From Kribbella caucasensis (lineage in GTDB: Bacteria; Actinomycetota; Actinomycetes; Propionibacteriales; Kribbellaceae): a stretch of 64,000 bases of DNA. Positions 1 through 64,000 of the stretch are shown in pieces; the first letter of the stretch is position 1; every line of letters starts with the position of its first letter. Below the pieces are notes generated by a model that had not been told where the DNA came from, searched no databases, and saw nothing but the letters and a program-made list of their open reading frames with translations. Made by a program: the position numbers and the translations under genes. Where the stretch lies: the NCBI RefSeq assembly GCF_004361855.1, contig NZ_SNWQ01000003.1, positions 496,001 through 560,000 on the forward strand. Direction: 5' to 3'.

Positions 1-1
1 G

Positions 2-634
2 CTCCTCGCGTCAAGGGCCGCAGGGATGAGTGAATGTGCCGGTCCACCGCTGACCGTGACCTTCTGGGAGGCGCCGCGACTCAGCGGCGGGGGCGGCACC
101 ATCGGGTCCACCTTCGTCGCGTGGATGCCCGCAGACTATGACAGTTCGAGCATCCTGCCGGGAGCAAGCGGCTTCGCACCCGCGACCGATCGGCGTGAGC
201 TGGACGCGCCGTACGTTCGGTACGGTCCCAACATCTCCAGAACCCGGTCCAACGAGATGGAGCTTGCGCGGCACGAGTCGCGGCACACCGATCAGTGGGC
301 TGTAGTGACCCTCATCGGCGGCCCGCTGGCGTTTCCGCTCGCGTACTACACCGACAGCGCGTTCTTCCCGGGATCCCGCAACCACTTCGAACGCGCCGCC
401 GGTCTCGCTGACGGCAACTACTCCGAACCCACCGACAACAAACCCGCCCCGATCCCTGGTGCGGTCCCCGTGACAGCGCTCGTACTCGCGCTCCTGCTAG
501 GCCGGCAAGTCCGTTGGCTCCGGCGAATCCACACAGAGAGGAACGCTCATGGAACTGGCACTTCACATCTCGGACTTCACCTGGACCGGAGGCCCCCGCA
601 AGCTCGGGCCGACGCTTGCGCAACATGTACGTGA
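2..634 (+). CDS. Putative zincin-like membrane protein, start uncertain
   Basis: I do not recognise a named family. The frame is open to the left edge, so the gene may begin outside; the first ATG is at 26. Seen in the protein: an HESRH motif (HExxH type) in a stretch ELARHESRHTDQWA, followed about 28 residues later by NHFERAAGLADG, where the Glu could be a third metal ligand. This arrangement is typical of minimal zincin metallopeptidases. A hydrophobic segment (PVTALVLALLLG) near the C-terminus is probably one membrane anchor, followed by basic residues. The last 86 bp overlap the downstream LLM gene in another frame, which is unusually long, so the true C-terminus may be altered. Metal binding and proteolysis are inferences from the motif only. 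Confidence 0.5.
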   Translation, partial: LLASRAAGMSECAGPPLTVTFWEAPRLSGGGGTIGSTFVAWMPADYDSSSILPGASGFAPATDRRELDAPYVRYGPNISRTRSNEMELARHESRHTDQWAVVTLIGGPLAFPLAYYTDSAFFPGSRNHFERAAGLADGNYSEPTDNKPAPIPGAVPVTALVLALLLGRQVRWLRRIHTERNAHGTGTSHLGLHLDRRPPQARADACATCT

Positions 635-1400
635 CGCCGAGCAGGCGGGCATCACCCGGATCACGGTCATGGACCACTTCTGGCAGATCCCACAGATCGG
701 CCCCGTCGAGAACGAGATGCTCGAGGCGTACACGGCCCTCGGATTCATCGCCGCCCACACCGAGAACGTCCAGCTGCACACCCTCGTCACCGGCGTCACC
801 TACCGCGAGCCGGCCCTGCTGGCCAAGGCGATCACGACTCTCGACGTTCTCTCCGGTGGCCGGGCCGGCCTCGGCATCGGCGCTGCCTGGAACGTCGATG
901 AATCCGAGGGCCTCGGGTTCGCGTTCCCGCCCGTCCGCGAGCGCTTCGAGCGGCTCGAGGACGCGATCCAGATCTGCCTGCAGATGTGGTCCGACGATGA
1001 CGGCGTCTACGACGGTACCCATTACCGTCTTGGTCGGACCCTCGATTCGCCTGGTCCGCTGCACACGCCGTACCTGATGATCGGCGGGGGTGGGGAGAAG
1101 CGCACTCTGCGCCTCGTCGCTCAGTACGCCGATGCCTGCAACCTGTTCCCCGGCCCGGAGCTGCCCCGGAAGCTCGACGTGCTCCGGGAACACTGCGACG
1201 CGGTCGGACGCGCGTACGACGAGATCGAGAAGACCATCTCGCTGACCCTCGACGTCGACGAGTCCGCGGGCGACCTCGTACGGCGGGCAGAGCAGACGCG
1301 CGAACTTGGCTTCACCGTGGCGTACGTGAACGCGATCGGAATCACCGAACCCCGCAAGATCGTCGACACCCTCGCCGAAGCCGCAAGCCTGCTCGCCTGA
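549..1400 (+). CDS. LLM-class F420-dependent oxidoreductase
   Basis: A 283-residue protein of the luciferase-like monooxygenase fold, cytoplasmic, of the subgroup that uses coenzyme F420 rather than FMN. Visible family marks are the N-terminal strand LALHISDFTW, the VMDHFWQ segment lining the cofactor pocket, LHTLVTGVTYREPALLAK, the glycine-rich GGRAGLGIGAAWN and the C-terminal YLMIGGGGEKRTLRLVAQYAD block. The length fits the family. The ATG at 549 follows GAGAGGAA at a good distance. Its substrate cannot be read from sequence. It lies convergent to the ROK gene with only 6 bp between the stops. A second, longer LLM gene is at 17083. The choice of F420 over FMN is inferred from similarity of motifs, not proven. 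Confidence 0.85.
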   Translation: MELALHISDFTWTGGPRKLGPTLAQHVRDAEQAGITRITVMDHFWQIPQIGPVENEMLEAYTALGFIAAHTENVQLHTLVTGVTYREPALLAKAITTLDVLSGGRAGLGIGAAWNVDESEGLGFAFPPVRERFERLEDAIQICLQMWSDDDGVYDGTHYRLGRTLDSPGPLHTPYLMIGGGGEKRTLRLVAQYADACNLFPGPELPRKLDVLREHCDAVGRAYDEIEKTISLTLDVDESAGDLVRRAEQTRELGFTVAYVNAIGITEPRKIVDTLAEAASLLA

Positions 1401-1406
1401 ACGGCG

Positions 1407-2606
1407 TCAGCCGGCCGAGGCGGTGAGCGGCTGGTTTCCGTGGCGGAGCGCGAGCGCGACCGCGCCGAGGACTTCGGCGCGGTCGCCGAGCGTGCCCTGG
1501 ACGACTTCGACATCGTGGGAGGCCGAGCGGATCGCGCCCCTTTCCAGGGCTTCGCGGAGCGGGTCGATCAGGATCTCGCCGGCCGCGGCCATCTCGCCGC
1601 CGACCACGATCAGCCTAGGGTTGATCAGGTTGCACAGGGTGGCGGCGGCTGTTCCGACCGCCTGACCGGCGTCGGCGATGGCGCGTCGACAGCCATGGTC
1701 TCCGGCGGCCGCGAGTTCGAGGACCTCGGCGATGGTCTGGACGTTGCCGTGGGACGGACGCAGGGCGTTGAGCACGGCCCCGCTACCGGCCAGCATCTCG
1801 AGGCATCCGCGGTTGCCGCAGCGACAGATCGGCCCGGCGGGGTCGACCACCGTGTGGCCGATCTCGCCGGCCGTGCCACCATGCCCGGTGAATGGTCGAC
1901 CGCCGATGATCAATCCGGCACCGATGCCGGTGGCCAGCTTGAGATAGATGACTTCGGTGCAGTCGCGTCCGGCGCCCCAGGTCCATTCGCCGATCGCCCC
2001 GAGATTGGCATCGTTGTCGACCTCGACCCGCAGCCCGAGAGCATCCGTCATCGCTTGAGCCGCGTTCACGCCGACCCAGCCCGGCAGAATGGTGGAGTCC
2101 CCCAATTGCCCGGTCGGGGCGTGGACGGGGCCGGGCAGTCCCATGCCCACGCCCACGACATGACTGAGGTCCGCGGCGGCGTCGCCGAGCGTCTTGTGGA
2201 CGAGGGCCGCGGCAGCGCGGATCCCTTCGGAGGCCGGCAGGTCCGGAGTGACGTTCTCGGAGCGCTCGGCGAGCAACTGGTGGGCCAGATCGGCGACTGC
2301 GACGCGCACGTGCTGCTTGCCGATGTCGATGCCGACGGCAACGCCCGCTGAGCGGTCAAGGGCGACGAGGGTGGCGGGCCGGCCACCCTTGGTTCCGGCG
2401 CGCACGGATTGGGTGGCCTGCTCGACCACCAGACCTTCTCCCAGCAGTTCGGAGATGATCGCCGAGACGGTCGACGGGGCCAGGGATGTACGGCGGGCGA
2501 GCTCCGCGCGTGACGCAGCGCCGTTCTGGATCAACGCAGTGATGATCCGATCCCGGGCGTCCGCCCGTCCCATGATCGTGATGCCCACGGTCCCCAAGCC
2601 TCTCAC
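1407..2606 (-). CDS. ROK-family transcriptional repressor
   Basis: A 399-residue NagC/XylR-type regulator. The N-terminus carries a winged helix-turn-helix (ELARRTSLAPSTVSAIISELL), followed by the ROK sugar-kinase fold: phosphate loop GIDIGKQHVRVAV, catalytic-type DNDANLGAIGE and the zinc-binding signature ICRCGNRGCLEML. The kinase residues are intact, so sugar binding is likely and residual kinase activity is possible. It is transcribed away from the GH3/ABC genes, and the 355-bp intergenic space has an inverted repeat that could be its operator. It is the likely sugar-responsive regulator of that operon. Start: GTG at 2606 with GAGAGG six bases upstream; an ATG at 2573 is an alternative. 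In families of this kind the effector is usually the imported or hydrolysed sugar. Confidence 0.85.
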   Translation of the reverse strand: MRGLGTVGITIMGRADARDRIITALIQNGAASRAELARRTSLAPSTVSAIISELLGEGLVVEQATQSVRAGTKGGRPATLVALDRSAGVAVGIDIGKQHVRVAVADLAHQLLAERSENVTPDLPASEGIRAAAALVHKTLGDAAADLSHVVGVGMGLPGPVHAPTGQLGDSTILPGWVGVNAAQAMTDALGLRVEVDNDANLGAIGEWTWGAGRDCTEVIYLKLATGIGAGLIIGGRPFTGHGGTAGEIGHTVVDPAGPICRCGNRGCLEMLAGSGAVLNALRPSHGNVQTIAEVLELAAAGDHGCRRAIADAGQAVGTAAATLCNLINPRLIVVGGEMAAAGEILIDPLREALERGAIRSASHDVEVVQGTLGDRAEVLGAVALALRHGNQPLTASAG

Positions 2607-2961
2607 GCGTCCTCTCCACAGCGTCTGCAGACCAGCGGGAAAGCGAAGGTTATTTCAAAACTGACTTAACCGTATCAGCCAGCCTTTGGTGCTCGCCAGT
2701 GCGAACCTTCCCACTCTTGCGCATCCAGGGGACCGCGGATATGGTCTCGTCACACAGAAGTTACTTCGATTTCGCATGAACCATCGGTGTCAGGTCAACA
2801 GATCCGGCGACCCCCGTTCAGAGCGAGGCAGCCAACCGCCGCTGCCGGATCGAGCATGTCCGCCGTGCGTGCAGCCGTACCCGTGTCCACCCGCGTGTCA
2901 ACGCGGCCGTCCCCGTCCGATCGTGTCGCAGTACCGCCGGCACGTCGCTGAGGAGGTTCGA
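2607..2961. promoter_or_regulatory. Divergent promoter region, ROK/GH3 operon, with candidate operator
   Basis: This is non-coding space between the divergent ROK gene and the GH3 gene. The ORF running through it as an upstream extension of GH3 has no signal or domain and is not believed. GGTTA at 2648-2652 and TAACC at 2667-2671 form an inverted repeat spaced by 14 AT-richer bases in an otherwise GC-rich region, a plausible ROK operator/promoter. A clear ribosome site AGGAGG at 2951 precedes the GH3 ATG at 2962. Confidence 0.4.
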
Positions 2962-5232
<2,271 letters not shown>

Positions 5233-5280
5233 CTGGGGTAGCGGCGCCGTGCCGCGAACATTTCGAGAGGTGTCATCAAC

Positions 5281-6552
5281 ATGCGTGGTCTTGTAGTCAA
5301 GGCGATTTCGGTCGCCGGGGTCGCGAGTCTGGCGTTGACCGCCTGCGGCGGGAACGACGACAGCAGCAGTGGCAGTGGCGGCGACAACAAGGTGCAGGTC
5401 TTCACCTGGTGGGCCGACGGTGGAGAGAAGGCGGGCCTGGACGGACTGGTCTCACAGTTCCAGAAGGACTGCTCGCAGTACTCGTTCGAGAACGCCGCGG
5501 TCGCCGGTGGTGCGGGCGCGAATGCGAAGCAGGTGCTGGCCAACAATCTGTCGGCCGGTGATCCGCCGAGCACGTTCCAGGCGCATGCAGGCAAGGAACT
5601 GCAGGACTACATCACGAACGGTCAGGTCGACGACATCAGCGGCCTCTACAAGGAGTTCGGGCTGGACCAGGCGTTCCCGCAGAGTCTGCTCGACAACCTG
5701 ACGGTCGACGGCAAGATCTACTCGGTTCCGGCGAACGTGCACCGGGCGAACGTGGTCTGGGCGAACCCGGCGGTGTTGAAGAGGGCGAGTATCGACGGTA
5801 CGAAGGCGCCGGCGAGCGTCGACGCGTGGATCGCCGACCTGACGAAGCTGAAGGCCGCCGGGGTGGCCGCGCCGCTGGCGGTCTCGAAGGGCTTCGCGCA
5901 GGAGATGCTGATGGAGACGACCCTGCTCGCCGAGCTCGGACCGGACAAGTTCACCGGCTTGTTCAACGGTCAGACCGATCCGGCCGGTGGAGATGTGACG
6001 GCGGCGCTGAGCAAGTACAGGACGCTGCTGACTTTCACCAACGCCGACCGTGAGGCGATCGACTGGCCGGACGCGCTCGGGTACGTCAACTCCGGCAAGG
6101 CCGGGTACACGCTGATGGGTGACTGGGTGGCCGCGCAGCAGGTGGCCGACAAGGTGCCGGACTCGGCGTACACGTACTGGCCGGCGCCAGGCACCGACGG
6201 AGAGTTCCAGTTCCTTGCGGACTCGTTCACGCTGCCGACCAACGGGAAGGCCGCTGAGGGCACGAAGTGCTGGCTGAGGGTGGTCGGTTCGGCCGAGGGC
6301 CAGAAGGCGTTCAATACCACGAAGGGCTCGATCCCGGCCCGCTCGGACGCCAGCCCGGCGGACTACCCGAAGTACCAGCAGGCCGCGATGGCCGACTGGA
6401 AGCAGGACAAGATCGTCCCGTCCTGCGCCCACGGCTCCGCGTGCACTCTCGGACAGAACGAGAGCATCCAGTCCGCGATCAGCCAGTTCAGCGGCAGCCC
6501 GGACGTCGCAAAGCTGCAATCTGCCCTGGCCACCGCACTGAAGTCCTCCTGA
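5281..6552 (+). CDS. ABC sugar transporter substrate-binding lipoprotein
   Basis: A 423-residue extracytoplasmic binding protein of the maltose-binding type (CUT1 importers). The signal peptide ends in lipobox LTAC with Cys22, followed by a Gly/Ser/Asp linker, so it is tethered to the outer face of the membrane. VFTWWADGGEKAGLDGLVSQFQ is the usual start of the mature fold. Two CUT1 permeases follow at short spacing and a GH3 glycosidase precedes it, so the ligand is probably a beta-glucoside or oligosaccharide released by that enzyme. No ATPase gene is present, as is normal for actinobacterial CUT1 systems that share an MsiK-type ATPase encoded elsewhere. The ATG at 5281 follows GAGAGG. Confidence 0.9.
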   Translation: MRGLVVKAISVAGVASLALTACGGNDDSSSGSGGDNKVQVFTWWADGGEKAGLDGLVSQFQKDCSQYSFENAAVAGGAGANAKQVLANNLSAGDPPSTFQAHAGKELQDYITNGQVDDISGLYKEFGLDQAFPQSLLDNLTVDGKIYSVPANVHRANVVWANPAVLKRASIDGTKAPASVDAWIADLTKLKAAGVAAPLAVSKGFAQEMLMETTLLAELGPDKFTGLFNGQTDPAGGDVTAALSKYRTLLTFTNADREAIDWPDALGYVNSGKAGYTLMGDWVAAQQVADKVPDSAYTYWPAPGTDGEFQFLADSFTLPTNGKAAEGTKCWLRVVGSAEGQKAFNTTKGSIPARSDASPADYPKYQQAAMADWKQDKIVPSCAHGSACTLGQNESIQSAISQFSGSPDVAKLQSALATALKSS

Positions 6553-6574
6553 CGAAGGCGACCAGAGGATCTGA

Positions 6575-7483
6575 TTGATCATGTATGGACGGTTCCGCAC
6601 CTGGGGCCCAGGTCTGCTCGTGCTGTTGCCGACGATCGGCCTCCTCGGGTACTTCGTGTATGGCCTGATCGGGGCGACGCTCAACACCTCGCTCACCGCC
6701 CAGCACGCGGCGCGCCGCGGTTCGTACCCGTACGTCGGGTTCGAGAACTACGCGAACCTGTTCGCCGAGGAGCGGTTCCTCAACTCGCTGAAGAACCTCG
6801 GCGTGCTCACGGTGGCGTTCATCGTGGGCACGCTGATCTTCGGCCTGCTCTGGGCGCTGCTGCTGGAGAAGGGCGTGCCCGGCGAGAGCATCTTCCGATC
6901 GGTCTACCTGTTCCCGATGGCGATCTCGATGATCGCCTCGGGGGTGGTCTGGGGGTGGCTGATGAACCCGTCGACCGGCGACGACGCCCGAGGTATCAAC
7001 CGGCTCTTCCATCTTCTCCACCTCGGTTTCCTGGAGAACTCCTGGTGGTCGGGGACCAGTCGATGGACGAACATGCTCGCGATCGCGTTGCCGGCGATCT
7101 GGCAGCTGTCCGGGTACATCATGGCGCTGTTCCTGGCCGGTTTCCGGGGCATCCCGCCGGAGCTGCGCGAGGCGGCCCGGGTGGACGGTGCGAGCGAGTT
7201 CAAGCTGTACCGGCACGTGCTGTTCCCGCAGCTGTCGCCGATCGCGCTGTCCGCGCTGATCATCCTCGGGCACATGTCGCTGAAACTGTTCGACCTGATC
7301 TACGCGATCGCCGGCCCCAGCCAGTTCCGAACCGAGGTGCCATCGGTGTACATGTGGAACACCCTCCTGCGCAGTGACATGGCGAAGGCGGCCGCGATCG
7401 CGATCGTTCTGCTCGCGGTGGTGGCTGTTCTGGTCATCCCGTACGTCGCGTACACCGTCCGGCAGGAGAGTGCGGAGCGATGA
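6575..7483 (+). CDS. ABC sugar transporter permease 1 (MalF type)
   Basis: A roughly 300-residue inner-membrane permease of the binding-protein-dependent CUT1 class. Hydrophobic helices are evident (GLLVLLPTIGLLGYFVYGLI, TVAFIVGTLIFGLLWALLL and others), and the EAA loop that contacts the ATPase is seen as ELREAARVDGASEFKLYRHVLFP. It pairs with the next permease, which overlaps its stop by 4 bp, and follows the binding lipoprotein by 22 bp. Start is TTG at 6575 close to AGAGGAT, or ATG at 6581. Six transmembrane segments are expected for the family. Confidence 0.88.
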   Translation: MIMYGRFRTWGPGLLVLLPTIGLLGYFVYGLIGATLNTSLTAQHAARRGSYPYVGFENYANLFAEERFLNSLKNLGVLTVAFIVGTLIFGLLWALLLEKGVPGESIFRSVYLFPMAISMIASGVVWGWLMNPSTGDDARGINRLFHLLHLGFLENSWWSGTSRWTNMLAIALPAIWQLSGYIMALFLAGFRGIPPELREAARVDGASEFKLYRHVLFPQLSPIALSALIILGHMSLKLFDLIYAIAGPSQFRTEVPSVYMWNTLLRSDMAKAAAIAIVLLAVVAVLVIPYVAYTVRQESAER

Positions 7484-8373
7484 CCGCCGTAGCCGAAGCG
7501 CCCGCGTCGGAGCTGCTCAAGCGGAAGGCCCGCCGCGGCGCTGTCATCGACGGAACCACGCCGACGAGCCGCACTGTGCGGTTCGCGTTGCTCCTGCTCT
7601 TCCTGTTGTTCGTACTGATGCCCGTGTACGTCGTTGTCATCACGAGCTTCAAGACGTCCAGCGACACCACCGCGGCCTCGCAGTGGAGCCTCCCACAAAC
7701 CTGGACGCTCGAGCCGTGGCAAAAGGCCTGGGATGTCTTACAGCCGTACATGATCCGGTCGCTGTCGCTGGCGATCCCGGCGGCGATCATCTCGTCGATG
7801 ATCGGGTCCATGAACGGGTTCGTCCTGGCCCGCTGGCGATTCCCCGGAGCGAACCTGGCGTTTGCGTTCATCCTGTTCGGGATGTTCATCCCGTACCAGG
7901 CGGTGATGCTGCCGCTGCGGAACACCTTCCGCGAGCTGAACGTGACGCAAGGGGTGCCGACGCTACTCCTGGCGCACTGCATCTACGGCATCCCGATCTG
8001 CACGCTGATCTTCCGCAACTACTACGCCACGATCGTCCCGCACGAGCTGATCGAGTCCGCACGCGTCGACGGCGCCGGACTCGTCGCGACGTACGTCCGG
8101 ATCATCCTGCCGATCTCGATCTCCGGGTTCGTGGTGACGCTGATCTGGCAGTTCACTTCGGTCTGGAACGACTTCCTGTTCGCCTTGTTCCTGACGCAGC
8201 AACGCAACGGGCCGGTGACCCTGGGCCTGGCGGCGCTGGCCGGCGGCCAGAAGGTCGACTACGCCGCGAGCATGGCGGGCGCGTTGATCACGAGCCTGCC
8301 GACGCTGCTCGTCTACATCCTGCTCGGGCGTTGGTTCATCGGCGGCCTGATGGCCGGCGCGCTCAAGGGCTGA
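7480..8373 (+). CDS. ABC sugar transporter permease 2 (MalG type)
   Basis: The second CUT1 permease, 297 residues. A cytoplasmic N-terminal tail precedes the first helix VRFALLLLFLLFVLMPVYVVVI; further helices follow, and the EAA loop reads ELIESARVDGAGLVATYVRIILPIS. The ATG at 7480 overlaps the previous stop, so translation is probably coupled. Together with the permease at 6575 and the lipoprotein at 5281 it makes the membrane part of a sugar importer; energy must come from a shared ATPase outside the window. The IclR gene begins 3 bp after its stop. Confidence 0.9.
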   Translation: MTAVAEAPASELLKRKARRGAVIDGTTPTSRTVRFALLLLFLLFVLMPVYVVVITSFKTSSDTTAASQWSLPQTWTLEPWQKAWDVLQPYMIRSLSLAIPAAIISSMIGSMNGFVLARWRFPGANLAFAFILFGMFIPYQAVMLPLRNTFRELNVTQGVPTLLLAHCIYGIPICTLIFRNYYATIVPHELIESARVDGAGLVATYVRIILPISISGFVVTLIWQFTSVWNDFLFALFLTQQRNGPVTLGLAALAGGQKVDYAASMAGALITSLPTLLVYILLGRWFIGGLMAGALKG

Positions 8374-8376
8374 CCG

Positions 8377-9096
8377 GTGACGGTCAGCGGGGTCCAGCAC
8401 GCGGGGGAGCTCTTGGAGCTGTTCACCCCGTTGACGCCGGACTGGGGCGCGACAGACGCGGCGCGGCGGCTGGGCATCTCGAAGTCCCATGCGCACCGGT
8501 TGCTGACCAGCCTCGCCGAACTCGGGTTCGTCGAGCGTCAGCCCGGCTCGCGGCGGTACCGACTCGGGTGGCGGTGCCTCGGCTTCGCGGCGATCGTCCT
8601 CGAGACCAGCCCAATCGCCGCCCACGCCATGCCGATCATGCGTTCGCTGCGCAAGCAGTACGACGTCGAAGCGGCACTCTCGGTCTGGAACCAGGACGCG
8701 GTGGTCAGTCTGCGGCCGTTCGAGGATCCCCTGATCGTACGTCGTCCGCCGGGCGACCGGATCGCGATCACCGCAGTACTCGCAGCGGCTTGTCCGGATA
8801 CTCCCGCGGCCACCGCACCAGGCCTTGCAAGGCAAGCGCATTCCGTTGCTCATAGCAACATAGCGTCCCAGGATCGGGTCCGCCATGTGCGCGCCGGCGG
8901 CCTCGTCGGCGAGTACGAGCCCGGCGCTTGCGGTGCCTTCTGCCTGGCGGCGCCCGTTCTCGACGCCGACGGCGCGATCGTGGCTGCCTTGTCGGTCGAC
9001 GTACCCAGGTTGCACTGGGAGGCGCACAAGCACGACATCATCCGCGGTCTGCGGAGTGCTGCGCTACGTCTGTCCGCAAGTGTCGCGGCCGGTTGA
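8377..9096 (+). CDS. IclR-family transcriptional regulator
   Basis: A 239-residue regulator beginning at GTG. The N-terminal winged helix-turn-helix reads GATDAARRLGISKSHAHRLLTSLAELGFVERQ, followed by the IclR effector-binding domain (SPIAAHAMPIMRSLRKQYDVEAALSVWN and the late strand GAFCLAAPVLDADGAIVAALSVDVP). It is only 3 bp behind the last permease gene, so it is part of the same transcript and likely controls the glycosidase/importer operon in addition to the divergent ROK protein. Most of the family bind small metabolites as dimers of dimers. The ligand is not predictable here. Confidence 0.85.
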   Translation: MTVSGVQHAGELLELFTPLTPDWGATDAARRLGISKSHAHRLLTSLAELGFVERQPGSRRYRLGWRCLGFAAIVLETSPIAAHAMPIMRSLRKQYDVEAALSVWNQDAVVSLRPFEDPLIVRRPPGDRIAITAVLAAACPDTPAATAPGLARQAHSVAHSNIASQDRVRHVRAGGLVGEYEPGACGAFCLAAPVLDADGAIVAALSVDVPRLHWEAHKHDIIRGLRSAALRLSASVAAG

Positions 9097-9228
9097 GACG
9101 CCACTGTCCCGCATAGGGGCACAGCCCCGACGTGGCTATTGCAGGCGATTGGAGCCCGGTGTTCGACTCCGTTTCGAGCTGGTCCGTCGCCGGTAAGGAA
9201 CCGGTGACCAGGTCACGAGGAGGCCTGT

Positions 9229-11907
9229 ATGTCTGGATCTTTGCGGCAAAGAACGCGGCTCCGCCTGCTGGCGATCAGCTGCTGTCTGGCCCTGACAGCG
9301 GCACTGGCGCCGGCGAACGCCGTCGCACAGGAGCGACCGTGGATGAACACGTCGCTGTCACCTGATCAACGAGCAGATCTGCTGCTCCAGGAGATGACAC
9401 TGGAGGAGAAGGTCGATCTGATGTCGGGCAACCAGGAGGACGGCAGGTTCGCCTTCTACAACAGCCCGATCCCCCGGCTAGGCATCCCGGAGCTGGCGAT
9501 GCAGGACTCGGCATCCGGCATCCACGCGCACGGCTGGAGCACGCCCAACACCGGCTCCGGCATCACGGCCCGTGCCACGGCGCTGCCCTCGGCACAGGCA
9601 CTCGGCGCCACCTGGTCGCGTGAGGCGACCAAGCGGTACGCGGCACTCGTGGCGACCGAGACCCGGGCCACCGGAGGCAACGTGCTGCTGAGTCCGGTGG
9701 GCGACATCCTGCGCAACCCGTACTGGGGCCGCACCAACGAGAGCCCCAGCGAAGACCCGATCATGACGGGCGACTACCTGACCGACTTCACCAAGGTCAT
9801 CCAGGACAAGGACGTCATCGCTACGCTCAAGCACTACCTGGCCTACAACCAGGAAACCAACCGCAGCAACGGCCAGAACAGCGTCGTCTCCGAGCGGGCC
9901 CTCCGCGAGGTCCACGCACTGGGCTACGAGGCCGCCATGGCCGATGCCGACCCCGGCAGCATCATGTGCTCGTTCAACAAGATCAACGGCGGCTACGGCT
10001 GCGAGAACCCGCACACCCTGCGCGGGTTCCTCGACAAGTTCGGCTTCACCGGCTTCGTCGGAACGGACTTCGGCGCCGCGCACACCACCCAGGGCTCGCT
10101 TGACGGCGGCGTCGACATCGAGACGGGCAACAAGGATGCCTACTCCGAGCACCTGCTCGCGGCCGTCCAGAACGGGAGCGTCCCCGAGTCGCGGCTCGAT
10201 GAGTCCTGCCACCGCATCCTGCGCACCATGTTCCGGCTCAACGCGTTCGACAACCCCGTCGAGGTCGCCCCGATCGACATCGCCCAGGGCAGCAAGGTCG
10301 CCCTGGAGACCCAGGAGATGGCAATCACGCTGCTCAAGAACACGGGCAACGCGCTTCCGCTGACCGCGCAGGCGAAGAAGATCGCCGTGATCGGCGCCGA
10401 CGCCGACCACAACGCGATCGGCGGCGGAACGCCGTTCGTCAACGCGACGGAGAAGACCTCGATGCTCGACGGCATCACCCAGCGTGCTCAGGCGGCCGGC
10501 GCCACGGTTCAGTGGGTGAAGGGCAACGACGAGGCCAACGGTGCGAACATGCTGGAGACCCGGGACATGACGGCCGTCCCGTCGTCGGTCCTGTCCCCGA
10601 CCAGCGGCCAGGGCACAGGCCTGAACGCCTCGTTCTGGAAGAACAACAACCTCCAGGGCGCGCCGGACGAGCAGCGCATCACGCCGCAGGTCAACTACGA
10701 CGTCGGCATTCTCAGCACGCTCGACACGCCGGGACCGTCCCAGGTCACGCCGCCGCCGGTGAACTGCCCGGTCTGCCCCGGCTCCGCGGTCTACGAGGGC
10801 CACATCACCGCACCGAAGACCGGCGCCTACAAGCTGGCCCTTACCGGCATGGGCGACGCGACCCTGGACATCGACGGTCAGCGGGTCGCCACGATGCAGG
10901 GCGAGGACAAGCGCCGTGCCTTCGCCGAGACCCCGACGCTCAACTGGGTCGAGGGGCAGACGCACACGCTGCGTGTCGAGTTCAGGGGAAACCACCCGTT
11001 CGAGATCCTGAACGACGGTTCCGTGCTGCTGCAGTGGAAGACCCCAGAGGGTGCGCACTCGCCGGAGATCCAGAAGGCTGTCGCTGCCGCGAAGAACAGC
11101 GACGTGGCCATCGTCTACGCAAACACCATCGAGGGCGAGGCCCACGACCGGGTGTCGCTGAAGCTGCCGCAGAGCGGTGACCAGCTGATCAAGGCAGTCA
11201 GCGAGGCCAACCCCAACACCATCGTGGTGCTCGCGACCGCGGGCACGGTGACCATGCCGTGGCTGGACAACGTCAAGGCCGTGGTGCAGACCTACTTCGG
11301 TGGTCAGCAGCAGGGCAAGGCGCTGGCTCGCGTGCTCTGGGGTGACGTGAACCCGTCCGGGAAGCTGACGATCACGTACCCGACCAGCGAGGACACGTTG
11401 CCGCCGGGGGTCGAGGGTCCGTACGCCAACTCCAACGACCTGGACGTGGAGTACACCGAGGGCGTCAACGTCGGCTACAAGGGTTACGAGACGGCGGGCA
11501 TCCAGCCGCTGTTCGAGTTCGGCCACGGAATGTCCTACACCTCCTTCGCGTACAGCGACCTGAAGGTGCAGGCGCAGCCCCAGTCCGCGGACAAGAAGCC
11601 CATCAACGTGCGCTTCAAGATCACCAACACGGGCGCGCGCGACGGTGACGAGGTCGCCCAGGTCTACCTCGGCCTCCCGTCCTCGACCGGGGAGGCGAAG
11701 CGTCTGGTGGGCTACGCCCGGGTGAGCACGAAGGCCGGCAAGTCCACGATGGCGAACATCCAGATCGACCCGGGCGCTTCCACCCATCCGCTCGGCTACT
11801 TCGACACCGCCAGCGACAGCTGGAAGATCGCGTCCGGCACCTACAAGGTGTACGTCGGCGGATCGTCGCAGAACACGCCGCTCGTCGGATCCTTCACAGT
11901 CCGCTGA
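9229..11907 (+). CDS. Secreted GH3 glycosidase with PA14 insert and Fn3-like C-terminus
   Basis: An 892-residue exported GH3 enzyme. It has a signal peptide of about 33 residues (RLLAISCCLALTAALAPANAVA), the GH3 barrel (MTLEEKVDLMSGNQ, NVLLSPVGDILRNPYWGR, TLKHYLAYNQE) and nucleophile motif GTDFGA with Asp280. A PA14 domain is inserted at about residues 464-610 (GLNASFWKNNN ... FRGNHPFEIL), then the GH3 C-domain resumes and ends in a fibronectin-like domain (VRFKITNTGARDGDEVAQVYLG). PA14 inserts in GH3 enzymes usually shape specificity for oligosaccharides. The architecture differs from the GH3-CBM6 enzyme at 2962, so the two probably act on different linkages. AGGAGG precedes the ATG, and a terminator follows the gene. 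Confidence 0.9.
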   Translation: MSGSLRQRTRLRLLAISCCLALTAALAPANAVAQERPWMNTSLSPDQRADLLLQEMTLEEKVDLMSGNQEDGRFAFYNSPIPRLGIPELAMQDSASGIHAHGWSTPNTGSGITARATALPSAQALGATWSREATKRYAALVATETRATGGNVLLSPVGDILRNPYWGRTNESPSEDPIMTGDYLTDFTKVIQDKDVIATLKHYLAYNQETNRSNGQNSVVSERALREVHALGYEAAMADADPGSIMCSFNKINGGYGCENPHTLRGFLDKFGFTGFVGTDFGAAHTTQGSLDGGVDIETGNKDAYSEHLLAAVQNGSVPESRLDESCHRILRTMFRLNAFDNPVEVAPIDIAQGSKVALETQEMAITLLKNTGNALPLTAQAKKIAVIGADADHNAIGGGTPFVNATEKTSMLDGITQRAQAAGATVQWVKGNDEANGANMLETRDMTAVPSSVLSPTSGQGTGLNASFWKNNNLQGAPDEQRITPQVNYDVGILSTLDTPGPSQVTPPPVNCPVCPGSAVYEGHITAPKTGAYKLALTGMGDATLDIDGQRVATMQGEDKRRAFAETPTLNWVEGQTHTLRVEFRGNHPFEILNDGSVLLQWKTPEGAHSPEIQKAVAAAKNSDVAIVYANTIEGEAHDRVSLKLPQSGDQLIKAVSEANPNTIVVLATAGTVTMPWLDNVKAVVQTYFGGQQQGKALARVLWGDVNPSGKLTITYPTSEDTLPPGVEGPYANSNDLDVEYTEGVNVGYKGYETAGIQPLFEFGHGMSYTSFAYSDLKVQAQPQSADKKPINVRFKITNTGARDGDEVAQVYLGLPSSTGEAKRLVGYARVSTKAGKSTMANIQIDPGASTHPLGYFDTASDSWKIASGTYKVYVGGSSQNTPLVGSFTVR

Positions 11908-11926
11908 CGGCAAGGCCGGGGGACGC

Positions 11927-11957
11927 AAGGGCGGGGCTCGCTCAGAGCCTCGCCCTT
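11927..11957 (+). terminator. Intrinsic-type terminator after GH3-PA14 gene
   Basis: A 13-bp stem with one G.U pair (AAGGGCGGGGCTC and GAGCCTCGCCCTT) encloses a 5-base loop, 20 bp after the stop of the GH3 gene. No long T run follows, as is common in actinobacteria. Confidence 0.75.
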
Positions 11958-11989
11958 GTCTGTGCTTCACATCCAGGAGATGGCAAGTT

Positions 11990-13171
11990 TTGAACACCTC
12001 TCGCGAGCTACGGACGGCGAACCGGACAGCTCTTGTGCAGGCCCTGTTCTTCGACGGGCCGGTGACCCGTGCACAGCTCGGTGCATCGTCAGGTCTCAGC
12101 CAGGCGTCGGTGAGCACGGTCATTTCAGAACTCGTCGCCGAAGGCGTGGTGACAGAGGTTGGGGCGCTGCGGTCCGACGGCGGCCGCCCCAGGCAACTGC
12201 TCAGAATCGCGCCAGACCACGCGTACGTCGTCGGCGTCGACGTCGGTGAACACTCCGTCCGTGCGACGCTCCACGACCTGTCCATGAAGGTTCTGGCCGC
12301 CGCCGACGTACCGCTTCCCGACGGGCCAGTGGTCGCCGACGTCGTCCGGGCGATCAGGACGCTGACCTCGGTCACAATGTCCGATGCCGCAGTCCCGTCC
12401 GGCTCGGTGCTCGGGGTCGGCATCGGCGTACCGGGCATTGTCACGCATGAGCCCGAGCCGTTCGTCCACAGCCAGGTGATCGGATGGGATGGGGTTCCGC
12501 TGCGCCGGTTGCTCGATCTCGGTCTGCCAGTTGCAGTCGGCAACGGGACAAGAGCAATGGGACAGGCCGAACTGTGGTTCGGTGCCGGCCGGGGAGCGCG
12601 CAACGTCGTGTTCGCGAAGCTGGACTACGGTGTTAGTGCGTCCTCTGCCGCCGACCGCGGGTCGGAGCGTCTGCCGACGCTCAGGACATGCGAGTGGGGA
12701 CACACCAGTGTGTCCGTCGACGGGCCAAGGTGCCGGTGCGGTACCCATGGCTGCCTCGAGACGTACGTCGGCGCGGACGCGATCGCACGCCGGTACGCGC
12801 GGGCGCGGGGGAAGCGGATCCGCGGTGGCTCCCGGAAGGCGATTGCGACACTGGTGAGCGAGGCGCCGGAAGACCCGACGGCCGCGGGGCTGATCGAAGA
12901 GATGGCGGGCTATCTCGGTGTCGGTATTGCGAATCTCGTCAATCTCTTCCAGCCGGACCGCGTTGTCCTGGGTGGCTGGGTGGGACTCGAACTGGGGCCG
13001 GCGCTGCTTCCCGAGCTGCGCCGGGTGCTCGCCAGCCGTACTCTCCGGCAACCGCTTGCACGCACCGAGCTGCGCCTGGCCGAACTGCGCACCCACGCGG
13101 AAACGACCGGCGCAGCGACGCTGCAGGTCGAACGCTTCCTCGCCCTCGGCGCCAGGCCGGTGCCGGGATGA
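11990..13171 (+). CDS. ROK-like regulator lacking the kinase aspartate
   Basis: A 393-residue winged-HTH/ROK protein. The DNA-binding part (VTRAQLGASSGLSQASVSTVISELVAEGVV) and the zinc cluster (PRCRCGTHGCLETYVG) are normal. The first phosphate loop is kept as GVDVGEHSVRATL. The usual catalytic DNDAN region instead reads GNGTRAMGQAELWFGAGR, and the following GIGAGLV-type loop reads GVSASSAADRG, so the sugar-kinase chemistry is almost surely lost while ligand binding may persist. Start is TTG at 11990 with AGGAGA upstream, since the in-frame alternatives are poor. It sits after the GH3-PA14 gene and overlaps the next possible start (13168) by 4 bp. It probably regulates the upstream glycosidase. 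Confidence 0.8.
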   Translation: MNTSRELRTANRTALVQALFFDGPVTRAQLGASSGLSQASVSTVISELVAEGVVTEVGALRSDGGRPRQLLRIAPDHAYVVGVDVGEHSVRATLHDLSMKVLAAADVPLPDGPVVADVVRAIRTLTSVTMSDAAVPSGSVLGVGIGVPGIVTHEPEPFVHSQVIGWDGVPLRRLLDLGLPVAVGNGTRAMGQAELWFGAGRGARNVVFAKLDYGVSASSAADRGSERLPTLRTCEWGHTSVSVDGPRCRCGTHGCLETYVGADAIARRYARARGKRIRGGSRKAIATLVSEAPEDPTAAGLIEEMAGYLGVGIANLVNLFQPDRVVLGGWVGLELGPALLPELRRVLASRTLRQPLARTELRLAELRTHAETTGAATLQVERFLALGARPVPG

Positions 13172-13269
13172 GTCGACAGCAGACGCAGCCCAGAGCGGAA
13201 CGGATCATGGACGAGACACCCAGTGACAATGCATCCCGATCGGACGCCGAACGTCGTACCGTCGTTCTT

Positions 13270-14142
13270 ATGGACAACCGTGCCGAGGTTCGCGAATTCC
13301 TGATATCGCGGCGCGCGAAGGTCAGTCCGGAGCAAGCCGGCGTCCCAGATGTCGGCGTCCGCCGGGTGCGCGGGCTCCGCCGCGGCGAAGTTGCCATGCT
13401 GGCAGGTGTGAGCATCGAGTACTACTCGAAACTCGAGCGGGGCGCCCTCGGTGGAGTCTCTGCCTCAGTGCTGGATGCGCTCGCCCGCGCACTGCAGCTG
13501 GACGACGCTGAACGAGCGCATCTCTTCCACCTCGCACATGCGGCCGACGGCACCAGTGCCGCGATGCGGCCGCGTCGACGTCCCGGAAGGCGCTGGACGC
13601 CACGCCCCAGCCTTATCTGGGTGCTGGATCAGTACGCCGCACCGGCGATCGTCCGCAACGGCCGGATGGACCTGCTCGCCTGCAACCAGCTGGGCCGTGC
13701 GATGCATGCCTCGCTGTACGACGCCACGGCAGGGACACGACCGAACTTCGCCCGCTTCACCTTCCTCGACCTCGAGGCGTCCCGCGACTTCTACCCTGAC
13801 TGGGATCGCGCCGCCGACACTTGTGTCGCGATCCTCCGTACTGAGGCCGGTCGTGACCCGCACGACAAGGATCTGCATGACCTTGTCGGTGAGCTCGCGG
13901 CCCGGAGCCCCGACTTCCGCCGCCGCTGGAGCACCCACGACGTCCGTTACCACGGCGCCGGCACCAAGACCTTCCATCACAGCGAGGTGGGCAACCTCGA
14001 ACTCGGCTACGAGAGCGTCGACATGCTCTCCGACCCCGGTCTCACCCTGACCCTGTACGTCGCCGAGCCCGGCTCGCCAACTGCCCAGGCCCTCGAACTG
14101 CTTGCCTCTTGGACGAGCCCGGCCGCTCAGGTCGAGGCCTGA
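13270..14142 (+). CDS. XRE-family regulator with MmyB-like ligand domain
   Basis: A 290-residue helix-turn-helix regulator. MDNRAEVREFLISRRAKVSP is the standard opening of this actinobacterial family. The HTH is seen as RRGEVAMLAGVSIEYYSKLERGALGGVS, followed by the MmyB-like domain (ILDQY-type segment WVLDQYAAPAIVRNGRMDLLACNQLGRAMH, and TKTFHHSEVGNLELGYESVDM). This domain resembles a PAS fold that binds a fatty acid or similar ligand in MmyB. I chose ATG 13270 by family length; an in-frame ATG at 13168 overlaps the ROK stop and would add 34 residues, so coupling with the ROK gene is possible. Many relatives regulate an adjacent SDR or oxidoreductase; here the neighbouring downstream genes are remnants. 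Confidence 0.85.
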   Translation: MDNRAEVREFLISRRAKVSPEQAGVPDVGVRRVRGLRRGEVAMLAGVSIEYYSKLERGALGGVSASVLDALARALQLDDAERAHLFHLAHAADGTSAAMRPRRRPGRRWTPRPSLIWVLDQYAAPAIVRNGRMDLLACNQLGRAMHASLYDATAGTRPNFARFTFLDLEASRDFYPDWDRAADTCVAILRTEAGRDPHDKDLHDLVGELAARSPDFRRRWSTHDVRYHGAGTKTFHHSEVGNLELGYESVDMLSDPGLTLTLYVAEPGSPTAQALELLASWTSPAAQVEA

Positions 14143-14150
14143 GCGGCCGG
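14119..14150 (+). terminator. Hairpin overlapping the XRE gene stop codon
   Basis: A perfect 13-bp inverted repeat (CCGGCCGCTCAGG and CCTGAGCGGCCGG) with a 6-base loop spans the TGA at 14140-14142. It probably acts as the terminator of the ROK/XRE transcription unit. Confidence 0.7.
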
Positions 14151-14206
14151 GCTGCTTCAGCCATTCCGGTCGTCCTGCGGGACTGAGCAGGACCGGTTCG
14201 TCGGTG

Positions 14207-14407
14207 TCAGGGCTGGGGTGCGTCGTGCTCCACGACCTTCTTCAGTTGGGCCAGTTCCTTCTGCCCGTCGACCTGGATCCCGTAGGTCCGGTCCCAGGTG
14301 AGCGGCGTGATCGAGATGTGGTCCTCGCCGACCACGGCTGCGACGGCCAGTGCTGCGCCGATCGTTGGTTTCCCAACAAATGGCGGCTTGCTCTCCGGGA
14401 CAAACAC
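14207..14407 (-). pseudogene. Short remnant, possibly C-terminus of a SurE-like nucleotidase
   Basis: A 66-codon open frame ending in GEDHISITPLTWDRTYGI and an acidic/basic tail. The SITPLxxDxT strand resembles the C-terminal strand of SurE-type 5'/3'-nucleotidases, but nothing of the catalytic N-terminal half is present upstream. I regard it as a decayed fragment; the assignment is tentative. Confidence 0.3.
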
Positions 14408-14489
14408 CCTCCCTCACATAGGCGCCGTGAGGAACATCTGTGAGAAGATGGGCCATCGTAAGCCGACTGCGGTGATCAGGACCGGTGAC

Positions 14490-14699
14490 GAGACCCCGGC
14501 GCTGGTGGATGCGTACTGCACCGTCTTGGATGCCTGCCGAGCCCATGGCAAATCCGTCGGCGTCGGTGGGTTGTCCTCGCGTCTGGATCTGGCCCGCCGC
14601 TTCGTCGACGCCCGCGCTCGGCACGTCTCGGTGGGCACTGATCTGTCCTTTCTCATCCACGAAGCCGAAGCAGCCCTCGCCGACCTCTCACTCGAGTGA
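14490..14699 (+). pseudogene. Remnant of HpcH/HpaI aldolase (C-terminal part)
   Basis: The frame reads TPALVDAYCTVLDACRAHGK, then VGVGGLSSRLDLARRFVD and RHVSVGTDLSFL, which matches the C-terminal third of HpcH/HpaI class II aldolases (KAVGVGG and VSVGTDLSFL are family marks). The metal-binding Glu/Asp and catalytic Arg/His of the N-terminal barrel strands are absent, and the upstream part of the frame is unrelated. It is therefore a gene fragment, non-functional as an aldolase, in a stretch with other remnants. Confidence 0.6.
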
Positions 14700-15151
14700 C
14701 CTGACTCGTGCCAGTTTCGTCGTTTGCCGCTCTAAACCGGCACGACTCGAGTGACATGGCCTGCGGATGAGCGACTGGACGATGCGACGGGCGATTCCTT
14801 CGCCGGGAGTTGATCAGGCAAAGGGTGGTTGGGCCCGCAAGTACGTCGTTCGTGCGGGAGCGCCTGAGGCGCCGGCTCCAGACTCGAGATGGGCGGTCGG
14901 CTGCGCGCCGGACGAAACCATCGCGACTGGTCGATCACCTGAGATCACGAGGCTTCAATCTCGAGACCGTCGGCTGGCGTGCTCAATCGCCGAACGCCGA
15001 AACCGTCGACCGCTTCCGCACCCACAGCTCTTCGCCCAGCACCGGAGTCGACGCCGATCGCGTTGCTCCGGCCTGTCTTCAGGTGCAGCGCGACCGTACT
15101 GGGTCGGCAATCAGCTCCGCGATCGCCTTCAAGACACAGCTCTGACTTTGC
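14700..15151. other. No gene recognised
   Basis: About 450 bp with only short, compositionally odd open frames on both strands. I see no domain, no convincing ribosome site and no repeat. It is flanked by gene remnants on both sides and is probably decayed coding DNA. Confidence 0.4.
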
Positions 15152-15277
15152 TTACCAGATGGTGAAGCGTCCGTCGACGATGAGGTTGGTGCCGGTGATG
15201 AAGCCGGCTGCTTGGCTGAGGAGGAAGACGATGGGGCCGGCGACTTCTTCGGGTTGGTCGTTGCGGCCGATCGGTTC
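15152..15277 (-). pseudogene. Remnant of a short-chain dehydrogenase C-terminus
   Basis: Forty-one codons plus TAA read EPIGRNDQPEEVAGPIVFLL, then SQAAGFITGTNLIVDGRFTI and a final W. This is the standard C-terminal segment of classical SDR enzymes (P-E-E-V-A, then F-I-T-G-xx-L-xVDGG). The Rossmann fold and the catalytic Ser-Tyr-Lys are missing upstream. It is a fragment only. Confidence 0.65.
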
Positions 15278-15312
15278 CGAGGTCGTGGGCGTCGAGAGCG
15301 ATCGCACCCGAA

Positions 15313-15799
15313 TCATGTCGTTGCTTGGTCGTCATCTGGACGACCACTTCGGCTCACGGACCTCGGTTGATCGGCTGCGGCGGCTCGGAGTGCGGTGAGC
15401 GCGAGGCTGTGGTCATCGGCTGAGGTCAGGCCGGAGACAGCGAGCACTCCGACCAGGGATCCGCTGACGCGGATCGGCACGGCACCACCAGTGGCGGCGT
15501 AGTCCCTGGGTGGGTAGCCCGAAGGCGGTGTGGAATCTCATCGGGTCGTCGGCGGCGTAGGTCTGGCCGACATCCTGGGATGACCGGTCGAAGCGTTGGA
15601 CGATGCGGGTCTTGCGCATGACCCAGTCGTCGTCGTCAGCGCTGGTGCCGGGGAGGGCAGCGTGGAAGACGCGTTTGTGCGCCGAGGTGAACGCTGATGG
15701 TGATGGCAGCTTTTGCGTCCGCGACTGGGTGACGAGGTCGACGCCCAACCGCCAGGCATCGTCGTGATCGAACGAGGCAAAGTCGGGTTCCTCAGGCAC
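15313..15799 (-). pseudogene. UPF0303 (HbpS/GlcG-like) gene with a one-base frameshift
   Basis: The gene starts at GTG 15799 with AAGGAG six bases upstream. The first frame carries the family text FASFDHDDAWRLGVDLVTQ, RVFHAALPGTSADDDDWV and RFDRSSQDVGQTYAADDP, then RFHTAFGLPTQ. At about 15504-15507 one extra base shifts the frame; in the next frame the family continues with DYAATGGAVPIRVSGSLVG, VLAVSGLTSADDHSLALTAL and ends at 15313. The intact protein would be about 160 residues, the family norm. UPF0303 proteins are small heme-binding/degrading-type proteins of unclear role. Either the gene was inactivated recently or the sequence has an indel error; ribosome site and codon use are otherwise intact. 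Confidence 0.75.
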
Positions 15800-15839
15800 G
15801 GTGGACTCCTTCAGCGAAGACCTTCATCGGCGGAGATGT

Positions 15840-16862
15840 CTAGAAGGTGAGGAGTACCTTCGTGGCGCGTCGTTCGTCCATGGCCTGGTAGCCCTCGGCC
15901 GCCTGGTCGAGCGGAAGCGTGAGGTCGAAGACCTTGCCAGGATCGATCTTCCGGTCCCAGATCAGGTGGATCAGCTCAGGTAGGAACCGTCGTACTGGTG
16001 CAGGCCCACCGTGCAGGTGGACGCCGGAGAAGAACATTTCCTCGCCCGGAAGCGCCACGTCGTGGCTCACGCCGACGTAGCCCACATGACCGCCGGCACG
16101 GGTCGACCTGATCGCCTGCATCATCGATTCCTGGGTTCCGACTGCCTCGATCACGGAATGGGCGCCGAGACCGTGGGTGAGCTCCTTGATCTTCTCCACC
16201 CCTTCATCCCCGCGCTCGGTCACGATGTCGGTGGCACCGAAGTCCAGGGCGAGTTTCTGCCGGGTCTCGTGCCGGCTCATCGCGATGATCCGTTCCGCGC
16301 CGAGTTGTTTGGCCGCGAGGACTCCAAGGAGGCCGACCGCGCCGTCGCCAACGACGGCCACGGTCTTGCCGGGGCCCGCCCCGGCGGCGACGGCGGCGAA
16401 CCATCCTGTGCCGAGTACGTCGGAGGCGGCCAGCGGAGACGGGATCAGCTCCGGGTCAGGTCGGCCGGGGGTCGTCACCAGTGTTCCGTCGGCCAGTGGG
16501 ATGCGGATGAACTCGGCTTGTCCGCCCGTCGCTGCCCCGGGTTGACGGTTGACACAGTGGGTCTGGTATCCGGCCTGACAGATCTCGCAGGTGTTGTCCG
16601 AGGCGAAGAATGAGCCGACGACGAAGTCACCGATCTTGGTGACGTTCACGTCGTCGCCGACCTGCTCGACGGCCCCGACGTACTCGTGGCCCATCGGTGT
16701 CGGCTGGTTGACGGGATCCTGGCCACGGTACGGCCACAGGTCCGACCCGCAGATGCAGGTTGCGGCGACCCGGATGACAGCGTCCGTGGGCTCGACGATC
16801 ACCGGGTCCTCACGCTCTTCGGTCCGGACATCGCCTGGGGCGTGCATTACTACACCACGCAT
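15840..16862 (-). CDS. Zinc-dependent alcohol dehydrogenase-like protein
   Basis: A 340-residue medium-chain dehydrogenase/reductase, cytoplasmic. The catalytic zinc site is seen as CICGSDLWPYRG and MGHEYVG, and the nucleotide fold as VAVVGDGAVGLLGVLAAKQLGAERIIAMSRH. The structural zinc loop keeps CEICQAGYQTHC, that is three of the usual four cysteines, so the structural zinc may be absent or bound differently. The family oxidises or reduces alcohols, sugars or aldehydes with NAD(P). The ATG at 16862 follows GAGGAG; the longer frame start at 16913 is not needed. It is divergent from the LLM gene at 17083 over 220 bp. Confidence 0.85.
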   Translation of the reverse strand: MRGVVMHAPGDVRTEEREDPVIVEPTDAVIRVAATCICGSDLWPYRGQDPVNQPTPMGHEYVGAVEQVGDDVNVTKIGDFVVGSFFASDNTCEICQAGYQTHCVNRQPGAATGGQAEFIRIPLADGTLVTTPGRPDPELIPSPLAASDVLGTGWFAAVAAGAGPGKTVAVVGDGAVGLLGVLAAKQLGAERIIAMSRHETRQKLALDFGATDIVTERGDEGVEKIKELTHGLGAHSVIEAVGTQESMMQAIRSTRAGGHVGYVGVSHDVALPGEEMFFSGVHLHGGPAPVRRFLPELIHLIWDRKIDPGKVFDLTLPLDQAAEGYQAMDERRATKVLLTF

Positions 16863-17082
16863 CGATTCTCCTCGAGGTCCAGGCAACGACTCGCGCCGCA
16901 CCATTCGGATCATGCAGGTGTCCAGGAGTGGTGGACCGCGTCGTACATCCTAGGTATCGAGGCCGTCTCGCTGAGATGCACTATCAGGGTATGTCAGACG
17001 GCTCACTAGCTTCGGTAATGTCGGGCTGTTGTGGGGCGGCGCGGCCTCGAGTAATGACTTCCTGAAACGTAAAGGTGCGGAC

Positions 17083-18072
17083 ATGCGATTTGGACTCTTC
17101 ATTCCCCAGGGATGGCGGCACGACCTCGTCGGTGTCGACCCGGCCGACCAGTGGGCGGTGATGCGCGATCTCGCCAGCGCGGCGGATTCCGGCCCTTGGG
17201 AGTCGCTCTGGGTCTATGACCACTTCCACACCATCCCAGTGCCGAGCGACGAGCCCACGCACGAGGCGTGGACCTTGATGGCCGCGTTCGCGGCCTCCAC
17301 CGAGCGCATCCGTCTTGGTCAGATGTGCACCTGCATGAGCTACCGCAATCCGGCGTACCTCGCCAAGGTTGCCGCCACTGTCGACCATGTCTCAGGTGGG
17401 CGGCTCGACTTCGGCATCGGCGGCGGATGGTACGAGCACGAGTGGCTGGCCTATGGCTACGGGTTCCCGTCGGCAGGCGAACGGCTGGCGCGGCTTCGCG
17501 AAGGGGTCGAGATCATGCGCCAGGCCTGGACGACCGGCACCGCGACGCTCGCCGGAAAGCACTATCAGGTGGACGGCGCAATTGTGCGGCCGCTGCCTCG
17601 CCAAGCCGGTGGCATTCCGATCTGGGTGGCCGGCGGGGGCGAGAAGGTGACCCTGCGGATCGCAGCGAAGTACGCCGCCTACACGAACTTCGGCGGTGAC
17701 CCGGAGACCTTCACCCGAAAGAGTGAGATCCTGCGCGGGCACTGTGCTGATCTAGGCACCGACTTCGACGCGATCACTCAGTCGATGGAGTTCCACACCA
17801 TCATCGGGGCAACCGAGGCAGAGGCCACCGAGCGTCGGCGGGCCATCGAGGCACGGCTGCTACCGGTGCTCGGTGAGGCGAACACGGCCAGCGCGATGGC
17901 GCCGTACGACGGACCGCAGGGCCTTGTCGGCACCCCCGAACAGGCGTACGAGAAGCTCGTCGCGAGCCGGGACCTCGGGATGGGGTACGCGATCCATTAC
18001 TTCCCGGAGTCGGCCTACGACCGGTCAGGAGTCGAGCTGTTCGAGCGCGAGGTGATCCCCGCGCTGGCGTGA
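17083..18072 (+). CDS. LLM-class F420-dependent oxidoreductase
   Basis: A 329-residue luciferase-like fold enzyme. Marks are RFGLFIPQGW at the N-terminus, SLWVYDHFHT, RLGQMCTCMSYRNPAYLAK, the motif VSGGRLDFGIGGGWYEHEW and IPIWVAGGGEKVTLRIAAKYA. The last two are typical of the F420 subgroup. It is longer than the LLM enzyme at 549 and only distantly like it, so it is not a recent duplicate. ATG 17083 is preceded by AAAGG. The ADH gene lies divergently, so both may belong to one small catabolic or detoxification unit. No substrate can be assigned. Confidence 0.85.
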   Translation: MRFGLFIPQGWRHDLVGVDPADQWAVMRDLASAADSGPWESLWVYDHFHTIPVPSDEPTHEAWTLMAAFAASTERIRLGQMCTCMSYRNPAYLAKVAATVDHVSGGRLDFGIGGGWYEHEWLAYGYGFPSAGERLARLREGVEIMRQAWTTGTATLAGKHYQVDGAIVRPLPRQAGGIPIWVAGGGEKVTLRIAAKYAAYTNFGGDPETFTRKSEILRGHCADLGTDFDAITQSMEFHTIIGATEAEATERRRAIEARLLPVLGEANTASAMAPYDGPQGLVGTPEQAYEKLVASRDLGMGYAIHYFPESAYDRSGVELFEREVIPALA

Positions 18073-18260
18073 ACGGCGGAGGTGGTCGCGCATCTTGAGG
18101 GTGAGCGGTAGTTAGCGACCACGTCGCGGTCGTCCGGTGTTGCCTGAAACTGTCCGCGATCGACGCTGATTCCCATCCTCATACCGTCCTCCTGGGTATT
18201 CCGGCTCGGAGATAAAGGCAGCAATTAGGTTGCGCGGCTGAACAGAGGGCTGGGGAATCG

Positions 18261-18287
18261 CGACCAACTAACGACCACTTTATGGCC
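18261..18287. repeat. Tandem 11-bp repeats, left of ssrA fragment A (putative integrase arm sites)
   Basis: CGACCAACTAA at 18261 is followed directly by CGACCACTTTA at 18272 and then TGGCC. The same 27 bases, with a few more upstream, recur at 45764-45790 beside the second ssrA fragment. The tandem 11-bp arrangement beside an attachment core is like arm-type sites for tyrosine recombinases. Confidence 0.55.
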
Positions 18288-18360
18288 GTCGGAAGTCAGC
18301 GACAGGCAAGCACTGGCAACTACGACAGGCCTGTAAAACAAGGAGTTCGGCGCCTGCCAA

Positions 18361-18416
18361 CCATGCACAACTATGTTGGCTCAAAGGACGGGGGTTCGAT
18401 TCCCCCCACCTCCACC
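18361..18416 (+). other. Fragment of the tmRNA (ssrA) 3' end: attachment-site scar A
   Basis: The segment has the conserved GGAC before the T-arm, a perfect T-arm (GGGGG, loop TTCGATT, CCCCC) and the acceptor strand CACCTCC followed by ACC. No 5' half with the matching GGAGGTG or a tag-peptide reading frame is present, so this is not a working tmRNA gene. Such 3' pieces are left when elements integrate into ssrA. A hairpin like the ssrA terminator follows at 18421, and a decayed recombinase lies next to it. Confidence 0.7.
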
Positions 18417-18420
18417 CTCG

Positions 18421-18459
18421 AGAACGCGCAGGTCAGAGCACGATTGACCTGCGCGTTCT
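18421..18459 (+). terminator. Hairpin after ssrA fragment A
   Basis: A perfect 15-bp inverted repeat (AGAACGCGCAGGTCA and TGACCTGCGCGTTCT) encloses a 9-base loop. It directly follows the tmRNA 3' piece and would be its terminator; a shorter counterpart follows fragment B. Confidence 0.7.
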
Positions 18460-18467
18460 GCTGTGCG

Positions 18468-18489
18468 CGACCACTTTATGACCAGTCTG
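18468..18489. repeat. Tandem 11-bp repeats, right of ssrA fragment A
   Basis: CGACCACTTTA at 18468 is followed by TGACCAGTCTG at 18479. The repeat unit matches the left-side pair at 18261 and the right-side pair at 45973. In the minus direction it overlaps the last codons of the decayed recombinase frame. Confidence 0.5.
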
Positions 18490-18735
18490 AGCAACAGCGG
18501 CTGGGGCACCGTGGCGACGCAACGCTGCGGACCCAGGGGGACATCCTGGGTCAGCGACGGCTTGGCATGGCCGAGGCGGTCAGCGATCTCGCGTACCGAC
18601 GGACCGGCCTCGTCCAGCCGGGTCACGACGGTCTTCCGGCACGTGTGAGACGTGACCCAGGCGAGGTCGGGGTTAACGCGCACCATCGCTGCCTTCATGT
18701 CGCGGTTGGCGTTGGATGGGTTCCATACCCCGCCC
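18490..18735 (-). pseudogene. Decayed tyrosine recombinase (C-terminal catalytic part)
   Basis: The frame shows WVTSHTCRKTVVTRLDEAG, then SVREIADRLGHAKPSLTQDV, the usual H-x-x-R, L-G-H and approach to the catalytic tyrosine of phage-type integrases. The family text then continues DVYMGR; here the tyrosine is replaced by proline (DVPLGP) and the frame drifts. Only about 80 codons upstream are recognisable and the N-terminal arm-binding and core-binding domains are missing. Its 3' end abuts the attachment scar, as expected for an element that encodes its integrase next to att. It cannot be active. Confidence 0.75.
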
Positions 18736-18952
18736 TTCAGGCGCTCCGCGCCGTCGCGGCGATGCCCGCAGTGATCCGTGATGGATCCTTGCGCAGCCGC
18801 TTTCGCCCACCGCAGTCCCCTGCCGCCGTTTGTCACCGAGGACCTCTCCGATCTGCTCGCTGACGTGGTTGCTGCGCCGTCGCTAGCCGTGCGGTTCGTC
18901 GTGGCCGGCCGGTGGTTTGTCCTGGGCCTTGGCGCCGCGGCTGCGGGTGATC

Positions 18953-20209
18953 CTACGAGCACGTACTGCCTGAGACGGCCGGCGGCCAGCAGGCGCGCGT
19001 AGGGGGCGGCGAACGGTCGAGCCGGCCGCGCCGTCGGTGGGATGCCTGGTGAGGGTTCGGCCTCACCAGCGGCGGATTGATACGCAGGCTGTGGCCGAAG
19101 ACCTGCGGCGCCACTACGTGGCCCTCCAGTTGCTGCAGAGCGACGAACAGCAGCGCCAGCCACAGCGCGGCCAGGGGATCGCCCTGGAACAACGCGACCA
19201 GGATCGGCGGAGCCGCACCAAGCACCAGGCCCAGGTACGGGATGAGCTCCATCAGCCCGTAGAAGACACCGAAGAAGACGGCGTAGGTCCGACCGGCGGG
19301 GAAGATCCCGAGTGCACCAAGCACCCACAGGGCGGTTCCGGCTTTGAGTCCCATGATGAGGCTGAACATGAGCTGACCGCGCACGTAACCCGACACCGCG
19401 CGCTGCACCCGGGCCGGTAGTCGTCCTCGATGCTGCCGTCACCGGGCGGCAGCACTTGCCGGGCCGGCGACCCGATCCGGCCACCATAGATCAGCATGTA
19501 GATGGTGATCACCAGCACCAGGATCAGCACGAACGCGGCCCCTGCGATCATGGTGACCAGGTCACTGGTGAACGCCACGACATTGCCGGTGCCCCGCAAC
19601 AGCGAGGCCTGCAAGGTTTCCAGCGCGGTCTCACCTGGGCGCTTGATCTCGACGCCGATACCCCGCTGATCCAGCCATTGCTGGAACCGCGCCAGCGAGG
19701 CGTTGGCCGAGTCGACCAGCCGCGGCAGATCGGCCTGGAGCGCCGACAGTTGCGCAGCGACCTGCCGAACCACCAACACAACGACACCGGCCATAACCAG
19801 GAAGAACGCCACGAACACGGCGCCGATGGCGATCCCCCGCGGTACGCGTGCCCGCTGCAGGGCGGTGACCAGCGGATTCACGATCGGCGCTACCACCACG
19901 GCGATCAGGAAGACCATCAGCACCGGAGCCGCAGCTCGAGCCAACCCGGTCAGCGCGAACAGTGCGACCGCCACCACGATCGCCTGAACCCACCGCGGCA
20001 CCACCACTGGCTCAACCGTCGGCGTCGGTGTGGGTTCCGCTGCGATCTTCGGTTCCGCCACGTCTGCTGCAACGGGTGCTGGGGTGTGCTCAGCGTCGAG
20101 AGGAGCCGCGTCGTCTGCCGGCGTGGCCGAGGTCAGGTCGTCGTCAGTCGGCCTTTTCCGTCGAGCGGCCTGGGGAGGTCGCCGGGTCGCCGGTGTGTCT
20201 ATTGCTCAT
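18953..20209 (-). pseudogene. AI-2E family transporter, broken by frameshifts
   Basis: A membrane protein of the AI-2E/PerM permease family (eight helices, about 350-400 residues). Frame one from 20061 shows RWVQAIVVAVALFALTGLA, VVAPIVNPLVTALQRARVPR and a periplasmic segment with LQADLPRLVDSANASLARF. After GDGSIEDDY at about 19420 one base is missing, and the next frame continues QRAVSGYVRGQLMFSLIMG, YAVFFGVFYGLMELIPYLG and QQLEGHVVAPQVFGHSLRIN, ending in unrelated residues in place of the last helix. A start at 20209 (MSNRHTGDP, ribosome site GGAGG) would need a further base change before the 20061 frame. With at least two or three lesions and a lost C-terminus it is a pseudogene. Confidence 0.75.
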
Positions 20210-20537
20210 AGGCCCCGCCTCCTTGCCCAGACCCGCGCACGACGGCGCACCGATCAACCCCTGGTTGGCGTTGCACCGGTACCCAACGCCTACACGCCCG
20301 TGACTAGTAGGGGTGCCGCCATGCTCGGTAGCGAGCGATGCCCTTGGCCTGGCCGATCAGCATGCCGGCATCGATGGCCTGCCACAGCCCTTCGGCTTGC
20401 TGTGCGGTGGCGACCGCGCTCGCGCGCGGGCTGGGTGAGCTGGTTTTCCGGCCAGCCGACGGGCCAGGAAGTCGATCAGGCAGATTGCGGCCGCCGATCG
20501 CGGCACCCTACTCTTGGCGGCACCTCACTGGACGGCC
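20210..20537. other. Intergenic, possible ANTAR-domain scrap
   Basis: No complete gene is visible. On the minus strand at about 20335-20425 the reading AEGLWQAIDAGMLIGQAKGI resembles the IGQAKGI helix of ANTAR RNA-binding domains, but it is isolated and has no start or partner domain. I see nothing else here. Confidence 0.3.
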
Positions 20538-22370
20538 TCAGCGGGGAGTGTGCCGGCCAGCACGGCCGCGGTGCGTGGCGGCCGGGTGGATCGGCTGGTC
20601 GCTGCGGTGCGGGTGTTCGTGGCCCAGCTGGAGTGCGCTGACCACGAGGGCGAAGTGGCTGAAGGCCTGGGGCGTGTTTCCCAGTTGACGCCGCGTCACG
20701 GGATCCCACTCCTCACTGAGCAGGCCGACGTCGTTGCGTAGGGCAAGTAACCGCTCGAAGAGGATCGTTGCCTCCTTGGTCCGTCCGGCGTAGTTCAGCG
20801 CGTCCACAAGCCAGAAAGAACAAGCGAGGAAGACGCCTTCGCCGGCGGGAAGGCCGTCCTCGCTGGTCTCCGTGCGATACCTCAGCACGAGCCCGTCCTG
20901 GGTGAGATCCCGCTGGACCGCTTCGACCGTCGCGATGACCCGGGGATCTGTGCCGGGAAGGAATCCGACGCGGGGGATGAGCAACAGGCTGGCGTCCAGA
21001 TCCGTGCTGCCATAGGACTGGACGAAGGTGCCGCGCCTGGCGTCGTAGCCGTTGGTGAGTACATCGGCGTGGATCGCATTGCGTAAGCGTTCCCAACGGC
21101 GGACAGGACCAGGGAGCCCGCCGTCACGGACGGCGCGGGCCATGCGATCGGCCGCGACCCAGGCCATCACTTTGGAGTGCGTGAAGTGGCGACGAGGTCC
21201 GCGCATCTCCCACAGTCCGTCGTCGGTGTCTTTCCAGTGGCCTCCGAGGTAGTCCATCAAGGCGACCTGGAGGTCCCACGCGTCGTCCGGCTTGCTGAGA
21301 TCGGCCTGGCGGGCGAGGTGGAGCCCGTCCAGGACCTCACCCCAGACGTCGAGCTGCAATTGACCGGCTGCTGCGTTGCCCGTTCGAACCGGCGTGGATC
21401 CCTCGTAGCCGGCTAGCCAGGGCAGGCTGGTCTCAGGCAGCCGGCGGGTGCCGTCGAGGCCGTACATGATCTGTAGTTTGCTGGGATCGCCGGCCACTGC
21501 CCGGAGCAGCCATTCCCGCCACGCCGTTGCCTCGTCGACGTATCCGGCTGCGAGGAGCGCCTGCAGGGTGAAGGTCGCGTCGCGCAGCCAGCAGTAACGG
21601 TAGTCCCAGTTGCGGGGACCGCCGAGCTGTTCCGGCAGCGACGTTGTCACCGCTGCGACGATGCCACCGGTAGGCCTGTAAGTGAGCGCCTTGAGCACGA
21701 TCAGCGAACGCTGTACGTCGTCGCGCCAGCGGCCGGTGACCGTTGAGCGCTCCGACCACTGCTCCCAGAAGTCGACCGTCTCGGCCAACGCACGCGCGGC
21801 ATCGACCGGCTTCGGTCTGCTGAGGTGGCTCGGCGCCCAGGTGAGGACGAACGGCACCGTGTCCCCGGCACGGACCGTGAACTCCGAGATGGTGCGATTG
21901 TCCCGGCCCTCCAGCGGAGCCGGCGTACGCAACCACGCCGAATCGGGCCCTGCAACGGCCTCGATGGCGCCGCCCACGTTGCGGACCCATGGGATGATCT
22001 GCCCGTAATCGAACCGCAGGCGCAGCTCGCCCACCATAGGCACGGCTCCACTGACACCCTGCACAATCCGGACGATGTCGGGCGCCTGGCCGCGCGGAGG
22101 CATGAAGTCGATGAGCCGCACGGTGCCCTCGGGCGTGTCCCATTCCGACTCCAGCACCAGGGTGTCGCCCCGGTAGCGCCTCCGTGTACAGGATCCGCCG
22201 GCCGCGGGAGCGAGCAGCCATCGGCCGGCTTCAGCCGTGTCCAGCAGCGCCGCGAAGCAGGCGCCGGAGTCGAAGCGCGGCAGGCACAGCCAGTCGACGG
22301 AGCCCTCCCTGCTGACCAGTGCCGCGGTATGGAGATCTCCCAGTAGGGCGTAGTCCTCGATATTCGTCAT
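20538..22370 (-). CDS. GH15-family glucoamylase/trehalase-like hydrolase
   Basis: A 610-residue cytoplasmic protein of glycoside hydrolase family 15. The N-terminal beta-sandwich begins IEDYALLGDLHTAALVSREGSVDWLCLPRFDS. The catalytic (alpha/alpha)6 barrel shows GGPRNWDYRYCWLRDATFTLQALL, a central DDGLWEMRGPRRHFTHSKVMAW with the likely acid Glu, and late LLSEEWDP with the likely base Glu. Actinobacterial members with this layout hydrolyse trehalose or alpha-glucosides. The 3' end beyond about VSALQLGHEH is low-complexity. The ATG overlaps the stop of the upstream sugar dehydrogenase by 4 bp, so the two are translationally coupled: glucose liberated by this enzyme could be oxidised by that one. 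Confidence 0.85.
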   Translation of the reverse strand: MTNIEDYALLGDLHTAALVSREGSVDWLCLPRFDSGACFAALLDTAEAGRWLLAPAAGGSCTRRRYRGDTLVLESEWDTPEGTVRLIDFMPPRGQAPDIVRIVQGVSGAVPMVGELRLRFDYGQIIPWVRNVGGAIEAVAGPDSAWLRTPAPLEGRDNRTISEFTVRAGDTVPFVLTWAPSHLSRPKPVDAARALAETVDFWEQWSERSTVTGRWRDDVQRSLIVLKALTYRPTGGIVAAVTTSLPEQLGGPRNWDYRYCWLRDATFTLQALLAAGYVDEATAWREWLLRAVAGDPSKLQIMYGLDGTRRLPETSLPWLAGYEGSTPVRTGNAAAGQLQLDVWGEVLDGLHLARQADLSKPDDAWDLQVALMDYLGGHWKDTDDGLWEMRGPRRHFTHSKVMAWVAADRMARAVRDGGLPGPVRRWERLRNAIHADVLTNGYDARRGTFVQSYGSTDLDASLLLIPRVGFLPGTDPRVIATVEAVQRDLTQDGLVLRYRTETSEDGLPAGEGVFLACSFWLVDALNYAGRTKEATILFERLLALRNDVGLLSEEWDPVTRRQLGNTPQAFSHFALVVSALQLGHEHPHRSDQPIHPAATHRGRAGRHTPR

Positions 22371-23422
22371 GGCCCGGCTGCCTCGAGGTCGAGGACCACC
22401 TTCACGTCGTCAGGCTGCCGAGCGAACGCTTCTGGATAACGATGAAGCGGAACGGTTCGGGTGATCAGCCGGCTCAACCAATCGCGGTCCGCAGCGGCCA
22501 GCGCACGGATCGCCTGCTCGTAGTGCCGCCGGTTGGCGTTGACGCTGCCGAAGATGACCTTGTTGCCGAGCACCGCCTCACGGTTGAGGGCGCCGACATC
22601 GAGCGGCAGCCGACTGCCGACTCCGGAAACGCCGGTCAGACAGACGATCGCGTCCGGTGCGCCGTTCGTCATCGCCTCGACGACGACCTCCGGCACCCCC
22701 GTGCACTCCATCAGCACATCGGCTCGCAAACCCGAGTCGGGCAGCGAGTCGGGGTGATAAGTGGCGCCAAGCGAGCGGACGAGATCCGGTTTGGGTCCAG
22801 CGGTGACGCGGTCGAAGACGTGCACGCTCAGGCCGCGCTGGACACCGAGCAGCGCTGCGAGCAGACCGACTGGTCCGGCGCCGGTGACGGCGACGACCCC
22901 AGGCTGCCAGAAGGCTCGCTTCCCGATCCGTTCCACCTGTTCCCAGGCCTTCGCCACGATGGTGGTCGGTTCGAGCAGAACACCGAGTCGTCCAAGCGAG
23001 GGGCTCAGCCGCACAACGGCGTCCGGCTCGGTCCGCCACCGCTCGCGGGCGAACCCGTGCAGGCCTCGGATCCCGTGCTCGGTGTATCGGCCGTTGCGAC
23101 ACATGTCCCACTCACCGGCGGCGCAGGCCGGGCATGGCTCAGGATCGGGACGACGCACGATGCCCACAACGAGATCACCCACCGACAGGCCGCTGCCCGA
23201 CGGAGCCTCCAGGACGCGCCCCAGATTCTCGTGACCGAGCACCAGGAAATCCTCGCTCGGCGGCGCCTCGCCGTACTCGCCGTTGATGATCTCAGAGTCG
23301 GTGCCGCACAGCCCGACCGCCAGTGACTGGATCAGCAGCGAGCCCACGTCGGGGTGTGGCTCAGCCATCTCTCTCAGGGTCGACGAACCCTGATCACCAG
23401 GCCGAACCGTGAGGGCCAGCAT
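22367..23422 (-). CDS. Glucose/sugar 1-dehydrogenase, MDR family
   Basis: A 351-residue zinc-dependent medium-chain dehydrogenase closest in style to microbial glucose 1-dehydrogenases. Cys39 and TD in GLCGTDSEIING with GHEN at residue 64 mark the catalytic zinc; PCPACAAGEWDMCRNG is the structural zinc loop. The nucleotide fold is GVVAVTGAGPVGLLAALLGVQRGL. The proteins of this subgroup oxidise glucose to gluconolactone with NAD(P). ATG 23422 begins LALTVRPGDQG, the normal opening; an upstream in-frame ATG at 23494 would add 24 residues without family support. It is coupled to the GH15 gene, which supports a role in trehalose/glucan-to-gluconate flow. The 210-bp upstream region is shared with the divergent secreted-protein gene. 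Confidence 0.8.
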   Translation of the reverse strand: MLALTVRPGDQGSSTLREMAEPHPDVGSLLIQSLAVGLCGTDSEIINGEYGEAPPSEDFLVLGHENLGRVLEAPSGSGLSVGDLVVGIVRRPDPEPCPACAAGEWDMCRNGRYTEHGIRGLHGFARERWRTEPDAVVRLSPSLGRLGVLLEPTTIVAKAWEQVERIGKRAFWQPGVVAVTGAGPVGLLAALLGVQRGLSVHVFDRVTAGPKPDLVRSLGATYHPDSLPDSGLRADVLMECTGVPEVVVEAMTNGAPDAIVCLTGVSGVGSRLPLDVGALNREAVLGNKVIFGSVNANRRHYEQAIRALAAADRDWLSRLITRTVPLHRYPEAFARQPDDVKVVLDLEAAGP

Positions 23423-23551
23423 TGTCGCCGCACGCACTCGTGGAAAATGGTGTGCACCCTCGTGCGAACTTACTTCGTTCCTGAGATCGCGCACCGGGCA
23501 CTCCTTGTCCGATCTGGCGGGTCGTGTACTCGTCCAGCTTCGGGCACGTCC

Positions 23552-23586
23552 GATGAGAGCGAGATGAGAACGACTGAACGGTTCAG
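23552..23586. promoter_or_regulatory. Direct repeat GATGAGA x2 (11-bp period) and adjacent palindrome
   Basis: GATGAGA occurs at 23552 and 23563, an 11-bp period typical of OmpR-family response-regulator sites. It is followed by the palindrome CTGAAC-G-GTTCAG at 23574-23586. Both lie in the divergent space between the sugar dehydrogenase and the secreted protein gene. Confidence 0.4.
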
Positions 23587-23631
23587 CGACGCCGGCAATC
23601 CAGCTGGATAAGGGGTTGTAGTGTCAGAACC

Positions 23632-24156
23632 GTGCGCAGAATCGTTGTGATTCTTCTCCTGGCCGCTCTGGCTCTGGCAGGTTCCGGGGCTGCCGCCCAC
23701 ACGCTTCGGGCATCACGCGCCCAGGCGGCGCACCGGTCTTCGTCAGGCTTCCGAGCGTCGGCGCCGCCATCCACGAGTGCAACGAACCTCGTGATGACGA
23801 ACGGTGTACGGAGGCAGTTGATCGCAGCAGCGGCCAAAATCAATGGCGACGTCCCGGTCTCGGAGTTCAAAGGGCTGGAGCCGCAAGGAAGCCACTATGC
23901 GTATGACCCGGCGACAGAAACATACTGGGCAGCCGCTTCGCTTCTTCCCCGCGACGATTCCTCCGCCGCGGCGGTCGCCGTACAAGACAACGGCTCCTAC
24001 AACGTCTTCCGCCGAAGCGTCGGAGAATCGTGGACGGCGTACGACGTGGGGCTGGCCGGTGTCGGTGGAACGGGGTGCCCCATCACCTTGCCACCAACGG
24101 TCTTGCGTCTGTGGGGCTGGCCAAGCAACAGCTGCAGGGACAGCCCGCCATCCTGA
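23632..24156 (+). CDS. Secreted protein of unknown function
   Basis: A 174-residue exported protein starting at GTG. The signal peptide is clear (RRIVVILLLAALALAGSGAAAHT). The mature part shows QLIAAAAKINGDVPVSEFKGLEP, SHYAYDPATETYWAAASLLP, then AVAVQDNGSYNVFRRSVGESWTAY and a Cys-bearing end (GGTGCPITLPPTVLRLWGW, then SNSCRDS), so one disulfide is likely. Similar small exported proteins are frequent in Kribbella-like and Streptomyces genomes, but I know of no assigned function. A pair of 11-bp-spaced repeats precedes it by about 63 bp, which suggests control by a response regulator. Confidence 0.7.
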   Translation: MRRIVVILLLAALALAGSGAAAHTLRASRAQAAHRSSSGFRASAPPSTSATNLVMTNGVRRQLIAAAAKINGDVPVSEFKGLEPQGSHYAYDPATETYWAAASLLPRDDSSAAAVAVQDNGSYNVFRRSVGESWTAYDVGLAGVGGTGCPITLPPTVLRLWGWPSNSCRDSPPS

Positions 24157-24326
24157 GCACGACCGCTCCCGCCACGTCCTGGCGATGGCGCCCGATTGCA
24201 GCTAGCAGGTACGGCGATTTCCGGCTGGCGGGGTGCGGCGATCGGCGCTGGCCGTGACGACACAAGGTTCCCGCCGGGCGAGCCTGATTGCCTGAAGATG
24301 TCCACACATCGGCAGGGAGCGACCTT

Positions 24327-24581
24327 ATGAGTGACTGGCGGATGCGTGGCGCCTGTGTGGGCGAGGATCCGGAGCTGTTCTTCACCATCGGGCACGCCGA
24401 GCCTGCGCGGCGGCAGATCGAGGAAGCAAAGCAGGTGTGCCGCCGCTGTGAGGTGATCGAGGCATGCCTGGGATGGGCGTTGGATACTCGGCAGGATGCA
24501 GGTGTCTGGGGCGGGCTTTCAGACGACGAGCGCCTGAGCATGATCCGCCGGGCATCCCGCCCAAAGCCAAGGAGCGCCTGA
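24327..24581 (+). CDS. WhiB-family [4Fe-4S] transcription factor
   Basis: An 84-residue Wbl protein. Four cysteines in the standard spacing are present: one in RGACVGEDPELFF, two in VCRRCEV and one in EACLGWAL. The turn motif GVWGGLSDDER and a short basic tail (RRASRPKPRS) follow. Wbl proteins bind an iron-sulfur cluster, usually partner the primary sigma factor and respond to redox or developmental cues. The ATG at 24327 follows GGGAGCG; the upstream in-frame start at 24288 is less likely. It stands alone between the secreted protein and the FtsH operon. Which Wbl class it belongs to is not clear; WhiB1- or WhiB2-like specific motifs are not evident. Confidence 0.85.
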   Translation: MSDWRMRGACVGEDPELFFTIGHAEPARRQIEEAKQVCRRCEVIEACLGWALDTRQDAGVWGGLSDDERLSMIRRASRPKPRSA

Positions 24582-24925
24582 GAACTGCCGGCCCCACGCC
24601 CGATCCCCAGGAACAGCAAGGTCCTGCCGCTCGCGGACGATGGTTCCGCCTGACACCCAACCGCTCACCAGCCGCGAAGGGTCAGCGGATGTCGGCTTCC
24701 TCCGGTACGACCTCGTCGACCATCTGTTGGATGTGTTCGGTCTGTGGGCTACATGGCGCGCCTCATCATGCGGCCTCGCCTTCAGCGGCGGTCGTCACCA
24801 TGAATGACTGTGCAACTACCGTGCACGGTTGCATGGCTCGGTCCGGCTCTTTCACGAAGTTCTCATGAACTCGCCGGCAGGGTTGATGGTGACGCCGTAC
24901 CCGGCGTCGTCCGAAGGAGCAGACC
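24582..24925. promoter_or_regulatory. Upstream region of the ftsH operon with response-regulator-type box
   Basis: No gene is recognised in these 344 bp. TTTCAC at 24850 and TCTCAT at 24861 are imperfect direct repeats with an 11-bp period, 60-76 bp before the FtsH start. In the reverse sense this is ATGAGA-N5-GTGAAA, which also occurs at 31101-31117 in front of the first histidine-kinase gene. GAAGGAG precedes the FtsH ATG. Confidence 0.4.
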
Positions 24926-26848
24926 ATGCCAACGTCCGACCCCACGACCGATCGGCACCCGCTCAGCGGTTCGCCGGCTTCATCGACTTCCGACGGTCAG
25001 CGGCAATCCTCAACGCCGCCGCCCACGCCACCACCTGCGCGGCGTTGGCGGCTCTGGCATTTCATCGTTGCCCTGGGCATCTTCGCGATCCTCTTCTTCG
25101 GTCCCGGTGCCGTCACCGCGGCACAAACCGAATCGCTGACCTACAGTGCGTTTCTGGCGGATGTCCAGACTCACAAGGTGTCCGCTGTGGCCGTTGGCGC
25201 CAACGGACAGATCACCGGGACGCTCACCGGTGGCACACGTTTCGCCACCCTGGCGCCCACGTGGGCGCTGACCACTGACGATCTGGCCAACCGCCTCGAG
25301 AACGCCGGCGTGCAGGTATCGGCCGAGCCGGCTACCGACACTCTGCGCCAACTGATCGACTCCCTCCTGCCCACACTGCTGCTCATCGGCGCCTTCGTCT
25401 GGTTCAGCCGCCGGGCCGAGCGGAGCCTGGGGTCGGGCGGCGGGCTGGGCGGCCTCCTGCGGGGCAAGCCGGCCCGGGTGACGGAGGCCGAGCGGCCACG
25501 CACGCGTTTCGACGATGTCGCCGGCTACGACGGGGTGAAGGAGGAGGTGCGGGAGCTCGTCGACTTCCTGCAACATCCGGAGCGGTACCGGCGAGTGGGC
25601 GCGAGAGGTCCGCGCGGCGTGCTGCTCGTCGGCCCGCCCGGGACGGGCAAGACGCTACTCGCGCGGGCCGTGGCAGGGGAGGCAGAGGTCCCGTTCTACG
25701 CGGTCACCGGCAGCAGCTTCGTGGAGATGTTCGTCGGACTGGGCGCATCCCGGGTCCGCGACCTCTTCGCCGATGCCCGGCGCAACGGTCCGGCCATCAT
25801 CTTCATCGACGAGATCGACGCCATCGGTGGCCGCCGCGGCGTGACCGGCTTCGGGGGGCACGACGAGCGCGAGCAGACCCTGAACCAGCTGCTCGCGGAG
25901 ATGGACGGCTTCACCGAGGGCGGTTCGGTCGTCGTACTGGCGAACACCAACCGGCCGGAGATCCTCGATCCCGCGCTGCTCCGCCCCGGCCGGTTCGACC
26001 GGCAGGTGCAGGTTCCGCTGCCCGTGCTGGCGGAGCGGGCACAGATCCTCGGCGTCCACACTCGCGACAAGGTGCTCACCGGACACGTCGACCTGATGGA
26101 TGTGGCGAGAGGTACACCAGGCTTCAGCGGCGCTGACCTGGCGAACCTGGTGAACGAGGCGGCGCTCCGGGCCGCCCGGGACGGTCGCGGCGAACTGCGG
26201 CCGGCCGACTTCGAGGACGCCCGGGAACGACTCATCCTCGGTCGTCGCGACGGTGCCGCGCTGCTTCCCGAGGAGCGGCTGCGGGTCGCCGTGCACGAGG
26301 CCGGTCACGCCTTGGTGGCGGCCTTGTCGCCGACAGCGGACCCGGTCGCGAAGATCACCATCCTCCCTACCGGTCTCGCGCTGGGCGCGACGCATCAGCT
26401 CCCGACCGACGAGCGCCGGCTGTACACCGAGCAGTATCTGCGCGAGTCGCTGGCGGTGCGGCTGGCCGGCCGCGCGGCCGAACTCCTCGTGTTCGGGGAG
26501 CCTTCGACCGGAGCGGCGGACGACCTCGCCGGGGCGACCGACCTCGCGCTGCGAATGGTCCGGGACTACGGCTTCTCGAAGGATCTCGGACCGGTCGCCT
26601 ACCCCACCGCGGTGTCGGCTGCCGGCAGCGCCGAGGGCGGGAACAGGCCGTACGCCGAGGCGACCCAGCGGCAGGTCGATCTGGAGGTGGCACGCGTGCT
26701 CCGAGCTGCCGAGGATCAGGCCGATCTGCTGCTCGAGCGCCATCGCGCATCACTCGACCGACTGAGCGAGCGGCTGCTGCAGGACGAGACAGTCGACGGT
26801 GCGGTCGTCTACGACATCGTCCGCCACCCGCCGACGCGAGTCGCCTGA
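24926..26848 (+). CDS. FtsH-like membrane AAA+ zinc protease (accessory paralogue)
   Basis: A 640-residue protein. A Pro-rich N-terminal cytoplasmic tail leads to one membrane helix (LWHFIVALGIFAILFFG), an external domain and a second helix (LLPTLLLIGAFVWF). The AAA+ domain has Walker A GPPGTGKT at about 236-243, Walker B IIFIDEIDAI and the second region of homology with RPGRFDRQ. The protease domain has HEAGH at 457-461 and a later Asp in GAADDLAGATDLA as third zinc ligand. All catalytic residues are present. Bacterial genomes usually have one essential FtsH; this copy, with a proline-rich tail and unusual operon (lipoprotein, MFS, stress protein), is probably a secondary enzyme for membrane-protein quality control under a particular stress. 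Confidence 0.9.
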   Translation: MPTSDPTTDRHPLSGSPASSTSDGQRQSSTPPPTPPPARRWRLWHFIVALGIFAILFFGPGAVTAAQTESLTYSAFLADVQTHKVSAVAVGANGQITGTLTGGTRFATLAPTWALTTDDLANRLENAGVQVSAEPATDTLRQLIDSLLPTLLLIGAFVWFSRRAERSLGSGGGLGGLLRGKPARVTEAERPRTRFDDVAGYDGVKEEVRELVDFLQHPERYRRVGARGPRGVLLVGPPGTGKTLLARAVAGEAEVPFYAVTGSSFVEMFVGLGASRVRDLFADARRNGPAIIFIDEIDAIGGRRGVTGFGGHDEREQTLNQLLAEMDGFTEGGSVVVLANTNRPEILDPALLRPGRFDRQVQVPLPVLAERAQILGVHTRDKVLTGHVDLMDVARGTPGFSGADLANLVNEAALRAARDGRGELRPADFEDARERLILGRRDGAALLPEERLRVAVHEAGHALVAALSPTADPVAKITILPTGLALGATHQLPTDERRLYTEQYLRESLAVRLAGRAAELLVFGEPSTGAADDLAGATDLALRMVRDYGFSKDLGPVAYPTAVSAAGSAEGGNRPYAEATQRQVDLEVARVLRAAEDQADLLLERHRASLDRLSERLLQDETVDGAVVYDIVRHPPTRVA

Positions 26849-26864
26849 CCGAGGGGACACAACC

Positions 26865-27374
26865 ATGAGGATGATCAAGCCCGGCCGGAGAACGATCCGC
26901 TGGCTGCCAGTGCTGCTGGCGATGTTGACGTTGGCCGGCTGCGGCGGGTGGGCACCCTTCCAGGACCTTCCCGGAGGAGGCGTCGACGCCGAGTCGGGCC
27001 AGGTTCGCATCGACGACATGTGGGTCGACGGGCCACACGGCCTCACCGCCGGGGGCAGCGCGCCGCTGCGGTTGGCGATCACGAACGCGTCCCCGACCGC
27101 CGACACCCTGGTCGGTGTCTCGACGCCGATCGCCGAGCGAGCCGTGCTCGAGCAGAACGGTCAACCGGTAGCAGGTATAGCGCTGCCGGCGTCGGGCTTC
27201 GACGATCTCGAGTGGCGGACCGGTGTCGAGCTCGAAGGCCTGCGTACGTCGCTCGCTGCCGGCACGTACATCCCGGTGACCCTGCGGTTCGCGCACGCAG
27301 CTCCGGTGACCGTGCGGGCAGCCATCGGACCGCTCGCCGTACCGGAGCCTCAGGACCCTTCAACCTCGGCCTGA
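26865..27374 (+). CDS. Exported lipoprotein, PCu(A)C/DUF461-like
   Basis: A 169-residue lipoprotein; signal peptide RTIRWLPVLLAMLTLAGC with the acylated Cys in the LAGC lipobox. The mature chain (QVRIDDMWVDGPH, APLRLAITNASPTADTLVGVST, LPASGFDDLEWRTGVELEGL, YIPVTLRFAHAAPVTVRAAIGP) follows the cupredoxin-like PCu(A)C fold. The His/Met ligand pattern used to bind Cu(I) in true PCu(A)C chaperones is not evident, so copper binding is doubtful. It starts 16 bp after the FtsH stop with GAGGGG as ribosome site and is followed 22 bp later by the MFS gene. A role as periplasmic-face partner in the same stress operon is an inference. Confidence 0.7.
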   Translation: MRMIKPGRRTIRWLPVLLAMLTLAGCGGWAPFQDLPGGGVDAESGQVRIDDMWVDGPHGLTAGGSAPLRLAITNASPTADTLVGVSTPIAERAVLEQNGQPVAGIALPASGFDDLEWRTGVELEGLRTSLAAGTYIPVTLRFAHAAPVTVRAAIGPLAVPEPQDPSTSA

Positions 27375-27396
27375 GAAGGCCGTAGAGAGGAGCGAG

Positions 27397-28869
27397 ATGA
27401 GTATCGCGGAAACGACGGCCACCGGCCCGGTTCGCAGTCTGGTACCGGCCCGGCTGGATCGGTTGCCATGGTCAAGGTTCCACTGGCTGGTTGTCATCGG
27501 CCTGGGCGTGTCCTGGATCCTGGACGGGCTGGAGATCCAGATCGTGTCGCAGGCTGGTTACCAGACCACGCTCGGCCTGTCCGCCGGTGCGGTGGGCGCC
27601 GTCGGCTCGGTCTATCTGGCCGGCCAGGTGCTGGGCGCGTTGTTCTTCGGGCGGATCACCGACCGGCTCGGCCGCCGGAAACTGTTCATGGTGACGCTGG
27701 CCGTCTACCTGGTCGCGAGTGGGATCGGCGGTCTGTCCTTCAGTCTGTGGTTCCTGTTGGTCTTCCGGTTCATCGCCGGGATGGGGATCGGCGGTGAGTA
27801 CACGGCGATCAACTCCGCGATTGACGAGTTGATCCCGTCGCGCTTCCGCGGCCGGGTCGACATCGCGGTGAACGGGACGTACTGGGGTGGCGCTGCCCTC
27901 GGTGCTGTGGCCAACCTGTACCTGCTGTCCGACCACCTTCCCACCAACGTGGGCTGGCGGATCGGCTTCTTCCTCGGGCCACTGATCGGCCTGGTCGTCA
28001 TCTTCCTGCGCCGGACGCTCCCGGAGAGCCCGCGCTGGCTGATGACCCACGGACGGCAGGAGGAGGCGGAGTGCACGGTGGCGGAGATCGAGCGCCGGGC
28101 AGCGTCCGGGGGCACCGAGCTCACGCCGGTTCCAGATCGGCTGGCGTTGGAGATCACGCCGGTCGACAGGGTTTCCTACCTGAAGATCGCGAAGGTGTTC
28201 TTCCGCGACTATCCGTCGCGGTCCTTCCTCGGCTTCTCGATGATGGTGACGCAGGCCTTCCTGTACAACGCGATCTTCTTCACCTACGCTCTGGTCCTGC
28301 AGCACTTCTACGGCGTACCGAAGGCGCACACCAGCTACTACTTCTTCCCGTTTGCCCTCGGCAACCTTCTCGGGCCGCTGCTGATCGGGCACCTGTTCGA
28401 CACCATTGGCCGGCGCCGGATGATCCTGTTCACATACGGGGTCTCGGGATTGCTGCTGCTGTCATCGGCCTACCTGTTCCAGGCCGGACTGCTCAACGCC
28501 ACTACCCAGACCGCCATGTGGTGCGCGATCTTCTTCCTCGCCTCGGCCGGCGCGTCGTCGGCGTACCTGACCGTCAGCGAGATCTTCCCGCTGGAGCTGC
28601 GCGGCCAGGCGATCTCGTTCTTCTTCGCCATCTCGCAAGGGGCCGGGGGAGTCGTCGCGCCGTTCCTGTTCGGGCATCTCATCGGCACCGGCGACAGCGC
28701 GGCCCCGGACCGGAATCCGCTGACCTGGGGTTACGTGATCGGTGCCGTGATCATGATCGCGGGCGGAGTCATCGCCTGGTACTTCGGCGTCGACGCCGAG
28801 CGCCGGTCGCTCGAGGACATCGCCAACCCATTGTCGGCAACCACCAACCATCGGGAGGTCACGTCATGA
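27397..28869 (+). CDS. MFS transporter (sugar-porter/aromatic-acid type)
   Basis: A 490-residue major facilitator with twelve expected helices. The cytoplasmic loop motifs are GRITDRLGRRKLFM between helices 2 and 3, its counterpart HLFDTIGRRRMILF in the second half, and PESPRWLMTHGR after helix 6, which is typical of the sugar porter and organic-acid:proton symporter subfamilies. MGIGGEYTAINSAIDELIPSRFRG is a strong mark of the metabolite:H+ symport group. The substrate is unknown. It lies third in the FtsH operon and its TGA overlaps the start of the universal stress protein. FtsH proximity could mean turnover of this transporter, which is an inference. Confidence 0.88.
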   Translation: MSIAETTATGPVRSLVPARLDRLPWSRFHWLVVIGLGVSWILDGLEIQIVSQAGYQTTLGLSAGAVGAVGSVYLAGQVLGALFFGRITDRLGRRKLFMVTLAVYLVASGIGGLSFSLWFLLVFRFIAGMGIGGEYTAINSAIDELIPSRFRGRVDIAVNGTYWGGAALGAVANLYLLSDHLPTNVGWRIGFFLGPLIGLVVIFLRRTLPESPRWLMTHGRQEEAECTVAEIERRAASGGTELTPVPDRLALEITPVDRVSYLKIAKVFFRDYPSRSFLGFSMMVTQAFLYNAIFFTYALVLQHFYGVPKAHTSYYFFPFALGNLLGPLLIGHLFDTIGRRRMILFTYGVSGLLLLSSAYLFQAGLLNATTQTAMWCAIFFLASAGASSAYLTVSEIFPLELRGQAISFFFAISQGAGGVVAPFLFGHLIGTGDSAAPDRNPLTWGYVIGAVIMIAGGVIAWYFGVDAERRSLEDIANPLSATTNHREVTS

Positions 28870-29306
28870 GTGGATTCATCGTCGTCGCGGTCGATCCGTC
28901 GACAGGCTCGAAGGAGGCGCTGAGATGGGCCGCCGACGAAGCCCGGCTCCGCCAGGCGCGCCTGCGCGCCGTGATGGCATGGCGAGCCGCCCGGCCACCG
29001 GCCGCCCCCGCCACCCGGCCGCCGGTGGCTCTGAGCCTGAGTCTCGCGGACGCGCAGGCCGATGCCGATGTGAAGCTCGCCAAGCTGGTCGCCGACGCGC
29101 TCGGCCCCGGCAACGCCGCCTGCTGTCTCGCGGTGCATGGGCCGACGCTCCCGGTCCTGCTGACCGCCGCTCACGATGCCGACCTGCTCGTGCTCGACCC
29201 GCCTCGCCCGAGCGAGCTCACCCGCGCCAAGGCCAGCCTGCTCGTGCCCCAGTTGGTGTTCCGGGTGCCATGTCCAGTCGTGGTCATTCCGCCCAGGGCC
29301 GCGTAG
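28866..29306 (+). CDS. Universal stress protein (UspA family)
   Basis: A 146-residue USP-fold protein. It begins GFIVVAVDPSTGSKEALRWAADEARLR, the normal first strand and helix. The late ATP-binding signature G-2x-G-9x-G(S/T) is not well kept; the region reads VLDPPRPSELTRAKASLLVPQL, then VPCPVVVIPP, so it may belong to the class that does not bind ATP. The start overlaps the MFS stop by 4 bp, so the two are coupled. It ends the FtsH operon and is convergent with the DedA gene (9 bp between stops). Confidence 0.85.
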   Translation: MSGFIVVAVDPSTGSKEALRWAADEARLRQARLRAVMAWRAARPPAAPATRPPVALSLSLADAQADADVKLAKLVADALGPGNAACCLAVHGPTLPVLLTAAHDADLLVLDPPRPSELTRAKASLLVPQLVFRVPCPVVVIPPRAA

Positions 29307-29315
29307 GCGGCTACC

Positions 29316-29906
29316 TCATCTGCTGTGCCGGCGTCTGATGATCAGCGCAACGATCACGAGGACCATCGCGATCAGTACGCCGGACCAGCCGAGGTAGCGT
29401 TCGGCTCGCGCGTAGGCCGCACCGGCGAGGAACCCGATGCCGGCTACGGTGACGGCCCAGAGCGTCCCGCCGGCCACGTTGTACGCGACGAAGCGCCGGT
29501 AGGGCAAGCCGCTGGCGCCGGCGACCGAGGGGACCAGCGCCCTCAGTAGCGCCACCCAACGACCGAGCAGGACGGCGGGACCGCCGTACCTCTGGACGAA
29601 CGCCTGCGCGCGGTCCAGACGCTGCCTCGTAGCTTCGGACGCGCGGGAGAACAAACCCGGTCCCAGCTTGGTGCCGACGGCATATCCGATGCTGTCGCCA
29701 ACGACCGCGCCCAGCGCCGCGACCGCCATCACGGCGAGCAGTGGCACTCGGCCCTCGTGTGCGAAGACTCCGCCGAGCAGTACGGCGATCTCCGCCGGTA
29801 TCACGACACCCAGCAGGGTCGAGGCCTCGAGCGCGGGCAATGCGAACACCACGAGCAGCAGTGCCCAGGGCGGCACTCTCGCCAGCTCGCGGAGGAGGCT
29901 GCTCAT
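29316..29906 (-). CDS. DedA-family membrane protein
   Basis: A 196-residue integral membrane protein of the DedA/SNARE-associated family. Helices are seen at ALLLVVFALPALEASTLLGVVIPAE and beyond. The family core is DSIGYAVGTKLG, then RYGGPAVLLGRWVALLRALVPSVAGASGLPYRRFVAYN with its essential Arg and amphipathic re-entrant loops. DedA proteins are lipid-carrier flippase-type transporters (undecaprenyl phosphate in the UptA group) and support envelope homeostasis. The ATG overlaps the response-regulator stop, so it is in a DUF1003-like/regulator/DedA operon. A second DedA is at 39270. Confidence 0.85.
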   Translation of the reverse strand: MSSLLRELARVPPWALLLVVFALPALEASTLLGVVIPAEIAVLLGGVFAHEGRVPLLAVMAVAALGAVVGDSIGYAVGTKLGPGLFSRASEATRQRLDRAQAFVQRYGGPAVLLGRWVALLRALVPSVAGASGLPYRRFVAYNVAGGTLWAVTVAGIGFLAGAAYARAERYLGWSGVLIAMVLVIVALIIRRRHSR

Positions 29907-30589
29907 TCGGCGTCGGGATCGAGTCGGTAGCCCGCGCCGCGGACGGTGTGGATGGTGTCCCGGCCGAACGGGCGGTCCACCTTGTCGCGGAGGTAGCGGA
30001 TGTAGACGTCGACCACGTTCGACCCACCGTCGTATGCGAAGTCCCAGACATGGTCGATCAGGTAGCTCCGGCTGAGTGCCTCGCCGGGTCTGCGCATCAG
30101 TTCCTGGAGAAGCGCGAACTCCTTCGGGGACAGTGCGACGTCGGCTTCGCCCCGCCGGACGATCCGTGACACCGGATCCAGGGTCAGATCGCCGACCTGC
30201 AGGACGACGGGACGTTCCAGCGGTCCTCGCCGGGTGAGCGACCGGACCCGGGCGAACAGCTCCGCCAGGGCGAACGGCTTCGTGAGGTAGTCGTCGGCAC
30301 CGGAGTCGAGGCCACGGACACGGTCCGGTACGGCGTCCCGCGCGGTCAGCATGAGCACGGGCGCCCACCGGCCTTCGGCTCGCATCCGGCGGCAGACCTC
30401 GAAGCCGTCTGGCGCCGGGATCATGGCGTCGAGCACCACGGCGTCGTAGTCGTTCTCGAGCGCGTTCCACAGTGCGTCCGCGCCGTTGGCAGCGGCATCG
30501 ACGGCGTACCCCTCCCGCTGCAGGCTGCGGACCAGCAGGGCGGCCATGCCGGGATCATCCTCCACCACGAGCAGCCGCATACCTGTCAT
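29903..30589 (-). CDS. OmpR-family response regulator (TCS 1)
   Basis: A 228-residue two-domain regulator. The receiver has the acid pair (VVEDDPGMAAL), phospho-acceptor Asp at residue 54 (VVLDAMIPAPDGFE), TAR (MLTARDAV) and the Lys in YLTKPFALAEL. The C-terminal winged helix has VALSPKEFALLQELMRRPGE, then NVVDVYIRYLRDKVDRPFG and TVRGAGYRL. Its presumed kinase at 31121 is divergent. Start is ATG 30589 (MTGMRLL) or ATG 30580; neither has a strong ribosome site. It overlaps DedA by 4 bp. The ATGAGA/GTGAAA 11-bp repeats near 31101 and 24850 may be its target. Confidence 0.88.
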   Translation of the reverse strand: MTGMRLLVVEDDPGMAALLVRSLQREGYAVDAAANGADALWNALENDYDAVVLDAMIPAPDGFEVCRRMRAEGRWAPVLMLTARDAVPDRVRGLDSGADDYLTKPFALAELFARVRSLTRRGPLERPVVLQVGDLTLDPVSRIVRRGEADVALSPKEFALLQELMRRPGEALSRSYLIDHVWDFAYDGGSNVVDVYIRYLRDKVDRPFGRDTIHTVRGAGYRLDPDAE

Positions 30590-30606
30590 CGTAGAACTCG
30601 GTTGCC

Positions 30607-31077
30607 TCATGGCTGCGGCTCACCCGCCTCATCGAGTGGCCGCACCGAGGTCTGCACCCGGGCGGTGAGCCGCGCGAGGTCACCACGCAGTCGCTCGACC
30701 TCGTCGCGGAGTTCCTCGATGGCAACCGCCGCGCGGCGGTCCGACTCGAGGTCGTACAGCGCGACTTCGGCCGCGGCGTCGTCGAGGCGTTTCGAGGTCA
30801 TCAGCACGATGGACAGCGCCATCACCCCGAGACCGGACAGTACGACGGTCATGCCGGTGGCGGCGTCGCGTCGTACGGTCAGCACTATCCCCACCCCAAC
30901 CAGGCCCGCGCCTATCGTGGCGGCGGTCCAGGATCCCAGCAGGTCGCGCGCCAGGTCTGTCCCCCGTTCACGGCGGGTGAGCCCGTCGTACGACCGGACC
31001 CCGGGGTGCAGGCTCAAGGTCGGGTTGCGGCCGCGCAGCCGCGCTGGGCGAGGCGAGTGGGTGCTGTCCGGGGTCAC
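30607..31077 (-). CDS. Small membrane protein, DUF1003-like, with coiled coil
   Basis: A 156-residue protein. Two adjacent membrane helices are visible (SWTAATIGAGLVGVGIVLTV and GMTVVLSGLGVMALSIVLM), preceded by the GSWT motif and followed by TSKRLDDAAAEVALYDLESDRRAAVAIEELRDEVERLRGDLARL as two shorter runs of a long coiled coil. This order is that of DUF1003 proteins. The function of the family is unknown. I chose GTG 31077; the longer open frame upstream has no membrane or domain support. It lies 17 bp before the response regulator on the same strand and 43 bp from the divergent kinase gene. Confidence 0.65.
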   Translation of the reverse strand: MTPDSTHSPRPARLRGRNPTLSLHPGVRSYDGLTRRERGTDLARDLLGSWTAATIGAGLVGVGIVLTVRRDAATGMTVVLSGLGVMALSIVLMTSKRLDDAAAEVALYDLESDRRAAVAIEELRDEVERLRGDLARLTARVQTSVRPLDEAGEPQP

Positions 31078-31120
31078 GGTGCCAGGATCGGGCCGAGAGG
31101 ATGAGAGGACGGTGAAAGGG

Positions 31121-32464
31121 ATGCGATTGCTGCCGCGCTCGTTGCGGGGTCGGGTGACTCTGGTGTTCACGGTCGGCGCGGCCGTCGTGCTCAGTCTGTG
31201 CCTGGCCGTTCTGTACGTCGCCTTGGACAACCAACTGACGTCCGCTCTCGACGAGGACCTGACGTCGCGCAGCTCCGACATCTCGGCCGCCTTGCGGGCG
31301 GGTGACACCGGGGTCGTCGCCCGTGACCCGATAGCGCAGTTGTACGCATCCGACGGCGCCCTGCTGGCCGGCTCACCATCCCTGGGCCAGGGCAGACTGC
31401 TCAGCGCGGCGGACGTCAGAGACCTTCAGCGCGACGTCGCCGAGACACGATCGCTTTCGCTCGGCGGCGAGGCCGATCGGTCGAAGGTGCGGATCCTGCC
31501 GCGGCGGCTGGTATCGGGCGAGGTCCTGGTGGTCGCCGTCTCCGCGGAACCCTTACAGGCGGCCCGCGAGCACTTGGTGGCCGTCCTGCTGCTGGCCGCA
31601 CCGCTGCTGATCGGCCTTCTCGGCCTCGCCGGATGGCTGGTCGTCCGGGCAGCACTCCGGCCGGTCGACATCCTGACCCGCGAGGCGGCCGCGATCTCGT
31701 CGGTCGAAACCGATCGCCGGCTGCCCGCCGTACCCGGCAATGACGAGATCGCCCGGCTCGCACGGACCCTCGACGGAATGCTCGGCCGGCTCCGGGTCGC
31801 CTTCGAGCGGGAGCGAGCGTTCGTGGACGACGCCAGCCACGAGTTGCGGACCCCAATCGCGGTGCTTCGGGGGGAGATCGAGCTCGCCTTGTCCGCACTC
31901 GGCGAACCGGCCGAGGTCGAGCGCTCGCTCGTCGCGGCGCTCGGCGAGACCGAACGACTGACCCGGCTCGCCGAGGACCTGCTGCTCCTCGCACGCGAGC
32001 GAGCCGGCTCGCTCGTCATTCGCCGTGAGCCGGTCGACGTGCTGGACCTGGCCACCGGCGAAGCGCGGCGCCTGGGCCCGGTACTCGGATCGCGGATCGA
32101 GGTTCTTGGCGAAACCGTGGTCGTTGACGGGGACCCCGATCGGCTCCGCCAGGTGCTGACCAACCTGCTGCACAACAGCGCCGCCGCCGGAGCCAGGACC
32201 GTCCACGTCCGGGTGACCAGCGACGCGACGACCACGGCACTGGAGATCGCCGACGACGGACCCGGGTTCCCACCCGCCGTCATCGACTCAGCCTTCGAAC
32301 GGTTCGTCCGCGGCGACGACGCCCGGACACCGGGGTCGTCCGGGGCTGGTCTGGGTCTGGCGATCGTGCGCGCGGTGGTTGCCGCGCATAGTGGCAATGT
32401 CGAGGCGCGCAACGGCGAGCCGCTTGGCGGCGCAGTGATCACCGTGCGACTACCGCTCGGTTGA
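31121..32464 (+). CDS. Sensor histidine kinase (TCS 1)
   Basis: A 447-residue membrane kinase of the EnvZ/OmpR-partner class. The first helix is VTLVFTVGAAVVLSLCLAVLYVAL, an external domain of about 130 residues follows, then the second helix LLLAAPLLIGLLGLAGWLVV, HAMP linker and the H-box DDASHELRTPIAVL with the phosphorylated His240. The ATP lid is complete: N-box LTNLLHNSAAAG, G1 EIADDGPGFP, F-box FERFVRG and G2 GAGLGLAIV. It is divergent to its likely regulator at 29903. ATG 31121 is preferred; a GTG at 31112 is possible. ATGAGA and GTGAAA 11 bp apart overlap the ribosome-site region and may mean autoregulation. Confidence 0.88.
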   Translation: MRLLPRSLRGRVTLVFTVGAAVVLSLCLAVLYVALDNQLTSALDEDLTSRSSDISAALRAGDTGVVARDPIAQLYASDGALLAGSPSLGQGRLLSAADVRDLQRDVAETRSLSLGGEADRSKVRILPRRLVSGEVLVVAVSAEPLQAAREHLVAVLLLAAPLLIGLLGLAGWLVVRAALRPVDILTREAAAISSVETDRRLPAVPGNDEIARLARTLDGMLGRLRVAFERERAFVDDASHELRTPIAVLRGEIELALSALGEPAEVERSLVAALGETERLTRLAEDLLLLARERAGSLVIRREPVDVLDLATGEARRLGPVLGSRIEVLGETVVVDGDPDRLRQVLTNLLHNSAAAGARTVHVRVTSDATTTALEIADDGPGFPPAVIDSAFERFVRGDDARTPGSSGAGLGLAIVRAVVAAHSGNVEARNGEPLGGAVITVRLPLG

Positions 32465-33349
32465 CCGCGGTCAATTATCGGACGGATTCCGATGGTGCCA
32501 GCCGAAGAGTCGATCGGAGGAGCTCGTTCGCGGATCGGCTCGATCCAAGAACGTCTCGAGTGTCCGCTGTGCGTGGTCTTCACTGACCGCCGCGAGAGGC
32601 CAGACGATAACCACATATCCGCTCTGTGCTCATGGCTGGGAGGCGACCGAGCCGCACCCCCGGCCGGAGGGGATCTGCGTGGTCTTGCTGGATGGGCGCC
32701 GCCGCGCGTTTTGCCTGGGAAGGTGGCCCGGGCGGCCGGTGAGCCCCCTAATGGGGATCGTAGGTTTTGTCCGGCAACCCGACTACATCTGAGCAGTCGA
32801 CCCCTCGCTCGCATGTCGCGGCCGGATCAGATACGCGTAGCGCCGTAGGGAAACCACGATGTCGGCAGTCTCGACCGGCTTGTCCTCGACGGGCGGGCTC
32901 TGTTGGGGCCACACTCCGGCATCCGGTACGGCGCAGTCGGGCAGTTGCTTTCGGTGACCACCCTGCGGGACTAGGAGCTTTGTCGAAGTGGGGTGAGATC
33001 ACCATCCTGCGCTCACTTGGACGACGTCGCCGCGCTCAAGCAGACCGACTGCGGCGACCTGTCCAGCCTGCTCCTCGCCGACAGCGGTCGGCAACCCCCG
33101 CGGCTCGCGTGCCGGCGAACGGAAGCGCGCCCCCATCGCACGGTCGCGGCGGGGCAGGCGCTCGGCTCACTCCGGGCCATACGCACACAGGCGTTCTGGT
33201 CAACGCCGTTGCCTTGGGCATCGGTTCCTCGACGCGGATCGGCACGTACCCGGCGGTGTGCCTGCGGATCGAATACGCAGGGGCCTCGGCGCCCGGGGCG
33301 GCTCGGGCTGTTGCCGCCTGGCAGTATGTGAATGACGGCCGTGGATGCG
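32465..33349. other. Long stretch with no recognised gene
   Basis: About 880 bp between two kinase genes. Open frames on both strands are short of family features and have atypical composition (many Arg/Pro/Ser). A perfect 14-bp palindrome TTGACCGCGGTCAA at 32461-32474 overlaps the stop of the first kinase gene. I see no RNA gene or repeat. It may be a decayed gene or a large regulatory spacer. Confidence 0.4.
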
Positions 33350-33366
33350 GCTGAGGAGCCGCTGAG
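33350..33366. promoter_or_regulatory. GCTGAG direct repeat, 11-bp period, before kinase 2
   Basis: GCTGAG occurs at 33350 and again at 33361, 14 bp before the ATG at 33380. The reverse sense is CTCAGC, the same unit found near 36160, 37033, 39197 and 44061. Its spacing fits an OmpR-type response-regulator dimer. Confidence 0.5.
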
Positions 33367-33379
33367 CGGGAGGTGAGTC

Positions 33380-34795
33380 ATGCCGGCCGTGAGCCGTGTG
33401 GTGGCAGCGATTCGCCGATCCGGCGTTCGTGGCCGGTCCACAGCCGCGGCGATCGTGGTCGTCGCCGGTGCGCTGGCCATCGGTGCGGGCGTGTTGCTGT
33501 TGCTTCTGCAGCGGGCGCTGATCACGAGTGTCGCCGATCAGGCCGAGTCGCGAGCGCTCGATGTGTCGAGCCAGATCCAGGAGCAGGGCGAGGACGGGCT
33601 GTCGAATGAGCTGGTAGAGAACACCAGGCCGAGCCAGGTCATCCAAGTGGTCGATCAGAACGGCAGGGTGGTGGCGACCTCGTCGCTGCGGTATGACAAG
33701 GTGCCGCTGTCCGGGCTCAGACCGCCGACGGGCCAGGTCGCCCGAGACGACGCCGGAGAGATGCCCCTGCTCGATGACGACACCGCTTACCTGGTTATTG
33801 CCCGTGGCACCGACTACCAAGGAGCCAGATACACGGTCGTCGTCGCAGCGTCGGTGGAAGCCCAACGGGACACGGTGAGCACGGTCACGACCTACCTGCT
33901 GATCGGATTCCCCCTGTTGTTGCTGCTCGTTGGCGGCGCGACCTGGGTGCTGGTCGGTCGAGCGCTACGGCCGGTAGAGCAGATCAGGTCCAGGGTGCAC
34001 GGTATCGGCGTCGGGCAGCTCGCCGATCGGGTGCCGGTGCCGGCCGCGGACGACGAGATCGCGCGGCTCGCGGTGACGATGAACGAAATGCTCGACCGGC
34101 TGCAGGCGGGGCAGGAGACTCAGCGCCGCTTCGTGGCCGACGCCAGCCATGAGCTCCGGTCTCCGATCGCCAGCCTGGTGGCCGCCCTCGAGGTGATCGT
34201 TGCTGACAGCACCGGCCAGTCAGGACAGGAGCTGCACCGGGTCATGCAGGCCGAGACGGAGCGGATGCGCCGGCTGGTCGAGGATCTACTGCTGCTCGCG
34301 AAGGCCGACGATACCGGGTTGCGGTTGCAACGGGCCGACGTGGACCTCGACGACCTGGTCGGCAACGAGCTCCGCCGGCTGCGCGCGGCCGGCGGACCCG
34401 AGGTGGAAGGCGTGGTGCCACCCGTGCGGGTGTCGGGTGATGCCGCCAAGCTCAGCCAGGTGATCCGCAACCTCGCCGACAACGCGGTCCAGGCAGCTCA
34501 CAGCAAGGTCAGTTTCACACTCGCCGAGTACGACGGTCAGGCGACGCTACAGGTGGACGATGATGGGGACGGGATCCCCGAGTCCGAGCGGGACCGCGTC
34601 TTCGAGCGGTTCGTCCGGCTCGACGCCAGCCGGGATCGCCGCAGCGGTGGCTCCGGACTGGGCCTGTCGATCGTGCAGGAGGTCGTCCGCGGCCACGGCG
34701 GCACAGTGGCGATCACCGAGTCACCCCTGGGCGGTGCGCGTTTCGTGGTCACTCTTCCGGTGCGCGGCCCATCGCCCCCGGCAACCATCGGGTGA
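33380..34795 (+). CDS. Sensor histidine kinase (TCS 2)
   Basis: A 471-residue membrane histidine kinase. Helix 1 is AAAIVVVAGALAIGAGVLLLLL; the external sensor spans roughly residues 55-170; helix 2 is TYLLIGFPLLLLLVGGATWVLV. HAMP, then H-box VADASHELRSPIASL with His257, then N-box IRNLADNAVQAA, G1 VDDDGDGIPES, F-box FERFVRLD and G2 GSGLGLSIVQEV. The regulator partner is at 35460 on the other strand, with a PAP2 gene between. The last 47 bp overlap the convergent PAP2 gene, so antisense transcripts may form. A pair of GCTGAG repeats just before the start suggests control by its own regulator. Confidence 0.88.
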   Translation: MPAVSRVVAAIRRSGVRGRSTAAAIVVVAGALAIGAGVLLLLLQRALITSVADQAESRALDVSSQIQEQGEDGLSNELVENTRPSQVIQVVDQNGRVVATSSLRYDKVPLSGLRPPTGQVARDDAGEMPLLDDDTAYLVIARGTDYQGARYTVVVAASVEAQRDTVSTVTTYLLIGFPLLLLLVGGATWVLVGRALRPVEQIRSRVHGIGVGQLADRVPVPAADDEIARLAVTMNEMLDRLQAGQETQRRFVADASHELRSPIASLVAALEVIVADSTGQSGQELHRVMQAETERMRRLVEDLLLLAKADDTGLRLQRADVDLDDLVGNELRRLRAAGGPEVEGVVPPVRVSGDAAKLSQVIRNLADNAVQAAHSKVSFTLAEYDGQATLQVDDDGDGIPESERDRVFERFVRLDASRDRRSGGSGLGLSIVQEVVRGHGGTVAITESPLGGARFVVTLPVRGPSPPATIG

Positions 34796-35456
34796 GCTGC
34801 GCGGCGGTGACGACGATCGCCAGCCAGGTCACCGCGACGGTCCAACCGGCCAAGACGTCGGTGGCCCAGTGGTACCCGAGATAGACCCGGCTCAGGCCGA
34901 TCCCGGTGCTGAGCACCAGCGCGGCGGACACGGCCGCGCCCTTGGCAACGCGTGACCCCAAACCAGTCCAGACCAGACTGCACACCATCCCCAGGAACAC
35001 GGTCGAGTTCAGGGTGTGACCGGAGGGGAAGGCGAAGCTGGTGTCGACCGGTCCCAGCACAAAGGTGATACCGGGGCGGTGGCGCTCGACCAGAGCCTTC
35101 AAACCGTAGGTCAACGCGGCTGAGCCGGCCATCGCGAACAGGAGCAGCCCGGGTGCGCGCCACGATCGCGTCGCGCGGAAGACCAGTCCAGCGGCGACCA
35201 GCATCAGTACGACCAAGACGGGTACATCGCCGAGGAAGGTCAGGGCTCGGGCGAGCACGGTCAACGGCGCGGTCCTGCTGCCGACCGCGTCGGCGGTGAA
35301 CTCCGGATCGAAAGCGGCCAGCCCGTCGGATTCGGTGGCGCTATCTGCCAGCGCGATGATCCCGAGCGTGCCCATCACCGCGACCGCCGCGCCGGCGACC
35401 GGTACTGCATACCGGGTAGCGGCCGGGCGGCGGATTCGCTGGTCGGTCGTCGTCAT
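34749..35456 (-). CDS. PAP2-family membrane phosphatase
   Basis: A 235-residue polytopic membrane protein of the type 2 phosphatidic acid phosphatase superfamily. The three catalytic blocks are present: KALVERHRPG (K-x6-RP), AFPSGHTLNS with the acid His, and SRVYLGYHWATDVLAGW with the nucleophilic His. The active site faces the outer side of the membrane in this fold. Typical substrates are polyprenyl pyrophosphates or lipid phosphates. In mycobacteria a PAP2 protein is proposed to remove the 5-phosphate from decaprenylphosphoryl-phosphoribose; with dprE1-, dprE2- and ubiA-like genes nearby, this enzyme is a candidate for that step. The start lies 3 bp past the regulator's stop, so it belongs to the PIG-L/regulator/PAP2 operon. 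Confidence 0.85.
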   Translation of the reverse strand: MTTTDQRIRRPAATRYAVPVAGAAVAVMGTLGIIALADSATESDGLAAFDPEFTADAVGSRTAPLTVLARALTFLGDVPVLVVLMLVAAGLVFRATRSWRAPGLLLFAMAGSAALTYGLKALVERHRPGITFVLGPVDTSFAFPSGHTLNSTVFLGMVCSLVWTGLGSRVAKGAAVSAALVLSTGIGLSRVYLGYHWATDVLAGWTVAVTWLAIVVTAAQLTRWLPGAMGRAPEE

Positions 35457-35459
35457 GCG

Positions 35460-36137
35460 TCAGCCACCTTCATGGTCGAGTCGGTATCCCATCCCGCGGA
35501 CGGTTTCGATCGCGTGCCGGCCGAAGGGGGCATCGAGCTTCAGCCGGAGGTAGCGGATGTACACCTCGACCACGTTCGGGTCGCCGTCGAAGGCCGGGTC
35601 CCAGACGCTCTCCAGGATCTCCATCTTGCTGACGGTGTCGCCTCGGTGCCGCATGAGGAACTCGAGCAGCCCGTACTCGCGTGGCGTGAGAACGATCTCC
35701 TGGCCGGCCCGCTCGACCCGCCGTCGCGCCGGGTCGAGTGTGAGGTCGCCGGCGACCAGGACCACAGGGCGCTCGGGCCCGCCGCGGCGGATCAGTGCTC
35801 GCAGCCGTGCTACCAGGACCAGAAAGCTGAACGGCTTGGTCAAGTAGTCGTCGGCGCCGAGGTCAAAGGCGTCCGTTTGATCGTACTCGCCGTCCTTGGC
35901 GGTCAGCATCAGGACCGGCGTCCAGACGCCCCGTTCGCGGAACTGCTCGAGCACTTTGTAGCCGTTCAGTTTCGGCAGCATGATGTCGAGCACGATCACG
36001 TCGTACGTGTGCTCGGTGGCGGCCCAGACCGCGTCCTCGCCGTTGTGCACGACCTCGACCACGAAACCGGCGTCGGTGAGGCCTCGGCGGACCGTGTCGG
36101 CCAGCCGGACCTCGTCCTCCACCATCAGCACCCGCAT
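35460..36137 (-). CDS. OmpR-family response regulator (TCS 2)
   Basis: A 225-residue regulator. The receiver domain shows MVEDEVRLADTVRRGL, phospho-acceptor Asp51 in VIVLDIMLPKLNGY, TAK in MLTAKDGEYD and Lys in YLTKPFSFLVL. The winged helix has VLTPREYGLLEFLMRHRGD, then NVVEVYIRYLRLKLDAPFG and TVRGMGYRLD. It overlaps the end of the PIG-L gene by 13 bp. CTCAGC repeats with an 11-bp period lie 23-40 bp upstream of its start inside PIG-L, so it may have its own autoregulated promoter. The same boxes stand before several envelope genes in this region, and I infer this protein as their regulator. Confidence 0.88.
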   Translation of the reverse strand: MRVLMVEDEVRLADTVRRGLTDAGFVVEVVHNGEDAVWAATEHTYDVIVLDIMLPKLNGYKVLEQFRERGVWTPVLMLTAKDGEYDQTDAFDLGADDYLTKPFSFLVLVARLRALIRRGGPERPVVLVAGDLTLDPARRRVERAGQEIVLTPREYGLLEFLMRHRGDTVSKMEILESVWDPAFDGDPNVVEVYIRYLRLKLDAPFGRHAIETVRGMGYRLDHEGG

Positions 36138-36994
36138 GTCGTCCAGTGTGCTGCTCCTAGCTGAGAGTCCGCTGAGTGTGCTCGGTGAGGCGTCCGGAGA
36201 CTCGCAAATAGGTCGTCGACGGGCGGTACGCCGGGCCGGCGTCCATGCTCAACGAACCACTCGCGGCCGAGCACTCGGCGGAAGAGCCAGGGTGGGAGTC
36301 TCAGCAGCAGCGCGAGGGTCCGGGCGCCGTCATCGGAGCTGGCCTGGCTGACATGCGCCTCGAAGGAGCGGCGCTTGGCGTCGGAATACTGCCGGACGTC
36401 GAGACGATGGGTGATGTCTGAGCGGGATGTGTAGGCATGCTCGTAGTCGGCGGCACGGAGGTCGGGAAGCACTCCGGGCAGGGCGCTGACGAGGCGGATC
36501 AGCCGCCGGATCAGCGTCCGGTCGATCGTTGCCTCCGGCACGAGTGGAGTGCCGGCCAGTCGGGCGGCGTACAGACCGGCGGCGTGTACCTGCCTGTGAT
36601 CGGGGTGGCCGTAGCCACCGGCCGGGTCGTAGATGGTGAGGGCATCGGCCCGCTCTTCGCGCAGAAGGTCCGCGAGGGGAGCTGCCGCCTCCGTCACCGG
36701 TAGCCGGCTGAAGGAGCCGGCGGGCGGTTGTTCGGCGCTGGTCCAGCCGGAGTCAGGCAGACCGAACCGTACGACGCGCGCACAGCCGAGAGCGGCCGCG
36801 GACCGGTCGAGCTCGTCGCGTCGACGGGCGGCCAGATCGGTGCGGTACGACGAGGCCGCGGCGCCGGCTTCGCCGTCGGTCGCTACGGCGAGCACGACGC
36901 GATGTCCCTCGGCGGCGAGGCGGGCGAGGGTTCCACCCGTCAATAGGGCTTCGTCGTCGGGGTGTGCGTGGAAGGACACCAGCGTGAAGGGCAT
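36125..36994 (-). CDS. PIG-L family zinc deacetylase
   Basis: A 289-residue LmbE/PIG-L enzyme. The zinc/active-site motif HAHPDDEALLTGGTLARL opens the protein, and the second zinc ligand lies in GGYGHPDHRQVHAAG. The family removes acetyl groups from N-acetylglucosaminyl conjugates: MshB and Mca in mycothiol metabolism, and GlcNAc-lipids or antibiotic sugars in others. It is longer than MshB in the C-terminus but lacks clear MshB-specific text. It heads the operon with the regulator and PAP2, and its start faces the UPF0104 gene over 111 bp. Acting on a lipid-linked or cell-wall sugar of the same pathway is an inference. Confidence 0.8.
   Translation of the reverse strand: MPFTLVSFHAHPDDEALLTGGTLARLAAEGHRVVLAVATDGEAGAAASSYRTDLAARRRDELDRSAAALGCARVVRFGLPDSGWTSAEQPPAGSFSRLPVTEAAAPLADLLREERADALTIYDPAGGYGHPDHRQVHAAGLYAARLAGTPLVPEATIDRTLIRRLIRLVSALPGVLPDLRAADYEHAYTSRSDITHRLDVRQYSDAKRRSFEAHVSQASSDDGARTLALLLRLPPWLFRRVLGREWFVEHGRRPGVPPVDDLFASLRTPHRAHSADSQLGAAHWTTCGC
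36160..36176 (-). promoter_or_regulatory. CTCAGC direct repeat before response regulator 2
   Basis: On the minus strand CACTCAGCGGACTCTCAGC contains two CTCAGC units 11 bp apart. They lie 23-40 bp upstream of the regulator start, within the end of PIG-L. Confidence 0.5.
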
Positions 36995-37031
36995 GGGCCG
37001 AGCATCGCATGGTCGGTGACCCGACCGAACC

Positions 37032-37050
37032 GCTCTCAGTCAGCTCTCAG
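37032..37050. promoter_or_regulatory. GCTCTCAG direct repeat between PIG-L and UPF0104 genes
   Basis: An exact 8-bp repeat GCTCTCAG occurs at 37032 and 37043, the same 11-bp period and CTCAG core as the boxes at 33350, 36160, 39197 and 44061. It is 38 bp from the PIG-L start and 56 bp from the UPF0104 start and could control both. Confidence 0.55.
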
Positions 37051-37105
37051 CGACTGGCTCCCAGGATGGCCGGAAAGGCTGGATGGCGGAAGAGGAAGGC
37101 TCGAT

Positions 37106-38122
37106 GTGCAACGTTTCCATACCCGACGGGTGATCACCTCGGTGCTGACGGGCTGCGCGACCGCGACGCTGATGGTGTTGCTGCCGAGAGCCGTCGGCAC
37201 TACCTGGGCAGCCGTCGGCGAAGTGCTCAGAGCAGTGTCGATGCCGGGCCTGGCGGCGTTGACCGTGCTGTGGATCGCCGGATTGTGGTCGCATACGTTC
37301 GTGCTGGCGGCCTCGCTTCCGGGGTTGACGAAGCGCCGAGGGCTGACGTTGAGCTTGACCGGCAGCGCCGTGGCGAATGTGCTCCCGCTCGGCGGAGCAG
37401 CCGGCACCGGCCTTAACTACGCGATGACCCGTCGATGGGGCTTCAGCCCCGCTGCGTTCGGTGGCTTTCTCGCGGTGACAACGCTCACGAATGTCGTCGC
37501 CAAGCTAGGTGTGGTCGCGGTCGCGCTGATGCTCGCGCCGACCATGCACAGCGCAACGGCGCTGCCGATCGGCCGGACCGGCCTGGCACTGATACCCGTG
37601 CTGGCGGCGTTGGCGGCAGTGGCCTGGTTCCTGGCCAGACCCTCGGCCGCCGCAACGACCGGGAGGAGGCTCGATCGCCTGCTCGGCTTCTTCCGCCGCC
37701 GGCCGATGCTGGCGCTGTCACTGCCGGAGCTGCGCATCTCGGTCCTGCGGGTGTTCCGCCGGGGCTGGCGCCGGATGACGCTTGGCATGGTCGCCTATCT
37801 GATTCTGCAGCTTGGCCTGCTCTGGATGTGCTTCCAGTTGCTAGGGACCGCGCTCAGCCTTCCGATCCTGATCACCGGGCTCGCCGTCGAGAGACTGCTG
37901 ACACTGATCCCGCTCACTCCCGGCGGCGCCGGCGTCGTCGAGGTCGGAACGTCGGCGGCCCTGGTGGCGTTGGGTGGGGATCCTGCGGCGATCACGGCCG
38001 GGCTGCTGTTGTTCCGCGGTTTCACATACCTGCTGGAGATCCCGGTCGGTGGCGCCACCCTGGCGATCTGGTGCCTGCGGAACAGGCCGAGAACCCGGCA
38101 GGCCGCAGGTACGACAGTATGA
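37106..38122 (+). CDS. UPF0104/LPG-synthase-type transmembrane protein
   Basis: A 338-residue polytopic membrane protein of the lysylphosphatidylglycerol-synthase transmembrane (flippase) family without the aminoacyl-transferase domain. Repeated helices are evident; family marks are LPLGGAAGTGLNYAMTRRWGFS, then LLTLIPLTPGGAGVVEVGTS. Stand-alone members are thought to move lipid or lipid-linked sugars across the membrane. Start is GTG 37106 six bases behind AGGAAGG; the long open frame upstream has no membrane features. Its stop overlaps the GT4 gene by 4 bp. It opens the rightward operon that continues through DedA and the DprE-like genes. Confidence 0.8.
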   Translation: MQRFHTRRVITSVLTGCATATLMVLLPRAVGTTWAAVGEVLRAVSMPGLAALTVLWIAGLWSHTFVLAASLPGLTKRRGLTLSLTGSAVANVLPLGGAAGTGLNYAMTRRWGFSPAAFGGFLAVTTLTNVVAKLGVVAVALMLAPTMHSATALPIGRTGLALIPVLAALAAVAWFLARPSAAATTGRRLDRLLGFFRRRPMLALSLPELRISVLRVFRRGWRRMTLGMVAYLILQLGLLWMCFQLLGTALSLPILITGLAVERLLTLIPLTPGGAGVVEVGTSAALVALGGDPAAITAGLLLFRGFTYLLEIPVGGATLAIWCLRNRPRTRQAAGTTV

Positions 38123-39273
38123 GGATCGCCCTCTTCAGCGACTACTACCTGCCGCGCCTTGGCGGTATCGAGCTGCACGTGCACGATCTCGCCGGCCGGC
38201 TTCGGCACGCGGGTCATGCCGTCACCGTGTTCACGACGACCGCGGCCCCGGCGGTCGAGACCGGCGTTGTCCCGGTGATCAGGCTTCCCGCAGTCGCCGG
38301 CGTACCGTTGCCAGTAGCAACTGAACTGATCAGGAACGTGCTGGCGTCGGGGCAGTACGACGTACTGCACGCGCACGCCTCCCTGGTCTCACCGCTCGCC
38401 TGGGCAGCGACCTCGATCGCCGCGAGCAACGGCGTACCGGCGATCATCACGATGCATTCGCTGCCCGCGGCCGGCGGAGTCCTGATGCCCTGGACGCTGG
38501 CCCGGCTCGATCGTGGGTTCGGAACGGACGTTCGCTGGAGCGCGGTGAGCCGGGTTGTCGCCGCCGAGGTACGACGGGCGTTGCCGGACCGGCCGGTGGA
38601 TTTGTTGCACAACGGCATCGATCCAGGACCTTGGCGGCAACTGCGACGTCCGGGCCACCGGTTGACGTTGGTCAGCACCATGCGGCTGGCGCGGCGCAAA
38701 CGGCCGTCGGCGTTGATTCGCATCCTTCGGGAGGTCCGAGGGCAGGTTCCGTCGAACGTTCCGCTGCGGGCGGTGATCGTCGGCGCGGGCCCACAGGCGA
38801 CCACGGTTGCCCGCGCGGTGCGGCGCACTGAGATGACGGGCTGGGTGGAGTTGCCCGGTCGGCTGTCCCGCTTCGAGATCCAGCAGTTGTATGCGACGGC
38901 TGATGTCTACCTCGCGCCGGCGGAGCTCGAGTCGTTCGGGGTTGCGGCACTGGAAGCGCGCTGTGCGGGGCTCGCGGTGGTCGCGATGGCGTCCGGTGGG
39001 GTGGCGGAGTTCGTCCGGCCCGGAGTCGAGGGACTGCTGGTCGATGGCGACCGGGAGATGGCGATCGCGACCGCCGGGCTGCTGACGAATCCTTCGCTGC
39101 TACGGCGGATCCAGAACCACAACCTGCGCACCGACCCGGTGATGACCTGGGACGTCGTCGTGGATCAGCATCTGCGTGCATACCAGGGGATCCGCACTCA
39201 GCCTGCTCTCAGCACCGACGTCCTAGCGTCGGTGCCGACGCACCTACCGACGATCATGGAGCTGGATCGATGA
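38119..39273 (+). CDS. GT4-family glycosyltransferase
   Basis: A 384-residue cytoplasmic GT-B enzyme. The N-domain starts RIALFSDYYLPRLGGIELHVHDLAGRLRHAGHAV, with the GGIE loop typical for GT4. The C-domain has VSTMRLARRKRP, VIVGAGPQ, LPGRLSRFEIQQLYATADVYLAPAELESFGVAALEARCAG; its E-x7-E signature binds the nucleotide-sugar. The expected role is transfer of a sugar to a lipid carrier or glycolipid. The short C-terminal tail past the GT domain is unstructured and contains two CTCAG repeats that may be DNA signals for DedA. It overlaps both neighbours by 4 bp. Confidence 0.88.
   Translation: MRIALFSDYYLPRLGGIELHVHDLAGRLRHAGHAVTVFTTTAAPAVETGVVPVIRLPAVAGVPLPVATELIRNVLASGQYDVLHAHASLVSPLAWAATSIAASNGVPAIITMHSLPAAGGVLMPWTLARLDRGFGTDVRWSAVSRVVAAEVRRALPDRPVDLLHNGIDPGPWRQLRRPGHRLTLVSTMRLARRKRPSALIRILREVRGQVPSNVPLRAVIVGAGPQATTVARAVRRTEMTGWVELPGRLSRFEIQQLYATADVYLAPAELESFGVAALEARCAGLAVVAMASGGVAEFVRPGVEGLLVDGDREMAIATAGLLTNPSLLRRIQNHNLRTDPVMTWDVVVDQHLRAYQGIRTQPALSTDVLASVPTHLPTIMELDR
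39195..39212. promoter_or_regulatory. CTCAG direct repeat upstream of DedA
   Basis: CTCAG at 39197 and 39208 (11-bp period) lies inside the last codons of the GT4 gene, about 60 bp before the DedA start. It matches the other boxes of the region. Confidence 0.4.
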
Positions 39274-39881
39274 ATCTGCTGGACCCGCACAGTTTGCTGT
39301 CCCACCTGGGGCCGTGGGCGGTGCTGCTGGTGATGTTCGCAGAGACCGGTCTGCTGATCGGGTTCTTCCTGCCCGGTGACTCGCTGCTGTTCACCGCGGG
39401 CCTGCTGACCACGACCGGCATAAACCTGTCACTCCCGCTCACTCTCGTGCTCGCGCCCTCCGGTGCGCTGGCTGGAGCCCAGGTCGGCTATCTGCTCGGC
39501 CGCCGCTTCGGTCCTTCGCTGGTCGAGCGGCCGGACCGACCGCGGCTGACCCTGGTCGCCCGGCGTGCCCGAGAGCATCTCGACTCGTACGGCGTCGGGC
39601 GGGCAGTGGTGCTTGCACGCTTCGTTCCGGGCGTCCGCACGGTGATGAATCCGCTGGCGGGCGCGTTGCGGATCGACAGTCGGATCTTCACCACCTGGCA
39701 GGCAATCGGCGGTGCGTTCTGGACCGTCGGGCTGGTCCTGGCCGGCCATCTGCTGGGGTCGCGGATCCCGGGCATCGATCGGTACCTGCTGCCGGTGATC
39801 GCCGTCATCGTGGTGTTGTCGTTGATCCCGATCGGCTTCGGCGTCGTACGGCAATGGCGCGCCACGGGGTCGGTCGGATGA
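39270..39881 (+). CDS. DedA-family membrane protein
   Basis: A 203-residue protein with the DedA pattern: GPWAVLLVMFAETGLLIGFFLPGDSLLFTAG, the cytosolic GYLLGRRFGPSL and the core GRAVVLARFVPGVRTVMNPLAGALR with conserved Arg and acidic residues. Members transport or reorient lipid carriers such as polyprenyl phosphate. Unlike the copy at 29316, it keeps the full FLPGD loop. It overlaps GT4 and the DprE1-like gene by 4 bp each, so it is translated with polyprenyl-phosphate enzymes, which fits carrier recycling. Confidence 0.85.
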   Translation: MNLLDPHSLLSHLGPWAVLLVMFAETGLLIGFFLPGDSLLFTAGLLTTTGINLSLPLTLVLAPSGALAGAQVGYLLGRRFGPSLVERPDRPRLTLVARRAREHLDSYGVGRAVVLARFVPGVRTVMNPLAGALRIDSRIFTTWQAIGGAFWTVGLVLAGHLLGSRIPGIDRYLLPVIAVIVVLSLIPIGFGVVRQWRATGSVG

Positions 39882-41248
39882 ATCCGGACGAGAGCGTGGT
39901 CGCGTTGTCCGGCTGGGGCCGAAGCTCGCATCGGCGGAGCCTGGTCCGGCGGCCGGTGTCGGACGAGGACGTCATCCGAGCGGTGCGCGCGGCCGCCCGG
40001 ATCACGGTCCGGGGCGCCGGCCGCAGCTACGGCGACGCCGCCCTGCCGGAGCGGGCGACGGTGCTGGACATGACCGCGCACAACCGGGTGGTCTCGTTTG
40101 ACCAGCTGAACGGCATCATTGTTGTCGAGGCGGGTGCGCTGCTGCGGGACATCATTGACCAGACCCTTCCGATCGGGTGGCTGCTGCCGGTTCTGCCCGG
40201 GACGGAACGGATCACCGTCGGTGGGGCGATCGCGAGTGACGTCCACGGCAAGAACCACCCGGGCGCGGGCTCGTTCGGGCAGCACGTGCTCGGGCTGTCC
40301 CTGCTCCGCTCCGACGGCTCGGTTGATGACCTGTCGGCTGCCCAGAACCCGGACGAGTTCTGGGCGACGGTCGGTGGGATGGGCCTGACCGGGGTGATCC
40401 TGCGAGCCGGGATCCAGTTACGGCGGGTGGAGACCGGCTGGGCCACGCAACGGCGGCTGCGAACGCGGTCGATGGACGAGACGCTCGAAGTTCTGCGATC
40501 GCTGGCTGTCCGGCAAGAGCTTGATCCGGACCTGCACGTGGTGGCCTGGCTGGACACGCATTCCCCGGGACGGCGACTCGGCCGGGCGGTCGTCGACGAG
40601 TGCCGGCCCACCCGTGCCGCCGAGTTGCCGACTGCCGTCCCGCCGTACCCGGAACGGCGTGGTACCAGGACCGGTCGGACGATCCGCTCGCTCCCCGGAC
40701 CAGGCTTGGTGTGCGGCGCGACCATTGCCGCCGCCTCGACGGCACGCTGGCACCTTTCCAGGGCCCGCGAGGGTCTGTTGCCGATCGGTGCCGCCTTGTG
40801 CCCGCTCGACGCCGCCGAATCCTGGCCCGCGGCGTTCGGGCGCGGTGGACTGATCCAGTATCAGCTCGCCGTTCCGGCCAACGCCGAGAAGGTCCTGACC
40901 CAGGTCCTGGCGCACCTGGTCGCGCGCCGGCTGACCCCCGCGCTGAGCACGATCAAGAACCTCGGCTTCGGAACCGCGGGCCCACTGTCCTTCCCGATTC
41001 ATGGCTGGACCCTGGCCGTCGACCTGCCAGCTCGCTGGCTTGAGAACCGCGATGCATTGCGAACCGTGGACGAACTGGTCGCCGACGCGGGCGGCCGGGT
41101 CTATCTGGCGAAGGACGCGGTGGTCGATCCTGTACTGCTGCGGCGGATGTACTCCCGATTGCAGAGCTGGCAGCGTACCCAGCTCCGGCTCGACCCGGAT
41201 CGCCTGCTGACCTCGGCCTTGGCTGAACGACTGGGGCTTCTCGCATGA
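39878..41248 (+). CDS. dprE1: DprE1-like FAD-dependent oxidoreductase
   Basis: A 456-residue VAO/PCMH flavoprotein with the marks of decaprenylphosphoryl-beta-D-ribose 2'-oxidase: RGAGRSYGDAAL, GTERITVGGAIASDVHGKNHPGAGSFGQHVLGL and the late RVYLAKDAVVDP with the Lys that lines the active site. In mycobacteria DprE1 oxidises polyprenyl-phosphoryl-ribose to the 2-keto form, which DprE2 reduces to the arabinose form. The adjacent gene is DprE2-like, which supports this function. ATG 39878 overlaps the DedA stop by 4 bp; an earlier start at 39854 has no support. The gene name is by similarity of motifs and context. Similar flavoproteins with other polyprenyl-sugars cannot be excluded. Confidence 0.78.
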   Translation: MNPDESVVALSGWGRSSHRRSLVRRPVSDEDVIRAVRAAARITVRGAGRSYGDAALPERATVLDMTAHNRVVSFDQLNGIIVVEAGALLRDIIDQTLPIGWLLPVLPGTERITVGGAIASDVHGKNHPGAGSFGQHVLGLSLLRSDGSVDDLSAAQNPDEFWATVGGMGLTGVILRAGIQLRRVETGWATQRRLRTRSMDETLEVLRSLAVRQELDPDLHVVAWLDTHSPGRRLGRAVVDECRPTRAAELPTAVPPYPERRGTRTGRTIRSLPGPGLVCGATIAAASTARWHLSRAREGLLPIGAALCPLDAAESWPAAFGRGGLIQYQLAVPANAEKVLTQVLAHLVARRLTPALSTIKNLGFGTAGPLSFPIHGWTLAVDLPARWLENRDALRTVDELVADAGGRVYLAKDAVVDPVLLRRMYSRLQSWQRTQLRLDPDRLLTSALAERLGLLA

Positions 41249-41964
41249 CTTCCGGTACGGCGCTGCTGGTGGGCGGCTCGTCCGAGATCGGCCTGGCCGT
41301 GCTGAAGGAACTGCTCGGGCCGCCACCGCGTCGCGTCGTACTGGCTGGTCGGCCGAGTGGCGAGTTGTGGCGCAACGCGGAGCAATTGCGCGACATCGGT
41401 TACTACGTCACGACCGCGCAGTACGACGCATCGCTGCATACGGAGGAGATCGACGGGCTCCTCGCGCATCTGTCCGCGGACCATCAGGTCGACCTGGCCG
41501 TCGTCGCGGTGGGAACCATGGCCGCGGACACCTTCGTCGACGGCGTTGTCGTCAATGGTCTGGCGGTGGCGCTGCTCGTTCGCGCGTTGATCGCAAGGTT
41601 GTCCGGCTCTGGCTCGGCCCGGCTGGTGTTGTTGTCGTCCGCGGCGGCTGCGCGGCCACGGCAGTCGATCGCGGCGTACGCTCTGGGGAAGCAGTTGGCC
41701 GACACCACCGCCGTCCTGTCGGCTCCGCAGGCTGCTGCCGCCGGTGTTCGTGTCGTGGTGGTTCGACCCGGCTTCGTCGCCACCCGGATGACGGCCGGGC
41801 TGCCGAAGCCACCACTGGCGACGACTCCGGACAAGGTTGCATTCCGGGTCGTACGGGCCCTGCGTGGTCGTCAGGTGGTCGTCTGGGCGCCGCGGTCGAC
41901 GGCTCTGGCGGTGTGGGTCTTACGGCGCGTGCCGGTGCGTATGCTGCCGGACTCGCTGCGATGA
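41245..41964 (+). CDS. dprE2: DprE2-like short-chain reductase
   Basis: A 239-residue SDR. The nucleotide motif is GGSSEIGLAVLKELL, less usual than TGxxxGIG but shared with DprE2. The strand end VVAVGTM takes the place of NNAG, the catalytic Ser is in VLLSSAAAARPRQS and the Tyr-Lys in YALGKQ. VVVVRPGFVATRMTAGLPK then matches the DprE2 end. It should reduce the 2-keto polyprenyl-phosphate sugar formed by DprE1 using NADH. It overlaps the DprE1-like gene by 4 bp. Its partner assignment is by context. Confidence 0.75.
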   Translation: MTSGTALLVGGSSEIGLAVLKELLGPPPRRVVLAGRPSGELWRNAEQLRDIGYYVTTAQYDASLHTEEIDGLLAHLSADHQVDLAVVAVGTMAADTFVDGVVVNGLAVALLVRALIARLSGSGSARLVLLSSAAAARPRQSIAAYALGKQLADTTAVLSAPQAAAAGVRVVVVRPGFVATRMTAGLPKPPLATTPDKVAFRVVRALRGRQVVVWAPRSTALAVWVLRRVPVRMLPDSLR

Positions 41965-42010
41965 GGATTCTCTCCGGTTCTTCTCAGCTCCCGATCGATC
42001 TACTGGTGGC

Positions 42011-43144
42011 ATGAAGCATTCGCTGACCAGACCGGCCAGGAAGATCCGTCGCCGTCGCCGCATCCAGTGGATCGCGCTGATCCTTTGCGCGCTGCTCGTC
42101 GTGCCGGCGGTCTCGTACGTCCGGGCGCTGCTGTACCCCGGCAACGCGAGCTTCGCCGTACGGTCTGTGGAATGGATCCGTGACCACGGCGGCGGCAAGC
42201 TGATCGACACCATCGAGACCTGGCGGTATTCCCGCCATGCACCGCCCACGACCGGGACGCCGCAGGACATCCCGTCTGCCGGCCAGCCTGCGCCGACAGG
42301 CGGTGATCCGATAGGCCTTCCGGTGATCAGAACCCTCCCGACAGTGAAGACGCTCGCACATGAGGGAGTGTGGAGCGCCGCCCGCCAGGGCCCACAGCGG
42401 AGGACCCTGTTGTGGACCACCTGGTTCCGGCCCGATCCCGCTCACCTGCCCGTGACCGCGGCCGCAGCGCTGATCCCACAGACGGTGGACAGCCTGCGGC
42501 TGATGCCCGGCACTCGGGAGCCGGTGGTGGGGATGGCATCGAGGGACGGCTATTCGGTGCCAGCGGACGCCCGGTCCCGACTGGTCGCCGTGTTCAACGC
42601 CGGCTTCAAGACGGCTGACTCGCATGGGGGTTGGTGGACGACCGAGTCGGCGGCGGTGCCGCTGGTCGACGGTCGTGCGTCGGTGGTGATCGATCGCTCC
42701 GGAGTGGCCAGGATCGGTGCGTGGAACCAGACCGTGCGGATGAGTCTGGACGTGGTCGCCGTACGGCAGAACCTGGACCTGGTGATCAGCGACGGCAAGG
42801 TCGTCGACGGTCTGAGCGGCAACTGGCAGGGGCGCTGGGGAAGTGCCCGCAGCCAGTTCCAGTACACCTGGCGGTCCGGCCTCGGAACCGATGCCCGAGG
42901 CAACCTCATCTATGTGGCCGGTAACGGCCTGACGCTGGCCACCCTCGCCGCCGCGATGCACCAAGCCGGCATCCGCGAAGGGATGGAGCTCGACATCCAT
43001 TCGGCGATGGTCAGCTTCGACATCGAGCAGCCAACCGGCAACGGCCCGATGACCAGCAGGCGACTGCTCCAGTCGATGACGTCTCCGTCCGATCGCTACC
43101 TGATCGACGACCAACGCGACTTCTTCTACGTCGTGACGCGATGA
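42011..43144 (+). CDS. Phosphodiester glycosidase-family exported protein
   Basis: A 377-residue protein with a basic cytoplasmic start and one membrane helix (WIALILCALLVVPAVSYV), so it is exported or anchored. The C-terminal two-thirds resemble the NAGPA/YpjQ-type phosphodiester glycosidase domain: LVAVFNAGFKTADSHGGWW, GWYxxG-like, VRMSLDVVAVRQNLDLVISDGKV and MELDIHSAMVSFDI, the last with the Asp-rich core. The family cleaves sugar-phosphodiester links, for instance uncovering phosphate from GlcNAc-phosphodiesters. Here it might process a polyprenyl-phosphoryl sugar or wall glycopolymer outside the membrane. ATG 42011. A degenerate CTCCG/CTCAG pair with an 11-bp period lies 24-39 bp upstream. 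It overlaps the UbiA gene by 4 bp. Confidence 0.75.
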   Translation: MKHSLTRPARKIRRRRRIQWIALILCALLVVPAVSYVRALLYPGNASFAVRSVEWIRDHGGGKLIDTIETWRYSRHAPPTTGTPQDIPSAGQPAPTGGDPIGLPVIRTLPTVKTLAHEGVWSAARQGPQRRTLLWTTWFRPDPAHLPVTAAAALIPQTVDSLRLMPGTREPVVGMASRDGYSVPADARSRLVAVFNAGFKTADSHGGWWTTESAAVPLVDGRASVVIDRSGVARIGAWNQTVRMSLDVVAVRQNLDLVISDGKVVDGLSGNWQGRWGSARSQFQYTWRSGLGTDARGNLIYVAGNGLTLATLAAAMHQAGIREGMELDIHSAMVSFDIEQPTGNGPMTSRRLLQSMTSPSDRYLIDDQRDFFYVVTR

Positions 43145-44049
43145 CCAACCTCCGCAATTCCTCTGCCGTCGTCCTGCGAACCTCCCGTGCCGCGTCACTG
43201 CTCAGGCTCAGCCGGCCGCAGCAGTGGCACAAGGCGGTGATGCTCTTCGCGGCACCAGTGGCTGCCGGAGTGATCGACCAGCCGCACGCGTTGCTGAGGG
43301 CAACGGTGGCTGCCGCGGCCTTCATCCTCTTGTCCGTCGGCATCTATGCGTTCAATGACGTACGGGACGCGCCCGATGATCGCCGTCACCCTAGGAAACA
43401 GCATCGGCCCGTCGCTTCCGGCGCGGTCAGCCCGATGGTCGCGCTGGTCTGGGGATGTGCAGGGGTCGTCGCCGGGTTGACGATCGCCGGCAGTCTTGGG
43501 ATTCCGACCTTTCTGATCGGTTTCGGCTACCTGGCGGTCCAGTTCGCCTACGTCTTTGGGCTCAAGCACATCGCCGTCGTCGATGTGGTTGCCGTCGCGC
43601 TCGGGTTCGTCCTGCGGGCCGCGGCAGGCGGTACGGCGACCGGCGTGGCGGTCTCGAACTGGTTCCTGCTCGTCTCGCTCTTCGGTGCGCTCTTCCTGGT
43701 CGCGGGGAAACGCCGGGCCGAGCGAAGCTCGACGACTTCCGACGCCCGCAGCCGGCCGGTTCTGGCGGCGTACTCCGCGAGCTGGCTCGACCAGTTGACG
43801 ACAGTCGCCCTGCTCGGGACCGTCCTGTCCTATGGACTGTGGGCGTTCCAGTATCTCGGCGACGATGTCATCCGCCAGTTGCTCACCGTCTCGTTCCTGC
43901 CGTTTCTGACCGGATTGCTGCGTTACGGGCTGCTGGTGTCGACCGGTCGGGGCGAGCTGCCCGAGCACGAGATCTTCCGCGACCGAGTCCTGCTCCTCGC
44001 CGGTCTCCTGTGGGCCGTCCTGGTCGGCGCGGGCCTTTACCTGGCGTGA
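43141..44049 (+). CDS. UbiA-type polyprenyl-phosphate phosphoribosyltransferase
   Basis: A 302-residue integral membrane prenyltransferase fold. The first Asp-rich loop is FNDVRDAPDDRRHPRKQHRP (residues 71-90). This form (N-D-x-x-D-x3-D-R-x-H-P-x-K-x2-R-P) is typical of decaprenyl-phosphate 5-phosphoribosyltransferases, the Rv3806c type. The second motif has YVFGLKHIAVVDVVAVALGFVLRAAAGG. The enzyme would attach phosphoribose from PRPP to a polyprenyl phosphate, giving the precursor that PAP2 and DprE1/DprE2 turn into polyprenyl-phosphoryl-arabinose. It is the last intact gene of the operon. Nine helices are expected for the fold. Confidence 0.82.
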   Translation: MTNLRNSSAVVLRTSRAASLLRLSRPQQWHKAVMLFAAPVAAGVIDQPHALLRATVAAAAFILLSVGIYAFNDVRDAPDDRRHPRKQHRPVASGAVSPMVALVWGCAGVVAGLTIAGSLGIPTFLIGFGYLAVQFAYVFGLKHIAVVDVVAVALGFVLRAAAGGTATGVAVSNWFLLVSLFGALFLVAGKRRAERSSTTSDARSRPVLAAYSASWLDQLTTVALLGTVLSYGLWAFQYLGDDVIRQLLTVSFLPFLTGLLRYGLLVSTGRGELPEHEIFRDRVLLLAGLLWAVLVGAGLYLA

Positions 44050-44060
44050 ACCGAGTCGCA

Positions 44061-44076
44061 CTCAGTGTCCGCTCAG
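44061..44076. promoter_or_regulatory. CTCAG direct repeat upstream of COG4705-like gene
   Basis: CTCAG at 44061 and 44072 (11-bp period) follows the UbiA stop and precedes the ATG at 44101. A further TTCAG is at 44086. Confidence 0.45.
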
Positions 44077-44100
44077 CCGAGTCCGTTCAGCGTCCGGCCC

Positions 44101-44894
44101 ATGACTTCTGACCTGACGCGATCGGCGTCTGCCGGGATCGGCACTCGACTGCTCAGCAAGGTCCCTGAGGTGACCGTGTACTTCTGGCTCATCAAAGTGC
44201 TCGGGACAACGGTCGGTGAAACAGCCGCAGACTTCCTGAACGACACTCTGGGGTTCGGCCTCACCTACACCACCCTCGTGGTCGGCTGCGCTACTGGTGA
44301 TCGCGCTGATCTTCCAGTTCCGGGCCGACCGCTACGGTCCGGCCCTCTACTGGCCGGTCGTGGTGCTGACATCTGTGGCCGGCACCTTGATCACCGACAA
44401 CCTCACCGACTCGATCGGAGTACCGCTCGAGCTGACCACCGCGGTGTTCGCCGCCGCGCTCGCTGTCACGTTCGCACTCTGGTACGGCGCCGAACGCACC
44501 CTCTCGATCCACAGCATCGTCATGGTGCGCCGGCAGGCGTGGTACTGGCTGGCAATCCTGTTCACCTTCGCCCTGGGAACCGCGGCAGGTGACCTGGTGG
44601 CGGAGCAGTTCAGCCTCGGCTACTGGGTCTCGGCGGTCGTCTTCGCCGCGGTCATAGCAGTGGTGGCCGTGGCCCACTACGGTTTTGAAGCTCGGCCCGG
44701 TGGTGTTCTGGATCGCCTACATCCTGACCCGGCCGCTGGGAGCCTCGATCGGCGATTTCCTCTCCCAGCCCCGCGACGACGGCGGTCTCGGCCTCGGAAC
44801 GACCGGCACGAGCGCGCTCTTCCTGATCGCGATCCTCGCCCTGGTGACCTACCTGACCGTGACCAGAAAGGACCAACTCAGCGAGCCCCGGTAA
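44101..44894 (+). pseudogene. COG4705-like membrane protein with two frameshifts
   Basis: Three successive frames together make one polytopic protein of about 260 residues. Frame one: LSKVPEVTVYFWLIKVLGTTVGETAADFLND, in parts. Then from about 44290 IALIFQFRADRYGPALYWPVVVL, ITDNLTDSIGVPLELTTAVFAA, RRQAWYWLAILFTFALGTAAGD. Then from about 44685 KLGPVVFWIAYILTRPLGASIGDFLSQ to the stop. The family text (TTVGETAADF repeats, GDxxxxxFSLGYW, ILTRPLGASIGD) is that of COG4705 proteins, whose function is unknown. Each shift needs one extra base. Unless these are sequencing errors, the gene is dead, although a response-regulator box still precedes it. Confidence 0.7.
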
Positions 44895-45175
44895 GTCCGT
44901 CGGCCCCCGCCGGCTGCTCAGGCGTCGGCATCGTGCGTACCGCGGCAATGCCTGACCCGTGCCTCGAAGGGTTCTTGCCGTGGGCAACTTTGACTTGTCG
45001 GACGTTGTCACTGCTCACTCAGAGGAGGGTGTGCGGCCGCCGGTCGATGGAGCCAGAACTCCCACCTCCAGAGTCATCAGGGGCTCGGTTGCGATTGATG
45101 GGGTTGTCACAGGCGCGGTGTTGTTTGCCGTGGCGCCTGGTTGGGAGAACAGCCAGGCGGCCAGGGGTGCCGCCG
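44895..45175. other. No gene recognised
   Basis: About 280 bp between the COG4705-like pseudogene and the next remnant. The open frames have no family features, and I see no repeat or promoter. Confidence 0.4.
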
Positions 45176-45774
45176 GTGTCGCTGGAGATCGAGGATCCCA
45201 TCGAGAACTTCGGCAAGGTGCAGTCGGCTCTCGCGCAGCACAACGCCGCCGACACCTTCTCGCGTGACCTTGTGAGGAGCGGCATCCGGGCGAGGGGATG
45301 ATGCGCTATTCGACCGGAGGTGTCCGGGACTACATTCCGAACATGTGTGGCGGTCCCGACCTGCCTGCGACGATTACCGAGGTGCGGGCGTTTCAAGCGT
45401 GATACGGGCTCGCTGGTCACTCGGCGGTGTCCACGTGGGAGAACGGCGACGTCTGGGGATCGGATTTCCGCGACGACGGCGGCGACCTTGACCCATCGGG
45501 TGGGAGCGAACTCCCCGATGTATACCTGTTCGCCGGTCACGGGGGCTGCCAGAATCCTCCGGCCGCCACCAGCCCGGACTCCGCACTGGCCGTCGATCCC
45601 ACCACGGTGTTCGATTTCGTCCCCTACCCCGGTGCGCCTTCGGGTGACGTAGATCTGTACCTCAAGCACGAGACCTTCCTGACCTCGTTCGCGACCGGGG
45701 TCCACGCCGCGAGGCCGAGCGGCTTGGCCGCTCGCGTCTCCGGGAGGCGATCTGAGCGAATCGCGACCAACTAA
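45176..45774 (+). pseudogene. Broken AGHG-motif protein (possibly DUF6345-like)
   Basis: The first part reads SLEIEDPIENFGKVQSALAQ, then NNAADTFSRDL-like text, in one frame and stops at 45301. In the next frame RYSTGGVRDYIPNMCGG, ATITEVRAFQA, an in-frame TGA at 45400-45402 where Trp would fit, then YGLAGHSAVSTWENGDVW, ELPDVYLFAGHGGCQNPP. The FAGHG and CQNPP elements recall caspase-fold-like proteins annotated as DUF6345 in actinobacteria; I am unsure of the family. One frameshift and one nonsense codon make it a pseudogene. Its end runs up to the attachment-site repeats. Confidence 0.45.
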
Positions 45775-45790
45775 CGACCACTTTATGGCC
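45764..45790. repeat. Tandem 11-bp repeats, left of ssrA fragment B
   Basis: CGACCAACTAA, CGACCACTTTA and TGGCC follow each other exactly as at 18261-18287. Identity extends to a 32-bp block starting AATCG upstream. Confidence 0.6.
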
Positions 45791-45862
45791 ATTGAAGACC
45801 ATTGACAGGCAACCGCCGGCAACTACGAAATCGCTGTAATGCAAGGGGATTCAGTACTTCCC

Positions 45863-45920
45863 AACCATGCACAACTAGTGCGGTTTGAAGGACGCGGGTT
45901 CGATTCCCGCCACCTCCACC
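45863..45920 (+). other. Fragment of the tmRNA (ssrA) 3' end: attachment-site scar B
   Basis: GAAGGAC precedes a perfect T-arm (GCGGG, loop TTCGATT, CCCGC), then CACCTCC and ACC. The GGAC-GCGGG-TTC text is typical of tmRNA 3' ends. The T-stem differs from fragment A (GGGGG/CCCCC) but both pair fully, so the copies came from different elements rather than from a recent duplication. Upstream CCAACCATGCACAACTA is also shared with A. The tRNA-like 5' half and tag frame are missing. Confidence 0.7.
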
Positions 45921-45929
45921 CCTCGAGAA

Positions 45930-45960
45930 GTGCCTGGTCAGAGCAACATCGGCCAGGCAC
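45930..45960 (+). terminator. Hairpin after ssrA fragment B
   Basis: GTGCCTGG at 45930 and CCAGGCAC at 45953 form an 8-bp stem with a 15-base loop, in the same place as the longer hairpin after fragment A. Confidence 0.55.
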
Positions 45961-45972
45961 CTCGTCGTTCCA

Positions 45973-45994
45973 CGACCACTTAACGACCAGTGTC
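45973..45994. repeat. Tandem 11-bp repeats, right of ssrA fragment B
   Basis: CGACCACTTAA at 45973 is followed by CGACCAGTGTC at 45984, the counterpart of the pair at 18468. Confidence 0.5.
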
Positions 45995-46148
45995 CGCGGA
46001 GCACCCTGTGTTGCGACGTTGACTAGAACCCGCCGTGCCGTCGACACCACAAGTTCCAGGATTCCTGGAGCTGCGTCGTCAGGCCAGGCCGGGATTCTCA
46101 CCGGCTTCTCCTGACTTCCTCTGAGTCCAGCGACTCGGAGGTCATCGG

Positions 46149-47552
46149 TCAACGGGTTCTCCTGCGGATAAGCCGAACCCTCAGCGCCTTGGTGGAGCGG
46201 GCACGGACTGCTCCGGTCCAGAGGCCGGCTCCGTAGGCGAGGTCGTCGAGCCGTCGGGCGACGACATACGAGACGGGGCCGATGCTCGACCGGTGAGGCC
46301 AATAGCTGGCCAGGTCCACGACGGCCGCAACGAGGACAGCACGGCGTGCTCGCGGGGAGAACATGGCGGCCGCTGCGGCGGCAGGCCACCAGTGTCGAAG
46401 GATGAGTGCTGACTCTTGTCGTGCCATCCAGACCAACCCGTCTGTCGCCAGTTGGGCGGCGAGCCGCGAGCGTGCGGGGGTCTCCGGCAGGGTGTGGTTC
46501 AGGACGTGGCCGGCCCGAGCGACCGCCGCCAGGGCGACACCGATGGACCAGGGTCGTTGGGCGAGCAGGGCGATCGCTGCCGCGGCATATGTGGGTGACA
46601 GCACCGCAGGGGCGACCAGGTCCCCATGTCGCTGGGCGAGTGCGGCACCACCGGTGCCGTACACGAACTTGCGCCCGAGCCACGTACGCACGGTCGACCG
46701 GGTCTCGTGGTCGACCACGAAATCGGGGTCGTACCTCACGCGCCAGCCCTTGTCGGTCAGTCGCCAAACGAAGTCGACGTCCTCGCCGACGCGCATCTGG
46801 TCGTCGAAACCCTTGCCGATGGCATCGACCCGGGCAACCAGACAAGCGCCCGGCAACCATGCGACAGCGCCACCAGGGCGTACTCCCGAAGCCTTGCCGC
46901 CGAGGTCCAGCGACGACGCGATCTCGTCGTACTTCTGGAACCAGCGCGGCTGATCAGACGGGGCTCGGCCCTTCACCAGCGGGGCGACAAGCGCCAGCCG
47001 TGGGTCGGCGAAGTGCGCTCCGAGCCGCAGCAGTACGTCGGGATCGGCCATGACGTCGGAGTCGACGAACGCGACCAACGGCGTCGACACCTCGCGAAGT
47101 CCAGCATTGCGGGCACCTGCCGGACCCACGTTCTGCTCGAGTACGACGAGTTGCGCGCCGAGTCGCTTGACGACGTTCGCCACCGCCGCGGGGTCGTGGG
47201 ATGCATCGTCGACCACGATGCAGCGCAGCGTCGGGCGTAGCGCTGAGAGCAGCCGCTCCAATTCCTGGGCCCGATCGCGGACAGGTATCACGACCGTCAG
47301 ATCGTCCGGCGTACAGCTCTCGGCGGCTCCCAGGATCGGTACGGCGAGATCGGCGTCCAGCAGCCGATCGACCAGGACACGGCTCGCCTTGTCACAAACC
47401 TCGACGACCCCGTCCTCGACTATGGTCGCGGCCCGATCGGTGAAGCGGACGGCACGCAACGGTGTCCCGCCGACCAGGGTTCGGCCGGAGTCGGCGACCC
47501 GGATGTCGTCGCGGATCCGCACGGTGAATCCATCGGGGAGACTCGCGCTCAT
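46149..47552 (-). CDS. mftF: Mycofactocin glycosyltransferase MftF
   Basis: A 467-residue GT2-family enzyme. The N-terminal part contains a DGVVEVCDKASRVLVDRLLDADLAVP segment typical of MftF. Then follow TVVIPVRDRAQELERLL, CIVVDDASHDP, QNVGPAGARNAGL and FVDSDVMADPDVL, the nucleotide-sugar/metal-binding DxD, and the MRVGEDVDFVWRLTDKGWRVRYDP acceptor part. The C-terminus is hydrophobic in places and may contact the membrane. MftF adds beta-1,4-linked glucose units to premycofactocin, giving the oligoglycosylated cofactor. ATG 47552 overlaps the SDR stop by 4 bp. A longer upstream open frame is only an antisense-type shadow of the SDR. It ends the mft operon, 150 bp from the ssrA scar. Confidence 0.9.
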   Translation of the reverse strand: MSASLPDGFTVRIRDDIRVADSGRTLVGGTPLRAVRFTDRAATIVEDGVVEVCDKASRVLVDRLLDADLAVPILGAAESCTPDDLTVVIPVRDRAQELERLLSALRPTLRCIVVDDASHDPAAVANVVKRLGAQLVVLEQNVGPAGARNAGLREVSTPLVAFVDSDVMADPDVLLRLGAHFADPRLALVAPLVKGRAPSDQPRWFQKYDEIASSLDLGGKASGVRPGGAVAWLPGACLVARVDAIGKGFDDQMRVGEDVDFVWRLTDKGWRVRYDPDFVVDHETRSTVRTWLGRKFVYGTGGAALAQRHGDLVAPAVLSPTYAAAAIALLAQRPWSIGVALAAVARAGHVLNHTLPETPARSRLAAQLATDGLVWMARQESALILRHWWPAAAAAAMFSPRARRAVLVAAVVDLASYWPHRSSIGPVSYVVARRLDDLAYGAGLWTGAVRARSTKALRVRLIRRRTR

Positions 47553-48343
47553 GCGTGGAACCCGCCGTCCGCGTGGAGCACGCTTCCGTTGATGACGGCC
47601 CCTTCGTGCGAGCAGCAGAATGCGATCGCGGCGGCGATCTCGTCCGGCTCGAGAAGGCGTTTGGCGAGTTGGCTGTCGGCGAACTCTTCCGAGCTGCTGA
47701 GGCCGTAGAGGTCGGCGGAGGCGTCGAGCATGTCGGTGCGGGTCGAGCCGGGCGACACGGCCGCCGCGGTGATGCCGGTTCCGACGAGGTCGGCCGCGAG
47801 CCCTTTGACCAGGCCGACAACGGCGTGCTTTGCCATGCCATAGCCTGCGAGGCCGTACAGCCCGCGGGTGCCGGCCGCGGATGCGACGGCCACAAAGCGA
47901 CAACCGGCCGGATCCGAGTTGGCCAGCATTGCCGGCGTCGCCGCAACAGCGGTGTTCCAGACTCCCAGAACGTCCACCTGCCACAGCAGATCGAGTTCCG
48001 ATTGCGGTGTTTGCCATAGCGGAGCTCCGCCGCGGATCACCGCGGCGCTCGCGACAGCGGCATCGAGTCGTCCCCAGCGGTCGACGGCCATCGTGACGGC
48101 CCGCTTGAGGGCGTCTCGGTCCCGTACGTCGGCGACGTACGGCATGACCTGGTCCTGGAGGCCGTCGACGACCTTGGCCAGGTCGTTCCGGGTGGGCATC
48201 GGGTACGGCGCACTGCTCTGTGGGTCGTCGCCTTCGCACGAGTCCAGCGCGACAACGCCGTACCCCTGAGCAGCCAGGGTCCGGACGGTCGCCGCACCGA
48301 TGCCCCTCGCGGCGCCGGTGACCAGCGCAACGCGCGCGGTCAT
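47549..48343 (-). CDS. Mycofactocin-coupled short-chain dehydrogenase
   Basis: A 264-residue SDR between mftE and mftF. It begins ARVALVTGAARGIGAATVRTLA, with ASAAV in place of NNAG, catalytic Ser in ASAAGTRG, Tyr-Lys in YGMAKHA and the C-terminal GAVINGSVLHADGGF. An SDR in just this position is known in many mft loci (subfamily TIGR04504 by my recollection) and uses mycofactocin as external electron acceptor for a tightly held NAD. It overlaps both neighbours by 4 bp. The alcohol substrate is unknown. In some mycobacteria such SDRs support ethanol or methanol-type growth. Confidence 0.85.
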   Translation of the reverse strand: MTARVALVTGAARGIGAATVRTLAAQGYGVVALDSCEGDDPQSSAPYPMPTRNDLAKVVDGLQDQVMPYVADVRDRDALKRAVTMAVDRWGRLDAAVASAAVIRGGAPLWQTPQSELDLLWQVDVLGVWNTAVAATPAMLANSDPAGCRFVAVASAAGTRGLYGLAGYGMAKHAVVGLVKGLAADLVGTGITAAAVSPGSTRTDMLDASADLYGLSSSEEFADSQLAKRLLEPDEIAAAIAFCCSHEGAVINGSVLHADGGFHA

Positions 48344-49059
48344 CCCACCACGTCCGCCGCAGCAGTCCGATGCAAGAACCCACGAGAGTCCGGACGACCG
48401 CGAACAACGGCGGCGATGTCCCGTGCCATGGTTTCCAGACAACGCGCACCCTCGTTGGCGTTGGCGCCGGTTGGGTCGCCGAGAACCCCGTTGGGGGCTA
48501 CGGCCCGGACGCCATCTCGTACCAATGCCGGTAGCAGTTCGCTGATGGGCGTCGTGTTGCCGGCCTCGGCCCGGTGTCTTCTTACGGCCCAGGGCTGCAG
48601 GTGCAGCATCAGGGACGTCTCGGTGTACCCGGCGTGGGCGTCAATGCCTTCAGTGGCGCAGGCGGCCCAGCCGACGTCGTGCTCCTCTTGGAGGAGTTGA
48701 CCCACCGCACGCGCCAACGCGCAGGTATTGCCACCGTGGGCGTTGACGATAACGATCCGGTCGGCCCACGTCCGCATCGATCTGACCAGCTCAATGATCA
48801 CCTGACTCAGCGACTCCGCCCCGATCGAGGACGTTCCGGGGAAATCCTGGTGCTCACCGCTGGCGGTGTAGGCCATGACCGGTGCGACGAACACCTCATC
48901 GTTCATGAGCTCCGCCACCCGTCGCGCCACAGCCGCGGCGATCACCGCATCGGTGTCGAGAGGAAGGTGCGGGCCGTGCTGCTCAATCGAGCCGACCGGT
49001 ACCAGCACCAACGGCCTGTATCCAACCTCGGTCCACGTCGCAGCCGCCAGCACGCTCAT
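48340..49059 (-). CDS. mftE: Mycofactocin peptidase MftE
   Basis: A 239-residue creatininase-family metallopeptidase. Metal ligands are seen in GSIEQHGPHLPLDTD (Glu26, His28, Asp35) and IVNAHGGNTCALA (His108), with Glu in VGEHxx-like GEHQDFPGTSS. In mycofactocin biosynthesis it cuts the modified MftA after MftC action and releases the C-terminal Val-Tyr-derived AHDP. It overlaps mftD and the SDR by 4 bp. Length and order agree with known loci. Confidence 0.92.
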   Translation of the reverse strand: MSVLAAATWTEVGYRPLVLVPVGSIEQHGPHLPLDTDAVIAAAVARRVAELMNDEVFVAPVMAYTASGEHQDFPGTSSIGAESLSQVIIELVRSMRTWADRIVIVNAHGGNTCALARAVGQLLQEEHDVGWAACATEGIDAHAGYTETSLMLHLQPWAVRRHRAEAGNTTPISELLPALVRDGVRAVAPNGVLGDPTGANANEGARCLETMARDIAAVVRGRPDSRGFLHRTAAADVVG

Positions 49060-50276
49060 GGTGTCGTGCCGACATCCGCCTGGGACGGAAGACCCAGGAT
49101 CCGGTGAAAGTTGTCAGGCATGACAAGGTGATCGGGCGTCAGGTCGTGAACCGATGGCAGTCGCATGGCCAGTAGGGTGGAGTCCACGCCGCCGCGAAGG
49201 ATGTCCAGCACGTTCTCTACCCCGGCCTGACCGTTCGCTGCAAGGCCCCACAGATAGGCACGGCCTATCATGACGGCGCGTGCCCCCAGACACAGCGCCT
49301 TGACCACGTCGGAACCGCGCCGGATCCCTCCGTCGAGGAGCACCTCGATATCGTTGCCGACAGCATCCGCGATCGGTTTGAGCATCCGGATCGCTGCCGG
49401 AGTGCCGTCGAGATTGTTGCCACCGTGGTTGGAGACCGAAATCGCCGTACATCCTGCATCGACGGCGCGATGTGCATCGTCGATACGGCACACTCCCTTC
49501 AGCATGAACGGTCCGTCCCACTCCTTACGAAGCCACTGCACGTCGTCCCAGGTCGGCGCCGGGGTCTGCATCCACTCGTAGTAGGCGCCGAAGAACGTCG
49601 GCCCGCGGTCACCGGGCTCGGCGAGGTTCGGTGCGGTCAGGTCCGGGATCTGCTTGCTCTTGGCGAAGTCGTAGAGCCATCGCGGCCGACGCAACACCTG
49701 CGGCGCGAACCGCATCGCGGCGTGCAGGTCGATCTTTTCCGGGATCTCGGGACTGCCCCAGTCACGACCCATCGAAAAAGACCAGTCCAGCGTGGCGATC
49801 AGCCCCACCGCGCCTGCCGCCCGGGCCCGCTCCATCCGGGCCAGCATGTCGTCCTTGGACCCCATCCAGTACATCTGGAAGAAGGTCTTCGGGTTGGCCG
49901 AGACAACCTCCTCAATCGGTTTGCTGGCGAACGAGCTGAGCCCCATCGCGGTACCGCGAGCCGCCGCGGCTCGGGCAACTGCCACTTCGCCGTCGGGATG
50001 GACCGCTTGTACACCGGTCGGGGAGATCACCACTGGCATCGAGATGTCCTGCCCCATCACCGTGGTGGCGAGCACACGGTCGGAGGACGGCCCAACGATG
50101 TGAGGTGCGAAGCCGAGCTCGGTGAAGGCCGCCATGTTGTCCTGATAGGACTGGCCGCGCTCCGACCCGGCGAGCAATGCGCTGTACACAGACGAGGGCA
50201 ACCTCTTCTCAGCACGACGCTGCGCAACGGAAACGGTCTCAAACCACGGGTTCCGTGCCCAGGGGTTCTTCGGCAT
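49056..50276 (-). CDS. mftD: Mycofactocin flavoprotein dehydrogenase MftD
   Basis: A 406-residue FMN enzyme of the L-lactate dehydrogenase/glycolate oxidase family. It starts KNPWARNPWFETVSVAQRRAEKRLP, the usual MftD opening. The FMN barrel shows PVVISPTGVQAVHPDGEVAVARAA, FQMYWMGSKD and ISVSNHGGNNLDGTPA with the catalytic His, then DGGIRRGSDVVKALCLGARAVMIGR. MftD deaminates the AHDP intermediate to form premycofactocin, the redox-active dicarbonyl. It starts 4 bp before the mftC stop region ends (gap of 3 bp). Confidence 0.93.
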   Translation of the reverse strand: MPKNPWARNPWFETVSVAQRRAEKRLPSSVYSALLAGSERGQSYQDNMAAFTELGFAPHIVGPSSDRVLATTVMGQDISMPVVISPTGVQAVHPDGEVAVARAAAARGTAMGLSSFASKPIEEVVSANPKTFFQMYWMGSKDDMLARMERARAAGAVGLIATLDWSFSMGRDWGSPEIPEKIDLHAAMRFAPQVLRRPRWLYDFAKSKQIPDLTAPNLAEPGDRGPTFFGAYYEWMQTPAPTWDDVQWLRKEWDGPFMLKGVCRIDDAHRAVDAGCTAISVSNHGGNNLDGTPAAIRMLKPIADAVGNDIEVLLDGGIRRGSDVVKALCLGARAVMIGRAYLWGLAANGQAGVENVLDILRGGVDSTLLAMRLPSVHDLTPDHLVMPDNFHRILGLPSQADVGTTP

Positions 50277-50279
50277 GAG

Positions 50280-51539
50280 TCAGTCGCTCCGGATTTTCGA
50301 TGGGTGTCCATCCTGGTAGCCCGCGAGTGGGTGCTCGGCGCACGCGGAGACGGGCGGACCGACGAGATCATCGCGCCGGCTCAACTGGAGCAGCACCGGC
50401 TCGTTGCGCGTCGGCGTGCGCCTCGAGTGGTCCTGGCTCTGAGCCGGCACCGTGCGCTGTCCGGCGAGGGCGAGCTCGCCGTAGCCCTGCACGCACTCGG
50501 GATCGGGGCCGTCCAGTGGGAGACCGGTGAAGAACTTGGCGGCCATGCAGCCGCCCCGGCAGGAGTCGAAGAATGTGCATTTCGTGCAGGCGCCCGACGT
50601 CTGCGGAGACCGCAGGTCGGAGAACAGCGACGATGTCTGCCAGACCGTCTGGAACCCGCCGTCGGTCACCACGTTGCCCGCCAGGAAGCTTTCGTGGATC
50701 GCGAAGGGGCACGCGTACACGTCACCCACCGGGTCGATCAGACAGACCACCCGGCCGGCACCGCACAGATTGAGCCCGGGAAGGTTCTCGCCGAAGGCAG
50801 CGAGGTGGAAGAACGAGTCGCCGGTCAGCACCCCGTCACCATTGGCCAGCAGCCAGTCGTACAGAGTGCGTTGCTGCTCGGCAAGAGGGTGGAGCTCGTC
50901 CCACACGTCCGCGCCACGACCTGATGGGCGTAGCCGCGTCAGCCGCAGCGTCGCGCCGTACCGGTCGGCGAGCGCCTTGAACTCGTCGAGCTGGGTAACG
51001 TTGTGCCGAGTCACGACGACGGACAACTTGGCGTCCTCGAAACCAGCGTCCGCCAGGTTGCCCAGCGCCCGCACAGCCGTGTCGAAAGACCCCGCGCCGC
51101 GGACGTAGTCGTTCACGACAGCCGTCGCACCATCCAGCGACACCTGGACGTCGACGTAGTCGGTCGACGCCAGGAACCGAGCCCGCTCAGGTGTGATCCG
51201 GACGCCGTTCGTGGAGAACTTCACGCCCACGTGATGGTCCACCGAGTACTGCAGCAGGTGCCAGAAGTCCGGCCGAATGGTCGGCTCGCCACCTCCGATA
51301 TTGACGTAGAAGACCTGCATCCGCTCGAGTTCATCGACAACCGCTTCGCACTGCGCGGTCGTCAGCTCCCCCGGGTCACGACGACCTGACGAGGAGAGGC
51401 AGTGTGCGCAGGCCAGATTGCACGCATACGTCAGTTCCCAGGTCAGGCAGATCGGGGCATCCAGGCCGTACTCGAACTGCTCCACCAGTGACCCGGTCAG
51501 GGGGCGCTGTCCGATTGGAACCTCATTCAGCAGTGTCAT
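50280..51539 (-). CDS. mftC: Mycofactocin radical SAM maturase MftC
   Basis: A 419-residue radical SAM/SPASM protein. The radical SAM cluster motif is CNLACAHC (Cys40, Cys44, Cys47), followed by GGGEPTIRPDFW. The SPASM region holds the auxiliary-cluster cysteines in GLNLCGAGRVVC, DVYACPFAIH, GACTKCTFFDSCRGGCMAAKFF and PECVQG. MftC decarboxylates and cyclises the C-terminal Val-Tyr of MftA bound by MftB. ATG 51539 overlaps mftB by 4 bp; the upstream 27 codons of the open frame are not believed. The tail with NEPVLLQLSRRDDL and CAEHPLAGY is usual for MftC. Confidence 0.94.
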   Translation of the reverse strand: MTLLNEVPIGQRPLTGSLVEQFEYGLDAPICLTWELTYACNLACAHCLSSSGRRDPGELTTAQCEAVVDELERMQVFYVNIGGGEPTIRPDFWHLLQYSVDHHVGVKFSTNGVRITPERARFLASTDYVDVQVSLDGATAVVNDYVRGAGSFDTAVRALGNLADAGFEDAKLSVVVTRHNVTQLDEFKALADRYGATLRLTRLRPSGRGADVWDELHPLAEQQRTLYDWLLANGDGVLTGDSFFHLAAFGENLPGLNLCGAGRVVCLIDPVGDVYACPFAIHESFLAGNVVTDGGFQTVWQTSSLFSDLRSPQTSGACTKCTFFDSCRGGCMAAKFFTGLPLDGPDPECVQGYGELALAGQRTVPAQSQDHSRRTPTRNEPVLLQLSRRDDLVGPPVSACAEHPLAGYQDGHPSKIRSD

Positions 51540-51835
51540 GCGGAGACCTCCGCAGTCTTGTTGGGGCAGATCATGTCGGTGGCAGCCAGAGCTTCGAGCG
51601 CCTCGACGTACGCCGGCCACTGCTCTTGCCGTACTCCGGCAGCGATCAATGCGGCCCGGACGTCGACATGGTCGGCCAGCAGGTTCACGACGTTCACCAG
51701 GTCACGTCGCTTCAAGAAGGTCAACCGGCGGGTGCCGAAGTGATAGGCCAGCGCACCGAACGGTTCGGGGCGGAGCGCCACCGACGCTGACAACCGCCAT
51801 GGTTGGTCGAGCATCGCACCGATTTCGGGTCGCAT
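51536..51835 (-). CDS. mftB: Mycofactocin peptide chaperone MftB
   Basis: A 99-residue RiPP recognition protein. It has the MftB text WRLSASVALRPEPFGALAYHFGTRRLTFLKRRDLVNVVNLL. It binds the MftA leader and presents it to MftC. The start at 51835 is chosen because GGGAG lies six bases upstream, 17 bp after the mftA stop; a start at 51865 would overlap mftA by 14 bp and has no ribosome site. It ends GADMICPNK-like (ATDMICPNKTAEVSA) and overlaps mftC by 4 bp. Confidence 0.9.
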   Translation of the reverse strand: MRPEIGAMLDQPWRLSASVALRPEPFGALAYHFGTRRLTFLKRRDLVNVVNLLADHVDVRAALIAAGVRQEQWPAYVEALEALAATDMICPNKTAEVSA

Positions 51836-51851
51836 CGTGGCTCCCAGCCGC

Positions 51852-51989
51852 TCAGTACACGCCACACATGCCGTCGATCGAGACTTCTTCGATCAGAGCC
51901 TCGACGCTCACCGGCGGCTCGACGTCCACATCGGCGACAGGGGCCTGGGGGTCGTCGATGGCGATGGTGCGGGGTTCGTTGTTCGGCAT
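51852..51989 (-). CDS. mftA: Mycofactocin precursor peptide MftA
   Basis: A 45-residue peptide, too short for usual gene calls. It ends EEVSIDGMCGVY, the invariant C-terminus of mycofactocin precursors; the last Val-Tyr becomes the cofactor after action of MftC, MftE and MftD. The leader is acidic (NNEPRTIAIDDPQAPVADVD, then VEPPVSVEALI) for MftB recognition. AAGGAGG lies six bases before ATG 51989. It is the first gene of the minus-strand operon and faces mftR across 75 bp. Confidence 0.95.
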   Translation of the reverse strand: MPNNEPRTIAIDDPQAPVADVDVEPPVSVEALIEEVSIDGMCGVY

Positions 51990-52029
51990 GTTTGCCTCCT
52001 TGGGTGGTGGTGCGACTCAGGGGCCTGTA

Positions 52030-52043
52030 GAGTAATGGCACTC
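52030..52043. promoter_or_regulatory. Inverted repeat between mftA and mftR (candidate MftR operator)
   Basis: GAGT-AATGGC-ACTC is an inverted repeat in the 75-bp divergent space. TAGAGT at 52028 could be the -10 of mftR. A TetR-type repressor bound here would control both directions. Confidence 0.4.
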
Positions 52044-52064
52044 AGCGCCAAAAAGGAAGGGTTC

Positions 52065-52691
52065 GTGCACCTGCTAGATTCCGCGGCGATGATCACGAGC
52101 AACAACCGCAAGGGCTTGGGGCCTGGACGACCGGTTGCGACCACGCACGGCGAAATCGAACAAGCCGCCTTCCGGCTGTTCGCCGAGCGAGGTTTCGACG
52201 GCACGACCATGGCGGCGGTCGCTCAAGCGGTCGGTGTGGGACGGCGGACGCTCTTCCGGTACTACGAATCCAAGAACGACATCCCCTGGGGGCAGTTCGA
52301 CCGCACGCTGGACAACTTCAGGACCATCCTCGACGAGATGCCGGAAGAGCTGCCCCTCCACCAAGCGGTCCACCGTGCGGTGCTGCGGTTCAATGAGTTT
52401 CCCCCCGACGCGCAGCCCCCGCATCGGGAACGAATGACGTTGATCCTCAGGACGCCGACCCTCCAGGCGCACTCCGTTCTGCGATACGGGGATTGGCGCG
52501 CCGTTATCGCCGAGTACGTCGCCCGGCGCCAGGGACTCAGGCCGGACGACGTAATGCCGCAGATGGTGGGGCATGTCAGCCTCGCGCTGGCTTTGACCGC
52601 CTACGAGCGCTGGCTTGAGCAGCCGGCGGCCTCTCTGCAGGATCTGCTCGATGAATGCATGCGGCAACTTCGAGACTATTTGACCGACTGA
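52065..52691 (+). CDS. mftR: Mycofactocin system TetR-family regulator MftR
   Basis: A 208-residue TetR-family regulator. The HTH reads AAFRLFAERGFDGTTMAAVAQAVGVGRRTLFRYYESKNDIPWGQFD; RTLFRYY-SKND-WG-FD is the MftR mark. The C-terminal domain is a helical ligand-binding fold. In mycobacteria MftR represses mft genes and is released by long-chain acyl-CoA. Start: GTG 52065 has AGGAAGG five bases upstream; ATG 52089 is an alternative, and the long upstream open frame covers mftA in antisense and is rejected. It is divergent from mftA and 40 bp before the methyltransferase gene. Confidence 0.9.
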   Translation: MHLLDSAAMITSNNRKGLGPGRPVATTHGEIEQAAFRLFAERGFDGTTMAAVAQAVGVGRRTLFRYYESKNDIPWGQFDRTLDNFRTILDEMPEELPLHQAVHRAVLRFNEFPPDAQPPHRERMTLILRTPTLQAHSVLRYGDWRAVIAEYVARRQGLRPDDVMPQMVGHVSLALALTAYERWLEQPAASLQDLLDECMRQLRDYLTD

Positions 52692-52731
52692 CCACGCGAT
52701 CGCGCCGCGCGGGCGTCGCCGGAGGGCATCC

Positions 52732-53367
52732 ATGGGCTTGAGTCAAGTGTTGACTGCTGCGGGACAGACGCGCTGGCTGGACGTTGGCTGTGGCGCTGAG
52801 TTCTCTCCAGGCTTCGACTACCTGGACATCCTGCCGGTCGGCACGCTGTCCGACGAGTTGCAGGGTCGGTATCACCGTGCCGACATCGCCAACCTGACCG
52901 AACGCGATGTCGAGCAACTCGGAATCTATGACCTCGTCCGGATGCAACACACCTTCGAACATTTCGGATTCGAGGACGGCCTTCGGGTGCTGCAGAACTG
53001 CGCTGCGATCCTCAATCCGGGAGGCGTGATCCTCATCTCCGTCCCGGATCTCGTGACGCATGTCCAGGCGTTGCTCAACGGCTACGAAGGCTTGCCCTGG
53101 TTCAAGGAATGGGCGCACAACCGCATCCCCGACGACGCGCCGCCGAGCGCATACTTCTCCGTCTTCACCCACAGCCTGGCCTATGAGCCGCACCTGTGGT
53201 GCTACGACTACGACGGGCTCGCCTATCAGCTCGAGAGAACCAAGCAGTTCACCGCGATCACCAAGCTGGAGCGAACCGACCTGCTCGCAGAGGTGCCGTT
53301 CACCCATAATCGCCCAGACGAGGATCTCTGCGTCTATGCCCGCCGCATCCAAGCCCCTACTGGATAG
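52732..53367 (+). CDS. SAM-dependent methyltransferase next to mftR
   Basis: A 211-residue class I methyltransferase. Motif I is WLDVGCGAEFSPGFDYLDIL; the post-I and motif II parts are seen as YDLVRMQHTFEHFGFEDGLRVLQNCAAILNPGG and VILISVPD. The HTFEHF and L-PGG text resembles the family acting on sugars or glycolipids. GGAGGGC precedes ATG 52732. In mycobacteria mycofactocin is 2-O-methylated on its second glucose by MftM, encoded away from the mft genes. This enzyme, 40 bp behind mftR, could do a similar job here, which is an inference from position only. Confidence 0.7.
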   Translation: MGLSQVLTAAGQTRWLDVGCGAEFSPGFDYLDILPVGTLSDELQGRYHRADIANLTERDVEQLGIYDLVRMQHTFEHFGFEDGLRVLQNCAAILNPGGVILISVPDLVTHVQALLNGYEGLPWFKEWAHNRIPDDAPPSAYFSVFTHSLAYEPHLWCYDYDGLAYQLERTKQFTAITKLERTDLLAEVPFTHNRPDEDLCVYARRIQAPTG

Positions 53368-53390
53368 GCCTGCCCCGAGCTCCCAGCAGG

Positions 53391-53634
53391 TCCTTCGGTG
53401 GAGTCGTCGCCCAAGGTGTCACCCTGGCCCGTTGCGGGACTGCGCACGCTCACCATGCCCGTGCTCTACGCCAACGGCTCCCACGACGTCATGATCGACG
53501 CGTTCGCGTCATACTCGGCCGTCCAGGAACTGCCCGACGCCAAGCTGGTCCTCTACAGCGACGCCGGCCACGCCTTCCTCTTCCAGCACCTCGAGGACTT
53601 CAGCACCGAGGTCAAGAACTTCCTCGGCGACTGA
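53391..53634 (+). pseudogene. Alpha/beta hydrolase remnant
   Basis: At 53391 one frame reads SFGGVVAQGVTLARCGT, the nucleophile elbow of an alpha/beta hydrolase (G-x-S-x-G-G) with the leading Gly lost. From 53398 another frame gives LRTLTMPVLYANGSHDVMID and ELPDAKLVLYSDAGHAFLFQ, the strand with the catalytic Asp and the catalytic His near the C-terminus. The cap region between and everything upstream is missing. It is a deletion/frameshift relic of an enzyme of about 280 residues. Confidence 0.65.
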
Positions 53635-53656
53635 CCCGCCGCCCCGCGACGACGCG

Positions 53657-53676
53657 GCCCCGGAGGGTTCCGGGGC
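53657..53676 (+). terminator. Hairpin after the hydrolase remnant
   Basis: GCCCCGGA and TCCGGGGC form a perfect 8-bp stem with a 4-base loop, 23 bp after the stop at 53634. Confidence 0.6.
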
Positions 53677-53769
53677 TGCCGTCTCGACGTGCCCTTCGAT
53701 GGTGCCGGCACGGGGTGGATCCCTCGATCCGTGGATGTGATGACGATCGTCAGATCACATGGCTAGGCG

Positions 53770-53800
53770 CTATACATTTCGTATAGTTCCGGGTTAGTGT
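53770..53800 (+). promoter_or_regulatory. Inverted repeat and promoter before the catabolic operon
   Basis: CTATAC-ATTTC-GTATAG is a perfect 6+6 inverted repeat, AT-rich against the background. TTAGTGT at 53794 looks like a -10 element 7 bp before ATG 53808, so the transcript may be leaderless. No ribosome site is seen. The repeat overlaps where the -35 would sit, so it is a likely operator. Confidence 0.5.
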
Positions 53801-53807
53801 GCTCGCC

Positions 53808-54688
53808 ATGAGACCTCCGTCATTGCGTCGCCGGTTTCGACTCGACGGCAAAGTCGTCCTCATCACCGGCGCCGGCCGTGGCCTCGGCGCGGCCACCGCC
53901 ACCGCTCTCGCGCGGCGGGGAGCCCACGTCGTCATCGCGGACCGCGATCTGCTCGCAGGACGCCAGACGGCCGCCGCCCTGCCGAACGGGGCTGGTCGTG
54001 CCGTCGAGTGCGACGTCACCGACCCGGATTCCGTCCGCACTGCTGCCGCGTTCGCCCGTGACGAGTTCGGTCGCATCGATGTCGTCATCGCCAACGCCGG
54101 CATCCTCGGCGGAGGCGGCACCTTCCGCTCATTGCGGCCCGGCCAAGCCGCCGGCGTGATGGCCGTCAACGTCGACGGCGTCATGAACACCGTCACCGCC
54201 ACGATCGAGGACGTGATCGCGAACCGCGGGCAGTTCGTCCTGATCAGTTCCGTCTTCGCATACATGAACGGCGCCGGAGCCATCCCTTACGCCATGAGCA
54301 AGGCTGCTGTCGAACAGCTCGGACGCGGCCTTCGGGTCGAGTTGGCCATGCACGGGGCGTCGGTCACGACCGCCTACTTCTCACTCATCGACACCGACAT
54401 GATCCGGGGGGCATCGACGCCGACCCGCACCTGCTGGCCCTGCTGTCGGCGAGTCCGAAATTCATGCTCAAGCGCATCCAGCCCAAGACGGCAGCCGCCG
54501 GGATCGCCGCTGGCATCCAGAAACGACGAAGCTCCGTCACCGTGCCGCACCGCTGGCGTCCCGTTTCGACGCTACGCGGCGTCGCGGCGCTCGCCCTGGA
54601 TGCCAAATTCGCCGGCGACACTGCCTTTCACCAGGCGCTGGCCCAACTTGAAGGTCGCCTGCCGACCACTCACGAGGAAGTCCAGTGA
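53808..54688 (+). pseudogene. Short-chain dehydrogenase split by a G-run frameshift
   Basis: The first frame is a classical SDR: FRLDGKVVLITGAGRGLGAA, VIADRD, ANAGILGGG, Ser in LISSVFAYMNGAG, Tyr-Lys in YAMSKAA and FSLIDTDMIRG. In the run of six G at 54406-54411 one G seems missing. With seven the frame continues GIDADPHLLALLSASPKFML, KRIQPKTAAAGIAAGI and ends EEVQ at 54688, giving about 293 residues. The second half keeps the family's usual end, and the amidase ATG overlaps its stop, so the gene was intact recently. It is either a phase-variable or mutated tract, or a sequencing error. Confidence 0.7.
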
Positions 54689-56169
54689 TGCCCACCCTCC
54701 CGTCAGAAGACCTGGCCTTCGCGCCTGCTCATCAGTTGCTCGCCTCGCTCGAGAAGCGCGAGGTGACCAGCCGCGAGCTGGTCGACATCTACCTCGAGCG
54801 GATCGGTCGCATCGACCCGATGCTCAACTCGGTCATCACCCTGGATGCCGACCGTGCTCGCGCCGAAGCAGACCAGGCCGACCGGGCGCGTGCCGGCGGC
54901 GGCGCCGAGCTCGGCCCGCTCCACGGGCTGCCGATCACCACCAAGGACAGCTACGAGACCCAGGGCATGCGCTCCTCGTGCGGCCGTGAGGACCTCGCGC
55001 ACTACGTCCCGACCCAGGACGCCGAGGCGGTCGCACGGCTGCGCAAGGCTGGCGCGGTCATCATGGGCAAGACCAACATGCCGCCCGGCAACCAGGACGT
55101 ACAGGCAGACAACTCCCTGTTCGGGCCGACCAACAATCCTTGGGACCGCTCTCGCACCTCGGGCGGATCCGCCGGTGGCGGAGCGGTTGCCACCGCAGCG
55201 GGGTTGACGGCGTTCGACTTCGGCTCGGAGATCGGCGGCTCCACTCGTATCCCGTCACACTTCGTCGGCCTGTACGGGCACAAGGCGACGTACCGGGCGA
55301 TCTCGCTCGTCGGGCACCTTGTCCCCGGTCCAGGGGTGAATCGCTGGTCCGAGCCCGACCTCGCCTGCGCCGGCGCCCAGGTGCGTGACGCCCGCGACCT
55401 CGTGCCGATTCTCGAGGCCACGACGGGAGCGCTGAAGCGGGACGGTGGCTTCCGGTTCGAGCTGGCGCCGCCCCGGGCGACGCGACTGAAGGACTTCCGG
55501 GTCGCGGTCTGGTACGAGGACCCCGACTGCCCGATCGACGCCGACGTCACCAGCGCCATGAGGAGCGCCTTCACCGAGCTCGAGAAGGGAGGAGCCACCG
55601 TCGATGTCCACCCGGCCGCGATCCCGGTGACGATCGCGGAGTCGCACCGGACGTTCCAGCCGCTGCTGTTCTCACAGCTGGGCATCGACCGCAGCGGCAT
55701 GACCCCGGCGTTCGGTGCCTCGATGATGGCGCGCATCGCCCAGAACCCGCGCGGTGACGCCCTGAAGGCGTTGCGGGGCACGTTCCTCTCGCACCACGCC
55801 TGGATGGAGGCCGACGCCCGGCGCCAGGAGATGCGTGAGCGTTGGACGCGCTTCTTCGACAGCTACGACATCGTGCTGATGCCGGTCTCTCCCACCGCGG
55901 CACCGCCCCACCATGGCAAGGTCCTCGACAAGTTCGGCCGCCGGTTCGAGGTCGACGGCAGGCAAAGACCGTACTGGGACCAGGTGAAGTGGTGTGGCGT
56001 CGCGAACATCGCCGGCACGCCTGCCACGACGATCCCCACGGGGCACGGCGCTGTGTCCGGGCTGCCCATCGGCATCCAGGCCATGGGGCCGTCCGGCGGG
56101 GACCTGACGACGATCGAGTTCGCGGCGCTTCTCGGTGAGAAGCTCGGCGGGTACCAGAGGCCGTCATGA
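54688..56169 (+). CDS. Amidase-signature family hydrolase
   Basis: A 493-residue amidase-signature enzyme. The Ser-cisSer-Lys triad is present: Lys in GLPITTKDSYET, the cis-Ser in TSGGSAGGGAVATAAGL, and the nucleophilic Ser in DFGSEIGGSTRIPSHFVGLYGHKAT. The SGGSAGG and GSEIGGS lines are standard. Members hydrolyse amides or nitriles' amide products, also some esters. Substrate is unknown. ATG 54688 overlaps the SDR stop and the HxlR gene overlaps its end by 4 bp. The company of an acyl-CoA ligase suggests it frees a carboxylic acid which is then activated. Confidence 0.9.
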   Translation: MPTLPSEDLAFAPAHQLLASLEKREVTSRELVDIYLERIGRIDPMLNSVITLDADRARAEADQADRARAGGGAELGPLHGLPITTKDSYETQGMRSSCGREDLAHYVPTQDAEAVARLRKAGAVIMGKTNMPPGNQDVQADNSLFGPTNNPWDRSRTSGGSAGGGAVATAAGLTAFDFGSEIGGSTRIPSHFVGLYGHKATYRAISLVGHLVPGPGVNRWSEPDLACAGAQVRDARDLVPILEATTGALKRDGGFRFELAPPRATRLKDFRVAVWYEDPDCPIDADVTSAMRSAFTELEKGGATVDVHPAAIPVTIAESHRTFQPLLFSQLGIDRSGMTPAFGASMMARIAQNPRGDALKALRGTFLSHHAWMEADARRQEMRERWTRFFDSYDIVLMPVSPTAAPPHHGKVLDKFGRRFEVDGRQRPYWDQVKWCGVANIAGTPATTIPTGHGAVSGLPIGIQAMGPSGGDLTTIEFAALLGEKLGGYQRPS

Positions 56170-56837
56170 CTACACTCGTGCCGATGGAGAGTCCCCGGGC
56201 GTACGGGCAGGCCTGCCCGCTCGCGTGCGCACTGGACGTGCTCGGCGAACGCTGGACTCTGCTCGTGGTCCGCGAACTCCTCCTCGGACCCAAACGCTTC
56301 AAAGACCTCGGCGACAGGCTTCCTGCCGCCGGCCCGAACCGGTTGACCACGCGGCTGCGTCGTCTGCAGGGCGCAGGCGTCGTGTCCAAGACCGAAGCGG
56401 GCGCCTATGTGCTCACCGCCTATGGCGAAGGACTGCGGGAGCCGGTGATCGGCCTCAGCCTGTGGGGGCTCGGGTTGATGTCGAATGTGGACCCAGCCAC
56501 AGCTCGGGCCGACATGGTCGCCCTGGCGATGTCGGGCGCCCTGACCCCGGCACGTCTCGAAGGTCTCGATCTGTCGGTCGAGGTTCACGTGGGTGACGTG
56601 TTCACGATGACGGTCGGTGGCGGTGTCATGAACGTGCGCTCCGGTCCCTCAGAATCGCCTTCGGCGCTGCGGTTGCGTTGCTCGCCGTCCGCGTTCATCG
56701 ACCTCTCGCTGGGGTCGACCACGCTCGCCGGCGCCCGTCGTTCCGGTGAGGTGCGCACTGAAGGCAAGGCGCCTGGCCTGCCACGACTCTTCGCCGTGTT
56801 CGGCGCAACCGCGCGTGAGTACGCGCCCAATCTCTGA
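56166..56837 (+). CDS. HxlR-family transcriptional regulator
   Basis: A 223-residue regulator. The HxlR winged helix is YGQACPLACALDVLGERWTLLVVRELLLGPKRFKDLGDRLP, then NRLTTRLRRLQGAGVV. Cys in ACPLACALD is the redox-type Cys of the family. The C-terminal 110 residues (VHVGDVFTMTVGGGVMNVRSG ... LRLRCSPSAFIDLSLG) resemble an SCP2-like sterol/lipid-binding domain. Such a fusion suggests a hydrophobic ligand as inducer. It lies inside the operon it probably regulates and overlaps the amidase stop. Confidence 0.85.
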   Translation: MTTLVPMESPRAYGQACPLACALDVLGERWTLLVVRELLLGPKRFKDLGDRLPAAGPNRLTTRLRRLQGAGVVSKTEAGAYVLTAYGEGLREPVIGLSLWGLGLMSNVDPATARADMVALAMSGALTPARLEGLDLSVEVHVGDVFTMTVGGGVMNVRSGPSESPSALRLRCSPSAFIDLSLGSTTLAGARRSGEVRTEGKAPGLPRLFAVFGATAREYAPNL

Positions 56838-56885
56838 CGCTCCGTCCCCAGTTGCTCTCTTCGTCTTGCCATCAGGAGCACGTCC

Positions 56886-58475
56886 ATGCTGAATCTCTCT
56901 GTCCTGCTCGAAGACTCCGCGCGGCGATACCCCACTCGGGAAGCGCTCGTCCTCGGCCCCAACCGGCTGACGTACGCCCAAGTGGACGCGGCAGCGAACC
57001 AGGTGGCGAACCTGCTCGTCGAGCGCGGCATCCGTACCGGGGACAAGGTTGCGCTGAGCTGCCCCAACCTGCCCTGGTTCCCGATCGTCTATTACGCCGT
57101 CCTCAAGGCCGGCGCCGTGATCGTCCCGCTCAACGTCCTACTCAAGGGCCGTGAGGTGGCCTACCACCTGGCCGACGCCGACGTGAAGGCGTACGTCTGT
57201 TTCGAGGGCACGGCGGAGTTACCCATCGGTGCTGAGGGCCACGCCGGATTTGTGGCCAGCGACGGTTGCGAGAACTTTTTCCTGATCACCGCGAACCCCG
57301 CTGCCAGCAGCCCGATCGAGGGCGTCGAGACCCTTGCCCAGGCGCTCGCGGGGCAACCGACCACCTTCGAGTCCGTGACGACGGAGGGGACCGACACCGC
57401 GATCATCCTCTACACCAGCGGCACGACGGGCCAGCCCAAGGGCGCTGAGCTGTCGCACGCCAACACGATGATGAACACGCTCGCCGTGAATCGGTTGTTC
57501 GGGAACGAACCGACACGTGACACCCATGCATTGGCCCTGCCCCTATTTCACACGTTCGGTGCCACCGTCCAGATGCACGCCGGATTCTCCACGGCCGCCA
57601 CCCTGCTGCTCGTTCCCCGCTTCGACGCCAGCCAGGTCCTTGACCTGATGCAGCGAGAGAGTGTGACCTTCTTCGCCGGCGTACCCACGATGTGGTGGGG
57701 ACTGCTCAACGCCCTCACCGAGGACGTCGACGTCGCCCGGATCGCCGCCAACCTGCGCATCGGCGTCTCGGGTGGTTCCGGTCTTCCGGTCGAGATCATC
57801 TCGCGTGTACAGGAGAAGTTCGGCGTCCAGATCCTCGAGGGCTACGGCTTGTCCGAGACTTCGCCCGTCGCCACGTTCAGCGATCCGGACCGCGACCCAC
57901 GGCCAGGTTCCATCGGCGTGCCGATCTGGGGCGTCGAGTGCAAACTCATCGACCGTGACTGGAATGAGGTCACCGGCGTAGACAAAGTCGGCGAGATCGC
58001 TATCCGGGGTCACCTCGTGATGAAGGGTTACTTCGGACGACCCGAGGAAACGGCTGAGGTGATCCGCGACGGCTGGTTCCGCTCCGGCGACCTGGCACGC
58101 AGGGACGAGGACGGCTTCTACTACATCGTCGACCGGGTCAAGGACATGATCATCCGCGGTGGCTTCAACGTGTACCCGCGCGAGATCGAGGACGTACTGA
58201 TGTCGCATCCCGACGTCAGCCTCGCGGCCGTCGTCGGCGTTCCCCACGAGAGTCACGGCGAAGAAGTCAAGGCTTACGTCATCCTCAACCCCGGCGCCAC
58301 CGTGACCGCGCCCGAGCTGGTCGCGTGGGGAAAGACGCAGATGGCCGGCCACAAGTATCCCCGCATCGTCGAGATCGTCGACTCCTTGCCGATGACGGCG
58401 ACCGGCAAGATCCTCAAGCGCGAGCTTGCCCTGAGAACCCCGGCGACGCGACCCCATCAAGGAGCACTCGCATGA
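56886..58475 (+). CDS. Acyl-CoA synthetase (AMP-forming)
   Basis: A 529-residue adenylate-forming ligase. It has the AMP-binding P-loop YTSGTTGQPKGAELSH, A5 motif EGYGLSETSP, A7 WFRSGDLARRDEDG, A8 RVKDMIIRGGFNVYPREIE and catalytic Lys in TATGKILKRE. The text is that of long-chain fatty-acyl or aryl-acid:CoA ligases. It activates a carboxylic acid to the CoA thioester in the cytoplasm. The ATG 56886 has GGAGCA-like sequence upstream, and its stop overlaps the OYE gene by 4 bp. Confidence 0.9.
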   Translation: MLNLSVLLEDSARRYPTREALVLGPNRLTYAQVDAAANQVANLLVERGIRTGDKVALSCPNLPWFPIVYYAVLKAGAVIVPLNVLLKGREVAYHLADADVKAYVCFEGTAELPIGAEGHAGFVASDGCENFFLITANPAASSPIEGVETLAQALAGQPTTFESVTTEGTDTAIILYTSGTTGQPKGAELSHANTMMNTLAVNRLFGNEPTRDTHALALPLFHTFGATVQMHAGFSTAATLLLVPRFDASQVLDLMQRESVTFFAGVPTMWWGLLNALTEDVDVARIAANLRIGVSGGSGLPVEIISRVQEKFGVQILEGYGLSETSPVATFSDPDRDPRPGSIGVPIWGVECKLIDRDWNEVTGVDKVGEIAIRGHLVMKGYFGRPEETAEVIRDGWFRSGDLARRDEDGFYYIVDRVKDMIIRGGFNVYPREIEDVLMSHPDVSLAAVVGVPHESHGEEVKAYVILNPGATVTAPELVAWGKTQMAGHKYPRIVEIVDSLPMTATGKILKRELALRTPATRPHQGALA

Positions 58476-59716
58476 CGTCCCTGCACGAGCCCCTCACCCT
58501 GCCCAACGGCCAGGTGTTACCCAACCGCATCATGAAGTCTGCCCTCAGCGAGGCGCTGGCCAACGGCGAGAACTCACCCGACCACCGGCTCTCGCGGCTG
58601 TACCAGCGTTGGAGCGAGGGCGGCTACGGGCTGATCATCACCGGCAATGTCATGGTGGACCGCCGCCAGCTCGGTGAGCCCGGCAACATTGTGATCGAGG
58701 ACGACCGTGACCTGGACGCCCTGTCACGGTGGGCCAAGACGACCCAGGACGCCGGCGTGCCGATCTGGGCGCAACTCAACCACCCGGGACGCCAAGCCAA
58801 CCCCCTGGCGTTGGGACGCACGCCGGTAGCTCCCAGCCCGATCGCGTTGAATATGCCGGGGGCGAGTACGCCCCGAGAGCTCACCGGTGCGGAGATCCTC
58901 GACATCATCGACCGGTTCGCCACCGCGGCCACCGTCTGTGAGATGGCCGGCTTCAACGGGGTCCAGATCCACGGCGCCCACGGCTACCTTGTCAATCAGT
59001 TCCTCTCACCGCTGTCGAACCGGCGTACCGACGAGTGGGGCGGCGACCTCACGCGCCGCATGCGGTTCGTCCTCGAGGTCGTGCGAGCGATCCGTGCGCG
59101 CGTGTCTCCCGGATTCGCGGTAGCGATCAAGCTGAACTCGGCTGACTTCCAGCGAGGTGGCTTCTCGGAAGAGGAGTCTCGCACCGTCCTGCAGGTCCTT
59201 GCGAAGGAGAACCTGGACCTCATCGAGATCAGCGGCGGCAGCTACGAGTCGCCGGCCATGATGGGCTCGGCAGCCGCCTCGACACTTGCCCGCGAGGCCT
59301 ACTTCCTCGACTATGCGCGCACCGTCCGCGAGGTCGTCGGAGACATCCCCCTGGCAGTCACCGGAGGATTCCGGTCACGGGCGGCGATGGAGTCGGCCGT
59401 CGACTCCCGCGAGTGCGATGTCGTTGGAATGGGTCGCCCCACTGCCACGACGCCGGACGCCGCACGAGTCATCCTCACGGGACGCGCAGATGCCGTGCCT
59501 GCCCACCAGGTGAAGTTCGGCTTGCGGCGCGTGCTGGACAAGGTCGCCGACCTGAAGCAACTCGACGGCCTCCTCGATCTCGGCTGGCACGCCGACCAGC
59601 TTCACCGCCTCGGGGCAGGGCTTGAGCCGGACCCGAACCGTGGACGCCTCGCCACCACCATCGCGCTGATCCGCCGGAACGGCCGCGCTTCGTTCCGCCG
59701 TACCCGTGGGGGATGA
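58472..59716 (+). CDS. Old Yellow Enzyme-family NADH:flavin oxidoreductase
   Basis: A 414-residue FMN enzyme. The opening LPNGQVLPNRIMKSALSEA, then GGYGLIITGNVMVDRR, QLNHPGRQ, MAGFNGVQIHGAHGYLVNQFLSPLSNRRTDEWGG with the substrate-binding His pair, and AVTGGFRSR in the last FMN loop are the classical OYE text. It likely reduces an activated C=C, for instance in an enone or enoyl ester, with NAD(P)H. It is last in the operon. A C-terminal stretch rich in Arg has no known role. OYE-like reductases are common in steroid, terpene and enone degradation. Confidence 0.88.
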   Translation: MTSLHEPLTLPNGQVLPNRIMKSALSEALANGENSPDHRLSRLYQRWSEGGYGLIITGNVMVDRRQLGEPGNIVIEDDRDLDALSRWAKTTQDAGVPIWAQLNHPGRQANPLALGRTPVAPSPIALNMPGASTPRELTGAEILDIIDRFATAATVCEMAGFNGVQIHGAHGYLVNQFLSPLSNRRTDEWGGDLTRRMRFVLEVVRAIRARVSPGFAVAIKLNSADFQRGGFSEEESRTVLQVLAKENLDLIEISGGSYESPAMMGSAAASTLAREAYFLDYARTVREVVGDIPLAVTGGFRSRAAMESAVDSRECDVVGMGRPTATTPDAARVILTGRADAVPAHQVKFGLRRVLDKVADLKQLDGLLDLGWHADQLHRLGAGLEPDPNRGRLATTIALIRRNGRASFRRTRGG

Positions 59717-59766
59717 GTGCTCATTTGCGCGGCAGACGCTCCCAGACCGAGTCCCCGAAGCGACAC

Positions 59767-59793
59767 GCGCCGACCCCGGTCTGGGGTCGGCGC
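59767..59793. terminator. Bidirectional terminator between convergent operons
   Basis: GCGCCGACCCC and GGGGTCGGCGC form a perfect 11-bp stem with a 5-base loop. It lies in the 105 bp between the OYE stop and the stop of the convergent reductase gene. Confidence 0.8.
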
Positions 59794-59821
59794 CTGCGGT
59801 GCCCTGGTTGCCTCGCGGCAC

Positions 59822-60808
59822 TCATCGGTTGACGTCGACAACGGTCCTTCCCCGCACTGCTCCCGCAAGGACCTGCTGGGCGACTGCCGCTGCCTGATCG
59901 AGCGGAACTGTGGTCGTCATGCCTTCGAGCAGACGCTCGTCGAGGTACTCGGAGAGCAGGTCCCAGGCTTCGTCGCGCTTGGTCGCCGGAGCGTTGACCG
60001 AGTCGATTCCGGCCAGCGTCACGCTCCTGAGGATGAATGGTGCGACCGAGCCATGAAGGTCGAGCCCTTGGGCGAGGCCGCAGTTGGCGACCACTCCGCC
60101 GTAGCGGATCTGGCTCAGAACGTTGACCAGCGTGTGGCTGCCGACGGTGTCGACACCGCCGGCCCATCGCTCTGACGCCAGCGCCTGCTGGGAGGGCGAC
60201 GCGAGCTCCGTGCGCGCGATGATTTCCGTGGCCCCCAGGGCCTGCAAGTAGTCGGCCTCGCCCGTGCGCCCGGTCGACGCGTGCACCTCGTAGCCGAGCG
60301 CGGCAAGTAGTGCGATCGCCACCGAGCCGACACCGCCGGCAGCACCCGTGACGACGACAGGCCCTGCGTCCGGGCTCAAACCGTGGCGTTGCAGCGCCAC
60401 GACGCTGAGGCCGGCCGTGTAGCCGGCCGTCCCGATCGCCATCGCCTGCCACGTCGTGAATTGCTTGGGAATCTTGGTGATCCACTCGGCCGGTACCCGC
60501 GCGCGCGTGGCGAACCCACCATTGTGGTTGACGGCGAGCCCCCACCCGTTGACCGCGACGGCATCGCCCGGTGCCAAGCCCGACCCAGCTGGTGCGTCCA
60601 CCACCGTGCCCGCCAGGTCGATACCGCCGACAATCGGGAACCGATCGACGACCGGCACGACGCCCGTAACGCCCAGGCCGTCCTTGAAGTTGACCGCCGA
60701 GTAGTCGACGGCGATGGTCACATCCCCCTCGCCGATGTCGTCGTCCGGAATCTCGGTGAGCTCCGCACGCTGCCCGGCCTCGTCTTTCACTATCAGTACT
60801 GCTCTCAT
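59822..60808 (-). CDS. YhdH/AcuI-like quinone/acrylyl-CoA reductase
   Basis: A 328-residue zinc-free medium-chain reductase. VDYSAVNFKDGLGVTG, GGIDLAGTVVDAP, VNGWGLAVNHNGGFATRARVPAEW and GPVVVTGAAGGVGSVAIALLAALGYEV mark the YhdH/AcuI group, where NADPH reduces acryloyl-CoA to propionyl-CoA. The zinc ligands of alcohol dehydrogenases are absent. ATG 60808 follows AAGGAG. The propionyl-CoA-synthetase-like ligase in the same operon supports an acrylyl/propionyl-CoA context, although alternative enoyl substrates are possible. Confidence 0.85.
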   Translation of the reverse strand: MRAVLIVKDEAGQRAELTEIPDDDIGEGDVTIAVDYSAVNFKDGLGVTGVVPVVDRFPIVGGIDLAGTVVDAPAGSGLAPGDAVAVNGWGLAVNHNGGFATRARVPAEWITKIPKQFTTWQAMAIGTAGYTAGLSVVALQRHGLSPDAGPVVVTGAAGGVGSVAIALLAALGYEVHASTGRTGEADYLQALGATEIIARTELASPSQQALASERWAGGVDTVGSHTLVNVLSQIRYGGVVANCGLAQGLDLHGSVAPFILRSVTLAGIDSVNAPATKRDEAWDLLSEYLDERLLEGMTTTVPLDQAAAVAQQVLAGAVRGRTVVDVNR

Positions 60809-60868
60809 CGTGTCTCCTTCTCAGAACGTCGAATCCAACGTGTCGCCGGCAGGTCCGGTCAGAGCGGT

Positions 60869-61702
60869 TCAGGCCAGGCAGAACCCCGCATCGATCTTGA
60901 GCTCGAGGCCGGTGACGAAACGACCGTCGTCCGACACCAGGAACATGACCGCGTTGGCCACGTCCTCGGCGTCGACCCAGGGAATCGGCATCGGATTCAT
61001 GCTGGCGAACACGTCCGCGGCCTGCTCGCGAGTCGGGCTCTCGATGTGCGGTACGAAGAGCTTGTACACGGCTTCGTTCTGCACCATGAGCGTGTCCGCG
61101 ATGCTCGGGTTGACGGTGTTGACGCGGATCTTGTCCGCGGCAAGCTCGAGAGCCAGCGCCCTCATCAGGCCGACGACCCCGGTCTTGGCCGCCACGTAGT
61201 GCGGCAGGTTCGGCATCGCCCGGATGCCGAGCGCGGAGCTGGTCAGGACAATCGAGCCACCCGCGCCACCGGCCTTGATGTGCGGGATCGCAGCCTTGGC
61301 GGCGTGGTAGACGCCGGTGAGGTTCACGTCGATCATGTCCTGCCAGCTCTGCTCGGGCATGGCCTCGGTCGGAGCAGCCGAAAGGATCCCGGCGTTCGCC
61401 ACCACGATGTCCAGCCGTCCGAGTTCCGCGACGCCGTGCGCCAAGGCCGCCTCGAGGGCGGAGAAGTCCCGCACATCCGCCTGACTCGAGACGATCCTCC
61501 GGCCGAGACCGTCGACCTGCCTGACCGTCTCCTTCAGGTCCGCCTCGGTTGCCAGCGCATAGGGCACCGAGTCGATCGGCGCGCACAGGTCGACGGCGAT
61601 GATGTCGGCGCCCTCCGCTGCCAGCCGCACCGCGTGCGCCCGGCCTTGTCCGCGGGCGGCCCCGGTGACGAAGGCGACCTTTCCTTCAACGCGTCCGGTC
61701 AT
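60869..61702 (-). CDS. Mycofactocin-dependent-type SDR (subfamily 1)
   Basis: A 277-residue SDR of the subfamily that co-occurs with mycofactocin (TIGR03971 by recollection; carveol dehydrogenase-like). Marks are VEGKVAFVTGAARGQGRAHAVRLAAEGADIIAVDLC in parts: VTGAARGQGR, H-A-V-R-L-A and ADIIAVDLC. Then ANAGIL, LTSSALGIR, Tyr-Lys in YVAAKTG and VFLVSDDGRFVTG. An insert after NPSI with PHIESPTREQAADVFAS follows the subfamily pattern that closes over the bound NAD. ATG 61702 follows GAGGAG. It stands 10 bp behind a second member at 61713. They likely oxidise an alcohol with electrons leaving through mycofactocin. Confidence 0.88.
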   Translation of the reverse strand: MTGRVEGKVAFVTGAARGQGRAHAVRLAAEGADIIAVDLCAPIDSVPYALATEADLKETVRQVDGLGRRIVSSQADVRDFSALEAALAHGVAELGRLDIVVANAGILSAAPTEAMPEQSWQDMIDVNLTGVYHAAKAAIPHIKAGGAGGSIVLTSSALGIRAMPNLPHYVAAKTGVVGLMRALALELAADKIRVNTVNPSIADTLMVQNEAVYKLFVPHIESPTREQAADVFASMNPMPIPWVDAEDVANAVMFLVSDDGRFVTGLELKIDAGFCLA

Positions 61703-61712
61703 GATGAGCTCC

Positions 61713-62528
61713 TCAGATCTTGTTGGCGAAACCGGCATCGACCGACAACGTCGTGCCGGTGACGTAGCGACCCTCGTCAGAGACGAGGTAGAGCACCGCG
61801 TTGCTGACGTCCTGCACCGAGACCAGGCCGACCGGCATTGCGTTCGTGATGTGCGGCACGAGTTCGGGGTTTGCCTCGAGGAATGCGTCGATCGAGGGCG
61901 TCACGATCATCGGCGTCTCCACCCCGGTCGGATGCACTGAGTTCACCCGAATCGAGTGGGCTGCGAGGTTGTTGGCGTAGGAGCGCATCAGCCCGACCAG
62001 GCCGTGCTTGGAGGCGACGTACGCGAGCGCTCCCCGCGACGGGCCGAGGATCCCGCGCAAACCCGCCGTGGAGCTCGTGAGCACGATCGCACCGCCCTGC
62101 CCGCGCTCGACCATCGACGGTACGACGGTCTCAAGCGTGTTGAAGACTCCCGTGAGGTTGATGTCGATCGTGTCCTGCCAAGCCTCGTGCGGTTGGTCGA
62201 CAGCGAACAGGGCGACACCAGCGTTCGCCACCACGATGTCCACCAGGCCGATCGTGGCGACGCCCTCCCGGAACGCATCGGCAAGCTGCTGCTCGTCCCG
62301 GACATCGGCCTCGACGGTCAACACCTTCCTCCCCAACGCCTCGATCGCCTTGCGTGTGTCGGCCAGGTCCTCGGATGTCGCCAAGTCGTAGCGGGCCGAT
62401 GGAAGCTGCTTACACATGTCCACCGCGATGATGTCCGCGCCCTCCTCCGCCAGCCGCAGGGCGTGGTTCCGGCCCTGCCCACGAGCGGCGCCGGTGATGA
62501 ACGCCACCTTGTTCTCTACTCGTCGCAT
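61713..62528 (-). CDS. Mycofactocin-dependent-type SDR (subfamily 1), second copy
   Basis: A 271-residue SDR with VAFITGAARGQGRNHALRLAEEGADIIAVDMC text in the same places as its neighbour: TGAARGQGR, AEEGADIIAVDMC, ANAGVALF, LTSSTAGLRG, Tyr-Lys in YVASKHG and the end YLVSDEGRYVTGTTLSVDAGF. The two copies are clearly homologous but differ in the substrate loop, so they may act on successive or alternative alcohols. ATG 62528 follows AGGAGG. The mft locus lies 10 kb upstream. Confidence 0.88.
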   Translation of the reverse strand: MRRVENKVAFITGAARGQGRNHALRLAEEGADIIAVDMCKQLPSARYDLATSEDLADTRKAIEALGRKVLTVEADVRDEQQLADAFREGVATIGLVDIVVANAGVALFAVDQPHEAWQDTIDINLTGVFNTLETVVPSMVERGQGGAIVLTSSTAGLRGILGPSRGALAYVASKHGLVGLMRSYANNLAAHSIRVNSVHPTGVETPMIVTPSIDAFLEANPELVPHITNAMPVGLVSVQDVSNAVLYLVSDEGRYVTGTTLSVDAGFANKI

Positions 62529-62552
62529 GCGATTCCTCCTGGTTGTCCATTG

Positions 62553-62582
62553 ACCGGTACGGGCCATCTGGGCCGTGCCGGT
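62553..62582. other. Inverted repeat before the SDR pair
   Basis: ACCGGTACGG and CCGTGCCGGT pair over 10 bp with one G.U, extended by two pairs past a bulge. It lies between the ligase stop and the SDR start on the minus strand. It may be an operator or a partial terminator. Confidence 0.4.
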
Positions 62583-62628
62583 GGATTCGTCGTCGTGCTG
62601 GGCACTGTCCAGCGCGCTTCTTGTGGAG

Positions 62629-64000
62629 TCAGCGGACGGACTGCGCGTCCGAGGTGGGAAAGGCAAGGCGGAGCCGCTCGACGACGCCCGGGTCCTCGAT
62701 CGTCGGCGGCACCTGTACCGGCCCGCCGTTGGCCAGGTCGCGCAGGGTCCGGCGCAGGATCTTCCCCGAGCGGGTTTTCGGAAGCTGGTCGACGACGACT
62801 GCGGTACGGAAGGACGCCACCGCGCCGATCCGGTTGCGGACCATCTCGACCAACTCGTTCTGTACGACGTCGGGGTCACGACGCACCCCGGCCTTCAGAA
62901 CCACCAGGCCGATCGGTGCCTCACCCTTCAGCGGGTCCTCCGCCCCGATCACCGCGCACTCCGCGACATCTGGATGCGCGGCCAGGACCTCCTCCATCGC
63001 ACCGGTCGAGAGCCGGTGCCCGGCCACGTTGATGATGTCGTCGGTCCGACCGAGGACCCATACGTCACCCTCGGCATCGACGTACCCGGCATCGCCGGTG
63101 CGGTACCAACCGGGAAAGTCGTCCAGGTACGACGCGCGGTAGCCTTCGTCGTCGTCCCACAATGTCGGTGCACAGCCCGGTGGCAACGGCAGCCGGAGCG
63201 CCAGGTTTCCCGTCTCGCCGGCAGGCAGCAGGGCTCCGCTGTCGTCGAGGGCGGCAACGTCGAACCCAGGGCTGGGCCTACCACCCGATCCCGGCTTGAA
63301 CGGTGTCAGCCCAACCCCGCGGAAGCGTGCCGTGATCGGCCAACCGGTCTCGGTCTGCCACCAGTTGTCGATGACCGGACGGTCGATCCGGGACTGCAGC
63401 CAAGTCGCTGTGGGCGGGTCGCACCGCTCGCCGGCCAGAAACACCGCCTGCAGCGACGAGATGTCGTGTCGAGCCATCAGGCCCAGATCCGGGTCTTGCC
63501 GTCTGATTGCGCGTATCGCGGTGGGGGCGGTGAAGAGGACGTTGACCTTGTGTCTGTCGATCACGCGCCAGAAGGCTCCGGCGTCCGGGGTGCCGACCGG
63601 CTTGCCCTCGTACATCACCGAGGTCAGGCCGGCGAGCAGTGGCGCGTAGACGATGTAGGAGTGTCCGACGACCCAGCCGACATCCGATGCCGCCCAGTAC
63701 ACGTCGCCTTCCCGGAGCCCGAAGATCGTCGGGATGGACGCGGAAAGGGCCACCGCGTGCCCGCCGTTGTCTCGGACGATGCCCTTGGGGCGCCCCGTCG
63801 TACCGGAGGTGTGGAGAATGTAGAGCGGGTCGGTGGCGGCGACGGGGACAGGATCGTGGGGGGCGGCTGCGTTTTCTGCGGCCAGCAGGTCATGGTCGCG
63901 ACCCGGCGCGAGCTCTGCGATCGACTGCGGGCGCTGCAGGACGAAGCAGGCCTTCGGGCGATGTCCCGCCACTTCCAGTGCGTCGTCGAGCACCGGCTTG
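62629..64000 (-). CDS. Propionyl-CoA synthetase-like acyl-CoA ligase (N-terminus off the edge)
   Basis: A 457-residue C-terminal part of an acetyl/propionyl-CoA synthetase; the frame runs through the right edge and perhaps 170 residues are missing. The P-loop is ILHTSGTTGRPKGIVRD, A5 is NWWQTETGWP, A7 WYRTGDAGYVDAEGD, A8 RTDDIINVAGHRLSTGAMEE and the acetylatable Lys is in KTRSGKILRR. NWWQTETG and the VRDNGGH text are typical of PrpE and short-chain synthetases. It is the first gene of the leftward operon as far as can be seen. It converts propionate or a small acid to its CoA ester. Confidence 0.88.
   Translation of the reverse strand, partial: KPVLDDALEVAGHRPKACFVLQRPQSIAELAPGRDHDLLAAENAAAPHDPVPVAATDPLYILHTSGTTGRPKGIVRDNGGHAVALSASIPTIFGLREGDVYWAASDVGWVVGHSYIVYAPLLAGLTSVMYEGKPVGTPDAGAFWRVIDRHKVNVLFTAPTAIRAIRRQDPDLGLMARHDISSLQAVFLAGERCDPPTATWLQSRIDRPVIDNWWQTETGWPITARFRGVGLTPFKPGSGGRPSPGFDVAALDDSGALLPAGETGNLALRLPLPPGCAPTLWDDDEGYRASYLDDFPGWYRTGDAGYVDAEGDVWVLGRTDDIINVAGHRLSTGAMEEVLAAHPDVAECAVIGAEDPLKGEAPIGLVVLKAGVRRDPDVVQNELVEMVRNRIGAVASFRTAVVVDQLPKTRSGKILRRTLRDLANGGPVQVPPTIEDPGVVERLRLAFPTSDAQSVR

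Follow-up and report, generated by a model that had tools for sequence, protein, structure and literature searches.

Tandem 11-bp repeats beside ssrA 3' end copies in Kribbella caucasensis: putative arm-type attachment sites of stacked integrated elements

Repeats and ssrA end copies in the window

The window analyzed is a 64,000-bp stretch of the 9.46-Mb draft genome of Kribbella caucasensis (C3:496001-560000). Its main features are two copies of the ssrA 3' end, scars A and B, each accompanied by short tandem repeats, and the cargo genes between and beyond them (Table 1). No tmRNA was called in the window by ARAGORN or by Rfam at the gathering threshold, because the scars hold ssrA 3' pieces only. 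Exact matches to CGACCA(A/C)(C/T)T(A/T)A start at positions 18261, 18272, 18468, 45764, 45775, and 45973, all six on the + strand and none away from the scars; 0.03 were expected, and six or more were obtained in 0 of 100 shuffles. The sequence-only reading had listed eight units at the scars. Six of the eight fit its consensus, whereas the outer right units at 18479 (TGACCAGTCTG) and 45984 (CGACCAGTGTC) are degenerate, keeping only (C/T)GACCA and the 11-bp phase. A third, degenerate unit follows each left pair, at 18283 in scar A and at 45786 in scar B. Over 328 kb of contig C3, a tandem 17-bp pattern gave six + strand matches, all at ssrA cores, none on the - strand, and none in 30 Markov simulations. 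The genome-wide search for the 11-mer proposed in that reading, run with a looser tandem pattern, likewise led back to ssrA cores (seven of eight matches).

Table 1. Positions of the att-like sites, integrase remnants, and elements in the window.
Feature	Position	Strand	Remarks
Element 1, right end	1..18254	.	267 kb; starts at intact ssrA outside the window (C3:246992)
Scar A left arm	18261..18293	+	11-mers 18261-18271 and 18272-18282; degenerate third unit 18283-18293
Scar A 10-bp-spaced CAAC/CAAG repeats	18306..18376	+	18307, 18317; 18358, 18368; candidate excisionase sites
Scar A core	18384..18415	+	ssrA 3' end copy (T arm, acceptor end)
Element 2	18416..45757	.	27.5 kb core to core; no intact integrase
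Scar A hairpin, core to right arm	18421..18459	+	probable terminator carried by the element
Integrase 3' remnant, element 2	18432..18740	-	integrase residues 295-410, 61% identity; overlaps right arm
Scar A right arm	18468..18489	+	18468-18478 exact; 18479-18489 degenerate
Scar B left arm	45764..45796	+	11-mers 45764-45774 and 45775-45785; degenerate third unit 45786-45796
Scar B 10-bp-spaced CAAC repeats	45809..45880	+	45810, 45820; 45862, 45872; candidate excisionase sites
Scar B core	45887..45919	+	33-bp ssrA 3' end copy
Integrase remnant, element 3	45919..46002	-	last 28 codons, 71% identity; covers right arm; rest gone
Scar B hairpin, core to right arm	45928..45962	+	probable terminator
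Scar B right arm	45973..45994	+	45973-45983 exact; 45984-45994 degenerate
Mycofactocin cluster, element 3	46152..52688	.	mftF, SDR, mftE, mftD, mftC, mftB, mftA (51852-51989, by reading), mftR

The 27-bp left arm is the most conserved part of the module, with 89% identity across six sites and 95% among the five sites of this genome. The corresponding values were 65% and 69% for the 97-bp interval between left arm and core, in which the best 27-column window reached 76%, and 32% and 33% for the 30 bp that precede the conserved module. The hairpins between core and right arm are of sequence types AACGCGCAGG, AAGTGCCTGG, and GAAGCCGCTG with the pairing kept, and these element-borne hairpins probably replace the ssrA terminator; a hairpin after ssrA is present in many congeners, with arms or without. 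In the T stem of the scar A core, a paired C-G to G-C swap (ACGGGGG...CCCCCC) was observed that was not seen in the ssrA genes examined, and the element may have originated in a host whose ssrA differs.

Intact ssrA, further scars, and related genomes

The intact ssrA gene (C3:246610-246991, + strand) is located on the same contig and strand, with scar A 267 kb downstream. A right arm (CGACCAATTAA CGACCAACTTA) was found 53 bp past the ssrA end and, beyond it, a full-length tyrosine integrase gene oriented toward ssrA; there is no left arm at the intact gene. Scars A and B each have a left arm, a core, and a right arm. The search for other ssrA 3' pieces, also suggested from the window alone, revealed three further scars, one near the end of C3 (scar C, C3:568073, with 225 bp left before the contig stops) and one each on C11 and C43, all with a left arm only. 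The genome thus contains five left-arm/core sites, with at least three elements on one contig. This pattern, in which ssrA has just a right arm, the outer scars just a left arm, and A and B the complete pair, agrees with the earlier proposal that two-sided arms mark a junction between elements, and the array of at least three elements at ssrA that had been proposed with it was borne out on the single contig carrying intact ssrA and scars A and B. Low-scoring tmRNA matches on C12, C35, C6, C1, and C8 resemble tRNA genes or fragments of tRNA-like sequence and were not counted as scars.

The closed genome of a congener (G012) served as a single-element control. Its single ssrA carries a right arm next to an intact integrase gene (66% identity), and 199 kb downstream of ssrA lies exactly one left arm with core, the pattern that would be expected of a single integrated element. 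A search of the remaining 36 congeners turned up no core besides the 3' end of ssrA itself. The right-arm consensus scored at least 15/22 in nine congeners, including this genome and G012, and in each of the nine the best-scoring position fell between +80 and +83. Seven of them have no integrase match beside ssrA; therefore, a relic arm can outlive the integrase gene.

A marker gene (C11:8360-9700) lies just beyond the C11 scar. In 28 relatives with both genes on one contig, it follows ssrA at a distance of 3.6-54 kb and has the same orientation, and in G012 it is 222 kb from ssrA. Since ssrA and the marker are near neighbors in the 28 relatives and are placed on C3 and C11, respectively, in the host genome, the simplest explanation of the C3 sequence beyond 247k is that it is additional DNA inserted between them, with a contig gap still present. 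Scar C (C3:567932-568298) and the C11 scar (L025:5290-5656) are followed by similar native-type flanks (90% identity); a simple array predicts one such flank, and the presence of two counts against it. The C43 scar, near a contig end, is followed by a different sequence.

Integrases of Actinomadura, 57-59% identical, are likewise located at ssrA, with a right arm of CGCCCACTTTA CGCCCACNTTA or a near variant at +82. In several of these genomes, the integrase gene stops just where the second right-arm unit ends, so that the right arm is essentially non-coding there. The presence of left arms was predicted beforehand, and the genomes were then searched with the ssrA core alone. Exactly one further core was detected in each of four genomes (8.0, 14.3, 15.2, and 38.0 kb away), preceded at 137 or 138 bp by a left arm built from 11-bp units in the same way. 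Distances from the core are fixed, with the right arm at +81 to +83. The left arm lies at -126 to -128 from the core in Kribbella and at -137/-138 in Actinomadura, a shift of 10-12 bp or about one helical turn. The fifth genome (A. syzygii) has two further cores, of which one is degenerate and the other has a clear left arm. In this genome, the site at L206 carries both arms and is probably another tandem junction; L206 and L213, with one two-armed core and one degenerate core, are probably a second tandem array.

Integrase, candidate excisionase, and content of the elements

The integrase of element 1 has a PF00589 match and RHRY-type motifs. Its reading frame (C3:246876-248237, equal to L023:6877-8238) has no stop before ssrA and, in this genome as in G012, runs through the right arm and core into ssrA antisense. 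When the element ends were joined in silico, the predicted C-terminal tail of the integrase became 23-32 residues shorter in the excised circle. In structure comparisons that included Foldseek, the model of the Actinomadura integrase resembled Tn1549 Int (Z 23) and lambda Int (Z 18) across both the core-binding and the catalytic domain. The first 62 residues are predicted to form three strands and a helix, which is the layout of known arm-binding domains; a Foldseek search with this N-domain alone gave no significant structural match. The N-terminal domain would be the part of the integrase that binds the 11-mers. Relatives in plasmids were limited to two matches of 32-33%, none close, and those in phages, among the matches listed, were 36-39% identical. 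Relatives at tRNA-Lys (41-44%) have, by eye, CCCC-type pairs with 11-bp spacing near the integrase end.

The interval between left arm and core is rich in CAAC. In 12 sites, 50 occurrences were counted (shuffle mean 7.6, maximum 17), and 23 pairs were spaced by exactly 10 bp, whereas no pair was spaced by 9 or 11 bp; the 12 sites are related, so the counts are not independent, but copy number and position vary between the two lineages. Besides scars A and B, the repeats were noted at L202, L203, L206, L210, L211, and L213. A gene for a 62-aa HTH_17 protein (C3:248848-249036) adjoins the integrase gene, with a counterpart 88% identical in G012 and distant ones in Actinomadura, and an XRE-type gene is also kept there. 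RdfS, an excisionase of the HTH_17 group, binds as one molecule per 10 bp (PMC11963761). The CAAC repeats are thus candidate excisionase sites, which the small HTH_17 protein may bind.

Element 1 (267 kb) encodes, besides the intact integrase, a TrwC relaxase and a VirD4-type T4CP; TrbL was matched weakly. The integrase, T4CP, and relaxase domains (PF00589, PF02534/PF12696, and PF08751, respectively) all lie between its att sites, and its ICE block is collinear with that of the G012 element (65-78% DNA identity). The VirB4-like match is weak (AAA_10, E 0.001, below the curated cut-off). Apart from this match, the gene content of element 1 is what PMC3218068 requires of a T4SS-type ICE. It may be composite, because a second integrase fragment was found inside it (C3:475776-476063, 31% identity). 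A second TrwC relaxase is encoded on contig C50 (C50:3042-4097).

Elements 2 (27.5 kb) and 3 (26.2 kb) carry genes of ordinary metabolism and regulation. The cargo of element 2 includes an AI-2E transporter piece, GH15, FtsH, MFS, Usp, two-component systems, UbiA, and others. In element 3, mftC-F and mftR were assigned by NCBIfam and mftA by reading; MftC was not found in the 37 other genus members searched. No transfer genes were detected among the proteins scanned in either element, the search of element 3 beyond position 64000 being for TrwC relaxase only. With arms and core kept and the integrase reduced to 3' stubs, both elements appear CIME-like. About 115 integrase codons are retained in element 2 and 28 in element 3, and this greater loss with distance from ssrA would fit stacking with the newest element inside.

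Proposed model, alternatives, and relation to known systems

The most strongly favored reading is that the tandem 11-bp units represent the arm-type sites of an att system used by a tyrosine recombinase and that the elements are stacked at ssrA; we hold it with high confidence for the layout, while binding and mobility are putative. It draws on the layout, conservation, and spacing of the repeats, the single-element control, and the Actinomadura prediction, all read from sequence. The repeats are very probably docking sites for the ssrA-inserting integrase. A full attP would consist of a left arm (two to three 11-bp units), two 10-bp-spaced CAAC clusters, the 33-bp ssrA core, a hairpin, and a right arm (two 11-bp units). 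Integration would split it, joining the integrase end with its right arm to ssrA, whose 3' end is thereby restored, and the far end, with the left arm and a core copy, to the chromosome. Each new arrival at ssrA would push older elements outward, so that every inner boundary would acquire the order left arm-core-right arm, the same layout as attP. Elements 1 (267 kb), 2 (27.5 kb), and 3 (26.2 kb) would have been stacked in this way on one contig. Elements 2 and 3, having lost their integrases and kept their ends, could be excised together with element 1 and may still be mobile.

One point that weighs against arm-type sites is that the right arms in this genus lie in the integrase frame, where conservation could be partly coding. 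The sequence-only reading had itself raised the possibility that the repeats are nothing but conserved 3' codons of the integrase gene family, unrelated to binding; the codons in question read LVVKWS/LVIKWS. In this genus the objection partly applies: the right arm falls in the last integrase codons of this genome and of G012, and scar B retains exactly the last 28 codons. It fails for the left arms, which lie at the element end opposite the integrase gene, and for Actinomadura, where the right-arm repeats stand at or beyond the stop codon, yet unit, tandem arrangement, and distance are kept. With the Actinomadura right arm outside the integrase gene and the left arm at the other end, the repeats are therefore not merely integrase codons, and a purely coding origin is considered highly improbable. 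It also seems unlikely that the 11-mers are accessory att sites for an excisionase or another small DNA-binding protein instead of the integrase. The HTH_17 and XRE-type genes conserved beside the integrase, and the fact that direct repeats can serve as excisionase sites, speak for such a role; yet an excisionase is better matched by the separate 10-bp set, which is confined to the left-arm side (one RdfS per 10 bp, PMC11963761), and the 11-mers occur on both sides of the core, like integrase arms (PMC8074189).

Segmental duplication or misassembly of a single att site, in place of separate integrations, would agree with the roughly 370 bp shared at 90% identity, flank included, by scar C and the C11 scar, and with the several contigs that end near scars. 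This origin is very unlikely: the left-arm modules of this genome differ from one another (interval identity about 69%) and are preceded by unrelated DNA, C43 and C11 have almost only the att module in common with C3, and the same design occurs in the closed genome G012.

The array resembles several known systems. Tandem accretion of ICEs and CIMEs of the ICESt1 type (reviewed in PMC5704250) similarly stacks elements at one 3' gene end, the inner ones decayed with att ends kept; in the present case integration is at ssrA, a 267-kb element leads the array in an actinobacterial host, and excision is putative. The ssrA islands of Dehalococcoides (PMC3146451) are also numerous, in tandem downstream of ssrA, each bounded by an ssrA 3' end copy, and some are without an integration module, but they depend on the serine recombinase DsiB and a 20-bp repeat, in contrast to the tyrosine integrase and two-sided 11-bp arms found here. 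In T4SS-type ICEs of Actinobacteria (PMC3218068), too, a single element carries Int together with a VirD4-type T4CP and TrwC relaxase, and tandem elements at tRNA genes have been reported in Frankia and Streptomyces (PMC3218068); the present array differs in its integration at ssrA, its much larger size, and its integrase-less members. The lambda/Tn916-type attP of Oenococcus prophages (PMC8074189) also has short direct repeats on both core sides and an integrase gene ending at att, whereas here a CG(A/C)CCACTTTA family is arranged in 11-bp tandem at fixed distances with extra 10-bp CAAC clusters. PAISt of Streptomyces turgidiscabies (PMC4057263) is comparable as a very large actinobacterial ICE that excises in modules, and uses an 8-bp palindrome in bacA instead of ssrA.

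More tentatively, a compact attP module of 11-bp arms and 10-bp excisionase sites, both repeat types following the turn of the DNA helix, may be common to ssrA elements of 8-267 kb in two actinobacterial lineages, with integrase-less islands, including the mycofactocin one, riding a resident ICE and the integrase tail varying with the integration state. The fully laid-out att site (arms, core, and candidate excisionase sites) is usable as a search pattern for island boundaries. For the genus, end-to-end island stacking at ssrA would be the route by which mycofactocin entered a group with no other MftC match among the 37 further members searched.
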